Assembly: GCA_035771165.1 (NCBI GenBank)
Contig: JAWNZC010000346.1
Span: 322,501 to 386,500, forward strand
Direction of reading: 5' to 3'
Length of the DNA: 64,000 nucleotides
Source: Paragorgia papillata
Taxonomy: Eukaryota > Cnidaria > Anthozoa > Scleralcyonacea > Coralliidae
The position numbers and the translations under genes are program-made. Under the pieces are notes generated by a model. That model worked only from the letters and a program-made list of their open reading frames with translations, did no database searches and was not told where the DNA came from. This document shows positions 1 to 64,000 of the stretch, one piece after another (the first letter of the stretch is position 1; every line of letters starts with the position of its first letter).

Positions 1-3000
1 GCACTGGATGTTCCCGGCGATCCACTGCAACTCACTGTCCCGTCCACCTTCAGCGTATCGGTCACGTGCATCTTAATCACGCCTCCTCCAAGACCTCCAC
101 TCCCTCCACCGCGGCAACCAAAGTGCGCGGGCTCGTATAGGTTACCATAGGGGGTTCCGACGCGACGTTGATTAGTTCCCAATCCACCTGTACCGCCGTG
201 ACCCGCTCCGGACGAACCCTGGGAATGCTGAAAACCATTACCTTGGGAGCAACTACAAAGAAACGAGTACGATTATTAGTATTCTCGCCAAAATTTGCCA
301 GTTTGTAGGTAAACCGTAAACCAATTCAGCTTGTATGGTTTTGCCAGCCTAGTCCCGTCGTTCTAAAGCACGCGCGTATTTGATGAGACTGGTACCTAGG
401 TTTGACGTCACCGCTCAAGGTGCTCTAGAACGCCTAGCAGATTTCAGTATTTTCAAGATGGCAGCATTTTTATACACTTGACAAGGTTAAAACACAAATT
501 GTTTACGCTTGGCATACCTTCAATAGGAAAGAAATGGTACACCATATGTAACTTGTAAACAAGCACGTTTTAACAACTAAGAAATTCTAAAATAAGGGCT
601 TTAATTAACCGGCCAATAAGTCAGTAAATTTCGTCTTCGAAGTCCAGCAAAGTTTAATGAGTTCATCACCTTCAATATCTTCTGTACTTCGTAAATATAT
701 TCGTTGTAATAACATACCAATGTTAACGATTCAATTTTAAATACACACGACATTACAAAATACGACAAAATCACAACATTCTGCAAACACGAATTATCGA
801 TTTAAGACACAGCGTCATTAATTAATACCCAAATACAGGTCAAGTGGTATAAATATCAATTTAATCACATATCGAGGTCAAGCAGGTTCTTCTTGGGTTG
901 GAACAAGTAATAAAACAAATCAAAATTACTCACCTGGTTTTGTAGCCGTTGTGAAAATATAAATATATATTATTATTTTACGAGCGGGCTGGGGCCTGGT
1001 GACAAGGGCCCACTTTTTGAAAATCAGGGACCATTTTACCGAAATCTGCTAGCGTGCAAATATTAAAACAGCCAAGATAGAGAGCCTGGGACTAGGCTGT
1101 GGTTTTGCGTAAGGATGGGAAAACGAGTCATATAATATAAATATTCATATATTTCACTGACCTGTTGTCGTAGACATCTCCTCTGACAATTCCTAGATCG
1201 TCAACGCTAAAGTTTCCTGCGTTAATAATCATGTTCTTCATGTGTAACCGCCCTCCGCCCTGGATACTGCCTTCTTTCATCACCAGAGTGAGGCTAGCAT
1301 TTGTGACGTCAGAGGTTGACGTCATCTCTCCACCATCAGCGATGGTCAACGTGTGGAACTCAGACACGCCCATCTGGTTGGCTTGATAGGTGGTTCCAGT
1401 TCGCGCAACTAGGAGACGACAGCTGTGAGAAAGCGTCACGTCGTAGACATTGATCATTCCCCTGGAAAAGAATTAGTAGAAAAAAGAAAGTAGAAATAAT
1501 TAGTTTCTATCTCAGCACCACTCACTCACACACTCACACCCACATCCACGCCTACACCCACAACACACACACTCACACGCACTCACTCACTCACACGCAC
1601 ACGTTCACTCACACCCACACCTCATCCATATTCACACTTACACCCACACCCATACTCACCCACACCCAACCCACACTCACCCCACACCCACCCATACTCA
1701 CACCAACACGCATACGTTCACTCACACCCACACCTCATCCATACCACACTCACTCACACCCACACCCATACTCACCCACACTTTCACCCACACTCTCACT
1801 CATACCCACACTCACTCCACACCCACTCATACTCACACCAACACGCATACGTTCACTCACATCCACACCTCATCCATACCACACTCACTCACACCCACAC
1901 CCATACTCACCCACACTTTCACCCACACTCTCACTCATACCCACACTCACCCCACACCCACACCCACTCATACTCACACCAACACGCATACGTTCACTCA
2001 CATCCACACCTCATCCATAACACACTCACACTTACTCACACCCATACTCACCCACACTTTCACCCACTCTCTCACTCATACCCACACTCACCCCACACCC
2101 ACTTTCACCCCACACCCACAACACACTCATACTCACACCAACACGCATACGTTCACTCACACCCACACCTCATCCATAACACTCACACTTACTCACACCC
2201 ACACTCACTCACTCACTCACTAACACCGACACGCACATACACCTACACCCATCCTCACTCACACCCACACCACACTCACTCACCCCACACGCACCCACAC
2301 TCACATTCACACCGAAACACTCGCACTTACTCCTACGCTCACACTCACACCCACAACCCTCGCATTCACAACACACTCGTACCCCCTCCCACGCAAACGT
2401 CAGACGCCTACGGTACCTATTCACGATCTGAATTCCACGACACAAAAATGATTTTGGAAGATGAAGTAAACCCGACTGGTAGACATATGTATTCACTTCA
2501 TATTCTCCATCATCGGCAAACTGACCAATCACAGCCTGTTCTGGACCAACGTGTAACACACCGCTACCATCACCAACAAACTTGTGAACTCTCAAGCTTT
2601 GAGGTCTGACGAAAAACAAAATAAGAAAAGTCCCCAACATTTAATCGTCATGGAGAGAGCAAAAATCTTAATGCCTACTGGAGCACGCAATGTGATAACT
2701 TTCTCTCGCATATGCAAAAACGCGCATGCGCAAAGACGCACACCAACCCAGGAAAGCATAAACATACGTACGTCGTACGCCGTACACGCAGATTCCTTTT
2801 AACGTTCGGATGGACGGCCAACTCTCCTTTACGCAATATGTGAACTTCCTCAAATTCAAAATCAGTTTCATTCGGCAACAGCCATACTCGGCCACCATCG
2901 GCTTCCCACTTGGAGAAATTGATTTCTTGCGAAGACGACTGGCGATTATTATTGTCGATAATCAGCGAGCGATTTAACACACCATGTTGTCTGTCCTGAG

Positions 3001-6000
3001 AAATATTAGAAAATGTTCCCATCAGCAAATTATATTGAAATGTACATAATAACCATGCACAGAGTTTTTCTATTTTATACCACCTTACCTGTAAGTACAC
3101 CGTCCCTGGGCCACCATTACCATACGCTGAACCACCAAAGGCCTGTAGCTGACCAAACCACCACTCTCTGTCATGCCAGTAAATGGCCAGTCGACCACCA
3201 GATCCACCACCACCACTGTTCGTTGCTCCACCACCATTCACGGTGATTTGACCAGAACCTTCCAGTGCTCTTGTTGTTATTAAAATACTTCCGCCACTTC
3301 CTCCGCCATTGTTCACAGACGACGACGGCAAGCCATCGGCTCTTATGATACCTAGAAAACGTATCATTTGTAAAGCCAGACGAACCACATGTGTTCTGCA
3401 TGTAATCCACACGTGTTCTGCTTGTGATCCACATGTGTTTGCATTTGGTTCACATGTGCTTTGCATGCGATCCACATGTGTGAAATTGTGTTCTGTATGT
3501 AATCCACACGTGTTTTGCATGTGATCCACGTGTGTTCTGCATGAGATCCACAGGTGTTCTGCATGTGATCAACACGTGTTCTGCATGTGATCCACATGTC
3601 TTCTGCAAGTGATCCACATGTGTTCTGGATGTGGTCCACATGTGTTCTGCATATGTTCTGCATGTGATCCACGTGTGTACTGCATGTGATCCACATGCGT
3701 CTTGCATGTGATCCACAAGATGTTCTGTTCTGTATGTATTCGCATGTTACGCATATGCACCCCATGTGTTTTACATGTGTTCTGCATGTACTGCACACGT
3801 GTTCTGCATGTGATCCACATGTGTTCTGCATGTGATCTACATATGTTCTGCATGTGATCCACATGTGTTCTGCGTGAATTAAGAAACACTGTATGGCGTA
3901 TAACCGTGTACTTACCATCGACTATAAGTGACGCCTTAATATCAAGTTCCAAATGCCCTCCGCCACTGCCGCCTTTGCTACCACCACCTCCACTTCCAAA
4001 AGACTTAGGATTGAGTATGGATCCATGGGGACTTCCAGTGTTACCACCGCCCGTCGCCACTCCTCCTCGACCACCGTAACCACCGCCGGAACCAGTTGAC
4101 TGACCTGCACCGAAACCAGTACCTGTTGAAAGCAATGATAAGGAACACGTAAAACCAAGCTGATTTTTCTACTGGTAGATTCAACCATGCAAAGAGTACA
4201 GGAACGTTACACTGCCAATCAAATAGCGATCATTTACTAAAGTGTTTTCTCAAACTCATTAATAATGCATGAGCTAATTAGCCAATCAGAGAAAAATATT
4301 TGGTCATGTGCATGAATTTTGAAACCCAGTTTCCTAATTATAAATTCAACGTGAAACCATTGTCTAATCTAATACACACCAATATCACCAATTCCCTCTA
4401 TAATTGACGATTGAGAAGCTATTTCATAAACTCGTATTTTACCAGGGGTTGCAAACACTCGAGAACAACAAAAATCACTCGGCCTATTACCTCGTAATTT
4501 TCAATGTTCTCTCGTGTTTGTAAAACATTCGAAAACAATAAAAATCACTCATCACTTGCAGCCTCGTGATTTTCATTATTCTCTCATGTTTTACAAACAC
4601 TCGAGAACAATGAAAATTACTCGGTTAACGGCCTCGTGATTTTCATTGTCCTCTCCGCATGTTTGTAACCCCTGGTAAAACACTCCCACTCGTTTATGAA
4701 ATATTACATACGAAACGCTTTTTACAGTCTTTCACGCATACCTGCCGCAAAACCTTTTCCGTTTAAATCTATCAATCCTCCATACTGCACATCAAGAGAC
4801 TTGGCACGAATAAACAATCTTCTGGTTTCCAGTACTCCGCCTCCTTCTACAGTCAATTTCCCTTCCCTCCTCAATGGACCAACGTCTTGCGTAAGACGAA
4901 CATCCCAATGGTCTGTTGTGTTCCCATAGGCGCTCTCAAACAGCAGCTTGCCTGTCTTTTGTATCGTTATCCCAACGAACGTTAACGATCTTGGACTGGT
5001 TTCTTTGAAGATCAATGTTGCTCCATATCCAACCAACAAATGAGCCAAGTCACCAACGACGCGACCCCAGAAATCAACACTTGAGCTTCGGGGAATCGAT
5101 GAATATTCGAGGCTCTTCGCTTCTCGGAACTCGACTGTTGCATTCGGGAGTATAAAAGTAGCGTTGCTGTAAATGTAGGGAGCCCAAGTAACATTGACAC
5201 GGCGGTACGTTGATACAGCGGTGAGTCGGAGGGTGTTGTCAGGAGCGACGTGGATATAACCAGTGTCGTCACCTTGGATACGTTCGCTTCGTAGCTCCGT
5301 ACCTTTGCCATCGACGTAGAGATGAGCGGCACCGTAGACCTCCACAAACGTGAATTCAAACACGAAGTTGTCCTTTGAAGGCAGAAGATACGCTACAGCA
5401 CCTGTATGAACAATAAAAGAGCTAGTCGTCATCATTGTCATCGTCTTTATCGTCATTGTCATAATCGTCGTCATCTTACTCGTCACCGTCGTCAACGTCG
5501 CCGTCACCGTCTCCGTTATCATTATCATCCACCCGCCTCTAAAAGGGTCTCTGAGTGATTGAGTGAGTGAGAAAGAGAGGGAGTGAGGGAGGTACAGAGG
5601 GAGGGAGAGAGGGAGGGAGTGAGGGAGGGAGGGAGGTACAGAGGGAGGGAGGGAAGGAGGGCGTGGGGGAGGGAGGGAGGGGGGAGGGAGGGAGGGAGGG
5701 AGGAGGAAGGAAAGGAGGAAGTAAGCAAATAAATAAATAAATAAATAAATAAATAAAGGTAAAAACTTACCGGAAGATGCGAATTGTTGAAAATTGGAAG
5801 TGGTTAAGTCCTGAAAGTCGAAATAAAACAAAAAATAATTTATAACGTTTCATGTTCAGGCTACAGTACGTATATATATATATATATATACAGTTGAAGC
5901 TCTCGTGAGCGACCACCCTCGGGAACTGTAAAAAGTGGTCGCAACTAGAACTGGTCGCTTACGAGAATTCGTTCTCGTATGCGACCACCCACTGAAATGG

Positions 6001-6934
6001 CTGAAGTTGGTCGCTTACGAGAGATTGGACCAGAAAAATACTGCAGCGTTTCTATTCTGGCAACCAGCCAGAAACAGCAATACTCAATCATTGTTATGCA
6101 TTTTATAATCACATTTATTTACTGTATTAAAAGTTATCAAATTGCTTTTTAGCGCAGTGTTGACTGATTGCAAAGGGTTTTTCAAGGGTGGTCGCTTACA
6201 AGAGCTTAAAAACAAAGAAAAAGCTCAGTTTGTGAATCTGAAAGGTCGCGGTCGCTTACGGGAGTGGTCGCTTACGAGAGCTTTTGGTAACAGAGTTTAA
6301 TAGGGAATTTAAACGGGGTTTCGTGAGGGTGGTCGCAACTAGAGCTGGTCGCTTACGGGAGTGGTCGCAAGGAGAGCTTCGACTGTATTCACATTCATCT
6401 TACATCCAACAGATAAGATTTTGACATATATTACCTCAGAAACCCTGCCTCTATTGTCAATTCGTAGATTCTTATTGAGTGGTAGTTTTCCATAAAGGTA
6501 CACGACACCAGGTCCCCCGTTTTCACCCTTACCACGTGCTATCCCACCGTAAGTTGACGTGTGATCGCTATGGAATGATCCTTGTTGGTAGTTGACTGTG
6601 ATTCGTCCTCCCGCTCCCCCTCCTCCGTTACCATAACAGTCACCACCATTGGCATGAAGGTATCCGCGACCATTGAAAGTAGTACAAGAGATCCATATAG
6701 AACCACCACTTCCACCACCTGCGTTTGTTCCCTAGGGAATGATGGTTCACAATAATATATCGGTTAGTACATGTATTATTTAATATTTTTTCTCTCGATT
6801 TTGATTGTATTTGCTACATCAACTGCAAATAACTGTCGGTTATCAGAAAGTGCAAATTAGAGATCTGCAAGAATTTATTCGGCAAAGACAATGACAATGG
6901 CGATAAGGACAACAACAACAATGACACCACTACC

Positions 6935-6980
<46 letters not shown>

Positions 6981-7024
6981 GCCACACCAACACCACCACC
7001 AACAGCAACACCACCACCACCACC

Positions 7025-7056
<32 letters not shown>

Positions 7057-10000
7057 CAACACCATCACCATCACCAACACCAACACCAACGCCAATACCA
7101 ACACCAACACCCCAACACCAACACCAACACCAACACAACCAGCAACAACAGCACCAACAGCACCATCACCACCACCACCAACAACACCAACAACAACAAC
7201 AGCAACAACACCAACAACAATAACAACAAAAACAATACACATATCCACCATAAACACTTACCTTTCCTGCTTCTCCCGAAGTCTGTACTGTACCATCCAG
7301 CTGTACACTGTTAAATATCTCAAAGTAAATTTTACCACCGCCACGTCCTCCCTTGTTCCCACCGAGACCCTGACCGCCTCCACTGCCCCAAGTTCCATTG
7401 ACGTAAATAGAGCCGTGGGGAAGTCGATGACACAGCGTGCCCAAGCCTCGTCCACCTCTCCCAGCGTGACTTGCTCCTGATCCACCAGAACTCGACGGAG
7501 AACCAGCGCCAGGACCCAAGCCACCGGCGTAGCCACCCCAGTCTACGGTAACGGCACCAGACACCGTGAGATTTGTCGCGAAGATGTTCACCGAACCGGC
7601 TTCTAACCTCCCGCCGATAGAAACAGCTTTTTGCATTCGTATTGTTGAGGGAAAACTGCCTAAAGCAGGATCATCTAAGCTTTGTTTGAAGTTAAGGCTC
7701 AGTAATCCACCTGAGCTGACAGTTAATGAATCACCTACCAACGGCAGATCATGACGAAACGGTTTAAGACTTCTCACTGTGCCAGAAATGGTTGTAGTGG
7801 TGATGTTAAACGATTCGGACGGCAAAAAGTTAAATGTTCCTGTGACAACAAGCTCATGCCAGTACGAAGCCACACTTAGAAGATCAGTGGTTAGTTTACC
7901 ATTTACTGTAACGCGTTTGGCTTTGATCTGGGAACGGTCGAAGCACTTCTGTAAGACCACTACAGCATTCGTGCCAAACTGGACATGCTGTATAGTATAG
8001 TCAGTCTTCCCTTGGAGTACCACGTCACGAAATGACGTCATCTTGCCGTTCACTTGAAACAGGTCAAACGAGTAATTCCCAACCGGATAGAACTGGAAAT
8101 CGCCCGAGTCTCCGATCATCAACGAGTCTAGCCCGTCCTGAATAGATAAAGATCCGGCTTGTAAGAGACCGTTTATTGTGAGACGCCGAACTTGAATGTC
8201 GGAGAAAATCTTCTTCGTTGCACATGAGACGTCGTAGATAGCGGACATTAGTCTCAAGGAGCCTCCGTTGTTTATTGTAATTTCTTGTGTCCTGCTAGCA
8301 CTATAGCCAAAGATCGACACTTGATTCGCGATCTGTAAGTTCCCTGAAACTTGGATGGTGTCGATTAGAAACGCGTGACGAAACTCGATAGTCATGACTC
8401 CTTGGGTCCCAATGTTCAGTCGATTCCATCCTTCAGATGTAGTTGCGATTCCGGTATGAAAGTTGCCGTAAACCTCGACGGTGGACGCGCGAATAGATGA
8501 CAACCCTAAGGTTTTCTGAAAATCTAAGGTAAAATAAGCCGAACTGTTTACGATAATATTACGTGTCCGATTTACAGTAAATCCTCTGATAGACACCGGA
8601 TTTTGAATCCGTAAACTCCCCTCAACTTCTATACGGTCAACTCGAAACACACTTCTGAACTCGATATCCATATTCCCTTGCGACTTCACGTGTAAATAAT
8701 CCCATCCTTCAAAAGTAGATACCACGTCCGCTGAAAATCTACCATCGATATCAACCGCGGACGCACGGATAGAAGACACTCCTGAACTTTTCTGGGAATT
8801 CAATATTATGGAACCTTTACTCCCGATCACAATATTCTGAGTTCGATTTCTCGCAAGACCTCGAATAGAGACGTTCTTTTCGATTTGTAAACTGCCAGAG
8901 ACTTGTATGAGGTCGGTGCGTAATTCATCAACGAACTCAATGCTCATGCTTCCTAGTGGACCAACCGTGACACTATCCCATCCCTCAACAGACGAAGCAA
9001 CGCCCGGCAAAAATCTGCCACCAACATGCAGAGAAGACACACGGATGTACGAAATGCCTGATGTTTTTCGATAATTCAAAGTGAACGCTCCTTTACTGCC
9101 GACAGAAATAAACCTTGTTCGTTTTACTGCAAGACCTCTGATAGATACTGCATTTTGAATCCGTAAACCCCCCTCAACTTCAATACGGTCAACTCGAAAC
9201 ACACTTCTGAACTCGATGTCCATATTCCCTTGCGACTTCACGTGTAAATAATCCCATCCTTCAGAAGTAGATACGACGTCGGCTGAAAATCTACCATCGA
9301 TATCAACTGCGGACGCACGGATAGAAGACACTCCTGAACTTTTCTGGGAATTCAATATTATGGAACCTTTACTCCCGATCACAATATTCTGAGTTCGATT
9401 TCTCGCAAGACCTCGAATAGAGACGTTTTTCTCGATTTGTAAACTGCCAGAGACTTGTATGAGGTCGGTGCGTAATTCATCAACGAACTCGATGCTCATG
9501 CTTCCTAGTGGACCAATCGTGACATTATCCCATCCCTCAACAGACGAAGCAACGCCCGGCAAAAATCTACCACCGACATCCAGAGAAGACACACGGATGT
9601 ACGAAATACCTGAATTTTTCCGATAATTCAAAGTGAACCCTCCTTTACTGCCGACAGAAATAAACCTTGTTCGTTTTGCTGTAAGACCTCTGATAGATAC
9701 CGGATTTGCAATTTCTAAATTTCCCAAAACCTGAATACTGTCGATTCGTAATTCATCACGTATTTCAACGTTCATAGAACCACTCTCCCAGACGCGAAGG
9801 CGACTCCATCCGTTGACGGCGGAAATGACGCCTCCTAAAAACTGACCATATATGTCAACATTCTGCGCACGGATATACGAAACGCCGAACCTTATTTGCG
9901 GACCAGCGGTGTTATTGGAAATTCTAAATTTCCCGCCAGTTCGGACAGTTATCGTAGAATTAGCCGCGCCATTTTTGTCGTAGAAATCAAGCGTTCCAAC

Positions 10001-13000
10001 TACGGTGAACGTGCCGGACGTATCCAGGCTGTTAGTATACGCGGTTAGGTTAGCATTAAGAAACTGAGCCTGGCCGTTGATGGTCACGTTGGTGACTCGG
10101 AGTATACCATCAGTTAATTCAGCCTTCAAATAACCACGTTGTCCTACAAATAAGGAATTCCAGTCAGCGCTAGTCAAGGTGGTAGCATTCAAAAAGCCAT
10201 TGATAACCACATCTTTGGCAATCAAGGTCAGAGGATTAGGAGAATGAAACCTTCCGTTGTCTCCGATCTTAAATGTCCCTCCGGATACATCAAGTACTTT
10301 TGTCGCATGGTTTTGGAGTAAACTCACATCGTATCCAATGCTGTCGCTTATCAGAAAATTAGAGAACTTGAGACGAGTTGGTTCAGAGCCTGGGTGCATA
10401 ACAAATAAGCCTCCATAACGACCTATATGCATGCTCGGAGTGTTGGTTAAATCTAAGCGTCCGTAAATGTCCACACTTCTGTCATAGACTACGGTAGCTC
10501 CTGTTCTTCTGGAGAAACTCAGTACCGTAGACTTGAACATGACAAGGCACGGTGATAGATGTTTTGTGACGTTTAGAGACTGGGACGGAGAGATGAACAA
10601 CTGACCACCACCGTCGTCGTCCGAGACGGTTTCCACGGTTACCGCTGATGAGGAAGAGCTCGTGAAAAGAACACGAGAGCTGCCACTTAGGTCGACGAGG
10701 TCGATGTGGATAAAGTTCTTGTCCAAAATAAACCAACTAACTGCACCTACAAAGGGAAGACAGACTGAGATGAAAAACCAGACCATAGCACAGTGCTAAA
10801 GAGCGGTGCCTGCCCTTTTTGGCGCTAAAACGTCACGTCAAAAACATCGCTTAACTATCGACTCCGCACGAACGAACGAACGAACGAACGAACGAACGAA
10901 CGAACGAACGAACGAACGAACGAACGAACGAACGAACGAACGAACGAACGAACGAACGAACAGGCAAAAAAAAAAAAGAAAGCTGCTATCTACAAGATGT
11001 CACACCGTGTAAAGAACAACAGTCACGTCACTCGACGTCATCTTGTATGGTAATCTTTTGTTCATTACAAGCTATTACGTCATTTGTAATCTATTACAGT
11101 ACACACATAGAAAATATAATCTATTTGTGAAATATTACAAGAAGTACCTGACTTTTTAAACTGGTCATAATTGTTCCATTGATTGAGCTGTAAATGGAAA
11201 ATGGTTCATTAATAGTTGATTAGATAACTAATTATAGTCTGTGTTCATACGTATTTAACTAATGCTTTACTCTCATGGGCACATCTTTTGTATGCAGAAG
11301 CTTGTATATCAATGTACAGTATGTACTTTACTCCAAATTAATGTTGTAAAAATTCATTGTTGTCTGAATTATTCAATATAGTACTTTTCAACCAATCAGG
11401 CTATTTGATTCCTCCCAGACTTCAATTTTTTGGTGGGATCAACAGTGTGTTTTATACCTTAATCCATTGCTGTCTAGGCTGTCTGAGGCCTGGGGGGGGG
11501 GATACTCTGCCAATTTTTAGGTAGGGGTGTGCCACCGTGACCTCAAAATCCTGACCTTACCCCAGACCTAAAGAGCCTATCCCAGACCTAAACTAAAAAA
11601 ATCAATACCCTATCCCAGCACTGGTGTCACATCAGCATCCATACCAAAATATGTACTCTATTCCAGACCAAAATAGACAATTTATATACCCTATCCCAGA
11701 CCCTGAAGCTCAAAAACCCTATAGGGCGACATATACCTGTATACCTTATACACAAGAGTCCCCCCACCCCCCCACCCCGGGGTCTGAGGGTTCTCCTAAT
11801 CATCTGGCATTAGATGGAGTAAATTAAATACAAGTTTATAGGGACTGTTTTTGGCCAGCTCATGGAGGAATGGGTTAAATGTTTTGATCCGCTGTCTACC
11901 ATACTTCATCTTACTAATTATTCTTGGTTTTCATCTGATGTCACAGTGGTCATATTGGTGCACAGAAACAATGAAATGGTGGTCATATTGGTGCACAGAT
12001 ACAATGAAATGGTGGTCATATTGGTGCACAGAAACAATGAAATGGTGGTCATATTGGTGCACAGAAACAATGAAATGGTGGTCATATTGGTGCACAGAAA
12101 CAATGAAATGGTGGTCATATTGGTGCTGCACAGAAACAATGAAATGGTGGTCATACTGGTGCATGGAAACAATGAAATGGTGGTCATATTGGTGCACAGA
12201 AACAATGAAATGGTGGTCATATTGGTGCACGGAAACAATGAAATGGTGGTCATATTGGTGCACGGAAACAATGAAATGGTGGTCATATTGGTGCACAGAA
12301 ACAATGAAATGGTGGTCATATTGGTGCACAGAAACAATGAAATGGTGGTCATATTGGTGCAAGGAAACAATGAAATGGTGGTCATACTGGTGCACAAAAA
12401 CAATGAAATGGTGGTCATATTGGTGCACAGAAACAATGAAATGGTGGTAATATTGGTGCACAGAAACAATGAAATGGTGGTCATATTGGTGTACCATCTT
12501 TATCCTATGGGAACTTAACTATATTCTTATTCAGACATTTCGTATTGTTTCACCACCCCAATATGGCCACCGATGATGTGCGTGAAAAAGTTACAATTTA
12601 CAGAAGCAGATAGTTTTAATTTCAACCCTTGAAGTCAAAAATAAAGTGTTAAAAACCGTAAATCAAATAAAGCAATTAGCGATATTTTTGTCGACTATCG
12701 AGAAGCGTCGTGGCCGGGGGGAGAAAGAAGAGCTCTTCCTAAATTTTGATAGTGTTGAAAAACCGTTGACTTCTTGAATAGTTTTGTCATATTTTTTGAA
12801 ATTATAAACAATAGTGACATAAACAAAACCATCAAATTTTACGTACGTGTTCTGTTTATGTCGCAAGAATCTTGTGCTCCAACTTTGTTTGTGAGAAATT
12901 TAAAATTTTATCTTGGCCACGCGACGCCCCTAACCCCCCTACCAATATCACGCGCATTTCGAACATTTACAAACAAAGTTTTATCAAAATAGCTTTATAA

Positions 13001-16000
13001 ACTAATTTAAAAACTTACTCGTAAACGATTAAAGTCATTGTGGATACGTAAAGTGTTAAATTTCTGTCCATTCTTCACATGAGTACGAAAAACTGTCCCT
13101 GCTGCTCCTGGTTCCGCGCCGGTAACTGGAAAAGAAGTCCTGGGGATGAGTTTGTAAAAATCACGTGACGCTAGCCTGCGTACAGAACGTAGCCTGGGCC
13201 AGGTAATTTCATTCTCGCGTCATCAGGGCTAAATCCCCTCATAGCCAATAAAAACGCGCGGAAATTTTAACCAATAAAAAAGCAGAAGTCTTTAGTGGTT
13301 AATTACCTGGCCCATATTCTTTGATTGGGCCAAGGTGCAGGCTACGTCGCATGCGGGACAAATACAGAAACCATGTTACTTTGTGGAAAAAAGTTTACTT
13401 TATGTTTATGAACTGACATATAACTGATATTAACTATTATTCTCCAGATCAGTCAGTATCAATAGTGCAAGACAGTCCAATTAAGTCTCACGTATTTCGC
13501 GTGAAATTCACGCGCAGTGTGAAAGATCAGCAATATGCAATACTGTAAGCTGGAAACTGCGGAATTTGTGCAACTCCGGAAGCTGTTGACATCGTAGTTG
13601 TTTAGCGTTCTACTTAACAATGCAAATACATGTAATGGCATGCAATACACATGCATGCCTATTTACTAATTAAGTGATAGACGTACCGCTAGTTGTTGGA
13701 GAGTAATGGATACAGTTTGGTCTAGAAGTTGAAGCTGTAATAAAAAAGTTAAAAAAATTGTTGTTTTTACTGACGGCAATTGGACCTGTATCTATGCAAA
13801 CTATCAGATAGACGCTGCATCATACACCAAGTGTAAAAAAGTCCCACACTTTATTACTTCCGTCGTCACAATGACAATGAGTAATGGGTAATGATTTATT
13901 TAACGCCGTAAGCACAGGATGTGGTCGCCCAATCATCCAAGCCAGGGGCTCATGTTAAAAGTGCACGACATAGACCTAACGTCGGTGTTGATTTTACGGA
14001 GGGAGGAAAATCGCAGAGCCCTGCGAAAAACCCTCGAAGCACAGGAGAGACCAACTAAACTCTACTCACATGAAATTCAAGTTCGAGAATGGGGTTATTC
14101 CCGGACGGTCACCCATCCAAGTACTAACCCCGTCTTAACTATTAGTGAAGAGGCAGCGCCCTAACAGCACACGCCACCCGTGCTCCACGTACTTAAGCTA
14201 GACGGAAAACAAGAATATAGAAATATAATTAATCATACGCTTGTGGTAAAGCTCGATTCTTAAAGCTATTTCTTTGTTCCAAGACTCGGGATAAATTCTC
14301 AAAGCCGTCGTTGACAATGGCGCCCAAAGAAAGTTTTTTACGACAGACGACACATCACTGTTTCCCGAAAACACTTTCTTTTCACCAAATTCCTGTAAAA
14401 AAATAAAATAAATATTGTGTATAAATTAGCCTGGTTGCTTATAAGAAAAAGATTAAAAAACTTTAATTCATTTTTAGTAGTAGATTATCCAAAAATGTTT
14501 CAAACCCCAGGCAGGGGTCAAACTTGCAACTTGACGCTTTAACCATTGAGCTATTGTCAGCAACCAACTGATTAGTTAATTAGTATCGGTAGCAGAACAG
14601 AAGGATAATTCCAAGATTTTTAAGTAATAGATAATGCATGAGCAGCTGATCTGTATCTGATTTACAAGCAATCTCGTTCCCAGAGCCCACGTTCCCCTTA
14701 TCCAGCGGGCGGGAAACGAAAGGCTCTGGGATAATCCATTCACGCCATTACATACAGGATTCTTGTTATCCGGAAGAAGAGTTATATAGAGTTTACTGTG
14801 TTCATCAGCCAATGAAATATTGATGTGAAACGGATTATCCCAGAGTCTCTCGTTTCCCGGGTGGGGAACGTGGGCTCTGGGAACGACTACGAGATTGATT
14901 TACAAGGCGAGCTACAAGCCAGCCGTAGTAAATCAGATACAGATCGGCTGCGAATGCTTTATTGTACTTATCAAATGCACGCATCTAAATAGCCATGTTT
15001 TCAAACTATTTTTCAAGTTGGAGTGATTTTAGCTAAGTAAATTGAGGAAAAAGTTTATGTACATCAGGACGAATCTGTATGCGATAAACCCTAGTGTCGA
15101 CCATCCTTTTAGTTAAAATTGTTATCGTAACCGGTTATGAATTAGTAAATAAGTACTCCTTCCTTTTTACTAATTATATTTTTTAATTCACCTTGTATAT
15201 TTTCCAATTTGATCCATCCAAAAATCGCAGACTGTATGTTCTAACGTAGTTACGTTCTCCTGACCTGCCAGTTCCCTGCGTGGCAATTCCTGTTATGTCC
15301 CAGCGAATGCGCATGCTCAACGTAACCTAAAGATAGATAAATGAATGAATAGATAGATGTGTAAATAAATAAATAAATAAATAAGTAAATAAATGCATGG
15401 AATAAATTAGTTAAAATGAACAATTAATATTTAATTAAAATATATAAATACAGACAAACAGACAAACAGACAAACAGACAAACAGACAAACAGACAAACA
15501 GACAGACAAACAAACAGACAAACAGACAGACAAACAGACAAACAGACAGACAAACAGACAAATAGACAGACAAACAGACAAACAGACAGACAGACAAACA
15601 GACTGACAAACAGACAGACAAACAGACAGACAAACAAACAAACAAACAAACAAACAAACAAACAAACAAACAAACAAACAGACAAACAGACAAACAGACA
15701 AACCGACAAACAGACAAACAGACAGACAAACAGACAAACAGACAGACAAACAGACAAACAGACAAACAAACAAACAGACAAACAGACATACACATACACA
15801 TACAAACATACAGACACACACACACACACACACACATGTACACAAACAAAGAAAAGTTATCCACTGATTTCAACCAATCACATACCTGCAAGTATTCGTT
15901 AGCCCTAGATGAATGTGGCATCCATGCACTCGAACCATGAAGTCTAGCATTATTGGGATAATAATAATTGCGCGAAGAACCAATTCGTTTTGTAGTTGAC

Positions 16001-19000
16001 GCAGTTAGCTTGTGGCTACCAGACTGAATACCAAATGAAACCATGTCCTCCTCTACGAAAAAATAGAAATCATTTGATAAGAGGCGAACTAATACTGAAT
16101 CAGAGCGCATGCTCACATCACTATAGCCTCTCACATGTGTTAATCGACGTTTTGTTAAAAAAACCCTTCCTGAATTAGTAAACAAGCTAGTCAATTAAAT
16201 ACGTCGACTTTAAAAGCTCAGGTGAAGCTGTTCTCAGTATTTAACTAACAAAAACATTTTCAGACATATAAAAAATAGCGTGCGAGCAGACTGTTACTCG
16301 GCATGGTACTAAAAAGCATTATAATAGTCGCCGCTAGTGTCTGCGCACACTGGCTGGTAAATAGATTGCGGCGTCTGTGTTGCAAACTTGAAAACTGACG
16401 TATAATATTTCAACGGCAACAGTTCTCATCTTTTTGCGAGTTAACCCTCAGAGTACCAGAGGTTTCCATATTGACGAGTAAAATATTGGAGTACACTCTG
16501 GTAGAGGTGTTTGATACTGAAAGTGTTAAGTTCGCCAGCTATATAAAGGTGTAAATGCAGTCATTAAGACAAGTTCATTTTAACTTATTACTGTGTAATC
16601 TGTAGTATAAACCATATTCATAAATGGCCGTGGAATTAATATTCTTTTATGTGCATATAAATTAGCCCCTCTGAACTCGTTTTCATGTGCGAAATTCAAA
16701 AGAATCTTTACTCTAAAACGAGGTTTTAAATCGTCGGCCATTTATGAATAAGGTCTATAAAGATGTTATAGTCAGTTTCAGCTTGCTTTTGAAATTCATT
16801 TGTTAAGCCTGGTTTCCATATGGCCGTAAGAGCCGGCGGCATGGCTGCGGCAAGGGACGATGGTCCAATCATAGACAGTGTTGAATTAGCCAGCAATAAA
16901 AAGCTGTATGCGATTGGACCATTGCCCCTTGCCGCAGCCATGCCGCCGACTCTTACGGCTATATGGAAACCAGGCTTAAATAAACTTTGAATTGAATTCC
17001 TTTGGTAAAATCACGAAGAAGAAGATTATTTGTTGTATAGAATATAATAATAGATACTCATGGTTAATTAAGCATGCAGAAACAAATTGCCGACTTAAAT
17101 TTGTATCTACCTCGCAACGTAGTTCGGAACATTGCAACGTAAGTTCGGAATGTTCATTTCAATTATATATACGTATCGGATTTCAAAAGCAAGCTGAAAC
17201 GGACTACCGTATAATACAGTCATTGAAGTGGCGTTGCAGACTCGCCACGATAAAAGTGATAAAATTTGTTTTGAATTTCATTCTCTGTGTACGGTAGAAA
17301 GAAGAATTCTTCCCTTACAAAAATATTGTCGTGAAACTCGAAGAAATATACTAAAATGGACACTTAATGACTTATTTCTGTCTTCCAGAGGTGAATAAAA
17401 TCGCCTGGTGTTAGGAGGTGTTTACATGAGCCCTCTTGGTATGGCTAGCCCTAGTAAGAGGGGATGGAAGTAACCTCGTGTGCTGGATTTCACCTCGCGT
17501 TGGTTTGTTTACCGACTTGTGCAACTTTCCTACGAAGTCCGAAATCATGTTTTCGCAAACAGGATCTGAATTTATAACAAACACATGAACAAACACAACT
17601 TGAAACACAACCAAAAATATTAGTCAGAAGCAAAAAAGGCAAACTTTACCGCAGTGTATACTGAGCTTCGATCTGCTAGCCCTCCTAAGAAGACCAGCCC
17701 TCTTGAGTGCGTTTACATGGGAAATTTCCGGCCCTCCTATAGGCGAGATCTCGGGTTGTCAATAGCGAGATTTGGCCTAGGAGCGGGATCTCGGTAAAAC
17801 AGGGCTAGCTGAGAGGAAATTGTTAAGAGGATTCAAAACGCGTTTTCATCGACGAAGGTTCCAAATTAATACGAAGCTCAGACAAAGATGTTGCAATCAA
17901 CAATGACAGACGTCATTCGCACTCGCAGAGCTATTGTCTAACTGTTCCAACATGTTTAAACATGCCCTCTTCATAAACATTCCAAGCATATCGAGTTGGA
18001 ATAGCCAAACTGATTTGCATGTGGAAATTGCTAATTGCTTGTCAGCACTGCCAATTAAATATTGGCTCCGGTGGTAAATAAATAGAGACGTCCTAATGTT
18101 TAGCAGTTTTGAAGTGATAAAGTGTTACGTTTCTAAAATATTGTTGCAATTCTTAATTTTCGCGTCTCGCTAATTCACTAGATCAAGTTAGTTGTTGAAC
18201 GACTTCCTGCTTGGAATTTGATTGGTGTCTGATTAATTTATTTCTTATTGCCAGTCTTGGTTGTTCAAAAACGAATAACTAAATCAAATTCAAAACAAGT
18301 AAATTCCGCATAACCGCATAGATTTAAAAGCTGGCAGGAGACGTGACTGAGTTGAGGTGCTGTTAGTTCCCAACTTACAACTTCCTGGGACGATCACGCG
18401 AGTTGCAATATGTTGCGCGCGCATGATTTTGGCAATGCCAGCAGTGGCGGATAGAGTTATGAACTTCATTTGTTATTATTCTGGAAATGTACTTGAAACA
18501 GTATTATTTTGGTGATCTTTTTTTCGCTTTTCCGCACGCTGGCTTTGAGTGAAGCGCGCGAAAATGCGTGCACAACACAACACAACACCTAGTTACAACG
18601 TAAGGTTTAGAAATTTGAAAGCTGCATTAAATTGTACAAGAAACCTAAAAAATGAGAGTTTGAAAATTTTTTTTAAAATAAACGAATTAAAACGTCAAAA
18701 GCTTGCCTATATCCCGAGTAGTGCTGTTGCCAATTCAAGAACCTCGTGACATGATCGATATCGGTGAAGGTCAATTTAATTTGAAAAACACTTCACCCTT
18801 TTAAATAATCGTGCGTGATATCATACTTAGCAGCAAATCTTCTATGCATATAATAAAATAAAAGTAGCGTGCTGCGTACGCAGTGTAGAAATAACAATCG
18901 AAATATAGTAAGGTTAGATATACTGCCGAAACAGAGAACGTAGGAATCTAACGTTTCGAGCGAAGGCCCTCCGTCAGAGAGAAATATATGGCTACTCAGA

Positions 19001-22000
19001 ATAAATACTAATAAACACGATTCCTATACCAAATAACAAAATACGATTTCTTAAAAATTATAAGAATCCGCGGAAGCCCTGATAAAATTGATGCTTTAAT
19101 TTGACAAATGTTGCTCCCAAATAAATTCTTTGAAACGTTTCTTGGAGTGGTTATATAAAATGGGATAAATTATACTTAATTGTTTGGTATTTGGCTTGTT
19201 GATTCAGACTTACATATTTCGATCTCACGAAGGCCGAAGTCAACAGACCGAAAAGTTCAGCAGTTGGGTAACTAACACGATATGTCCACAAACTAAACGC
19301 GTTTTACGACCCAAATAATATATGAAATTGACTTATTAATTCTATCAGAGAAAGTAAACAAGATTAAATTATCTTTTTAAATAAATAATCGTTTAATACC
19401 CATATTTACACGATCGCAATCGAGAGGAATTGCGCATTAGTGTGTAAATGCACACTAATGCGCAATTTCGATCGAAATCTGGATCTATATTACACTTCGG
19501 TTTTCTCTTGGAGGTGTTGATATATAGAACAGCCGTTTTTGCCAAGATCCCGTTCTAAGAATTGTTTTGATTTTCAGGAGAGGAGAGCCAGCCATCCTTT
19601 GCGAGATCTCGCTGTTGACCAACCGAGATCTCACCCAGGAGGCTGGCCTTCTTAAAAGGGCTAAAAAGAGCCTCCTCGAAAGACTGGAAAATAAAATTCC
19701 CATGTAAATGCGAGGTTAAACCCAGTCCTCTTACTGCTGACATGAAGCAGATTGACAGTCCAATCGGATCGCGAGAATTTACATGAGAATCCAATCTGCT
19801 TGGAACACTATTTTCTGTGCTTCCCTCAATGTCTGCCATTTAGCACGACACGCACTAACTTCACACTCATGTGAAGTCATTTTCAACACATTCAAGTCGA
19901 TCCTCGCTTGAATCTCAAGTCAATCCACTCCACTGCGTGGATTGACTTCAGCCATTCGTTTGGATCATATCGAAAACTTTCAATCTTCTTCAAGTAAACA
20001 CAACAAGGAGAAACAACATGGGAGATTTGACTTGAACACTCAATCCACTTCATGTAAAGAGCCCTCTTACAGCCCTCTTATAGCCCTCCTAGGAGGCATG
20101 GCCCTCTCCGTATAAACAACCGGGCTTCGAAATACTGATTTCGGTTTGAGATCTATATGAACTCAAAAAAATATTTCATCAGGATATCCAAACACCTCGA
20201 AGTTGGTTAAAAAACTCAGCTATAATGCTATATCGTCTATTTTTTTCAACCCCACTTTTGTGTTTGGATATCCTGATGAAACACGATGCGGATCCTTCTG
20301 GTGTATGATATACCATTTCCATCGTAAAGATATCTACACATTTTCATTTGAATCAAGCCAATTCAGAGTTAAGATCCGCTCTTTGTTAAAAACAGGAACT
20401 TTATTAATTAACAGTGCAACTAAAAATTTTACATAATTCAAATTAACCAACGCATCCCACTGCATTTGTTTACGGCAATTTAATCGCCCTGTAAAGCTCC
20501 TCATCAAAAGAAATGAATGTTTTTTAAATCAATATCTGTAAATCGCATACAGATTCATCTTGATTTACTTTTTCCTCAATTTACAATTGCAAAGAATGCG
20601 GTATATGGCCTTAGGCCAAAAAGCGCATCTTGCTGTATTTTTTGTTAACTTGCGACGGCAACGACGGTTGAAGGCACAGTGTAAATTTGATACGGGAGTA
20701 TAAGTTAAACAATTATAAGAAAGGATTAAAGATACGTAAGTAATATTCAGTATACATAGTACATGGGACACAACCCTCTATATATCATATATATCATCTA
20801 TATTTCTCAAACTCATTAATAATTCATGAGCCGAAAACAAAGGAAATCAGTACCGAGACGGTGGTTTGGATATCGGAGGAAGAAATTACATAAATTAAGC
20901 CAACTTTCGCCTCGATTTTCTCTTAAAATACTGATCTGTTTGAGAAGCTATATCATACACTCGGAAGAATGTTTCATCAGGATTCCAAACACCTCGAAAT
21001 TTGTTAAAAAACTTCGGCTTCGCCTCGGTTTTCAACAAAAGTCTCGGTGTTTGGATATCCTGATGAAACACTCCTCCTCGTGTATGATATATTACATCTA
21101 TATATCATCCATATATCTTTTGTCTTGTTTTTGACTCATATTTTGGGCTCTCAAGATTTTTTTCATTTCAACAATACCTATTTTTTCAACTTTCAAGACA
21201 TTTTTGTGGAGGTCCCCCCTTAAACTGGTCCGCCCTGTCCTAAATCCGGCACTGATTACATAATGGTGTGGTCATTTGGCATGGAGCGCAACTGAACTTC
21301 AAATGACAATCGCAACGAAAAAGAGATTTAAAACGAAAAAGAGATTTAATAAAGTGAAAACCAGCACGCGTCTATATATACGCTCGTCATTGTCTTGTGC
21401 GTATATACAGAAGGAAGTTGATACTTCCCACGTTCCTGCTGTGAGAATACACAATAGAAATAAGACGTGTTTGAACTTGTATAAAAAAATACACTACAGA
21501 ATGTTGGGAATTGTCGCAATTCCACTAAGCTAAACTCGTATTTCATAAACTTTAAGTGCCGATACAGAGTTTTCGACCTTTGTGAAAAGAAGCGATACTT
21601 TTACGTATAAAAACACCGCTTCAACAATCCAATGTTTAACTTCTGTCATTGCAGTAAAATTGGAGTCTTCGCTTCAATTATTATAATGTTGTGTATTAAC
21701 AATAACCAGAATGATATATGGACGTCTTGGATTTATTTCCGTGTTAAATGGAATTTATCTCCGACTGTGCGCAAGGGTAAAAATTATCTATATACTTTTG
21801 GCACTAATTGAGCACTTTGGAAACGTTTCCGCTGTAGACGCGGTGAAAGATGGCAGTTATTTTAACGTCAACACGGTCAACAGAATCCTATTAAAAATAT
21901 AAACCTTCTTGGACATTGCAAAAATAAGTAATTGAATATACAATAAAACAGCAGTGATCTATTTTAAATGCAAGGACTTAATAAAATGCTTATCATTCAA

Positions 22001-23650
22001 CTTTTAAGCAAATTAAATTGTATTCAGACGTTTTCTTAACGAAAGAGATTTTAATTATTTCAAAAAGATACTCTTAATGCAACAAACTATAGAGCTAATG
22101 GGACATTTTTTACTGCGACTGCGCCGTGATTTTTTTGCCGACGTATAGAATTACTGCCATCGTTTGCAATTGTGTAAATTCCCGCCAGTAAATTCGTTTG
22201 ACGACTTTTCGTACGTCTGACCGGCTAACCGGGCTGACTCGTGTCGCGAAATTCTTTCCTCGGACGCAAAAGGAGATTTGAATTAACGTTTTAGATTTGT
22301 TTACATCTAAACTGAACCAATTCTCCTTTGTAAATTTAGTTTACGCGAGTTTTAAAACCACAGTAAGATCCTAATCAATCGCGTGATCCAAGTTAATCGA
22401 GATAAACCCGGCTTATGTAATCAGCACCTAAAAAAGAGGGTCAAATTTCTTGACGCCTCTTGATCAGAAAATCGCATCAAAATTCGAGCATGTTCGTCGA
22501 AATAAGCGGTGATTAGAAAACTTTATATCGCCAGTAAAATCCCCCGGTAGAAAGTTTATACTCAAGTAATATCATATCACGGTTCCGTCAGCAAACAAAC
22601 TGAAGTCTCGCCAAAACTCGCTAGGGTATAGGGCCTTAACTAAAATTTCTTTCAAGAATCAAGCGTTGAATAAAAAAATTTATTTTTTTTAAATTGGACG
22701 TTGAAAGAGTTTAAAGTGATATACAACGCTGTTTATTTTCCGCCGTTGGTCCGGCCAGATTTCTTAAGAGAGAGAGAGAGAGAGAGGTCCGTCTATGTAA
22801 CCTTTTATATTTTATTCTGGTTCAGACAGCAGACGATTTTTGAAAGAGGATGTCCGCCGTTTGGTATAACAGGAAATGGCAATTTAAATTACGAGAAAAT
22901 TTACATACCGGTTTTTCCACCTTGGCTGAGGAACGCTCCTTGGAAATTATCGTTCGTACAACTGACTCCAATTCTACCACCGCTGCCTCCACCGCCCAGA
23001 TTTCGTCCTAATCCTCCAACGACTTCTATCCTACCAGCTCCGGAGAGTGTCGTACAGGTGATCGCTATTCCCCCACCGCTACCACCGCCTGATTTTCGAC
23101 CACCTTGTCCGTGTTCACCGTTTACGCGAATAGCACCGTCGACGGTTGCTTGGGTAGAACGTATTGTTAAAAGTCCTCCTCCTTTGCCACCGTTGCCACC
23201 TTTGCTACCAGCGCTATTGACGTTCAAGGTCGAGCCGTACGGAACGGCCTGATCGACTTCGAGGTTCTTCCCACTTTCAGCTCCGCCGCGACCTCCATGA
23301 CTGCCGCCAGAACTCCCTGGTCCTGCCCCAGAGTTGGCCTCCTGGTTGTAGCCCATAGCGAGGACAACCGACGGTCGCAAGGTTAGATCGCCAGAGATTT
23401 CAAACGAATGGCTACTCGCCGACGATGTTGTCTCGAGGAGAACATCGCTCTTGATATCCAGAGAAGTGAAACGGTGTACACCAGGCGAGAAGCGACAAGG
23501 CGAAGTTATCGCTGTCGTACTGGGCGAAGATGGACATGGAGGTAGGTTGGCCTTCGTATGGGCGATACCACTAAGTATTACAAATACAAGGAAACACTCC
23601 TTTCTTGACACGATTCTATAGCTTACCATTTTGGCGTGTCGAAATACCAT
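1..23650 (-). CDS. Giant secreted glycine-rich modular protein with F5/8 type C domain (3' end outside window)
   Basis: Seventeen exons join in one frame, minus strand: 23650-22909, 16052-15886, 15326-15192, 14392-14239, 13734-13687, 13125-13019, 11187-11148, 10746-7262, 6731-6435, 5810-5771, 5401-4742, 4122-3916, 3351-3089, 2995-2772, 2605-2417, 1461-1162, 252-1 (continues). All junctions are GT-AG with matching phases; the 2772 donor is the least certain. About 2,436 residues are seen. Order: signal peptide (hydrophobic core CFLVFVILSGIA); glycine-rich module A split by a discoidin domain (residues 248-415); module B with six 92-residue repeats (465-1626) and a glycine-rich tail; module C (1726-2115); module D (2116 on). 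Recurring motifs are GAVxxLLP, GSGGGSGG, GGGGSGGRI, GGPGTVYL and LRIDN. No membrane segment is seen. The sequence suggests an extracellular beta-solenoid matrix protein; I do not recognise a named family. The start could instead be the Met at 23629. Whether the 23.6 kb is one transcript needs RNA evidence, but the frames argue for it. Confidence 0.85.
253..1161. other. Intron of giant gene between exons 16 and 17
   Basis: AT-rich intron with consensus ends. No coding sequence or clear repeat was seen in it; the small open frame at 601-786 has no recognisable features. Confidence 0.5.
1516..2380. repeat. CA-rich minisatellite (CACACTCACACCCACA type)
   Basis: The stretch is built from CACTCA, CACCCA and CATACG words with a higher-order period of roughly 130 bp, seen from the recurring ACACGCATACGTTCACTCAC blocks. 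It fills most of the giant-gene intron between 1462 and 2416. Confidence 0.85.
3386..3876. repeat. 22-bp minisatellite (GATCCACATGTGTTCTGCATGT type)
   Basis: Over 20 degenerate copies of a unit with GATCCACATG, TGTTCTGCATGT or CACGTG. It fills the intron between the exons ending at 3916 and starting at 3351. Each copy carries CACATG or CACGTG, an E-box form. Confidence 0.88.
4240..4700. repeat. Foldback repeat with reiterated CACTCGAGAACAA / GCCTCGTGATTTTC blocks
   Basis: Ends CATAAACTCG and CGTTTATGA with TTACCAGGGGTTGCAAACAC and its inverse at 4660-4680 bracket four inner blocks in alternating orientation. It lies in the giant-gene intron between 4123 and 4741. A flank at 4250 resembles the ACTCATTAATAATTCATGAG family. 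Confidence 0.5.
5425..5757. repeat. Compound microsatellite: GTCATC, GGAGGGAG and AAAT blocks
   Basis: Three adjacent simple repeats: 5425-5530 (ATC/GTC), 5556-5720 (GAGGGAGG) and 5727-5757 (AAAT). They occupy the giant-gene intron between the exons at 5401 and 5771. Confidence 0.9.
5889..6385. mobile_element. pogo/Tc1-like MITE with TA duplication
   Basis: Terminal inverted repeats CAGTTGAAGCTCTCGTGAGC and its counterpart ending GAGAGCTTCGACTG are flanked by TA on both sides, as for the Tc1/mariner/pogo superfamily. The interior holds about seven copies of GGTCGCTTACGAGA-like words in both orientations. It is 497 bp, non-coding, in an intron of the giant gene. Confidence 0.75.
6910..7235. 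repeat. CAA/CAC trinucleotide microsatellite
   Basis: About 320 bp of CAA, CAC and ACC triplets inside the giant-gene intron 6732-7261. It creates long low-complexity open frames on both strands that are not genes. Confidence 0.92.
7262..10746 (-). CDS. 3.5-kb exon with six 92-residue solenoid-like repeats
   Basis: The exon encodes 1,161 residues and starts at acceptor tttgtag|GTGCAG, phase 1. After a module head (GAVSWFILDKNF) there are six consecutive repeats of exactly 92 residues (about 9886-8231). Each has SxIRxSxxDVxGxF, EGWDxLxV, GxMxIEF, QVxGxLQI, VSIRGL and RTxxIxVxSxG. Alternating hydrophobic short strands and frequent glycine turns suggest a right-handed beta-solenoid (inference). 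NxT/S sequons are common. The end of the exon turns glycine-rich (AGGLGPGAG, GGRGGGKIYFEIF, VQLDGTVQTSGEAGK) and its donor is gtaagt, phase 0. The Met at 10786 is inside the upstream intron and is not a start. Confidence 0.85.
8507..9058 (-). repeat. 552-bp coding tandem duplication, copy 2 (solenoid repeats 4 and 5)
   Basis: Second copy of the duplicated pair of 92-residue units. The last part of repeat 5 differs more from repeat 3 and grades into repeat 6, so the duplication boundary probably lies within repeat 5. Confidence 0.8.
9059..9610 (-). repeat. 552-bp coding tandem duplication, copy 1 (solenoid repeats 2 and 3)
   Basis: This 552-bp block, two 92-residue units, is followed by a nearly identical block at 8507-9058. 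Differences are few and scattered. The very high DNA identity next to the more diverged repeats 1 and 6 shows a recent in-frame duplication or gene conversion. Confidence 0.85.
10868..10962. repeat. (GAAC)n microsatellite
   Basis: About 23 perfect tetranucleotide copies, in the intron just upstream of the 3.5-kb exon. Confidence 0.95.
11948..12493. repeat. 33-bp minisatellite, about 16 copies
   Basis: Unit begins CATATTGGTGCACAGAAACA and ends ATGGTGGT, with few substitutions and one 3-bp insertion. Because 33 is a multiple of three, several frames on both strands stay open; these are artefacts. It lies in the giant-gene intron between 11188 and 13018. Confidence 0.93.
13190..13335. repeat. 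Dispersed repeat, GGGCCAGGTAA family, copy 1
   Basis: It shares CATCAGGGCTAAATCCCC, ATAGCCAATAAAAACG and the ends GGGCCAGGTAA / TTACCTGGCCC with 47998-48170, so it is a short inverted-end repeat family. Confidence 0.6.
13914..14186 (-). repeat. 5S-rRNA-derived SINE (SINE3-like), copy 1
   Basis: In minus orientation it reads GCACGGGTGGCGTGTGCTGT, TTAAGAC-GGGGTTAGTACT, TTGGATGGGTGACCG, then CTCACATGAG-like and CTCTCCTGTGCTTCGAGGGT. GTTAGTACTTGGATGGGTGACC is the 5S rRNA internal control region (box C). The copy is truncated. Confidence 0.7.
14239..16052 (-). CDS. F5/8 type C (discoidin) domain exons of the giant gene
   Basis: Three exons (16052-15886, 15326-15192, 14392-14239) encode about 150 residues in the canonical discoidin order: start FGIQSGSHKLTAS, then ARLHGSSAWMP, then IRWDITGIATQGTG with YVRTYSLRFLDGSNW, and end FSGNSDVSS, ALRIYPESWN and IALRIELY. 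A 48-nt exon at 13734-13687 then links back into the glycine-rich module. Discoidin domains usually bind carbohydrate, lipid or matrix protein, so this part probably tethers the molecule. The intron between the first two exons holds a long ACAG/ACAA microsatellite, and that between the second and third holds a foldback element. Confidence 0.88.
14636..14960. mobile_element. Nested foldback repeats in a discoidin-domain intron
   Basis: Outer arms GATCTGTATCTGATTTAC (14650s) and GTAAATCAGATACAGATC (14930s) enclose inner arms GTTCCCAGAGCCCACGTTCC and GGAACGTGGGCTCTGGGAAC. The outer arm family recurs at 34262-34400. Confidence 0.7.
15451..15838. repeat. (ACAG/ACAA)n microsatellite ending in (AC)n
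   Basis: Nearly 340 bp of mixed ACAG and ACAA tetranucleotides followed by ACAT and AC runs. It starts 48 bp past the donor of the first discoidin exon. Long Ser-Val-Cys-Leu open frames on the minus strand are artefacts. Confidence 0.95.
16807..16975. mobile_element. Foldback MITE with TTAA duplication
   Basis: 169 bp with arms GCCTGGTTTCCATATGGCCG and its inverse, and TTAA on both sides (16803-16806, 16976-16979). The inner arms CGGCGGCATGGCTGCGGCAA also pair. TTAA target sites are typical of piggyBac-type elements. Confidence 0.75.
18868..18993 (-). repeat. Dispersed repeat with hammerhead-like motif, copy 1
   Basis: It contains TACTGCCGAAACAGAGAACG and AACGTTTCGAGCGAAGGCCC; on the minus strand the latter ends CGAAACGTT after a CTGACGGAGGG-like motif. 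Other copies lie at 31487-31613, 42106-42222, 44832-45133 and 54628-54819. Confidence 0.75.
20806..21110 (+). mobile_element. ACTCATTAATAATTCATGAG foldback family, copy at 20.8 kb
   Basis: Starts CTCAAACTCATTAATAATTC and runs into arms CATCAGGAT-CCAAACACCTCG and CGGTGTTTGGATATCCTGAT. Related copies: 20165-20290 (inner arms only), 30812-31354 and 42656-42830. Confidence 0.7.
22216..22430 (-). mobile_element. GTTTACATGAGCCGG MITE family, truncated copy
   Basis: It shares GACTCGTGTC-CGAAATTCTT, TTTACATCTAAACT, AGTTTACGCGAGTTT and GATCCTAATCAATC with 44163-44362 and 63771-64000, but lacks one end. Confidence 0.7.
22909..23650 (-). CDS. First exon of the giant gene: signal peptide and glycine-rich module A
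   Basis: The exon encodes about 247 residues. Two in-frame Met codons (23650, 23629) precede a basic stretch and a hydrophobic core, giving a signal peptide probably cut near AHTKA. The rest is a glycine-rich unit with HGGRGG, YGSTLNVNSAGSKGGNGG, VDGAIRVNGE and GGGGSGGRIGVSC, the same order of motifs seen in the later modules. The donor at 22909/22908 (ACCG|gtatgt) leaves phase 1, matching the phase-1 acceptor of the discoidin exon at 16052. The antisense strand here is also open (22701-23252) but only mirrors the glycine-rich codons. Confidence 0.8.
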
Positions 23651-24116
23651 CTAATAACACTAGTCCATTTTTGTCAAAATTTCGGTGATTATTATTATGC
23701 AGTATAAACTAAGCACCTTCTCACTTGACGTGTTATTAATAAATGAGTTTGACAAGTGACAGGAAGAGAACAAATACACGCACCACTTGGTTGCGTAAGT
23801 TGAGCCCGCAAACTGCAAGTGCACTCTAAAGTCCAGACCAGTTGAAACGACCAATTTGAAGTGGTCATCATGATGCATTTCACGGTTGAATTGAGTGTAA
23901 ATGCCTGTTTTTCGAGCTGTGTTACTCTGAAAAATTTCTGAGTTTCCAAGCGAGACTCAAACCCATAACCTTCTGATCGCCGGAGAGACGGAGTCTATAA
24001 CCATTGAGCTACTGGGACTCAGATGGTTTGAATGTAGGTTGAGTTCGATGTATGACAATTGTGTTAATGTTGTACCGCACGTTCGCCAAGAAAATATAAT
24101 GTATAGATCCTTTTAA

Positions 24117-24934
24117 GGTGCTGTTTACATGAGCCGGTGTGGTGGTCTGAGATTGTCGCCGTGCTGAGATTGTATATCGATTTGTGTTATCAAATGTTTG
24201 ACGTTCAAAACATTCAAACGTTTTGCCTTCAAATGGTTTATTGATGAAAACTCCTTATAGTACAAAATTCAAAAACTTTGTGAACTTTGCTAGTAGTTGT
24301 GAATTTGTCACAACATCTGATTACAACAGGGGCTTTTCAAGAAATCTGAACAACGAATGCGACTGAACGGCATCTGAACTGAAATCACGGGATGATCGCG
24401 TATATTCTTGCTGTATACATGTATATCAACCAAAATTATTGTTAATCTTCTAAACTCTGGATATATTTAATAATTCAATGGAATGATCGATACAAGACAT
24501 CTTAATCAGTTACTAAAAGTTAATGTCCGAAATGCATTCTACTTCACGAGCGGATATAATATTTTTTCATTAAAACTGTGATTATTCATCTCAAGTATTC
24601 GATTTTATTCAGGCAGTGTTCATAAATCAGTCATTTCATGGCAAAAAGTTTGATTATTCTGGTCATAAAGCCGATTACAGATATTGATATACAATCTCAG
24701 CACAGTGACAATCTCAGACCGCCACACCGGGCTAGCACGGTTAACTGGGCTCACGTGATTGATTAGGATCTCCGACTGTGCTTTTGAAACTCGCATAAAC
24801 TAAATGTACAAAGAAGATTGGTTTAGTTTAGACGTAAACGAAACCTATATGTTGATTGATTAAAATCTCCTTTTGCGGCGGCCGAAAGAATTTCGTGACA
24901 CAAGTCAGCTAGTCCAGCTCATGTAAACAGCACC
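24117..24934. mobile_element. Middle MITE (GTTTACATGAGCCGG family) with TAA duplication
   Basis: GGTGCTGTTTACATGAGC and its inverse GCTCATGTAAACAGCACC form the ends; TAA flanks both sides (24114-24116, 24935-24937). A 3-bp TAA/TTA duplication is typical of PIF/Harbinger elements. It is itself split by the element at 24138-24726. Confidence 0.85.
24138..24726. mobile_element. Inner element with 4-bp CCGG duplication
   Basis: Ends TGTGGTGGTCTGAGATTGTC and its inverse (GACAATCTCAGACCGCCACA) are about 42 bp long with few mismatches. CCGG is duplicated on both sides (24134-24137, 24727-24730), and removing the insert restores the GAGCCGGGCTAG of the host family. 589 bp, non-coding. Confidence 0.85.
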
Positions 24935-25305
24935 TAATAAGTACAGAATACGTATAATTTTCACCCTTTGACGTCAATTTCTTTTCAATATTTATTTTTC
25001 TTAGCTTTTGTATATTTTCAATAGAATTCAAAAGGCTGAAAATGACGTCAACGGTGCGGAAAATGACGTACTCTGCACTTATTAAAAGGATCTATATGCT
25101 GGCTCGGTGAACAACTAATTATTTGGTTGTTCTCATTATTAATTCTTGCCAAATAGAGAAAAATCTGAGACAAGCAATTCAAACGATTCATCCAATGACA
25201 CAATGACACTGCTATTTATTGTCAAACATTGATAGTTTATATACGGCCAATCTCTTGAGATTAACTATACGACGACAGTGCATCTGTGCATGTTGGATGA
25301 AAAAA

Positions 25306-26048
25306 TAGACCCTTTTAATAAGTGCGTCAATTTTCGCCATTTTTTAATCTTCTGAATTCTGTTGAAAATATACAAAAGCTAAGACAGTAAACGAAATTTA
25401 AAGTGCTACGACGATCAAAATTTCGGATTCGATGTTTTCACATTTTCGAAACGTTTATGCGGTTTTTACTTATCTCCTCCAACCGTTTTTTATTGCGAGG
25501 ACCGGAAGACGTTTTATTTGTGCTTTATATTTCGAGATTTTGGGGCCGCCATTATTTTACCACGTTCCTGAGTCCCATATCTGTCATAGCCAGAGAAAAT
25601 TACGTCAGATTCTCGATACTAAAGTCTGCATGCCTAATTTTCAGGTACATATCTCAATTTAAAGGTCGCATTTATCGAAACATCTTCCATTATGACTATA
25701 AGAATCCAAGAATATACGAGTAAACCTCATTTAAGCTGGATTTACGCGTTTAGATTAGGAAGTACTGCTGAGAGATCGCAGACTCCCCTGGAACATGTTT
25801 GAGTAATGACGGCCGACGTTTGAGCGATTTTCGGAGCATTAAAAAAATATTTCTGGTGAGTTTTATCCGAGTATTTTTTACATCAATGCTTATTTTAGAC
25901 CTCAACAAATCTATTCTGTGCAGAAAAGTAAATATGAAATTTCGTCGTATAGTAGCACTTTAAAATAATTCAAAAGAAAAATTGAAAAGAATTTGACGTC
26001 AAAGGCTGAAAATTGTGTATTCTATACTTATTAATAAAAGGGGTCTAT
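25306..26048. mobile_element. Second copy of the outer MITE family, also interrupted
   Basis: Ends ATAGACCCTTTTAATAAGTG and CTTATTAATAAAAGGGGTCT. An element at 25402-25959 flanked by TTAA (25398-25401, 25960-25963) with arms AGTGCTAC and GTAGCACT sits inside. Confidence 0.75.
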
Positions 26049-26336
26049 ATCATGCATGGTGGCCAAGAGATCAAGTGCCGAAACCAATAACGGACTCTTA
26101 CTATTTATTTCCTGTGGAATATCAGTTCCACTATAGTTGTCAGTCAAACTCAGCGAGTGTGACTCCTGGGTGTGACTTCGTAAGTGTACTTGCAACAAGG
26201 ACCCTTCAGTGTCTGACGACTAATACATGTCATATATAGTATCCGTGCAAAAATGTAGCGAAACAAATAATGAAGACTATTATTTCCAACGTTTGCTACA
26301 TTCTCGGTACCAAATCTTGTTTCGAAATGGCTTTTT

Positions 26337-26447
26337 GACCCCGTTTACACTAGAGCAAAAGTTTCCGGATTCACATTGTTTTTTTATTCCCATGAGGATG
26401 TAAAACAATGTGAATCCGGATACTTTTGCTCTAGTGTAAACGGGGTC
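26337..26447. mobile_element. Short CCCCGTTTACACTAGAGC MITE
   Basis: 111 bp, almost a pure hairpin: GACCCCGTTTACACTAGAGC to GCTCTAGTGTAAACGGGGTC. It is a deletion derivative of the family at 27417-27923 and 45144-45589. Confidence 0.8.
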
Positions 26448-26746
26448 TGACTAAACGTGTTTTAATAATGCTCTTAGCTCTGCTAAAAGCCGATTAATTA
26501 AGATCGTCACTATATATCGAGATTGGTTTGTTTCCCATCTAGGGGAAGTAAACGTCGGAAGTAGAATATAGCAATTAATTCTTCACTTCTCAGATTATGC
26601 CGCTAAACACGTGACGTTCTTGAGTATGCAAAAGCTTGGTATATATACTTCATGGTACCGCAGTCACTAGCAAAGCGTAGTCTATTACTCTATGGTTAGC
26701 TAAGTGGCAATGCTGCCAATGCCCAACATTCTCCCATACTCTGGGA

Positions 26747-27416
26747 AGCACGGGTGGCGTGTGCTGTTAAGCGCCGCACAGACGACCAAGTTTTCCTTGG
26801 CAAGTTTTTCCTTGACAAGTTTTATTTCTTCGTGTGTACGACACAAATTGACAAGTTTTTCCTTGACAAGGAGCCTTGTTCAAAAGCTGGTCATGCCAGC
26901 TTTTGAACAAGGAAAATTGTTCGTGTGTATAGTCGTCAAGGAAAACTTGACAAGATCATCTCCGAAGCTATTACGCGACCATTGCCGTCATGGAAAACTT
27001 GTCCAACCACGTACACACGAGCAATTATAAATTGTCAAGGAAAATGTTTGGGGGGAAAATTGTTCATCGTACACACGAGCAAAACTCGGTCGTCTGTGCA
27101 TGCGGGGCTTTAGCGCGCTGCCTCTCACCAAAAAGTTAAGCCCGGTTAAACGGGGTTAGTATACTAGGATGGGGATTGGGAATCGTCCCGTTGTGGCGAG
27201 CTTTGAACTTATGTGAGTAGAGTTGTAGTTGATCTCTCCCGTGCTTCAAGGGTTTTTCGCTAGGTTCTCCAGTTTTCCTCCCTTCGTAAAATCAATACCT
27301 ACATCTTAACAGCGTGAACTGTGTGGTATGGAGGCTGCCTGGAGCCTTTGATATTCCTCGACACGGCCATGTTGATCTGCGAGGATGACTATAGCCCACA
27401 GTCCTTTATCCTTTAA
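26747..27416 (+). repeat. 5S-rRNA-derived SINE interrupted by a TTA-duplicating MITE
   Basis: SINE 5' part AGCACGGGTGGCGTGTGCTG (26747), then an insert at 26770-27109 with ends AGCGCCGCACAGACGACC / GTCGTCTGTGCATGCGGGGCT and TTA on both sides, then TAAGCCCGGTTAAACGGGGT and the 3' end with CCTTTATCCTTTAA. Removing the insert restores CTGTTAGCGCGC. Confidence 0.8.
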
Positions 27417-27923
27417 GACCCCGTTTACACTAGAGCAAAAGTTTTCGGATTCGTGACTTCGTAAATAAAACGTTCTGGAACGTTTTAGTACCGTATTCGT
27501 TTTGCCGTTTACACACAAAAGAATGAATCCGGAATAAAAACTTTCTGGTTTGATCACGTATCCGGAGATTTCGAATCCGGAAAAAAATGTAGAAACTTCG
27601 TATCCGAATACTTTTGAATCCGAGACAATACGTAGTGTGAACGGTTATTCCGATGAATTCGGATGCTCTTCCGCTCGTAGTCATGTGAGGTTGCGGTGGA
27701 ACCAACATGGTCAACATATTAATTGAATTAAAGGAATTCCAAGTTTAGTGTAAAGGGCCGAATCTGCGAATACTCTGAAAAAAATCTGAAAATGTGAAAA
27801 AATCTGAAAATCTGAAAAAAATGTTGTAGTGTATAAACGCCTAACGAATCCGAATACTCGGTACCAAGTGAATCCGGTAACATTTACGAATCCGGAAACT
27901 TTTGCTCTAGTGTAAACGGGGTC
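27417..27923. mobile_element. CCCCGTTTACACTAGAGC MITE with TAA duplication
   Basis: 507 bp, ends GACCCCGTTTACACTAGAGC and inverse, TAA at 27414-27416 and 27924-27926. It inserted exactly in the A/T-rich tail of the preceding 5S-derived SINE. Interior carries GAATCCGGA words repeatedly. Confidence 0.85.
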
Positions 27924-27954
27924 TAAGTATACTTGTGACACAACTGCCATCCCG

Positions 27955-28085
27955 CAGTTCCAGTGGCTAAATGGTTAGAGCGTCTGGCTAGTATACTCAG
28001 AAGGTTGTGGGTTCGAGTCCCGTCTGAAACTCAGAGTTTTCTGACTTTAAATATCTACGACAGCTTGTGCAGCAAAAACTTTAAT
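27955..28085 (+). repeat. tRNA-derived SINE, copy 1
   Basis: Pol III box A-like TGGCTAAATGGTTAGAGCG and box B-like GGGTTCGAGTCC are spaced as in a tRNA. The tail CTCAGAGTTTTCTGAC and ACGACAGCTTGTGCAGCAAA is shared with 48580-48690. No folded acceptor stem, so it is not called a tRNA gene. Confidence 0.7.
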
Positions 28086-28227
28086 ATCGTTTAATTTGTA
28101 ATCGTGCTTAAAATTAAACATTGCAAATAACTTAAAAGGTAAAAAAACTAATATTGTATACAGCGAACGGGGCCATTCACCAGGAGACTAAAGCCTTGTT
28201 AAATAACATACACCAGGACACTATACA

Positions 28228-31200
28228 TCAATCTTCGTGCAGACTTCGGCTGCCCAATGATAAGGTGATTTTTCGCAACGTCGGTTGGGCATAGGGGAAG
28301 TCTTGGTTGAGTCGGTCAACAATGGCCATCAGAGATTGAAGACGGTCTTTTTGCTTCTGAAGTTCAGTGTCGAGTGTCTCCGGAGTCTTGCATAGCGAGG
28401 TATAGCGTCCTTCTTTTAGAGACGTCAGGTGTTTCATTTTCTTTTGGGCTGCGACGATATCAGCCAAGTTCTATAGAAACGAACGGCATTCAGTCAGCCC
28501 GCGAATATTTCGGGTAGCTCTAGTTCTTGCGGGTAGGGCTGCATCTCTCGTCAAACGGCACACCCAATCTGCCTACAAATGTGATGGGACACTATATTTC
28601 TTGCGGGTGGGCTGCACGTCTAATCGAACCGCACTCAGTCAACCTGCAAATCTGTCGGGATGTTATAGTTCTTGCGGGTGGGCTGCAACACTAGTCGAAC
28701 AGCCTGCAAATATGTCGGGTTGCTACACCTTTGGTGGGTGGGCTGCACCTCGAGTGGCGACCATGACAGAAACTTTAGGGTCGTTTTCCAGTGCTTTATA
28801 TTTTTTTCCTTGCAAAAACAACTTAAATACGATTCCCGCCATCTGATCAATAATCATAGCTCAACTGTTCTCCCGCCATATTACCATAGATAATGGAAGG
28901 GGAACTGGATAGGAAACTTAAAACGATGTTACGAAATCGGAAACGATGTTTGCACAACTTGCTATGGTAATTATGCACTTATAAGCAGCTAATGCACCTA
29001 ACGGTTGGTCCCACATGGCCAGGATATGACAGCCATGTGGGACCACCCGCAGTGCTGTGAGTAACTTCGTTACAAGTAACTAGTTACAGTAAGTAGTTCC
29101 ATTTTTAAGTAACTGTAGCTGAAACTAGTTACTTTTTCTGAAGAAGTAACTGTAACTATAACTAGTTACTTTTTGAAGAAGTAACTATAACTAGTTACTT
29201 TTTTAAAGAACTGTAACTAGTTACAATATTTGGTTAAAAAATGTGACTAGTATAGTTACTGATTTTCAGTTGAGGATGTCATTCTTTCGTGATAAAAATG
29301 GTTTTGATATAATAATAAAGGTACATTATGTACACATTTGACTATTTCTGCTTAGCGACAACTATATTTAGGCATTTAGTTGTAAAAACATAATTATGGT
29401 ACTGGCATCTAAAACCAGTAATTTCTTTGTTGATTCTAATAACACGGACAAAGGAATGTAACTTTGTAACTAGTTACAGAATTTTTGAAGTAACTTTGTA
29501 ACTGTAACTAGTTACTTTCTTTTCATTGTAACTTTTATCGGTAACTAGTTACTTTTCTAACGATGTAACTGTAACTAGTTACAAAAATTATGTAACTTTT
29601 ACAGCACTGACCACCCGTTAGTGCATTAGCTCCTTATAAGTGTATAATTACCATAGCAAGATGCGCAAACATCGTTTCCGGTTTCGTAAGTTTCCTATCC
29701 AGTTCCCCTTGCATTATCTATGATATTACTGTTCCAGACTAGTTCCTAGTCCTCTTTTCTCTCGAACTTATTTTGGTGACGTCACAGAATAGGGATCGAG
29801 CAAGAGGACTAGCGGGAAATGATTCATCGTGATATTCTTTAATCTTTATGAACGAGGGCACTTAAACAAACTTCTTCTTGAGAGCAGACAGCACACGAGT
29901 AGGTTTCTTTGTTTTACATTACGTTAAAAGGTTGTTACATACGAGGTTTTATAAAGTAGTGTTCGGCGTAGGAAGTGATTGTGTTGAAACACATTTATAC
30001 AAATCGAAATATGCTACTTTCACGTTTCAGCAGTAGACCAACCTTGCTATATGATGTTATAAAGAATTGTGCAGACCAATGTGAGTGTTATCTGCCTTGG
30101 TTTTCCGCCAAACGGCCGGTTGGTCAGGTGCCTGTATAATTTGGGGCCAGGTTTGGGGTCAGCTTTGGGGCCAAGCAAAACATTTTATTCCAGGCCTCTC
30201 ACAATTTCGGTCTGCCGCTCGACGTTAAAAAGGGAGGCCTGGGAACCAGGCTGTTACTGTTCGATTTCAGTGCATGTTGTTTCACCCTCTGCTGAATTAC
30301 TTAAATACATACATTGGAAAGACAAGTACCAGGCCTGGAAGAACAGAAGGCACTTTTCTTAGAAGTCAAAACTTTCTGGTAAACGTTTGCGAAGCCAGGG
30401 TGACTCCACTGACAGGCCAAAGGATAACCTTTTCAGTTTCCTCATGCAAACACACATCTGCATAGGAAATAGGGTACCCCAGTCGCTGTTGAACCAGAAG
30501 CTGTACTAGGGAACAATGAAGATCCCCCCCCCCCCCAATGCTAGAAGACAACTTCCACTCGGGAGGTCTCAGGCCTAGGCAACCAAGGTGGAGGTTGAAA
30601 ATAAAGATAAACAGGCTAAACTATAAGTAACAGTACTAATGCCTACCCGTTGACGTTGGTCTGTTAGTCGATCAATCATCATATCAGCTTCATCCACAGC
30701 ACCTTGTAACTGATGTACTTTAGTCTGCTTGTCTTCTAACTGAGTACTCACACCTTTTTGATTTTCTTGAAGTGAGCGAATATCTGAAGGGAAAAGTTAG
30801 TGATGTAATATATCTCAAACTCATTAATAATTCATGAGGAAAACACAAAGGAAATCAGTACCGTGTCTGTGGTTTGGATATCGGAGGAAGAAATTACATA
30901 AATTTTTTCCTAAAATTTTACCTTGATTTTCTCTTAAAATACTGATTTGTTTGAGATGCTATATCAAACACTCGGAGGAGTGTTTCATCAGGATATGCAA
31001 ACACTTCGAAGTTTGTTCATTGTGTTTGAATATCCTGATGAAACACTCCTCGTGTATGATATATTACATCATACACGAGGAGGAGTATCTCATCAGGATA
31101 TCCAAACACCAAGACGTTTGTTGAAAACCGAGGCGAAGCCGAGGTTTTGGAACAAACTTCGAGGTGTTTGGATATCCTGATGAAACACTCCTCCTAGTGT

Positions 31201-34200
31201 ATGATATAGCATCTCAAACAAATCAGTATTTTAAGAGAAAATCAAGATGAAAGGTTGCTTAACTTATGTAATTTCTTCCTCCGATATCCAAACCACCGAC
31301 ACTGGTACTGATTTCCTTTGTGTTTTCCTCATGAATTATTAATGAGTTTGAGATGTATGAGAAATGATGGCGACTTCATAAATTAAACCTCAATACTCTA
31401 TTTCCTCTATTAAATTAAACTACTGGCGGGCTTATGAAGGGTTTATAAGAGAGAACAGATCAAGTTATTAGAGAGGGTTATTATTTCTCTCTAACGGAGG
31501 GCCTTCGCTCGAAACGTTAGACTCCTACGTTCTCTGTTTCGGCAGTATATCTAACCTTACTATATTTCGATTGCTGTTTCTACACTGCCTACGCAGCACG
31601 CTACCTTTATTTCACTATTAGAGAGGGGGCTTATTAGAGAGAAGGGGCTTATTAGAGAGAAGAGGCTTATTAGAGAGTGAGGGCTTATCAGAGGAAGAAA
31701 GGCTAATTCGAGAGAGAGGGGGGGCTTACCAGAAGAAAGGGACATATTAAAGAGAAGAGGCTTATTAGAGAAAGGGAACTTATTGGACGAAGGGCCTATT
31801 AGAGGAAAGCTGGTTTCGTAGTTAGAGGCTACGCACTATACCTTCGTCACATGCATTGGCGTCGTTATTGGTCTGTTTTATTTTTTTCTTCAATTCCACC
31901 AACTTTCTCTGATACGCTCCCTTTGTGTTAACATTTTTTCCTGTTTTGGCCTGAGCGTCACCCCTAAAACAAAAATCAAATACACTTATAGCCAGTGCTA
32001 GAGCGAGGGGAGGCGTTGGGAAAACGGAGGTGCTTGTCTACAGCGTTCACCGGCGCACGCTGACAATATGTATCTGATTAGCAAGCGGCAAATTTCAAAA
32101 TGATGTCTATGCTGCAGCTCGTGAAAGTTATGTTGGCAAAAAGAAAGGCACAAAAACAATTTGCTGTGAAACAATTTTGTTTAAACCAAAAAATGGTGAA
32201 AAACGTTGTTTCATCTGTTCGGATACCGGCTCAGATTAGCTGATTTATTTAAAGCTAACGTATCAAGTTGACGAGTGTACTCATATTTTTCGTCTACTAA
32301 GCTTAAACTAAAATATTTAAGTTCCACCTCTGTCCAGTTAAACATGTTTTGTATTGCAAGACGTCATCTTGAATTCAGACGTGATGGGAAATGCCGCAGG
32401 CTTTAAGTATAAACGCTGTCACAGTTTCTTGTTTTCTTCGTCCGTTGCCCGTCTTTATACGGTCAGACGCATTATACGTCTAGATCAGTGCTTCTCAACC
32501 TTTTTGCTCAGATTCCCCACCTGGGCAAGTATTCCTTCGTCACCCCCCCCCCCCCCCCCCTCTCCCTTAACCTGCAATCAGGCCTTCTATAGAGCATGAT
32601 CGCAGGCTGCCTCTCTCCTAACAATAGTATAACACCATAACAGTATAACAGTTTACTGAATTTTGAGTCAATATTATACAATTGTGCAGTTCACTAGTCA
32701 GCTGGTGTCAGATTACACATCTTTTATTTCTTGCCAGATGTTGGCGTATCCAAATTCTATTATAGTTAATGATTAAATCATTAACAATTAATCTATTGAT
32801 TCTATTATTTTTTTAACTTTAGACGAACTATATGATTTAGTGCGTCGATAAAGACGCGTTAAAGCGTATAGTTCGCCTGGACGCATAATGCGTGTAATGT
32901 CCGTCTTTCTACAAGACGAAATTCGAGACGCATTAAAAGACGCATTAAAAAACTTTGCCCAAGTGGCAAGTACGTCGAGACGCATAATACGCCTGTAGTA
33001 TAAAAACGGTCATTGACTATAAAGATAGTGATCTGTAATACTTGTCAATCAAAGCTTCAAAAACTCATTAATAATTCATGAGGAAAACACAAAGGAAAAT
33101 CATGACCGTGACGTGTCTCTATATGTGATAGAGACACGCTCGCTATTTTCGATGAACTTTTTCTTCGATTTTGCGGCTCAGACAACTTCAATTTTCAAAA
33201 TTGATTTCTATATATGAGCTTATTATATGGATAGTTTTTGAAGTCATTTAAAACATTCGCAGTACGTGTTTTATCAGATCTAAAACACTCGGCTATCGCC
33301 TCGTGTTTTAAATCTGATAAAATACTCCTGCTCGTTATTTAATAGTAAATAAAGTATTACCTTGTTATAATGTATTCTCTTCTTGTGATCGATTTCTCCA
33401 TATCTTGAATCATTTTTTCCTGCTGCTTCATCAATTGTGAGTAACGCACCTGAAACGACGTCACAAAATCGCGAAAGCAAATCAGAACAAGCGCTTTTCT
33501 AGTACCAGCCAATCAGGTTGTTCTCTTTGATAACAAAAAATTATAATAATTCAAAACATTGAAAAAAGGATTGAAAAAAAAAGTTTAATTTTGATCATTA
33601 TAAATCATAAATTTCCTTTTATTGTTGAAATATTTCACCCCAATAAAATTCAAGTTTCTTGCATAAAATAAATAGCTTGCATTTTTTCATTGCTTTGTGG
33701 TAATTAAATTCCAGCTAAATGTTGTAAGTTATGTACTGTTTAATAAATGAGCAGGAGTGTTTTATCGGATATAAAGACACGAGGCGAAGCCGAGTGTTTT
33801 TATATCTGATAAAACACGAACTGCGAGTTTATTGAACGGCTTCAAAAACGAACCACTTGGTAAGTTCATTGGCGTAGTAAGTTTGAAAAATAACCTTGTC
33901 TAAGCCGAGAAAATCAAAGCTAAAGTTTATGTAAATCAGGAGGTATCTTTATCACATATAAAGACACGATACGGTCATGATTTTCTTTTGTGTTGCCATG
34001 AATTATTAATGATTTTTGAAATATATAGTAAAGGATTTTTGGAGTTGGTAAAGAAACGCATTTATACCTCCATACGATGAATTTCCGCCTTCATTGCCTT
34101 GATCTCTCCCTCGCCATACTCGCCATCCACAGTCGCTCTCGCTTCACGAGCTAACTGGGTCTTTTTCTCCCATAACATTATTTGTCTCCTAAAATCGTAA

Positions 34201-37200
34201 AACAAACCACAGGATATTATAGAATAAGATATCCTCTACACATGCTGTAATTGTCTGCATTGTCTCCGTGCATTTATAAGTAATAGATACAGCATGAGCA
34301 GCCGATCTGTATCTGATTTACAAGGCGAGCCGAAGGCGAGCCGTAGTAAATCAGATATTCGGCTCGCCTTGTAAATCAGATACAGCTTGGCTGCGAATAT
34401 CTTTCTTAAAATACAAATGCATCTAAGTAATCAAGTTCACCAACTATTTTAGCGATATACTCTATTTTAGCCGAGAAAATCGAAGCTAAAGTTTATGTAA
34501 ATCAGGACGATTCTGTATCCGATTTACAACCTCTGCTATACGGTATTGATTTCTTTTGTGTTTTCCTCATGAATTATTAATGAGTTTTATAAGAGTATAA
34601 AAAGCATGAGTAATGTCATGATGGACAAAACGAGGTCAACGAATAATTTATTATATGACTTTTGGTTCATTTTCTTTCTAGACCTGCGCTAAACGTCGCA
34701 TAACAGACGAATTTAATTCAGACGAATTTAAACGTTTGAATTTTATTCGACAAAACTGCGACGTATAACTCGATTAAATTCGACACACGAATTAAATTCG
34801 TCTCGGCAATTAAATTCGTCTGAGTCAGAGGGATAATGCGACGATAATGGCATGTTCCAGTAACACGACGATTTATCGTCGCGTCGAATTAAATGTTTCT
34901 CTTCTGTCGTTTTCAGGGCTTCAGGCTCCACGAGTCCAAGTAAAAACAATTAAATTCGACTGAAACTCGACGTTTAACTCGACGTCGCATTACCAATGAA
35001 GTTAATTCGAATTAAATTCGTCTATTGTGCGACGTTTATCGCAGGCCTTAGGTTTCCGACATTATTCTAATACTGTTTTCAATTTCACGTCTTCGGAGTT
35101 TGCCGTCACCTTATTAGCTTTTTCGTGTCGCTTCTTGTTCACACCAGTTCGGCTTTCATAACCATTTGTCGTGTTTTTAAGAATTAAATAGTTTTAAAGA
35201 AAACCAACAGTAATGTCCCAATGCGTTTTATTGTTCGAACTTCGGAATGTTTAAATAAAGATACCTTGGTTCTCTTTTATTCGTATTCAAATCAACTCAG
35301 AAAATTTCCCGCCAAAACTCACGAGTCCCAGAAAAAAACGTATATCGCCTGGAGATCAATATCGTAGGATCCCAACAGCTAAGCAACCAATCAGCTTGCT
35401 TCGTTTTGGTACGGAAAAAATAAGTATTTTAATATCTCGGACCGATGCGAGGTTACTTACTCGGCTTCCACTAAGCTGTTCAACAATCGTCCTTTTTCTT
35501 CTTTCAAACTATCGACCTTACTCTGCATTTCTATAGACTCTCGCTCCGATTCCTGTAAAACAAGGCAGGGAAAAAAGATTTTAACATTATACTGTTGTTA
35601 ATTAAAAGATAATTACTGAAGCCAACGGCATTATTGAATATATTGAGGCTAGCTGAGGGGTAGCCCAAAGCTGGCTGCAATATATTCCGTTTGGCCGATG
35701 TAATTATCTATTATAATTACTGACCCCTATAACATAGTTTCTGTTTGGTAAAATCAATTCTAAAATCATTAATAATTCATGAGGAAACACACAAATAAAA
35801 TCCATGTTTAATGAGGGTCTATATATGTGATATAGATTCCTCTTGATTTACATAAACTTTAGCTTTGATTTTCTCGACTTAGACAACGTTTTTTTAGAAA
35901 AATTTCTACGCCAACGAACTTACCAAATAGATCGTTTTAGAAGTAATTTACAGAATTCGTGTCCGTTCTGTATCGGGGGATACAGGCACTCGGCTTCGCC
36001 TCGTGTCTGTATACCCCGATACAGAACGGCCACTCATTCTGTAAATAGTACTTAAATCTCAAATGTCATCAATAAAATATTAAAGAAACGCTAATTTTAA
36101 ACCCCTGCAAACGAGAAACGAAAGGCTTGTAAACGAGCTGGCTGCATATCTTTAATATTACAGTGTGCTAACTGCAATATTAAAAATATTACAGTGTGCT
36201 ACGTACCCAGGGTCTTATCTCCGCTCCCCCGCAAGCGGAGATAAGACCCTGGATACGAGGTTGCCTGAGCAGGCTGAAATCGTTGATATAATGCAGACAG
36301 AGAACACTGGGATTTGACAAGGGTCAGTAATGGTTTTTCAATACAACTTACCTTTAGTGTTCGAATAAAGTCGTCTTCCATAAGGACGTTACTTTGTTCT
36401 AAGCTGTACTTTAGTCCTCTCTCACTGGTGATCAGAGTGTTTAGTTTAATCATTTCGTTTTGCATATTTCGAGTACTGCGTTCAATGTCTTTCATCTCGC
36501 TCAGATGATACTGGATATCGCCTAAACGACAAAATATAACGGTAAGGAAATATAAACATTGAATGTCTTGCTTAGATGCAGAGCTATTTCCAAATTCATA
36601 GTCACATCACTCATATGTGCTTCCTATAAGTAGTAGCGTTTGCTTATGGGATGTAGTTAAAGTGAAGTTAGTGCAGTATAGTACGTATGAATGTGGTACT
36701 AAGCTTTATGGGGTGTTGGTGGCACAGCCGGGTTCGATTCCTGCACGGGTACCGTTATCTGATTAAAAAAATTCACCTTGGCCGCATGTGAGAAGAGTGC
36801 TTCCAGTTTGACTCTACCAAACACCACAGGTTTCCTCCGGGTACTCCGGTTTCCTCCTGTAGTAACACTGGACCAATGAGTGTGGGCCCTTACTGGACCT
36901 CTGAGGATAACAGTTTAGATATAACTGATAGAGCTATCCAGTATAAATAAGGTTAGGTTAGTTTAGTTTAGTTTAGTTTATTTTAGTTTAACAGACGTTT
37001 GGTGGACGTCCTAATTGATCTGAATACGGTCGGCCACTAGTAGTAGTAGGTTACACGCGTTCAACACTAGCTGTCTAGGGCTCAGAAACCTCCGTCACGT
37101 ACGTCTCGGTAACTATATATAACCTATATATACTTATACTAAAAAGGCGACCCTTGCGGTATGCATGCATGCATGGTCAGTTGGTCACCCCCCATGTAAA

Positions 37201-40200
37201 CACATTATCTTTTGACCATTCTGGAAGTGTGACCTTTACAGACTTGCAGTAACGTTATCCTATGTAATCAGGTTCTAAGCCCTAGCTTCGCTCAAACCGT
37301 ACGTTAGTCCACCAACTTTCACATTATCCGGATACTGTACGTATGCACGTACACCACTGCCTACGTGCAGCACATTACTGTTATAAGACAACTCACAAAC
37401 CTTCCGTCCTCTGTTTCTTGTGCAGCAGAATAGTATACTGTTTCTTCAGTGACTTGATCTCTTCTGACTGCTGTCCAACACGCTGCACAGTTTTCACAAG
37501 TTCGCTTTGATTGCGAAGCCAGAATTGCTGAAGTTCCATGATTTCGTTGTTTGACGCTTCAATCTGCTTTTGAAGAGTGCTGATCTGTAACTCGAGTGGA
37601 CCGAGAGCCTGGCCCTAAAAACAATAAAAAGGGACGTATTATTAGCGCACTGCCTCTCACCACTGAACTTAAGCCCGGTTGAATGGGGTTAGTACAAGGA
37701 TGGGTTTACCAACTAGTAAGCTTCATGTGAATAGAGTTGTTGGTTCTCTCCTGTGCTTCAAGGGTTTTTTGTGTTCCCTCCACAAAAATCAACACCATAG
37801 TTTCCCCCAGTTAATTCTATGAGCTAGTTCCATGAAGAGGTGAGGGCCATTTGGTTGTCAGTATCTGTACTGTCATACCGTAAAATCCGGGTTATAAGCA
37901 CTGGGCTAGCTTATACCTGTTCAAAGGCGGTTTTATGTGAGAACAATAGGGAGAAGGATAAAGGATAAAGGACTGGTTGGCTAATCATCCTTACTTGCAG
38001 CCAGCGGCTGAATTGCGAAGGACGCAGATCAACGTGGCCGTGTCGAGGCATATCAAAGGTGCTCCAAGCAGCCGCCAACGACACAGTTCAGACCACGGAT
38101 CACAGCTAAGATGTTAGGTGTTGATTTTATGGAGGGAGGAAACCGGAGAACCCGGTGAAAAACCCTCGAAGCACAGGAGAGATCAACTACAACTCTACTC
38201 ACATGAGTTCGAAGCCCGATAACGGGGTCATTCCCAAGCGGTCAATCCATCCAAGTACTAACCCCGTCTAACCGGGCTTAACTTTTTGGTGAGAGGCAGC
38301 GCGCTAACAGCACACGCCACCCGTGCTCAATAGAATCATGTGATAGTGGGCTTATATCCAGGGGGGCTTATAACCGGGATTTTACGGTATGTCGGCGCCA
38401 TTAGTGAGAAACCAAATCAATATTTCGATTAAAATTACTTACTCCGTCTTTGTTTTTCATCTGTTCAATCCTTTTGTTGTATTGGTCAACTTTGTTTTGC
38501 TTTCGTTCAATCACGGCGTTTCTTTTGACAATCTCGTTCCCAATTTTCCCCGCCGTTTCGTTCTTTTGTCTAATCTCTTCGTTCAGTTGGTTCAGGATGT
38601 CCTCGAGATTTTTCAAGCGCGTTGTCACGTTGCTGATTGCCATCGCGTCCCGCGAAATCTCGTTCTCCACCTGAGCCAGTTGGTTGTCCTAAATGGGAAA
38701 AATGAATCAGGTGTTTATTTAGGATTACAGTACGACAGTTTTCTGTTTTTACCACCAGCCTCACTTTGGAGTTATTTTTGACATCAAAGTGAGGCTTGAT
38801 GGTCAAAAATAGAAATAGCAATAGTATGACGTCATAAAAAAAGTGAAAAAAATAAGTGCCATTGTTTTTGTACAGTCGAGTGTTCAGTCTTCTTACCACG
38901 TTGTAACCTCGTCTATAACTAAACAAACAACGGTAAAATGGAATCTATTTGTTAAATAGAAAAAAGCTTCCTTTCCACCGCTTTATATGAAGCGAGTTGG
39001 CCAGGTTAACCGGACTGACCCGTCTCATTAGGATCGCACTGTGATTTTAAAACTCAAAAAGTATTAGTTTAGTTTAGTTTAGATGCATGTACACGAATCC
39101 TAACGATGATTCAAATCTCCTCTTGCGGTTGTGGAAAGAACTAGCCCGGTTAGTTGGGTCAGTCCGCTGGTAACTCCATGCATTGATTGCCCCATAAGTA
39201 TTAAAAAAACGAGCATTTGATTGGCTATTTTCAATCTATGTCACCCTTATATATATATAGTATAGTTTATTAATAAGTGGACTTACCTCAGAATGTTGAG
39301 TGTCGCAACTGTCAGTTTCACGCGGGGCAAATATATATTGGAAGTTTGAGCACTCTGGGCCCATGCGCACTTCACGCTATCTGAATGTATTTCACCGACG
39401 CTGTCCCACATGCGGTTGTCACCGACGATCGCATGTGTATAAGTAATTGATGAAATTCATTCAGATTATTCCAAGCTACACTGATGAGCTGTTGTACAGC
39501 GAAACACCGTGTCTGTAGATTGAACTATATATATATATATATATATGCTACTGATATGTGCCCTGTTGTCGAAACATCAGTATTTCGTTGCCAAAAATCT
39601 CAGCAGTTTAATACCATCTTTGATCTATCTAAAACACTGCTTATACGCAGCACTCAACATTTTTAACATACCATCTCAGTTCCTTGTTTCTTGATCTTGT
39701 CCGTCACTTTTTTGCTGTACTGCGCAGCTTTATCCATGGTCATCTGACTTCTTAGCTTTTCCATGATGCTCTCGTCCAGTCGGACTTTCTCCAAGTACTC
39801 TCGTTCAATTTGCTTTCTCAAAGCTGTCAGCTCACTCTCGCGAAGAGTAATATCCTAAAGAAGAGCAAAGTAATTAGAAATATGCATTAAAATATTTAAA
39901 AATGAACAATATTAGTCAAAACCCCCCGCATGTTTTTCAAAATAGGACCTAAACTAAACTAAACTAAACTAAACTAAACTAAACTAAACTAAACTAAACT
40001 AAACTAAACTAACTATATTATACTGGATATAACTCTATCAGTTATATCTAAACTGTTATCCCTAGTAAGGGTCATCCCTCATTGGTCCAGTGTTACTACA
40101 GGAGGAAACCGCGGAGTACCCAGAGGAAACCTGTGGTGTTTGGTAGAGTCAAACTGGAAGCACTCTTCTCGCATGCGGCCGAGGTGAAATTTTCAATCAG

Positions 40201-43200
40201 ATAACTGCTGAGAGCAGAAGTGAAAGGCACGTGCGCTAACCACTGTCCAACACCCCAGCCAAATTCTCACTCCAGACATACTGTAAGTAGTCCAGAAGAT
40301 CGCTTTATTGATGTGGGATAATTGATAGAATTTTTTGGTACAAGGCGTAAGCTTCTCTTTAACACTTTGAAGCCTGACAACGAATCTTTAAGGTTTATTC
40401 TGGCTAACGCCAGACGATTTTATTCAGCACAGGGAGACGTCCAGGCCTCAAAGTGTTAAGCTGTGCAAATTTTCAAGAAAGAAGAAATTAACCAAAGAGA
40501 ACAAGATATTTGCGTTCATTTTCGGACTTTTTACGCTAACGTCATAACATTTACCGATCAGTAAATTTCCCGCCACGAAACTCGCGACCTTAAAGCGATC
40601 CCCGCATGTTTGAACAGATAGGCCTCATGGGCGTCGCCATCTTGAATTTGATGACGTAAAATGGTTGCACTTATTAATCCAAGACAATGGTTTCATTATT
40701 ACGGTTTCAACCATTTTACGTCATCAAATCCAAAATGGCAGCGCCCACGATGCCTATTTATTCAAACATGCGGGGGAAGACATGTGAAACTTACCGTTTT
40801 TGCTCTATTTAATGATTGCTCTGTCTCGTGAAGCATACGGGTGTATTTGCTGTATTCTGTCTTCAAGATCTCTTGTTTATTCAAGCTGACACCAATCAGT
40901 TTTTTCACCATCGATATATCTGCCTCAATTCGGTTCTGCATCAACGTCAACTGTTCGTTCGTGCCCTGTGCTTTAGCGATCGACTTTCGGTAGCCATCGA
41001 GTTCTGTTTCGATTGTCTTGATCCTCTCTTGTTGAAGACTGATGTAAAAAAAAGGAAAGGTGTTGTATTGTTTGCGTTCAATTTAAAGTACATTTAAAGT
41101 GCCTATGCAATAGTTGGGGATTTTACATATTAGGATATTTGGAACCTTCTGAGAAGATTTGTAATATATCTTCCTTTTCTAAAATTTCATCTTCGTTGAC
41201 TTTTTTGCTGTTAAAGTTGACGGAAGTGACGTCAAAAGAGGAATTTGTCTATATGAAACCACTTTGCAGATTCCTCCTTTGACGTCACTTCCGTCAACTT
41301 TAACAGCCAAAAAGTCCATGAAGATGAAATTTTAGAAAAGGAAGATATATTACGAATCTTCTAAGAAGGTTCCAAATATCCTAAATATGTAAAATCCCCA
41401 ACCATTGCATAGGCACTTTAAAGTTTTTGTACTGCATCTTCTTTAATTCGGGTACAAGAAGTACATTTTTATATCACGCCGAAAGTCCATCGCTCCTTCT
41501 TTGTTGTCTGATATTTTCAGAGCTAAATAGTTATCTACTCGCTTCCTGGAGTCATTTAAAGGGCAATAGCACTAAAAAGTAAGTTTGTCTAATTTGAAAG
41601 AACTCATAAAATTGTAATAGAACATCCTTTACAACTTTTTCGTATCTCTCTTCGTTTTCAAGATATTTCAATTTGTTTGATATGTAAATGAGATGGTCTC
41701 TGACGTCAGGTGTGGGGTAAAATATTTTCACATGTAGCAAAACCAGTTATATCTCTAAGTTTGTTCAGCGAAATCATTTGAAACTGTGTACATAAAAACT
41801 CCTTGCGACGCTGAACATTTCATGTTAGATATGTAAGTGATGTTGCTCTGAATGAAAATGTTTTTTGGGACCCCCTGTATTATCGCTTACGTTCTGGGTA
41901 TCCAAGTACCCATCAAGACATTACCTCGCGGAAGTAAATTAAAGTAGTACAGTGCTTACCTTAGAGCTTGTCGCATGGCAGCAAAAGCTTCGTCACGTCT
42001 ACCCATTCCGATCAAACTGCTTTGCCATTGTTGGTACAACTGCTTTTTCTCCAGTTCTATCGCCTTAAAATATACATATAACAAATGAAATTACAGTGGA
42101 ATAAAAGTAGTGTGCTGCGTAGGCAGTGTTGAAATACAAATCGAAATATAGCAAGGTTTGAGTTTCTAACGTTTCGAGCGAAGGCCCTTCGTCAGAGAGG
42201 TCTTCGCTCGAAACGTTAGAAGTAAAGGTCTGGCCAAACGCTTTCAACATCGCATTCAACATTGTTGAACGATGTTGAATAATGTTGAAAGTCAACATTC
42301 GTTCAACAAATCGTTCAACATTCATGAATGACAATTAATTGAACGCGGGCTACAGTACCACAAAAGCTGGAATCGACAATATCCCGCATGGCGCATGTCT
42401 CTGTTCAACAAAGTTGAATGAAATGTGGCCAAATGCGTTCAACACCTTTCAATATTTTGAGAACAATAGAAATGTTGAACGCGTGTTGAACGAAAATATG
42501 AACATGTTCAAATTTCGTTCAACGTCATTCAACACCATTCAACAACGTTCAACATCATTCAACAGGGGTGGCCAAACGCTTTCAACATGTTGAATTCAAC
42601 AATGTTGAACGATGTTGCATGAAATGTTGAAAGCGTTTGGCCAGGCCTTAATAGATCAAACACGAGGAAGAGTGTTTCATCCGATATCCAGTCAACGAGA
42701 AGTGGTTGAAAAACGAGACCGTAGGCCGAGTTTTTGAACCAATTTCGAGGTGACTGGATAGTACCGTCTCGGTACTGATTTCCTTTGTTTTCATCTTATG
42801 AATTATTAATGAGTTTGAGAAACTACGTTCAATATTTTCGGCAGTACTCAAACCTTACTATATTTCAAAATGGAATTACATGCATGTATACAGTGTTTGA
42901 AACAAGCAACAGCATGGGCCTTCGTATCATAGAGATCATATAAATACTAGAGGGGGCATCCTATCTTAATTTCAGTCAACCGCGGGTAACCAATTGAACG
43001 CCGCCATCTTGGATTTTTTTGGAGGCAAACATTAGGCGCGTTGGTTGGCAAAGGACTGGGTCTAGTACATTTGCCAATCAATTGACTGAAATATCATAGG
43101 TAATGGCGGCTGCCATGTGGTTACCAAATTTTCCCGCCAACGCCCTCTCTAGTATTTATATGATCTTTATGCTTCGTATAGGATTCTGATGGCTGAGGCA

Positions 43201-46200
43201 AAAACGTCTATATACCAACCTCAATTTCAGTGACAGCTTCAATCAAGGCTCTTTGTGCGGATTTAGTTTCTTCCTCTTGGGCAAGACATTGAGCTTCGAA
43301 CATCGCGATTTCTTCGTGCAGGCGATCAACTTTGTGGGTGAGACGATCAACTAAGAAGTCCTAAAGAAGTTATATTACATATTTCTATTACTGACATTAT
43401 TTTCCAATTTCTATTTAAAGTGGTTCTCTGATGAAAATATTGTTGGTAATGTTTCTGCATAATCCTAAAGATATTATGCTAGTTGGTAAGTGTGCGAAGT
43501 TTCATTTCGAAATTCTCAAAAACAACGTTGTATTTTACGAGTGAAGTTTGTATTTTGGAGAGCCGCCATTAAATTGGCCGTGTTTGAGAAGAATGAGTTG
43601 AGGAGAACTTATGACGTCATAGACTCAACAAAAACAAAAGATCATTGTTGTTGTCAACAAAAGGGTCATTGTTGTTACTGAGTCTATGACGTCATAAGCT
43701 TCCTCGACTCATTCTTCTCAAGCTCGGCCATTTTAATGACGGCGCTCCAAAATACAAACTTCACACGTAAAATATCACCCTTTTTCCAACGGATTTTGAA
43801 ATGAAACTTTGCACGGTTACCAACTACCATAACATCTTTAGAATTATGCAAAAACATCGCCAACAATATTTTCATTAGAGAACCACTTTAATATCAAACT
43901 TTTGAACACAAACGGACCTGCTTTTTCTTGTGTTGTTCAGCCAGAACAACTTCGCCATCGGCTTTCTCCGCTGCACGTTTCATGACGGAAATATCAGAAC
44001 GAACATCTTCCTTTGCTTCTTCCATGTACAAAACACGTGATGCCAAGTTCTCCACCTCAGTTCGAAGCTCTTGTACTAAGAATTTCAATAGCATATTAAT
44101 TGTGAACATAATATACTTATATATTAAGATGTGACAAAAATTCTAACTTCAAGGCTTTTTAGGTGCTGTTTACATGAGCCGGGCTAGCCCGGTTAACTGG
44201 GCTCACGCGATTGATTAGGATCTCACTGTGGTTTTGAAACTCGCATAAACTAAATGTACAAAGAAGAATTGGTTTAGTTTAGATGTAAACGAATCCTAAC
44301 GTTGATTAAAATCTCCTTTTGCGGCCGAGGAAAGAATTTCGTGACACGAGTCAGCCTAGTTAGGGGCTGTTCACACGAGACCGGGTTATCTTGGGGGGTA
44401 GGGATAACTCGGGGGCTAGGGTCAAAGTTGACCCTATTTCACATGATAAAACGCAACTACCGAGTTGTCCCTGGCCCCCGAGATAACCCTAGCTTCATGT
44501 GAACGCTTCACCCCGAGTTATCGCGAGCAACAGCATAAATACGCATGCCTAAGTTGACCCTACCCCCCGAGATAACTCGGGTGAAAGCGTTCACATGGAG
44601 GTAGGGATAACTCGGGGGCTAGGGTTACCCTATCGCTCCGACCGAGTTATCCCTATCCCCCGAGTTATCTCGGTCTCATGTGAACGGTTTACTTTTTTAA
44701 CATGGAAATAAACTAACACCGAGTTATCTCGGGGGATAGGGATAACCCTAACCCCCCGAGATAACTCGCCTCATGTAAACAGCCCCTTAGCTTCCTCCGC
44801 CTACTTGTCTCTCAACATGGCTCACTCTAAAAGACCAATCGAAATATAGTAAGGTTTGATACACTGCCGAAACAGAGAACGTAGGAGTCTAACGTTTCGA
44901 GCGAAGGCCCTTCGGCCCCAGCGTGGCACCCCGAAAACTGTCAAAAACTGGATTTAACCGTTTCCCGCCAAAGTGGATATATTTGGAAAGCCCACGTGGC
45001 GCTCTGACCTTTCTCTCTGACGAAGGGCCTTCACTCGAAACGTTAGACTCCTACGTTCTCTGTTTCGGCAGTATATCCAACCTTACTATATTTCGATTGT
45101 TTCAACACTGCCTACACAGCACGCTACTTTTATTTCACTCTAAGACCCCGTTTACACTAGAGCAAAAGTTTTCGGATTCGTGACGAATCCGGAACGTTTT
45201 AGTACCGGATTCGTTTTGCCGTTTACACACAAAAGAATGAATCCGGAATAAAACTTTCCGGTTTGAGCACGTATCCGGAGATTTCGAATCCGGAAAAAAT
45301 GTAGAAACTTCGTATCCGTCGGAATACTTTTGAATCCGAGACAATACGTAGTGTGAACGGTTATTCCGATGAATTCGGATGCTCTTCCGCTCGTAGTCAT
45401 GTGAGGTTGCGGTGGAACCAACATGGTCAACATATTAACTGAATTAAAGGAATTCCGAGTTTAGTGTAAAGGGCCGAATCTGCGAGTACTGTTGTAGTGT
45501 AAACGCCTAACAAATCCGAATACTCGGTACGAAGTGAATCCGGAAACATTTACGAATCCGGAAACTTTTGCTCTAGTGTAAACGGGGTCTAAAACAGCTG
45601 TCTGTAAGCTGTCTTTACCTTTTTTTCTTTGCTCTGCAAGAGTATCCGTGTTTTCCTGGTAAACTTCTTTAATGTTATTCAATTTCCCCTCAGCTTTTCC
45701 CCTTAGAGCATGGTTTTCATTGTATTTGTCGTGCCCCTTCTCAAGCAGCATTTGAAGCCGGGCAAGCTCTTGCTGTGAGCTGTACAATGAAACACCTAGT
45801 TCTTCCCGATTCTTTTTTCTTCTGTTTAATTCTTCAAGCTAAGAAAATTTATAAATTAAATAATTTATCACTGCACATGTAGTTTAGTATGCATAAGGTA
45901 AAATAACAACAGCAATTACAAAAGTAACACCACCACCTCCACAACTAACAACAGCAGCACCACCAACACCACCACCACTAACACCATCACCACAACTAAA
46001 CAAGAACAGCAGCAACACCACCAACACCACCACCACCACCACAACTAACAGCAGCAGCACCACCACCACCACCACCACCACAACTAACAGCAGCAGCACC
46101 AACACCACTAACACTAACACTACCAGTAACTAACAGCAGCAACACCACTAACACCACCACCACAACTAACAAGAACAGCACCAACAACACCACAACTAAC

Positions 46201-46547
46201 AGCAGCAGCAGCACCACCACCAACAACAACACCACTAACACCACAACTAACAACAGCAGGCTACTAACAACAACAACACCACAATCTTAACAACAGCAGC
46301 AGCAACACCACCACCACCAACAACATCAACAGTCAACAGTCAACAAACAACCACATGTAACCACAACTATGCCAACTCAACAACAACTACAAGAACTACA
46401 ACAACTACAAACAACAACAATAACTACAAACAAACAAACAAACAAACAAACAAACAAACAACAACACAAACAACAATAACACAAACAACAATAACACAAA
46501 CAACAATAACACAACAACAAAATAATAACAATAACACCACCACCACC

Positions 46548-46579
<32 letters not shown>

Positions 46580-46694
46580 CAACAACACTACCACCACCAC
46601 CATCACCAATGACAACCAAGAACAACCAACAACATCAATAACCAACAACAAGAAACGATAACAAAATAATAACAGCAACAATAACAACACTACC

Positions 46695-46726
<32 letters not shown>

Positions 46727-47444
46727 CCAACAACAACAAACAAACAACACAAAAAAACAAAAAAAAAAAAACAACAAACAACCTACCACTTCTTTCTCCT
46801 CCAACTCTAACTTCTCTTTTTGCTTCAGTAAATGACTCTTGAACGCATTTTGAAACCTGACCATCAACGGCTAAAAATAAAAAAGTCATTGTAAGTCATG
46901 CACTCGTCCCTAAATATACATTTTGGTGAATAATATTTTTAAACTCATATTATAAACAGACTACTTTTAAAAAACGAGACATGTCATCATCCTTATTTTT
47001 TCAACTTACGTGGTCCGGATCCAAAACAACCAAATCATTTTCGCCATCGGACTCTTCTTCGCCAGAACTTGCAAAGTCTTCATCATTTTCAATGTTCATA
47101 TTTCCAGCAATATCAATGTCTTCTACATCTTCGTCCTCCTCGAACTCATACTCTACATTCTCTCCAATCAATGTCTGTCCTTCCCCAGGCTCATTATAAT
47201 CTCCGGTAGCTCCAACAACAGCGGAATTCAAAGTTTCGCCGTCCCCAGAATCCGAAACGGTTCCTTCGTCGCTAAGTCGAAATTCTCTCAACGCTTTTGT
47301 AGTTAGGTGAGTAACTGTACCAGAAATTGATTGTTTAGATCCTGAAGACCCTCCAGATTTTCCCGAAACTGGCCTATCTATGTTATCTTTTGGCGGAATT
47401 TCATCGGAATCGCGAGGAGCTTCTTCTTCACTTTTGTCCGCCAT
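28228..47444 (-). CDS. CCDC40: Coiled-coil domain-containing protein 40 (axonemal 96-nm ruler subunit)
   Basis: Seventeen exons, all phases consistent, complete: 47444-47010, 46870-46787, 45838-45619, 44075-43918, 43360-43220, 42063-41960, 41038-40795, 39854-39672, 38688-38443, 37614-37401, 36521-36352, 35552-35461, 34188-34068, 33449-33361, 31963-31842, 30783-30647, 28470-28228. The 1,000-residue product has an acidic N-terminus (about 1-140), then coiled coil to the end. Diagnostic blocks shared with vertebrate CCDC40 are [34 protein letters not shown] with [13 protein letters not shown]-like [36 protein letters not shown] and LKEGRY. With CCDC39 it forms the ruler that positions inner dynein arms and the nexin-dynein regulatory complex in motile cilia. 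The start Met (MADKSEEE) is chosen over a farther one because that would overlap the THOC6 promoter. It shares that promoter with THOC6. Confidence 0.95.
28500..28760. repeat. Imperfect tandem repeat, about four copies
   Basis: Each unit (about 65-80 bp) has AGTTCTTGCGGGTGGGCTGC, a TCGAAC word and CTGCAAATNTGTCGGG. It lies in the last intron of CCDC40. Confidence 0.75.
28885..29722. mobile_element. 838-bp foldback element with AACTAGTTAC reiterations
   Basis: Arms of about 140 bp start CATAGATAATGGAAGGGGAA and end with the inverse; they pair with few mismatches through TTACCATAGCAAG and GTGCATTAGCT. The centre holds over a dozen copies of the palindrome GTAACTAGTTAC in arrays. It lies in the last intron of CCDC40. 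Confidence 0.85.
30812..31354. mobile_element. ACTCATTAATAATTCATGAG foldback family, full palindrome
   Basis: Both ends carry CTCAAACTCATTAATAATTC; inner arms are GATATCGGAGGAAGAAATTA and CATCAGGATATCCAAACACC. It starts 29 bp from the 5' edge of CCDC40 exon 16. Confidence 0.85.
31487..31613 (+). repeat. Dispersed repeat with hammerhead-like motif, copy 2
   Basis: Reads GAGGGCCTTCGCTCGAAACG then TTAGACTCCTACGTTCTCTG and TTTCGGCAGTATATCTAACC. Next to it, 31613-31815 is an array of GAGAGAGGGGCTTATTA words. Confidence 0.75.
33058..34022. repeat. Two inverted half-elements flanking CCDC40 exon 14
   Basis: 33058-33352 (plus) and 33744-34022 (minus) are copies of one ACTCATTAATAATTCATGAG-ended element with inner arms GTTTTATCAGATNTAAA. 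They face each other across exon 14 (33361-33449). Confidence 0.75.
34262..34400. repeat. ATCTGTATCTGATTTACAAG foldback
   Basis: GATCTGTATCTGATTTACAA and GTAAATCAGATACAGCTTGG are in opposite orientation with a further CGAGCCGTAGTAAATCAGAT inner arm. Same family as the outer arms at 14636-14960. A related end fragment is at 34475-34600. Confidence 0.65.
34681..35047. mobile_element. Foldback MITE with reiterated GAATTTAATTC
   Basis: Ends GACCTGCGCTAAACGTCGCA and TGCGACGTTTATCGCAGGCC. The interior repeats GACGAATTTAATTCG words in both orientations. Flanks are CTA and TTA, so a TWA-type duplication is possible but not exact. Confidence 0.75.
35755..36053 (+). repeat. Foldback half-element, copy A
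   Basis: Starts AATCATTAATAATTCATGAG and ends with arms CCGTTCTGTATCGGGGGATA and TACCCCGATACAGAACGG. An inverted copy, also with GAGAAAATCAAAGCTAAAG, is at 51208-51497. Both give the same spurious open frame. Confidence 0.75.
36205..36255. repeat. Perfect 19-bp-stem hairpin
   Basis: CCAGGGTCTTATCTCCGCT and its exact inverse are separated by eight bases, in a CCDC40 intron. Confidence 0.8.
36716..36990 (+). repeat. tRNA-derived SINE with (TTTAG)n tail, copy 1
   Basis: Box B-like GGGTTCGATTCCTGCACGGG, body CGCATGTGAGAAGAGTGCTT and GGTTTCCTCCTGTAGTAACA, and a (GTTTA)n tail. It is inverted relative to 39951-40258. Confidence 0.75.
37876..38390. mobile_element. Foldback element carrying a 5S-derived SINE
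   Basis: Ends ATACCGTAAAATCCGGGTTA and TAACCGGGATTTTACGGTAT face each other. Between them, 37960-38330 is a minus-strand 5S-derived SINE (ACCCGTGCT end, ACTAACCCCGTCTAACCGGG, tail AAAGGATAAAGGAC). A truncated plus-strand SINE copy lies at 37648-37790. Confidence 0.75.
39484..39665 (+). repeat. Dispersed repeat related to the hammerhead-like family
   Basis: It contains GTCGAAACATCAGTATTTCG, TCTCAGCAGTTTAATACC and ACACTGCTTATACGCAGCA, as in 52885-53047. A short (TA)n run lies at 39525-39546. Confidence 0.6.
39951..40258 (-). repeat. tRNA-derived SINE with (TTTAG)n tail, copy 2
   Basis: (AAACT)n at 39951-40010 is the tail; the body matches 36716-36990 in reverse. The 5' part includes GTGGTTAGCGCACGTGCC on the minus strand, a tRNA-like box A. 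Confidence 0.8.
40590..40785. repeat. Foldback repeat in CCDC40 intron 7
   Basis: CCCGCATGTTTGAACAGATA and TATTTATTCAAACATGCGGG are outer arms, ATTTGATGACGTAAAATGGT and its inverse inner arms. Confidence 0.75.
41098..41417. mobile_element. Palindromic MITE with TTAA duplication
   Basis: 320 bp, ends AGTGCCTATGCAATAGTTGG and inverse, flanked by TTAA on both sides. Arms pair over most of the length, including TGACGTCACTTCCGTC. A related degraded repeat follows at 41555-41740. Confidence 0.85.
42106..42222 (-). repeat. Dispersed repeat with hammerhead-like motif, copy 3
   Basis: GTGCTGCGTAGGCAGTGTTG, ATCGAAATATAGCAAGGTTT and TAACGTTTCGAGCGAAGGCC. Another fragment follows immediately in inverse orientation. 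Confidence 0.7.
42226..42648. mobile_element. MITE with TAA duplication, built of GTTGAAC/GTTCAAC words
   Basis: Ends AGGTCTGGCCAAACGCTTTC and GAAAGCGTTTGGCCAGGCCT, TAA on both sides. More than twenty GTTGAA or TTCAAC hexamers occur inside in both orientations. Confidence 0.85.
42656..42830 (-). mobile_element. ACTCATTAATAATTCATAAG foldback family, short copy
   Basis: Arms TCATCCGATATCCAGTCAAC and GAGGTGACTGGATA, then GGTACTGATTTCCTTTG and AATTATTAATGAGTTTGAG. Same family as 30812-31354. Confidence 0.65.
42930..43172. mobile_element. Foldback MITE in CCDC40 intron 5
   Basis: Ends GATCATATAAATACTAGAGG and CTCTAGTATTTATATGATC, inner arms TTTCAGTCAA and TTGACTGAAA. Confidence 0.75.
43419..43887. 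mobile_element. Palindromic MITE with TTAA duplication
   Basis: 469 bp, ends AGTGGTTCTCTGATGAAAAT and inverse, TTAA at 43415-43418 and 43888-43891. The centre GACTCATTCTTCTCAAGC / CTTATGACGTCATAGACTC pairs. It ends 31 bp from CCDC40 exon 4. Confidence 0.85.
44163..44362 (+). mobile_element. GTTTACATGAGCCGG MITE family, truncated copy
   Basis: Begins GTGCTGTTTACATGAGCCGG and contains GATTGATTAGGATCTCACTG and CGAGGAAAGAATTTCGTGAC. Its distal end is lost and an element with a TTA duplication inserted at 44363. Confidence 0.75.
44363..44786. mobile_element. MITE with TTA duplication, built of GATAACTCGGGG words
   Basis: Ends GGGGCTGTTCACACGAG and CTCATGTAAACAGCCCC, TTA on both sides (44360-44362, 44787-44789). 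The interior reiterates GATAACTCGG and GTAGGGATAACT in both orientations. Confidence 0.85.
44832..45133. repeat. Hammerhead-like repeat family, inverted pair
   Basis: A plus-oriented copy (TATACTGCCGAAACAGAGAA region) and an inverse copy reading CTCTGACGAAGGGCCTTCAC then TCGAAACGTTAGACTCC flank about 90 bp of other DNA. Confidence 0.75.
45144..45589. mobile_element. CCCCGTTTACACTAGAGC MITE with TAA duplication, second long copy
   Basis: 446 bp, ends as at 27417, TAA at 45141-45143 and 45590-45592. It ends 30 bp from CCDC40 exon 3. Confidence 0.88.
45900..46785. repeat. CAA/CAC/ACA microsatellite in CCDC40 intron 2
   Basis: Nearly 900 bp of mixed CAACAC, CAGCAG, ACAA and CCA triplets, including (ACAA)n at 46430-46460 and poly-A at 46752-46770. 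It reaches the donor of exon 2 and makes spurious open frames of Val, Leu and Cys on the minus strand. Confidence 0.92.
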
Positions 47445-47559
47445 GTTGAACAAAGCTTCAAAAATAATATAATCAAGATCGCGTTTGTTGTCATGGATAC
47501 TAGCGAAATTGACGAACTTTGTCCGAACTACGCCGAAGTTGTTCCGAACTGAAACAAAC
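47445..47559. promoter_or_regulatory. Bidirectional promoter between CCDC40 and THOC6
   Basis: Only 115 bp separate the two divergent start codons (CCDC40 at 47444 on minus, THOC6 at 47560 on plus). Both genes must be driven from this short interval, and their 5' ends may overlap. No TATA box is evident. The interval holds an RFX-type X-box. Confidence 0.8.
47487..47500 (+). promoter_or_regulatory. Candidate RFX X-box
   Basis: GTTGTCATGGATAC matches the ciliary X-box consensus RYYNYY-AT-RRNRAC at 13 of 14 positions. It lies 43 bp upstream of the CCDC40 start codon, a typical distance for RFX-controlled cilium genes. The match is seen; function is inferred. Confidence 0.55.
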
Positions 47560-50500
47560 ATGGCTGGTTATCAGGTGAGAGAAGCTAAGGAGGGAAATTT
47601 TAAAGTTATTTAGAATCGCGAAGTATTAACATGAATCCTAGAGGTAGATCTGTTAGTGTTTTATGGTTGGAGAAATTCCCCAGCTTTCATTTTTCTTTGA
47701 AATGTAGGCTCAGATATTAAAAGAACGAATGAAATTACATACAACTGTTTTTGGGCAAGCATTTTCTCCTTGTGGCAATTATTTGGCAGCGTGTGATAAT
47801 TTTGGACGGATCTGTATATTTAGGTAAGACCTGAACAACAAGGAATCGTGTCTGCTCTATGTTTTATACTCTCTGTATAATGTAATTTATTCTAAACTGC
47901 GACTAGTGAGAACATGACCATGTTTCCCAGAAATTATGATGGTTGCTTGCTGGGGGACTGGTGGGCAACATTGACAGTAGCCTCTAGCCCAATTTCAAAA
48001 GAAATATGGGCCAGGTAACCACTAATTTTATTCTTGCATCATCAGGGCTAAATCCCCTGATCACGATTGCAATTTTACTCATAGCCAATAAAAACGTGTG
48101 AAAATTTTAACCAATAGGAAAGCAGAGGTCTTAAGTGGTTACCTAGCCCATATTCTTTGATTGGGCTAGGGTACCATATTACACTGACAGAAACTTTGTC
48201 AGACCACATAATAGTAAATTCTTCAGAAGTCTAACTCACATGAAAACTTGCTGCTTATTTCAATAAAGCCATGTGTGAAATGTACAGCAACACCATACAA
48301 GAAAAAATATACTGTATTTTATACACCATTCAATACCACTCTGGGACCAATAAGTTTTCTGGTGCTTTTAACAGGCATCTTAATTACCACCATCAACATT
48401 GTGGTGCTAATTGAGATGCCTGGAAAATGGTAAATTCTGGTGGAACTTACTGTAACCAAGATGGTATATATTAGAATGGTAATACAGGACCACACTGATA
48501 CTCACGATTGTGATGTGGTCAGACTGAGAGCAGCTGAGAGATAAATTGTCAAGTTACAGTTGTAATTGTCAGTTGACACAGGCTCAATGGTGAGAGTGTC
48601 TGGCTGGCATTCGGAAGGTTATGGGTTTGAGTCCAGCCTGGAGCTCAGAGTTTTTCTTTGGGTTTAACTTACGACAGCTTGTACAGCAAAAACAAACGAA
48701 AAAACTTTACCAACTTCAAGCTGAAAACACTAATAACGTACTAAGTAACTTGTTCTCAGATAAACATTTGCGAGAGTTGGGAATTGGATTCACTGTTTCA
48801 CCTTGTTCTGTCTTTATACTGTACTATCACCCACTTACGGCCACTGTAGATCAAGACCACTGTAGATCAAGACCACCTCTCTCGTACTGTATCAGTTGAT
48901 AACTTTAATTGTATTTGTATAGTCTTGGATTTGCCTTGCATCCTGAAGCCACGGTGGATAGTAATAAACCTTTGCTATCATTTCAAGGTACAAACTTTAA
49001 TAAGTGCAGTATAATACAAAATAATGAGTTATTCTCTGAGTAAAATTAATTAAATTAAAGTTAAATTCTGAGTACATGTATTGAGCTTGATGAACTGCAT
49101 CTACCAAATTATTATGTAAATAATAATATAATTTAATTTTTTGTTTATAATACAGCTCATAAAGGACCAATTTACTCTCTTATAACTGCTGATCATTTTT
49201 TAATAAGGTAACCATTTTTTAATAAGGTAACCATTTTTTAATAAGGTAACGATTAATTACTGTACTTACCATAAGACTGGGTTTTTTTTAATCAACTGGA
49301 AGCCATCTGAGGGAAGAAATTGGGTAAAGTAAATTATTTAATTGTTTTCTGTTACAATCTACTGTACCTTAGTGGTGGTTCTTCAGAAATTTGTGGCTGG
49401 AAGTGGAAGGATATTTTATTGAAGGTACTGTATGTGTACGAGTGTCTTTGTTTGGGTTATTCCAGAGGGGAAAAAATATCAAAAATATTCCAGAATAGCC
49501 TGATCTTTCATTTTAGTGTAGGAAAGTGATGTCATACAGGTATTTTGATGCTAAACAAGCTCTTTTTGTAACTACCTACTATTAAACAATGACGGAAAAC
49601 GTTTCATATTGTTATGCATAGAATTTATACTTTTTAGCCTACTATTGTACATTCCAGGTAACAGAGCCAGCGTGGACCCTGCATCCCTCTGCAGAAAAGT
49701 AAGGCAGCCAGAAAATGTGTTTCAATTGAAATTAAAACAACAGATTAACTTAATAAGAAACAGATTTAATTAAACATAATTAAGAAGGCAGCAATACATG
49801 TACATTTTCATAAATGTTTTTTGTAGTAATTCTTATGGATACCCAGAAACGAATGCTCTGGCTTATAACAATGAGGTTAGAACATATTCCAATATATTGA
49901 TTTGTGTTAACTGTTAACTGTTAAAGATAATTGAATAATTGTGCTTATAGACCCTTTTAATAAGTATAGAATGCGTAATTTTCACCCTATGACGTCAATT
50001 TCTTTTCAATTTTTCTTTTGAATTCTTTTTCAACGAAATTGATTTCTTTTTCAACGAAATTGATTTCGTTTATTGTGTTAGCTTTTGTATATTTTCAATA
50101 GAATTCAAAAGTCTGAAAATGACGTCAAGTGCGGACAATGATGTACTCTGCACTTATTAAAATGGTCTATAACTAAATACTAATTAACTCCAAAAAAGAA
50201 AATTAACATACAGTATATTTCAACTGACTTTTTTAGGACAATATTTTGCTGGCAGGATGTGGTGACAATAATATTTATATGTGGGATCTGGAAACAAGAA
50301 TTCTTAAGGTTTTGTAGCTCATACATGCACTGACCTTTTTAATTATACCACACTCTAATGGCAGACTTATTCATGGGCTAAAACCAACCAATAACAGGAC
50401 GTTTTTAAGGCATTCAATAAACTCTCATCACGTTTTGATCTGGTCAAAAAATACTCGAGTTGCGTTTTCGTGGCCTTAAACCCGATAAAACACTGCTGCT

Positions 50501-53500
50501 CAAATCTTTGCCACTTGCTTAATATTATCATGATCAACTAAAGTTTCATCTTGATGTCGTTTTCTTCTGCTAAAATTGGTTTACTATTGACAGGAAATTA
50601 CGTGGCGCCAACCCAGGGAGACGCAAAGGTGTTAAGGCGGTGGGTTTTTTTCCGGTTTGTTGTAATTTTCTAATCAAAGCGTCTTTATCTGATACAGGAA
50701 TTACTTTGTTTTCCTTTTCTCTCATGGCCTTGTCGAGTAAACGTTGATTGACCAAGTCTCGGTCAACAGGCTGTCTGTCAGCACAGCTCCAACCTCTACA
50801 GAGTTCAGATGCCCCATTTGTCTACGAATTTGCCTTTCAAGAATCGGACTCCACAGTCATCAACGAACCCATAAACAATGAACACTGATATTATATATTT
50901 TTACCAAGTAGACATCTTACTCGGTTCGAGGGATTGCCAACGACGACACTATACAATTTTTCGTGCAACTTGTCTCTCAATTTTGTTGCGACGCAAGTTG
51001 CATGAGAAATTGCATGGTGTAACATGCCCTGCAATCATCAAATCTCGCAACATTTTTGTTGCGGCAATTGTTGCACAAAGTAGAATCAAGTTCTACTTTT
51101 CGCAACGATTGCGGCAACGCTGCAAAGTTCAGATTTTTTGAAGCATTTAATGCACAGTGAAACACCCTTCTTGAAACTTGTCTCACAATGTTTCGTGTGA
51201 TCAACCAATAAGTACTATTTACAGAATGAGTGGCCGTTCTGTATCGGGGTATGCAGACACGAGGCGAGGCCGAGTGCCTGTATCCCGATACAGAACGGAC
51301 ACGAATGACATCTAAAACGATCCGATTTGGTAAGTTCATTGGCGTAGTAATTTTTCTAAAAAAAATGTTGTCTAAGTCGAGAAAATCAAAGCTAAAGTTT
51401 ATGTAAATCAAGAGGAATCTGTATCACATATACAGACACTCATTAAACATGGATTTTCTTTGTGTTTTCCTCATGCATTATTAATGAGTTTTAGATAGAA
51501 TATACACATTCAAGCTCGTCCCCAGGGTCTTCTATGCGGTTTTTGCGAAAGTTGTGAGACAATTTGCACGAAAAATTGCATAGTGTATACCACCACCTTA
51601 ATTACACAGTGATTTAACAGTGGAATACGAAGAGAGTCTGATCAAACAGACTTGTTTAAAGAAAACTTACTCAAATCCCAAGCTCTTACTGTTGAGTTAC
51701 TCGGCAAACGTTTACGTGTCCCTGGGTTGACGTCATTTCCTGTGAATAATAAACCAACTTTATCAGAAGAAAAAGGCATCAAGATGAAACTTTAGTTGAT
51801 GATAATATTAAAGGGTATTAGCAATAAAAATTAAATTTGTCCCATTTGAAAGAACTCGTCAAATGGTATAAGAAGACCTTTTGTAATTTTTCTGTATCTT
51901 TCTTGTGTTTTGAAATATTTCGACCAAAGACAGCGTGCTGTCCGCCATCTTGTTGTAATATTGCGTCTAATTAACTAGGAAATTGGTGACGTCACAAGCA
52001 GGGTAAACCTGATGAAACTACTCGGTGGGTGACCAAATTTCCACGGAAGGCTTTTTAAATGTTGTGGGTCAATTTAAAATGGAAATAGCGCAACAAAATC
52101 GAGTTTCTAGCTCATAATGTCATCAGGTTGGCAAGATAAAAATGTCACTTTACCCTGCTTATGTCGTCACATGCATAATTTTGCATATCGAAAATAATTC
52201 CAAGATGGCGGACAGCACGCTGTCTTTGCTCGAAATATTTCCAAAACCAAAACAGATACGGAAAAATTGTAAAAGGTCTTCTTATACCATTCGACGAGTT
52301 CTTTCAAATGAGATAAACTTAATTTTTATTGCCAATACCCTTTAATTCTTATCAGAAAGTACCAAAGTTTATAAATATATAAAAAGTCAAAACATGAGAT
52401 TGGCAGTTTCAACTTAATTTGTTTAGGATACTTTCAAAGGGCATACAGATTACATCCAGTGCCTTGCTCTAAGAGAGAAAAAGAACCAGATTATAAGTGG
52501 GTCAGAAGATGGAACAGTTAGAGTATGGGGTAAGAAAGAACTTGGATTGCATCAGGGCCTGAAATAGTAGCCTGCAGCAGTCCTTCAGGAGAGCCTGTAC
52601 GCAGGCTAGTCAGGAATATAGCGAGTTTCAGGGTGTTGCGCGCGCATCATTTTTCAAAAAAAAACAACTAGCAAAGTCCACTCAAAGTAAACATACTGTT
52701 TAAAATCAACAAAGTATAGATACAGTTTCTGGATGTTTAACACTGTTATTCTGCTGTTGTTGGATCGCTAGCAACTCTGTTTGCGATTGCTTACTTTGTG
52801 GGGCGCCCGCCAATTCCTTTGCAAAATGATGCGCACGCAATACCCTGAAATTCGCCAATAGCTGCAAATCGTGAAAAGGAGATTAGTTTTGATAACGAAA
52901 TACGGATGTTTCGAGTGGAGCCCGTAATCTGATGAAAGGCTGCGTTCGAAACGTCAGTATTTCGTTATCAAAACTAATCTCGGCAGTTTATCACCTTTTC
53001 ACTTTGAACTATTCGAAACACTGCATGCCTACGCAGCGCTCTACTTTTTTATGTAAGCTTTAGCTGAAAATGTAGTTTAAGGGTATTGGCAATAAAAATT
53101 AAGTTTGTCTCATTTGAAAGAACTCGCCAAATGGTATAAGAAGACTTTTTGTAATTTTTCTATATCTTTCTTGTGTTTTGAAATATTTCGACCAAAGACA
53201 GCGTGCTGTCCGCCATCTTGTTGTAATATTGGGTCTAATTAACTAGGAAATTGGTGACGTCACAAGCAGGGTAAACCTGATGAAACTACTCCGTGGGTGC
53301 CCAAATTTCCACGGAAGGCTTTTTAAATGTTGTGGGTCAATTTAAAATGGAAATAGCGCAACAAAAAATCGAGTTTCTGGCTCGTAATGTCATAAGGTTG
53401 GCAAGATAAAAATTTCACTTTACCCTGCTTATGTCGTCACATGCATAATTTTGCGTATCGAAAATAATTCCAAGATGGCGGACAGCACGCTGAGTTTGGT

Positions 53501-56097
53501 CGAAATATTTCCAAAACCAAAACAGATACGGAAAAATTGTAAAAGGTCTTCTTATACCATTTGACGAGTTCTTTCAAATGAGATAAACTTAAAATTTTTA
53601 TTGCCAATACCCTTTGACGTTTTTTGTTTAGACTACAAGAATAGAGCTGCTGGTAAAGAATGTCACTGTATAAAACCCTATGAGAATGAGGTAAGCTTTG
53701 TAAGTTCTTTTGATTATATTAAGGAACAAGTTTACTTTTTTCACTAACTATTCATTAAGCCCGAATACTCAGAAAATGTTCATGATCCCAGACAGGCATC
53801 AAACCTGCAACCTTGACCAAGGAGTTCATTAAAACAATGTATAAGTATAACACACGCGCGCGACGCTAAACAGACGAGTCAGACGACCGCCACGGAAACC
53901 GGCTTTATATCATGAACTCAGAACTGTATTCTGTTTATGTCCGACAAAATGTAGTGATAATGGTTTTATGTCTGAACAAATTTTAGTAATGTCTGACCAA
54001 AATTGGAAATGGATCAGACACATGTCCTGTCAAGAAAAAATATTTATTTGCAGCCCTGAAAATATGAGATGTATTTTCAAAAGTGGTCATTTTTACATTT
54101 GTATAGTACACAGTGTTTGTATATATATATGTATACATTCTAGAAGTTCAACTCTTTTCTATATAGGATTTATCAAGACCTTCACTTGGCAAATGGATTG
54201 GTTGTGTGGCTTTAAATGAAGAACAAGATTGGCTGGTAAACACAGTTTGTGATCACTGTTTTACAATTAAAAGTCCAAAATACTTATATACTAATCGTCA
54301 AGCTCGCGAATACTCAGAAGCTCCAGACAGGGTTCGAAGCTGCAACCTTTTAATGACCGGTTAGACGCTCTAACCATTGAGGCTCAGATGTAGAGCTAAG
54401 ATTGTAAATTCATAGTCATATGTGCTCTAAATGATCGCGTTTGCATATGAGATGTAGTTAAAGTGATATGATAAGTTGTACGTATACATGTAGTGCATGT
54501 GGTACGTTTGCGAGCTTGGTGTAGACGTTTGGTGGACGGTCGTCAGGCTCAAATACTCAGAAAATGTTTCTTATAGCCCCAGAAATAGATCGAACCTGCA
54601 ACCTTGTAATGACCAACGTAATGACCCACTGCGTAGGCAGTGTAGAAACAACAATCGAAATATAGCAAGGTTAGATATACTGCCGAAGCAGAGAACGCAG
54701 GAGTCTAACGTTTCGAGCGAAGGCCCTTCGTCAGAGAGAAAGGGACGAAGGCCCTTCGCTCGAAACGTTAGATTCCTACGTTCTCTGTTTCGGCAGTATA
54801 TCTAACCTTACTATATTTCGAATGACCAACTTAGACGCTCTGACCATTTAGCTATATGTACCGAGGCTCGGACGGAGAGCTAAAGTTGCAAATTCATAGT
54901 CTTATACATGTGCTGAATACCCTAAGAATATGAAATGTAGTTGCATGAACCGCCCTATGTATACATTGTAGGTGTGTGGCGGTGGTCCACTACTATCGTT
55001 GTGGCATCTTTCATCCTTCACTTGTACCAGTGTGATGGAAACCCGAGGTTCTTGTCAGCAAGCAGCCGTTTTTCATAAAGACATTGTGAGTATACAATCA
55101 TGCACATTATATATATAAACGAGTTTAAATTTATCAATCAAAATTGAAGTACTGTTCGCAAAAAACACCTGTTTCTCTCGTAAAGTTCTCTCATGTTTTT
55201 TGAAATTATATCCAACGTTAGGAAATTGTGTATACAGCTCGTCCTGTAGCACCTAATCATGTTTGTTCTCGTTGCAGATATTAACTGGAGGAAGCAAAGC
55301 AAATATTTATCACTGGCAGACGAACGGAGAATTAAAAACCAAAGTACCATCAACCCCAACGACACTTTACTCGTTAGCAATCAATCATTTGTCTGAAAAG
55401 AAGGTACTGCACGTCTGACATGCTTTTTCCTAAGAGAAGAGCTATTTCCAGGTCGCGTAACCAGGTCGCGCACAAAACATTCCGCACGTTAGAAGAAATA
55501 CAGTGTTTACAGTTACTTCAAAAACTCATTAATAATTCATGAGGAAAACACAAAGGAAATCAGTACCATGTCCGTGGTTTTATACCTGATAAAACTTCTT
55601 GACGTCAGAAAGAATACTAATGAACATACAATTTTATATAAAGAATACTAATGAACATAACATCCAATAACGAATCGTTTTTGAAGCCATTCAAAACACT
55701 CGCATCGCGTGTTTTATCACATCTAAAACACTTGGGCTGCGCCCTCGTGGTTTTAAATCTGATAAAACACTCCTGCTCGTGTTTTAAATATTACTTAATG
55801 CATTTTCCAAAGTACCAATGAGCCGTGTACGGTATTTTCACTCAATATCTTGGAGATAATTAAAAGTGTAAATAAAAGTATTGTATGGCGTGGTATGGTA
55901 TGCTACATTTATATTTTCTGTCTTCCATGGGCTATAAAAGGTGCGATATTTTTGTGAATATAATTATTACAGTTCCCTATAAAATTCAGATAATTTGTTT
56001 CGTTGTTTTATAGGTGTTGGTTGCGGCAGGAAATTGTTCCAGTATAGATCTATTCACAAACTTTGGCTACAAAGCTCTTTCCTTGTCGTTTTGCTGA
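47560..56097 (+). CDS. THOC6: THO complex subunit 6 (WD-repeat mRNA export factor)
   Basis: Fourteen exons, complete, all phases consistent: 47560-47574, 47708-47823, 48923-48987, 49156-49207, 49373-49424, 49658-49698, 49827-49875, 50237-50308, 52427-52529, 53632-53690, 54167-54235, 54972-55085, 55278-55403, 56014-56097. The 338-residue product is close to the roughly 341 residues of vertebrate THOC6. Matching blocks in order: [113 protein letters not shown] and [15 protein letters not shown]. It should form one beta-propeller and act in the nuclear THO/TREX complex in mRNA packaging and export. The first exon codes only five residues. A variant poly(A) signal ATTAAA lies at 56200-56205. Confidence 0.95.
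47998..48170. repeat. GGGCCAGGTAA dispersed repeat, copy 2
   Basis: Relative of 13190-13335: ATGGGCCAGGTAACCACTAA, CATCAGGGCTAAATCCCCTG, ATAGCCAATAAAAACG and GGTTACCTAGCCCATA. It lies in THOC6 intron 2. Confidence 0.6.
48580..48690 (+). repeat. tRNA-derived SINE, copy 2
   Basis: GGCTCAATGGTGAGAGTGTC (box A-like), GGGTTTGAGTCC (box B-like), tail ACGACAGCTTGTACAGCAAA shared with 27955-28085. Confidence 0.65.
49194..49252 (+). repeat. Triplicated 19-bp unit at the THOC6 exon 4 donor
   Basis: ACCATTTTTTAATAAGGTA is repeated three times in tandem, so the exon end AATAAG|GTAACC exists at 49207, 49226 and 49245. Only the first keeps the frame (phase 2); the others read into TAA. Confidence 0.9.
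49947..50171. mobile_element. Uninterrupted copy of the outer MITE family
   Basis: TAGACCCTTTTAATAAGTAT to CACTTATTAAAATGGTCTAT; AATTTTCACCCTATGACGTC and GAAAATGACGTCAAG inside. Serves as the empty-site reference for 24102-25096. Confidence 0.8.
50940..51595. mobile_element. GCAACTTGT foldback interrupted by a second foldback element
   Basis: Outer arms ACTATACAATTTTTCGTGCA and TGCACGAAAAATTGCATAGT enclose 51208-51497, an inverted copy of the 35755-36053 repeat (AGAACGGACACGAATG, ATTATTAATGAGTTTTA). In THOC6 intron 8. Confidence 0.7.
51812..52341. mobile_element. 530-bp palindromic MITE with TTAA duplication, copy 1
   Basis: Ends AGGGTATTAGCAATAAAAAT and inverse, TTAA on both sides. Inner CAAGATGGCGGACAGCACGC and its inverse pair. 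In THOC6 intron 8, before exon 9. Confidence 0.88.
52885..53047. repeat. Hammerhead-like repeat with the best core motif
   Basis: Contains CTGATGAAAGGCTGCGTTCG then AAACGTC and AGTATTTCGTTATC; the upstream GATAACGAAATAC is complementary to the latter. Then TCTCGGCAGTTTATCACC and the GCCTACGCAGCGCTCTAC end. Confidence 0.6.
53080..53613. mobile_element. 530-bp palindromic MITE, copy 2
   Basis: Nearly identical to 51812-52341, same orientation of its asymmetric parts. It ends 18 bp before THOC6 exon 10. Flanks TTTA and TTGA are not an exact duplication. Confidence 0.85.
54280..54890 (-). repeat. tRNA-derived SINE cluster split by a hammerhead-like repeat
   Basis: 54300-54395 and 54530-54890 carry minus-strand tRNA-like heads (GCCTCAATGGTTAGAGCGTC, then GGTTGCAGCTTCGAACCC). 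The second is broken at 54628-54819 by an inverted pair of hammerhead-like repeats; AATGACC is present on both sides. In THOC6 intron 11. Confidence 0.6.
55515..55800. repeat. ACTCATTAATAATTCATGAG family half-element in THOC6 intron 13
   Basis: AAAACTCATTAATAATTCAT, GAGGAAAACACAAAGGAAAT, then arms GTTTTATCACATCTAAAACA and TTTTAAATCTGATAAAACAC. Similar to 33058-33352. Confidence 0.7.
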
Positions 56098-56199
56098 AGA
56101 ACCGCTATAATTGTCACGTCATTGCTTGAACATTTGAAGATTTTGAACACCAGGTCCAAGATTCCTTAAACATTCTCTGAATGTAAAGCCCAATGTTTA

Positions 56200-56205
56200 A
56201 TTAAA
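56200..56205 (+). terminator. Variant poly(A) signal ATTAAA downstream of THOC6
   Basis: ATTAAA occurs about 100 bp after the THOC6 stop codon, the first plausible polyadenylation hexamer there; no AATAAA is closer. Confidence 0.4.
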
Positions 56206-58067
56206 TTGTATGTGCTTGTTGCTTGCCATGAAGTTAATCAGGTAACTTCAAAGAAGTTAATCAGGTAACTTCAAAGTATATAGTAAACTTTGACCAATCT
56301 CAGGACCTCATCCTTAACATTAAAATTATGAAATGGGAATACAGATATTCTATATAACTGTACCCAATTTTCAATATTTATAGTCAGTTGTCACATTCTA
56401 TAAACGCGGAGCGCAGAGAGCTAACTGCATGCTATATATACACACACGTAATTCAACTTACTGTTAAGTTTCCTGAAGTAGAAATGAATTTTGTGCTTGA
56501 CCATTCTCCTTTGGCATGGTGTTGTAACGGTCATGGTTGTCCTTCCATTTCATATACCAAAATCTCAGACAAGATTCGTCGTTGACTACATGCAGAACAC
56601 GCGGATGGACCTCAAAGCTACGACTATATACGTGTTAAATTGGTTTTCACTTTTATTAAGACATGGATGTCATGTATACCAGTTTTCCCTTCACTTCAAT
56701 ACATGCTTCATCAGACTATAAGCACAAGTACAACTGGGAGACATTGAACGTTCCTGACTTATGTCAGTCCAACCTTTCGAAGAAACCAAAAGCGAACCTA
56801 TTTATTTTAACACGAGTTAACAAGCGAGCTCATTCATTATACTGTATATTTTAACAAACACCGCGTGTCTCTTGAGAATTTAAAGATTCTTAAGTTGAAA
56901 TTCGCATGCTATATATATTCCCCTGGATGTTATACAAAACAATAGGCCCAAATTACGAACAATTTATATATACTCTTTTATCATTAACCTTTCAACAAGA
57001 AAGCCTCGTTGCAAACAGAAATTCTTTTGAATACGTTTCCGAGCGTTTTCGTATTGTTTCATTAGTAATGAGCTGATTGTTCTCGATTGTCTTGAGAACA
57101 GTAAACAATACGAAAACGCTCGGAAACGTTACCGTGTGCACATAGTCAAAGGCCCTGTTTACATGCACGAAGCGGATTGAGTGTTCAAGTCAAATCTCCC
57201 ACGTTGTTTGTCCTTGTTGTGTTTACATAAAGAAGGATCGAAACAAATGCATGGCTGAAGTCAATCCACGCAGTGGAGTGGATTGACCATTGACTTGAGA
57301 TTCAAGCAAAGATCGACTTGAATGTATCCAATCTGATTCATCTAAACACGGTTTGACTTGAAAATGACTTCATATACGCATGAGTGAAGTTGGTGCGTCT
57401 CGTGCTAAATGGCAAACATTGAGGGAAGCACAGAAAATAGTGTTCCAAAACCGAAAACAAAGTTCCAAGCAGATCGGATTCTCCATGTAAACAATTGCCC
57501 GGATTGACTTCACTCGCGTTTTTCGATCCGATTGGACTGTCAATCCGCTTCATGTATACACGGCCAAAGACAAGGTCAAGAACAAGACTTTTATTCGTTA
57601 CCGTTTTGCCTTTCGTCCACACGTAAACGCAATTTCAGCTTTATTAATTAAAGTATCCCAAGTATTTAAGCCGGTCCCCAAGTGCAGACAACAAGACCTA
57701 TATTGTGCTTGCCTTGATCATGTATAGTTGTGCATATGCAGTATAGGATATGTGTACGCAAACTAAAAACGTATAACAATTGTGTTTTCCTTTGCAAATG
57801 AAATATATCACTGTTTCCCAGTAGTGGTTCGTGTGTAAATATATATATGGTACATGTGCAAGCTTGGTGTAATGTGACAGACGTTTGGTAGACGTTCGTC
57901 AAGCTCAAATACTAAAAATTGTTTCTGAGTCCCAGACAGGGAACGCGTATACCTTGCAACCTTTGTAATGACTGAGTATTGAGCTCTAACCATTGAGCCG
58001 CTTCTGAGGCTCGGATAGAAAGCTTTCCATCCAAGCTGCCTGCCTTCCATCCGAGTATCAGTAGATA

Positions 58068-58438
58068 GTAAAGGATAAAGGACTGGGAGCTAATCATCCT
58101 TACTTGCAGCCAGTGGCTGAATTGCGAAGGACGCAGATCAACGTGGCCGTGTCGAGGCATATCAAAGGCGCTCCAGGCAGCCGTCATACGACACATGTCT
58201 GACCACGGATCACAGCTAAGATGTAGGTGCTGATTTTACTGAGGGAGGAAAACCGGAAACCCGGCGAAAAACCCTCGAAGCACAGGAGAGATCAACTACA
58301 ACTCTACTCACATGAGTTCCAAGCTCGACAGTGGGGTCATTCCAAAGCGGTCACCCATCCAAGTACTAACCCGTCTTAACCGGGCTTAACTTTTTGGTGA
58401 GAGGCAGCGCGCTAACAGCACACGCCACCCGTGCTCTC
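58068..58438 (-). repeat. 5S-rRNA-derived SINE, full-length copy
   Basis: On the minus strand: GAGCACGGGTGGCGTGTGCT, TTAAGCCCGGTTAAGACGGG, TTAGTACTTGGATGGGTGAC, CTCTCCTGTGCTTCGAGGGT, tail TCCTTTATCCTTTA. The same full form is at 37960-38330. Confidence 0.78.
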
Positions 58439-58550
58439 ATGGTCATTAGAAGGTTGCTGGTGTGATCCGGCCCTTTCTGGGGCTCAGAAACGTTTTCTTA
58501 GTATTTGAGCTTGCCGAACGTCTACCGATCGTCTGTTATCTTCCGGACAC

Positions 58551-61500
58551 TCACAATCGTCCACCAAACCAGTATTGTGTTCTCGAGGTCTGTCCTGCCG
58601 CACAAGCGTGAGTACTATCGAAAGTATGGTAAACCCCAAAGATGTTCTCATTGACAACTGTCGACCCAGACTTGAAGTTACAGCCGTTGGCTTGGTCGCC
58701 GTGATGTGCGTTGATAGTAAAAAGCGATGTGTTGGTTTGCGTTGCCCAAACTGTACAGTCATAACATTCATTGCCACGGATGTTAATGTAGTCTACTTGG
58801 TGACAGGCGCTGTTTGCTGAAAGTTGGCCAGAAGAACTTCGTGAGAGTAGAGTAGAGTAGAGTAGAGTAGAGTAGAGTAGAGTGGAGTGGAGTGGAGTGG
58901 AGTAGAGTATAGAGTAGAGTATAGAGTAGAGTATAGAGTAGAGTATAGAGTAGAGTATAGAGTAGAGTATAGAGTAGAGTATAGAGTAGAGTATAGAGTA
59001 GAGTATAGAGTAGAGTATAGAGTAGAGTATAGAGTAGAGTATAGAGTAGAGTATAGAGTAGAGTATAGAGTAGAGTATAGAGTAGAGTATAGAGTAGAGT
59101 ATAGAGTAGAGTAGAGTATAGAGTAGAGTAGAGTAGAGTAGAGTAGAGTAGAGTAGAGTAGAGTAGAGTAGAGTAGAGTAGAGTAGAGTAGAGTAGAGTA
59201 GAGTAGAGTAGAGTAGAGTAGAGTAGAGTAGAGTAGAGTAGAGTAGAGTTGAGTTGAGTTGAGTTGAGTTGAGTTGAGTTGAGTTGAGTTGAGTTGAGTT
59301 GAAGTGGAGTAGAGTAGAGTTGAAGTGGAGTTGAAGTGGAGTTGAAGTGGAGTTGAAGTAGAGTAGAGTAGAGTAGAGTAGAGTAGAGTAGAGTAGAGTA
59401 GAGTAGAGTAGAGTAGAGTAGAGTAGAGTAGAGTAGAGTAGAGTAGAGTAGAGTAGAGTACAGAGTAGAGTACAGAGTAGAGTACAGTAGAGTGTAGTGT
59501 AGTGTAGTGTAGTGTAGTGTAGTGTAGTGTAGTGTAGTAGTAGTAGGGAATCGAGAGTAGGAGAGTAGAGTAGAGTGGAGTAAGGGTGGAGTAGAGTAAA
59601 GTAGAGGAGTAGAGTAGGGGTGGAGTAGAGAGAGTGGAGTGGAGGAAGAGTGGATCGGAGTGGAGGAAGAGTGGAGTAGAGTAGGGGTAAAGTAGAGTAA
59701 GGGTGGAGTAGAAGTTTTTCTGCATGTATTGTACAAGTATTACACACAATACTTACCATTAGTTTTAAAATTCAAGATGTTCAAAATCTTAAACCGGCTT
59801 CGAACCATATCATCCTCAGTAACCTTTCCTTCTGTGAATGAATAACCACAAGTCACCCGCCATTCAGCAGATCTATTCTCCCCGGTCCCCTTCGCAATAC
59901 TCTCCATGGACGCTACCCGAAGTCGGAAAACTTCGCGCTTAGGACTCGTCCAATGCCAAGGAAAGTTCTTGAAAAAGGGCTTCGAACTGAACGTACTCCT
60001 AGTTCTTCGACTGTATGACATAACTAGTGTCCAGGCTTCTTGTGCCCCGGGCTGCATGTCGCAGAATACTCGAATCTTGCCTCCACTGTCCGTCCAAATA
60101 TCGTAAAGGCCCGACGGATTGTTCTTATCATGCCACAGGTAATCCAAGCAGCTGCGGATCTTTTTCTCGCATGACGTACCGATAAAACCATCGGGACATG
60201 TACAACTGAACCCAGGCTTCCCGCGGCCTTCGTGTTCCGTACACTTGGCGCCATTTTTGCATGGATTGGAAGAACAGCAGCCGTTCTTGTGCTGTTTAAG
60301 ACATTCTTCCTGATAAATCCAATTGAAAATATTTATCATTTATAATGTATAGGCAACAAAAGAAACACTATTTTCCCCAGGAACACAAACCAATAATAGT
60401 TGTGAATTTTTTAATTAAAACCAGAGGGCTTCACTCGGGGCGACTCAAGTAAAAAGCGTTTTATTTTGTTCAAAATTTTTTTTGCAGTTTAATTCCGAGA
60501 TAAATTTCCAGCAAAACGGTGTCCGCGTTTCTTGATATGTCGAGTTTTGCTGATTTTATTGACGACCAAAGTTGAAAATGCCGTTTTTCAATTCGACCAA
60601 CATTCGGACAAAATAAGTCAAAAAATCGAAACTAGGCAATAAATAAAACGAAACCAGGCAATAAATAAATAAAAAAACGCTGACACCGTTTTGCTGGAAA
60701 TTTATCTCGGAATCGAACTGCGAAAATATTTTTTTGAACAAAATGAAACGCTTTGTTCTGTTTATATGGAGCCGAGTTACCCGGCTAGGCGAGTTACCCG
60801 GCAAGCCGAGTTGAAAAAAGATGAGTGTTTATACGAGACGAGTTACTCGGCAAAGCCACCCACGCATTATAATGGTTTCACATTCCATGAGCTAGTAGTT
60901 TCCGATTGTCTTCATAAGTGGCGCGTGCGCTGTTGTGACGAATTCAACTCGTCACACTGAGTTACCCGGCAAGAGAGTGTTTATATGGGAATATTTTCAT
61001 CCCGGCATTCGGACATCTCGCCTGTTTTGCCGGGATCTCGGCTAGCCGAATTACCCGCCTATCTCATATAAACACTCTGCCGGGATAGCATTGAATTTCT
61101 ATACATGGCGGGTAACTCGGTTTGCCAAGTAACTCGGCTAGCATGGTAACTCGGCTCCATGATATAAAGAGGCCCTAAAGTCGCCCCGATGAAGCCCTCT
61201 GGTTTTACTTAACTATTATTGGCTTGTGTTTATCGCAAAATCAAACACAACATTGTATTATACAAATTAATAGCTTTCTAACGATATCTATTTGTGCCAT
61301 AAATTCTGACAATTGAAAGCGCATTACCGAAATGACTCTGCAAACCTTAATGAAGATGTTAAGGCTTACCAGTCAAAACGTCCTCACGTCAAAACGTCCT
61401 CGGGTCATGGAAGTCAAAAAGATAAATACAGTATATTAACAGACTTTTTTGAAAGTTAAAAAAACGTACATAAGTGAATACCTCAAGCAGTTAGATGATT

Positions 61501-62450
61501 AATTTGTATCGTTTGACTAGACTTTGTAGCTGTATTTATGTGTTGCTATAAAAATGGAAATTTGATACAAGACTGGCAACGAACAGCCTGATCTTGCAGC
61601 TTTATACAGTAGAACAGATTACTGGCGTGAAACATTTGAAGAATGTATTTGTCAATGTCAAAAATATACTAATAAGTCTTGTATAGAGTAGTATATGTAT
61701 GTTGACATGTTCCCCGATCAGTTTGGAAGAAGTGAGGACGTTTTGACCTGAGGACGTTTTCTCTGGACACCATGTTAAGGCCATGTCACACGAGGCAATT
61801 TTCCTTACAACTTGCAATGCAACTTTTATCGAGAAAAAAATATTGCAAGTTGCAGTGTTGGTGTCACACGCTGCAACTTGTCTCGTAGCGTTGCGAAAAG
61901 TAGAAGCTGCTTGCTTCTACTTTCTCTGCGACTCGCAACGCAATTTTTCGTTGCGAGACTGGACTAGTTGCAAACATGGGGTGTCACACGAGGAAATCTT
62001 TCTTGCAACTTGGAATACAACGCCATTGCGTTGCAAGTTGCAAGGAAAATTGCCTCGTGTGACATGGCCTTTAATTAAACACAAAAAAGAAACCCAACGT
62101 ACCGATCTTGGACGTGTAATATTAGTTTCAATGTGATGGTAGCGCCAACCTCGACGCGGTCTCAGTACTGCGGTAGTCTTATCAGCATCATTCAACTCAC
62201 AGCTTCCTCGACCAGACATAGGAAGATTGAACGAACGACATGAGCAATCTTTCTTGCATTCCGCGAAACAATGAGAGAAGTTCTGTACTTGAAAAGTCGC
62301 CACGGTGTGTCCTGATAGACCGTGGTCGTCGTTTACGAGTTCACCAATTAATTGGGCACGATAACTGCTCCTAAAACCGTAACAGAAGGACTGGGCGTCC
62401 ACCCCAACAGACAGTATAGTTGAAAGCAGGAAAACTAACGGGAGCATCAT
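58551..62450 (-). CDS. Secreted PAN/apple-EGF-fibrinogen-like protein (skeletal organic matrix protein 5-like type)
   Basis: Three exons: 62450-62103, 60309-59757, 58816-58551, phases 0 and 1 matching, 388 residues, stop TGA at 58551-58553. The N-terminus MMLPLVFLLSTILSVGVDAQ is a clear signal peptide. Residues about 25-110 form a PAN/apple domain (CFAECKKDCSCRSF, then SCELND). Residues about 125-160 are one EGF domain (CCSSNPCKNGAKC, CTCPDGFIGTSC). Next comes the start of a fibrinogen C-terminal-like domain (SCLDYL, SGLYDIW, VFCDM, WTLVMS). The last 90 residues are cysteine-rich with NECYDCTVWATQTN and QYWFGGR, and lack the usual fibrinogen C-terminal end. Proteins of this layout are common in anthozoans and are often labelled skeletal organic matrix protein 5-like (recalled, not checked). 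A secreted matrix or recognition role is inferred. Confidence 0.85.
58843..59713. repeat. GAGTA satellite filling the last intron of the PAN/EGF gene
   Basis: Blocks of GAGTA, a 12-bp GAGTAGAGTATA variant (58897-59110), GAGTT (59248-59300) and TAGTG (59495-59540). The array takes about 93 percent of the 940-bp intron 58817-59756 and stops 27 bp from the acceptor. The long Tyr-Ser-Thr-Leu open frames on minus are artefacts. Confidence 0.93.
60417..61205. mobile_element. Nested foldback elements in the first intron of the PAN/EGF gene
   Basis: Outer arms AAACCAGAGGGCTTCACTCG and its inverse enclose an inverted pair at 60454-60755 (CCAGCAAAACGGTGTC and GACACCGTTTTGCTGG) and a block of ACTCGGC / GCCGAGTTACCCGGC words (60756-61178). 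Confidence 0.8.
61778..62070. mobile_element. MITE with TTA duplication, GCAACTTGCAA words
   Basis: 293 bp, ends AGGCCATGTCACACGAGG and CCTCGTGTGACATGGCCT, TTA on both sides. It starts 33 bp past the donor of the first exon of the PAN/EGF gene. Confidence 0.88.
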
Positions 62451-63347
62451 GTCTAAGCTCTCTCTCTCTGTCTTCTGCTAGATGTAACTAAACTGATATA
62501 ATTACAACCAGTAGTATAGCCAATTGGTAGCCTGCTGTCACAACGGGACATGTTCTTCAGGCGGCACTTTCGGTCACCTGTGTCTAATGTAGAAAACTGC
62601 GTGGTCGGACTCACAATCATTTAAAATGATTAGCAGGCCCTATATATTTGATAATGGCTGAAAGGTATACCCCAGAAATAGGTTTCAAATGGCACGACTA
62701 CGGCAACGTGATATGTCATATACAAAGAGATTTTGCAAGAGTAATCTTCACGCCGTCATGACTGTTGACAGCGTAGAAAAAGCATTTTTACGTTGAAAAG
62801 ACAACACGGGACCTGAGTCACTACAGAAGCCTTAGAAATGCTTAACCTTATTCTCGCGACCAACATAGATTGAACAAGTCTTTTTCTTCAAGAATTTAAG
62901 AACAAAACGAATCCGTGCGATGGTGTATCTTGAAATTTTGATGTATATAAACACACCACCATTTAATACCACTTTTAAACTTTCTACCGTAGTCACAGTC
63001 CGTTGCCTGAATCTTAAAGTCCCCATTGATGTGGACGTGAACGTAGATGTGAGTGTGGTGTGAGCGTGGGTATCGTGTGAGCTGAGTGCATAGCATAGAC
63101 GTCCTCGCTGACAAACAATACTGTGTACAATTGATTACGATTGTCTGTTTTGAAACACACATTTCTTCCAAACTATTTTTTAATGGTTTGGTGTAATTCT
63201 ATAGGCTTAAAAAACTGCATCAGTAATTTATAAGCCAGTGAATAAAGAGAATTTTCTGATATATATGCATGTGTGTATACTTTTGAGTATTTTTACTCAT
63301 ATTAATACCTGCAGATGTACTGCAGGTGCTAACCAGCCGTTAGCTAT
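62451..63347. other. Upstream region of the PAN/EGF gene
   Basis: It should hold the promoter of the minus-strand PAN/EGF gene. No clear core promoter element or other gene was seen. Short open frames here have no recognisable features. Confidence 0.4.
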
Positions 63348-63449
63348 CGGAATAAAAGTAGGCTACAGCATAGGCAGTGTTTTAGATGTAGAGCAAATTG
63401 AAAAGGTGGCCATGGTAAACTTCCTAAATTAGTTTTGATAATGAAATAC

Positions 63450-63754
63450 TACCCTGCGAGCAGAGCCTTCTTTTCCTTATTTCTTCGCTGAGAGAGAGGA
63501 AAAAAAGTAGGCTCTGCTGTATTCGTAACTGGTTTCCATTGCGCATGCATGTCAGTAAGGTCAGTTGCTTGGTTACAATCTCGAACCCAGTCCCAATCAG
63601 AGCAAAAAACAAAACGAGAACCGGTTAAACGGGTCTTAAACGAGTTACTTCGTCCTAAATCTTGGATGAAGCCAAACACGAATACAGCAGAGCCTACTTT
63701 TCTTCCTCTCTCTCAGCGAAGAAATAAGGAAAAGAAGGCTCTGCTCGCAGGGTA
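63450..63754. mobile_element. Mutator-like (MULE) MITE with perfect 9-bp duplication
   Basis: 75-bp inverted repeats starting TACCCTGCGAGCAGAGCCTT differ at about one position. ATGAAATAC is duplicated exactly at 63441-63449 and 63755-63763. Long inverted repeats with a 9-bp duplication are the Mutator signature. It sits inside a repeat (63348-63449 plus 63764 on) related to 52885-53047. Confidence 0.88.
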
Positions 63755-63770
63755 ATGAAATACTGACTTA

Positions 63771-64000
63771 GGGGCTGTTTACATGAGCTGGGCTAGCCCA
63801 GCTATTAACCGGGATGACTCGTGTCACGAAATTCTTTCCTCGGCCACAAAAATAGATTTTAATCAACGTTAGGTTTCGTTTACATCTAAACTAAACCAAT
63901 TCTTCTTTGTACATTTAGTTTACGCGAGTTTCAAAACCACAGTGAGATCCTAATCAATCACGTGAGCCCAGTTAACCGGGCTAGCCCGGCTCATGTAAAC
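63771..64000 (-). mobile_element. GTTTACATGAGCC MITE family, near-complete copy at window end
   Basis: GGGGCTGTTTACATGAGCTG at the start and GGGCTAGCCCGGCTCATGTA at the end of the window; interior as at 44163-44362 in reverse. The right flank is outside the window. Confidence 0.8.

Follow-up and report, generated by a model that had tools for sequence, protein, structure and literature searches.

We asked whether the glycine-rich repeats at the left end of a 64,000-nucleotide stretch of the Paragorgia papillata genome (the window; C346:322501-386500, with negative coordinates lying to its left) belong to one giant extracellular protein, and whether such a protein has a named family. Since the last block crosses the left window edge, neighbouring DNA was added: 5,000 N lie directly at the edge, and more exons follow on contig C346 down to about position 214,000. 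Our reading, which we consider reasonably probable, is that one giant gene, covering ~130 kb of the contig (~346,150 to ~214,000), gives rise to a single-pass membrane protein (type I, ~19,000-20,000 residues), built as a solenoid rod and acting as an adhesive tether. By length estimate, the window carries about a tenth of it.

In the window, a cyclic module profile of 395 columns, aligned by spliced Viterbi, recovered 11 ordered exons on the minus strand, from 23650 to 3, with 2,179 residues (Table 1). The path scored 1133.8 bits, against 77.6 bits on the opposite strand, 102.7 bits for a minus-strand control of the same length starting at 24100, and 33.2 bits for a mononucleotide shuffle. 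The initial annotation had joined 17 exons into at least 2,436 residues; the profile path supports 11, and about 2,240 residues are supported in the window. The block order that it described (GAVxxLLP, VDG, GGGSGG, GGGGSGGRI, GGPGTVYL, LRIDN) does recur, with the glycine-rich and short-strand blocks in minus-strand stop-to-stop frames. Its four modules correspond to a partial module at the N-terminus, two complete modules and a fourth that the window edge truncates, and they are only the front of a longer series. GT-AG intron ends are imposed by the method. By eye, a pyrimidine tract is present at 9 of the 10 acceptors (the exception being the one at 2588), whereas only about half the donors come close to the consensus; exons 2, 4, 8 and 9 have weak or unclear ones. 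Across the first junction, the spliced product reads in frame from GKT into VTGAEPGAAGTVF.

Table 1. Features of the window and the neighbouring DNA, in window coordinates unless another reference is given. Three exon limits were adjusted by inspection: exon 1 to the ATG at 23650, the exon 5 acceptor before 5401 and the exon 4 end near 6430.
Feature	Position	Profile path	Strand	Evidence
Exon 1: start codon, signal-peptide-like N-terminus FLVFVILSGIAHTKA, partial module (columns 182-371)	22909..23650	23470-22909	minus	open frame; profile exon, donor gtatgt; signal peptide judged by eye only
Exon 2: finishes first module (columns 372 to 10, GTVF...LRIHN)	13015..13125	13125-13015	minus	profile path
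Exon 3 (1,162 aa): module 2 head enlarged by 92-residue repeats, then glycine-rich half begins	7262..10746	10746-7262	minus	open frame
Exon 4: module 2 glycine-rich tail to LRIDN, 3' end approximate	6430..6731	6731-6393	minus	tail HMM E 4.1e-27; profile path
Exon 5: module 3 head and middle (GAVAYLLP...)	4742..5401	5372-4742	minus	profile path; acceptor ATACAG before 5401
Exon 6: module 3, first glycine-rich block	3916..4122	4122-3916	minus	profile path
Exon 7: module 3 blocks GGGSGG, GGGGSGGRL, GGPGTVYL	3089..3351	3351-3089	minus	tail HMM E 1.5e-26; profile path
Exon 8: LIIDN and start of module 4 head (GGRVWLLP)	2779..2995	2995-2779	minus	profile path; weak donor
Exon 9: module 4 head (GDGSGVLHV)	2417..2588	2588-2417	minus	profile path; weak acceptor and donor
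Exon 10: module 4 middle	1162..1461	1461-1162	minus	profile path
Exon 11: module 4 glycine-rich start; gene continues left of window	3..252	252-3	minus	profile path
Two partial F5/8 type C matches	15186-16194		minus	Pfam below cut-off; plausible splice sites
F5/8-C-like stretches directly after the IDN motif of three modules	L002:411-1688, L003:2896-3153, L004:4219-5866		minus	by eye
1,946-residue single open frame with five module tails	C346:280792-286629 (L006/L005)		minus
Single open frame joining the last module tail to EGF repeats	-65706..-63907		minus
EGF repeats	L009:4294-6093		minus	Pfam: EGF_TEN E 4.3e-46, EGF_2 E 6.4e-27
Further EGF-containing ORFs	continuing to -75316		minus	Pfam, covering the largest (L010:4684-6747)
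EGF, VWD and Laminin_G_3 in one ORF	-81390..-76600		minus	Pfam, scanned in parts of 1,133 and 463 residues
ORFs continuing the EGF/VWD/Laminin_G_3 pattern	-90090..-83053 and -97021..-91553		minus
Tandem minisatellite, open in several frames	11918-12518
Near-identical ORF pair, probably interspersed repeat	27430-27744 and 45152-45460		minus
tRNA-Tyr gene	27957-28032		plus
Coiled-coil-like ORFs, perhaps one gene	36199-47567		minus	four ORFs scanned, no Pfam family above cut-off
EGF and PAN matches, suggesting a separate lectin-like gene	59740-62477		minus	fibrinogen-like pieces nearby by eye

A discoidin domain had also been assigned to this protein, of which it is no more than a candidate part. 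Two consecutive half-matches to F5_F8_type_C do occur, at 16.2 bits (E 0.012) and 19.6 bits (E 0.001) against a cut-off of 28.2, covering profile positions 3-39 and 46-81 of 127, with the last third not seen. They lie inside the 9.8-kb intron that follows exon 1 and joins columns 371 and 372. Including these ORFs would break a module at that point; they may be alternative exons or a cassette, a relic or another gene. For the three F5/8-C-like stretches left of the window, Pfam gave nothing up to E 10.

Beyond the window edge, a profile of 14 glycine-rich tails gave 30 rows at E < 0.01, 30/30 on the minus strand, from 23650 to about -65,700; once two split pairs are merged, they amount to 28 tails, and the N run interrupts one more. 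Using the whole-module profile (395 columns, GT-AG introns, last column cycling to the first), the spliced path scored 10,401 bits over about 88-89 kb in 60 exons. Four of them were discarded as spurious, and the remaining 56 ordered exons hold 12,006 residues, in support of the description of the protein as giant and modular. The series comprises about 29 modules and about 12,000 residues and runs about 64 kb past the window edge. The path breaks off at column 306 before the N run and picks up again at a GGPGTVF block after it, so about one exon seems missing there. Modules are split by introns except in the 1,946-residue open frame, where the path places one doubtful intron of about 300 nt. 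A genome-wide two-module query (617,864,297 bases in 473 contigs, match counts being lower bounds) found at least 35 matches, all 35 at C346:259749-345859 on the minus strand, and no paralogue locus elsewhere at the sensitivity of this query. Bacterial contamination was rejected as an explanation, since introns split the module series.

The last module tail shares one open frame with EGF repeats of the tenascin/teneurin type. Because the module columns also hand over past the window edge, the single-gene reading is stronger than first stated, and the anatomy is well supported up to these repeats. Further ORFs combine EGF with VWD and Laminin_G_3; over the parts scanned, Pfam found six VWD and five Laminin_G_3 stretches. 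Across 11 ORFs there are 41 EGF-like regular-expression matches, and nine CPGG motifs suggest about nine EGF-VWD-Laminin_G_3 units. The last ORF of this pattern holds a 21-residue stretch with a mean hydropathy of 3.47, and a few residues on, CKRRKKKRR. About 10 kb past this transmembrane exon, an ORF ends in a 317-residue stretch with YDEI, YETV, YDMV, YDTV and YDEV –five YxxV/I motifs in a putative cytoplasmic exon– together with PPKPKR and PPLPNR; Pfam gave nothing for this tail. All of these exons lie on the same strand as the modules, and we infer that they are spliced together. What ties them together is no more than a common strand, their order and the sharing of exons, and the summed total of about 19,000-20,000 residues is an estimate. 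The signal-like N-terminus and the C-terminal transmembrane stretch, judged by eye and by hydropathy only, suggest a type I topology, and a membrane anchor is likely. As the initial annotation had supposed, the protein is probably extracellular.

Alternatively, modules and EGF repeats could form a secreted structural matrix protein, the VWD-LamG-transmembrane exons being part of another gene or of an alternative isoform. Chains of solenoid and EGF parts are frequent in secreted matrix. However, EGF, VWD and LamG occur together in one ORF, a single strand is kept throughout, and we noticed, by eye, no new start with a signal peptide between the modules and the transmembrane exon. We therefore think this explanation rather unlikely. 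Less probable still is that the locus holds a tandemly duplicated family of separate genes lying side by side, as about 29 similar tandem modules and a series broken once by 5,000 N might suggest. As the profile is cyclic, the module path alone could miss a point between two modules where one gene ends and another starts; nevertheless, columns run on over exon boundaries with no fresh start, and across the N run they pass from 306 to GGPGTVF.

At the structural level, the 92-residue repeats reported in the initial annotation are real: DNA comparison found six cores of 93 nt, spaced by exactly 276 nt and sharing 61-84% identity with the reference copy, as well as four copies of 300 nt at 61-93%. 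The proposal of a beta-solenoid-like protein agrees with structure prediction, run on exon 3 and on the modules of a relative. AlphaFold2 gave a mean pLDDT of 78.1 for exon 3, with beta-strands over most of the model and residues 1068-1138 below 50, and of 86.2 for P0005, whose two modules are 75-81% identical to modules here. The models are almost all-beta. Their nearest neighbours in structure are proteins with a right-handed beta-helix, including many bacterial adhesins, and the predicted fold is of this type. AlphaFold2 tends to favour beta-solenoids for tandem repeats, and the model of the 92-residue repeats is therefore weak evidence. Foldseek found no match in the PDB at E <= 0.001 (best E 0.3 with the exon 3 model), and a PDB sequence search (query A2) gave none at E <= 0.1. 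This sets the gene apart from known right-handed beta-helix proteins, of which the bacterial adhesins EtpA, antigen 43, HxuA and pertactin are examples; identity to 8cpk_B was 12%.

For the single membrane protein, the order from N- to C-terminus would be a signal peptide, about 29 solenoid modules of ~395 residues each (one enlarged by the 92-residue repeats), teneurin-type EGF repeats, EGF-VWD-Laminin_G_3 units, a transmembrane segment and the tail with tyrosine and proline motifs. Stacked modules may form a stiff rod with a length, if they are coaxial, of very roughly 200-300 nm (estimated from ~18 coils of 0.48 nm per module), which would hold a distal adhesive or glycan-binding surface off the cell. 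EGF, VWD and LamG parts would form the membrane-proximal stalk, and SH2/SH3 proteins may be recruited by the tail. The likely role of the protein is that of a very long adhesive tether anchored in the membrane.

Relatives of this gene are already in databases. Exon 3 has four (P0001-P0004) at 46-48% identity, and the module profile search returned 114 proteins. We set 31 apart as animal-like: 24 have a stretch from column 25 or earlier, and 7 were added for wide coverage or high identity. P0006 'Tenascin-X' from Apostichopus japonicus, P0017 (hypothetical protein OS493_002937) from Desmophyllum pertusum and P0040 'serine, glycine, tyrosine and glutamine-rich protein-like' from Montipora foliosa carry head and tail of the same module, their best alignments to the gene here being 52%, 62% and 63% identical. 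Their database models have merely 293-686 residues, and P0006 and P0017 showed no Pfam domain above cut-off. Best alignments fall on path exons 44-53 for 29 of the 31 (P0027 and P0068 lie elsewhere), a placement that is biased because the search profile was built partly from the same exons. Best and second place are clearly apart in many of them, such as P0005 (992 vs 484 bits) and P0017 (481 vs 377), intermediate for the sea cucumber piece (486 vs 432), and barely apart in others, such as P0020 (239 vs 235) and P0013 (292 vs 289).

The other 83 relatives, among them Bdellovibrio, Phycisphaerales, Patescibacteria and a Nanoarchaeota MAG, lack the head: they begin at column 89 or later, and 145 of their 163 stretches at 150 or later (65 proteins carry at least two). 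Prokaryotic glycine-rich tandem-repeat proteins (P0039 from Bdellovibrio sp. SKB1291214, P0045 from a Phycisphaerales MAG) share the glycine-rich half, ~190 columns in the same block order, whereas the head half of the animal module is unmatched. When 20 animal tails and 95 segments from 61 of the 83 head-less proteins were aligned separately and compared with hhalign, they matched with Prob 99.9 and E 5.8e-38 over 190 columns. The reversed-bacterial control, which guards against composition because the bacterial set was gathered with the animal profile, gave Prob 4.5 over 11 columns. Animal heads did not match the bacterial segments (Prob 0.2); against animal tails they reached Prob 91.1 over 24 columns, a stretch that both cut pieces contain by design. 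When prokaryote genomes were scanned with P0045 and P0039, 24 and 46 pattern matches came up, none confirmed, phage records searched with exon 3 gave no match, and none of 444 candidate long relatives (5,500-17,500 residues) reached E <= 0.001. The glycine-rich domain may occur in other eukaryotes, since P0109 (EukProt) matches this half (E 2.8e-8). One head-less relative, P0074, has a G8 domain beside the repeats (E 8.9e-8), a domain known from animal fibrocystins.

Regarding named families, the view that none applies is upheld: the six translated window frames gave nothing above cut-off in Pfam, the module exons scanned reached the cut-off of no Pfam or NCBIfam model, and the relatives are unnamed or mislabelled. 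'Undescribed' is true for curated families and for the literature searched, where, among the matches listed, no title or abstract start describes such a protein, but relatives had been deposited from coral and sea cucumber genomes. The label 'Tenascin-X' and the EGF_TEN and EGF_2 matches could point to a tenascin or teneurin relative. Tenascins are defined by a C-terminal fibrinogen domain and FN3 repeats, and teneurins by a YD-repeat shell C-terminal to the EGF repeats and a type II membrane topology. The gene here shares EGF repeats of this type and differs by its large solenoid N-terminus; Pfam found no fibrinogen domain in the C-terminal exons (L010, L011, L012, L013), no FN3 in the exons scanned (part of the module exons, part of the EGF ORFs and C-terminal exons) and no YD-shell in the C-terminal exons scanned, where VWD and Laminin_G_3 occupy that place. 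As P0006 itself has no Pfam match, we find this kinship very hard to credit. Fibrocystin and PKHD1L1, defined by the G8 domain, were set low, the best G8 match in the exons scanned being 12.5 bits against a cut-off of 22.9. For AgmC (NCBIfam gliding_AgmC_N), P0039 scored 16.5 bits against a cut-off of 275, and three exons of the gene itself were scanned with no match. According to PMC4890752, the Acropora skeletal mucin4-like protein joins EGF and VWD, and 'EGF and laminin G' transmembrane proteins join EGF and laminin G. They resemble the gene here in joining EGF with VWD or laminin G and differ by their NIDO/AMOP or neurexin-like layouts; the term glycine-rich is absent from the main text of that paper.

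Finally, that chance translation of low-complexity glycine-rich sequence mimics a gene, in a region where glycine-rich frames and simple repeats abound, we regard as refuted by 1,134 bits against 33-103 in controls, by the forward hhalign match against its reversed control, and by the relatives (46-48% identity) found with exon 3, a mostly non-glycine-rich exon.

A more speculative reading, somewhat less likely than not, is that the locus reveals an unrecognised class of ~20,000-residue animal surface receptor that would predate the cnidarian-bilaterian split. Its rod would have arisen by repetition of a glycine-rich solenoid domain that bacteria also possess, owing to either ancient common descent or horizontal transfer, and that was fused to a head known only from animal-like relatives. 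The receptor may signal through the tyrosine-motif tail. If one transcript covers the gene, its product would be exceptionally large for an animal protein. Its coral and sea cucumber relatives, which in many cases have one particular module as their best match, stand under uninformative names with no Pfam model. Since bacteria have a clear counterpart of half the module, phylogeny and RNA can test directly where a large protein of animal adhesion or matrix came from.
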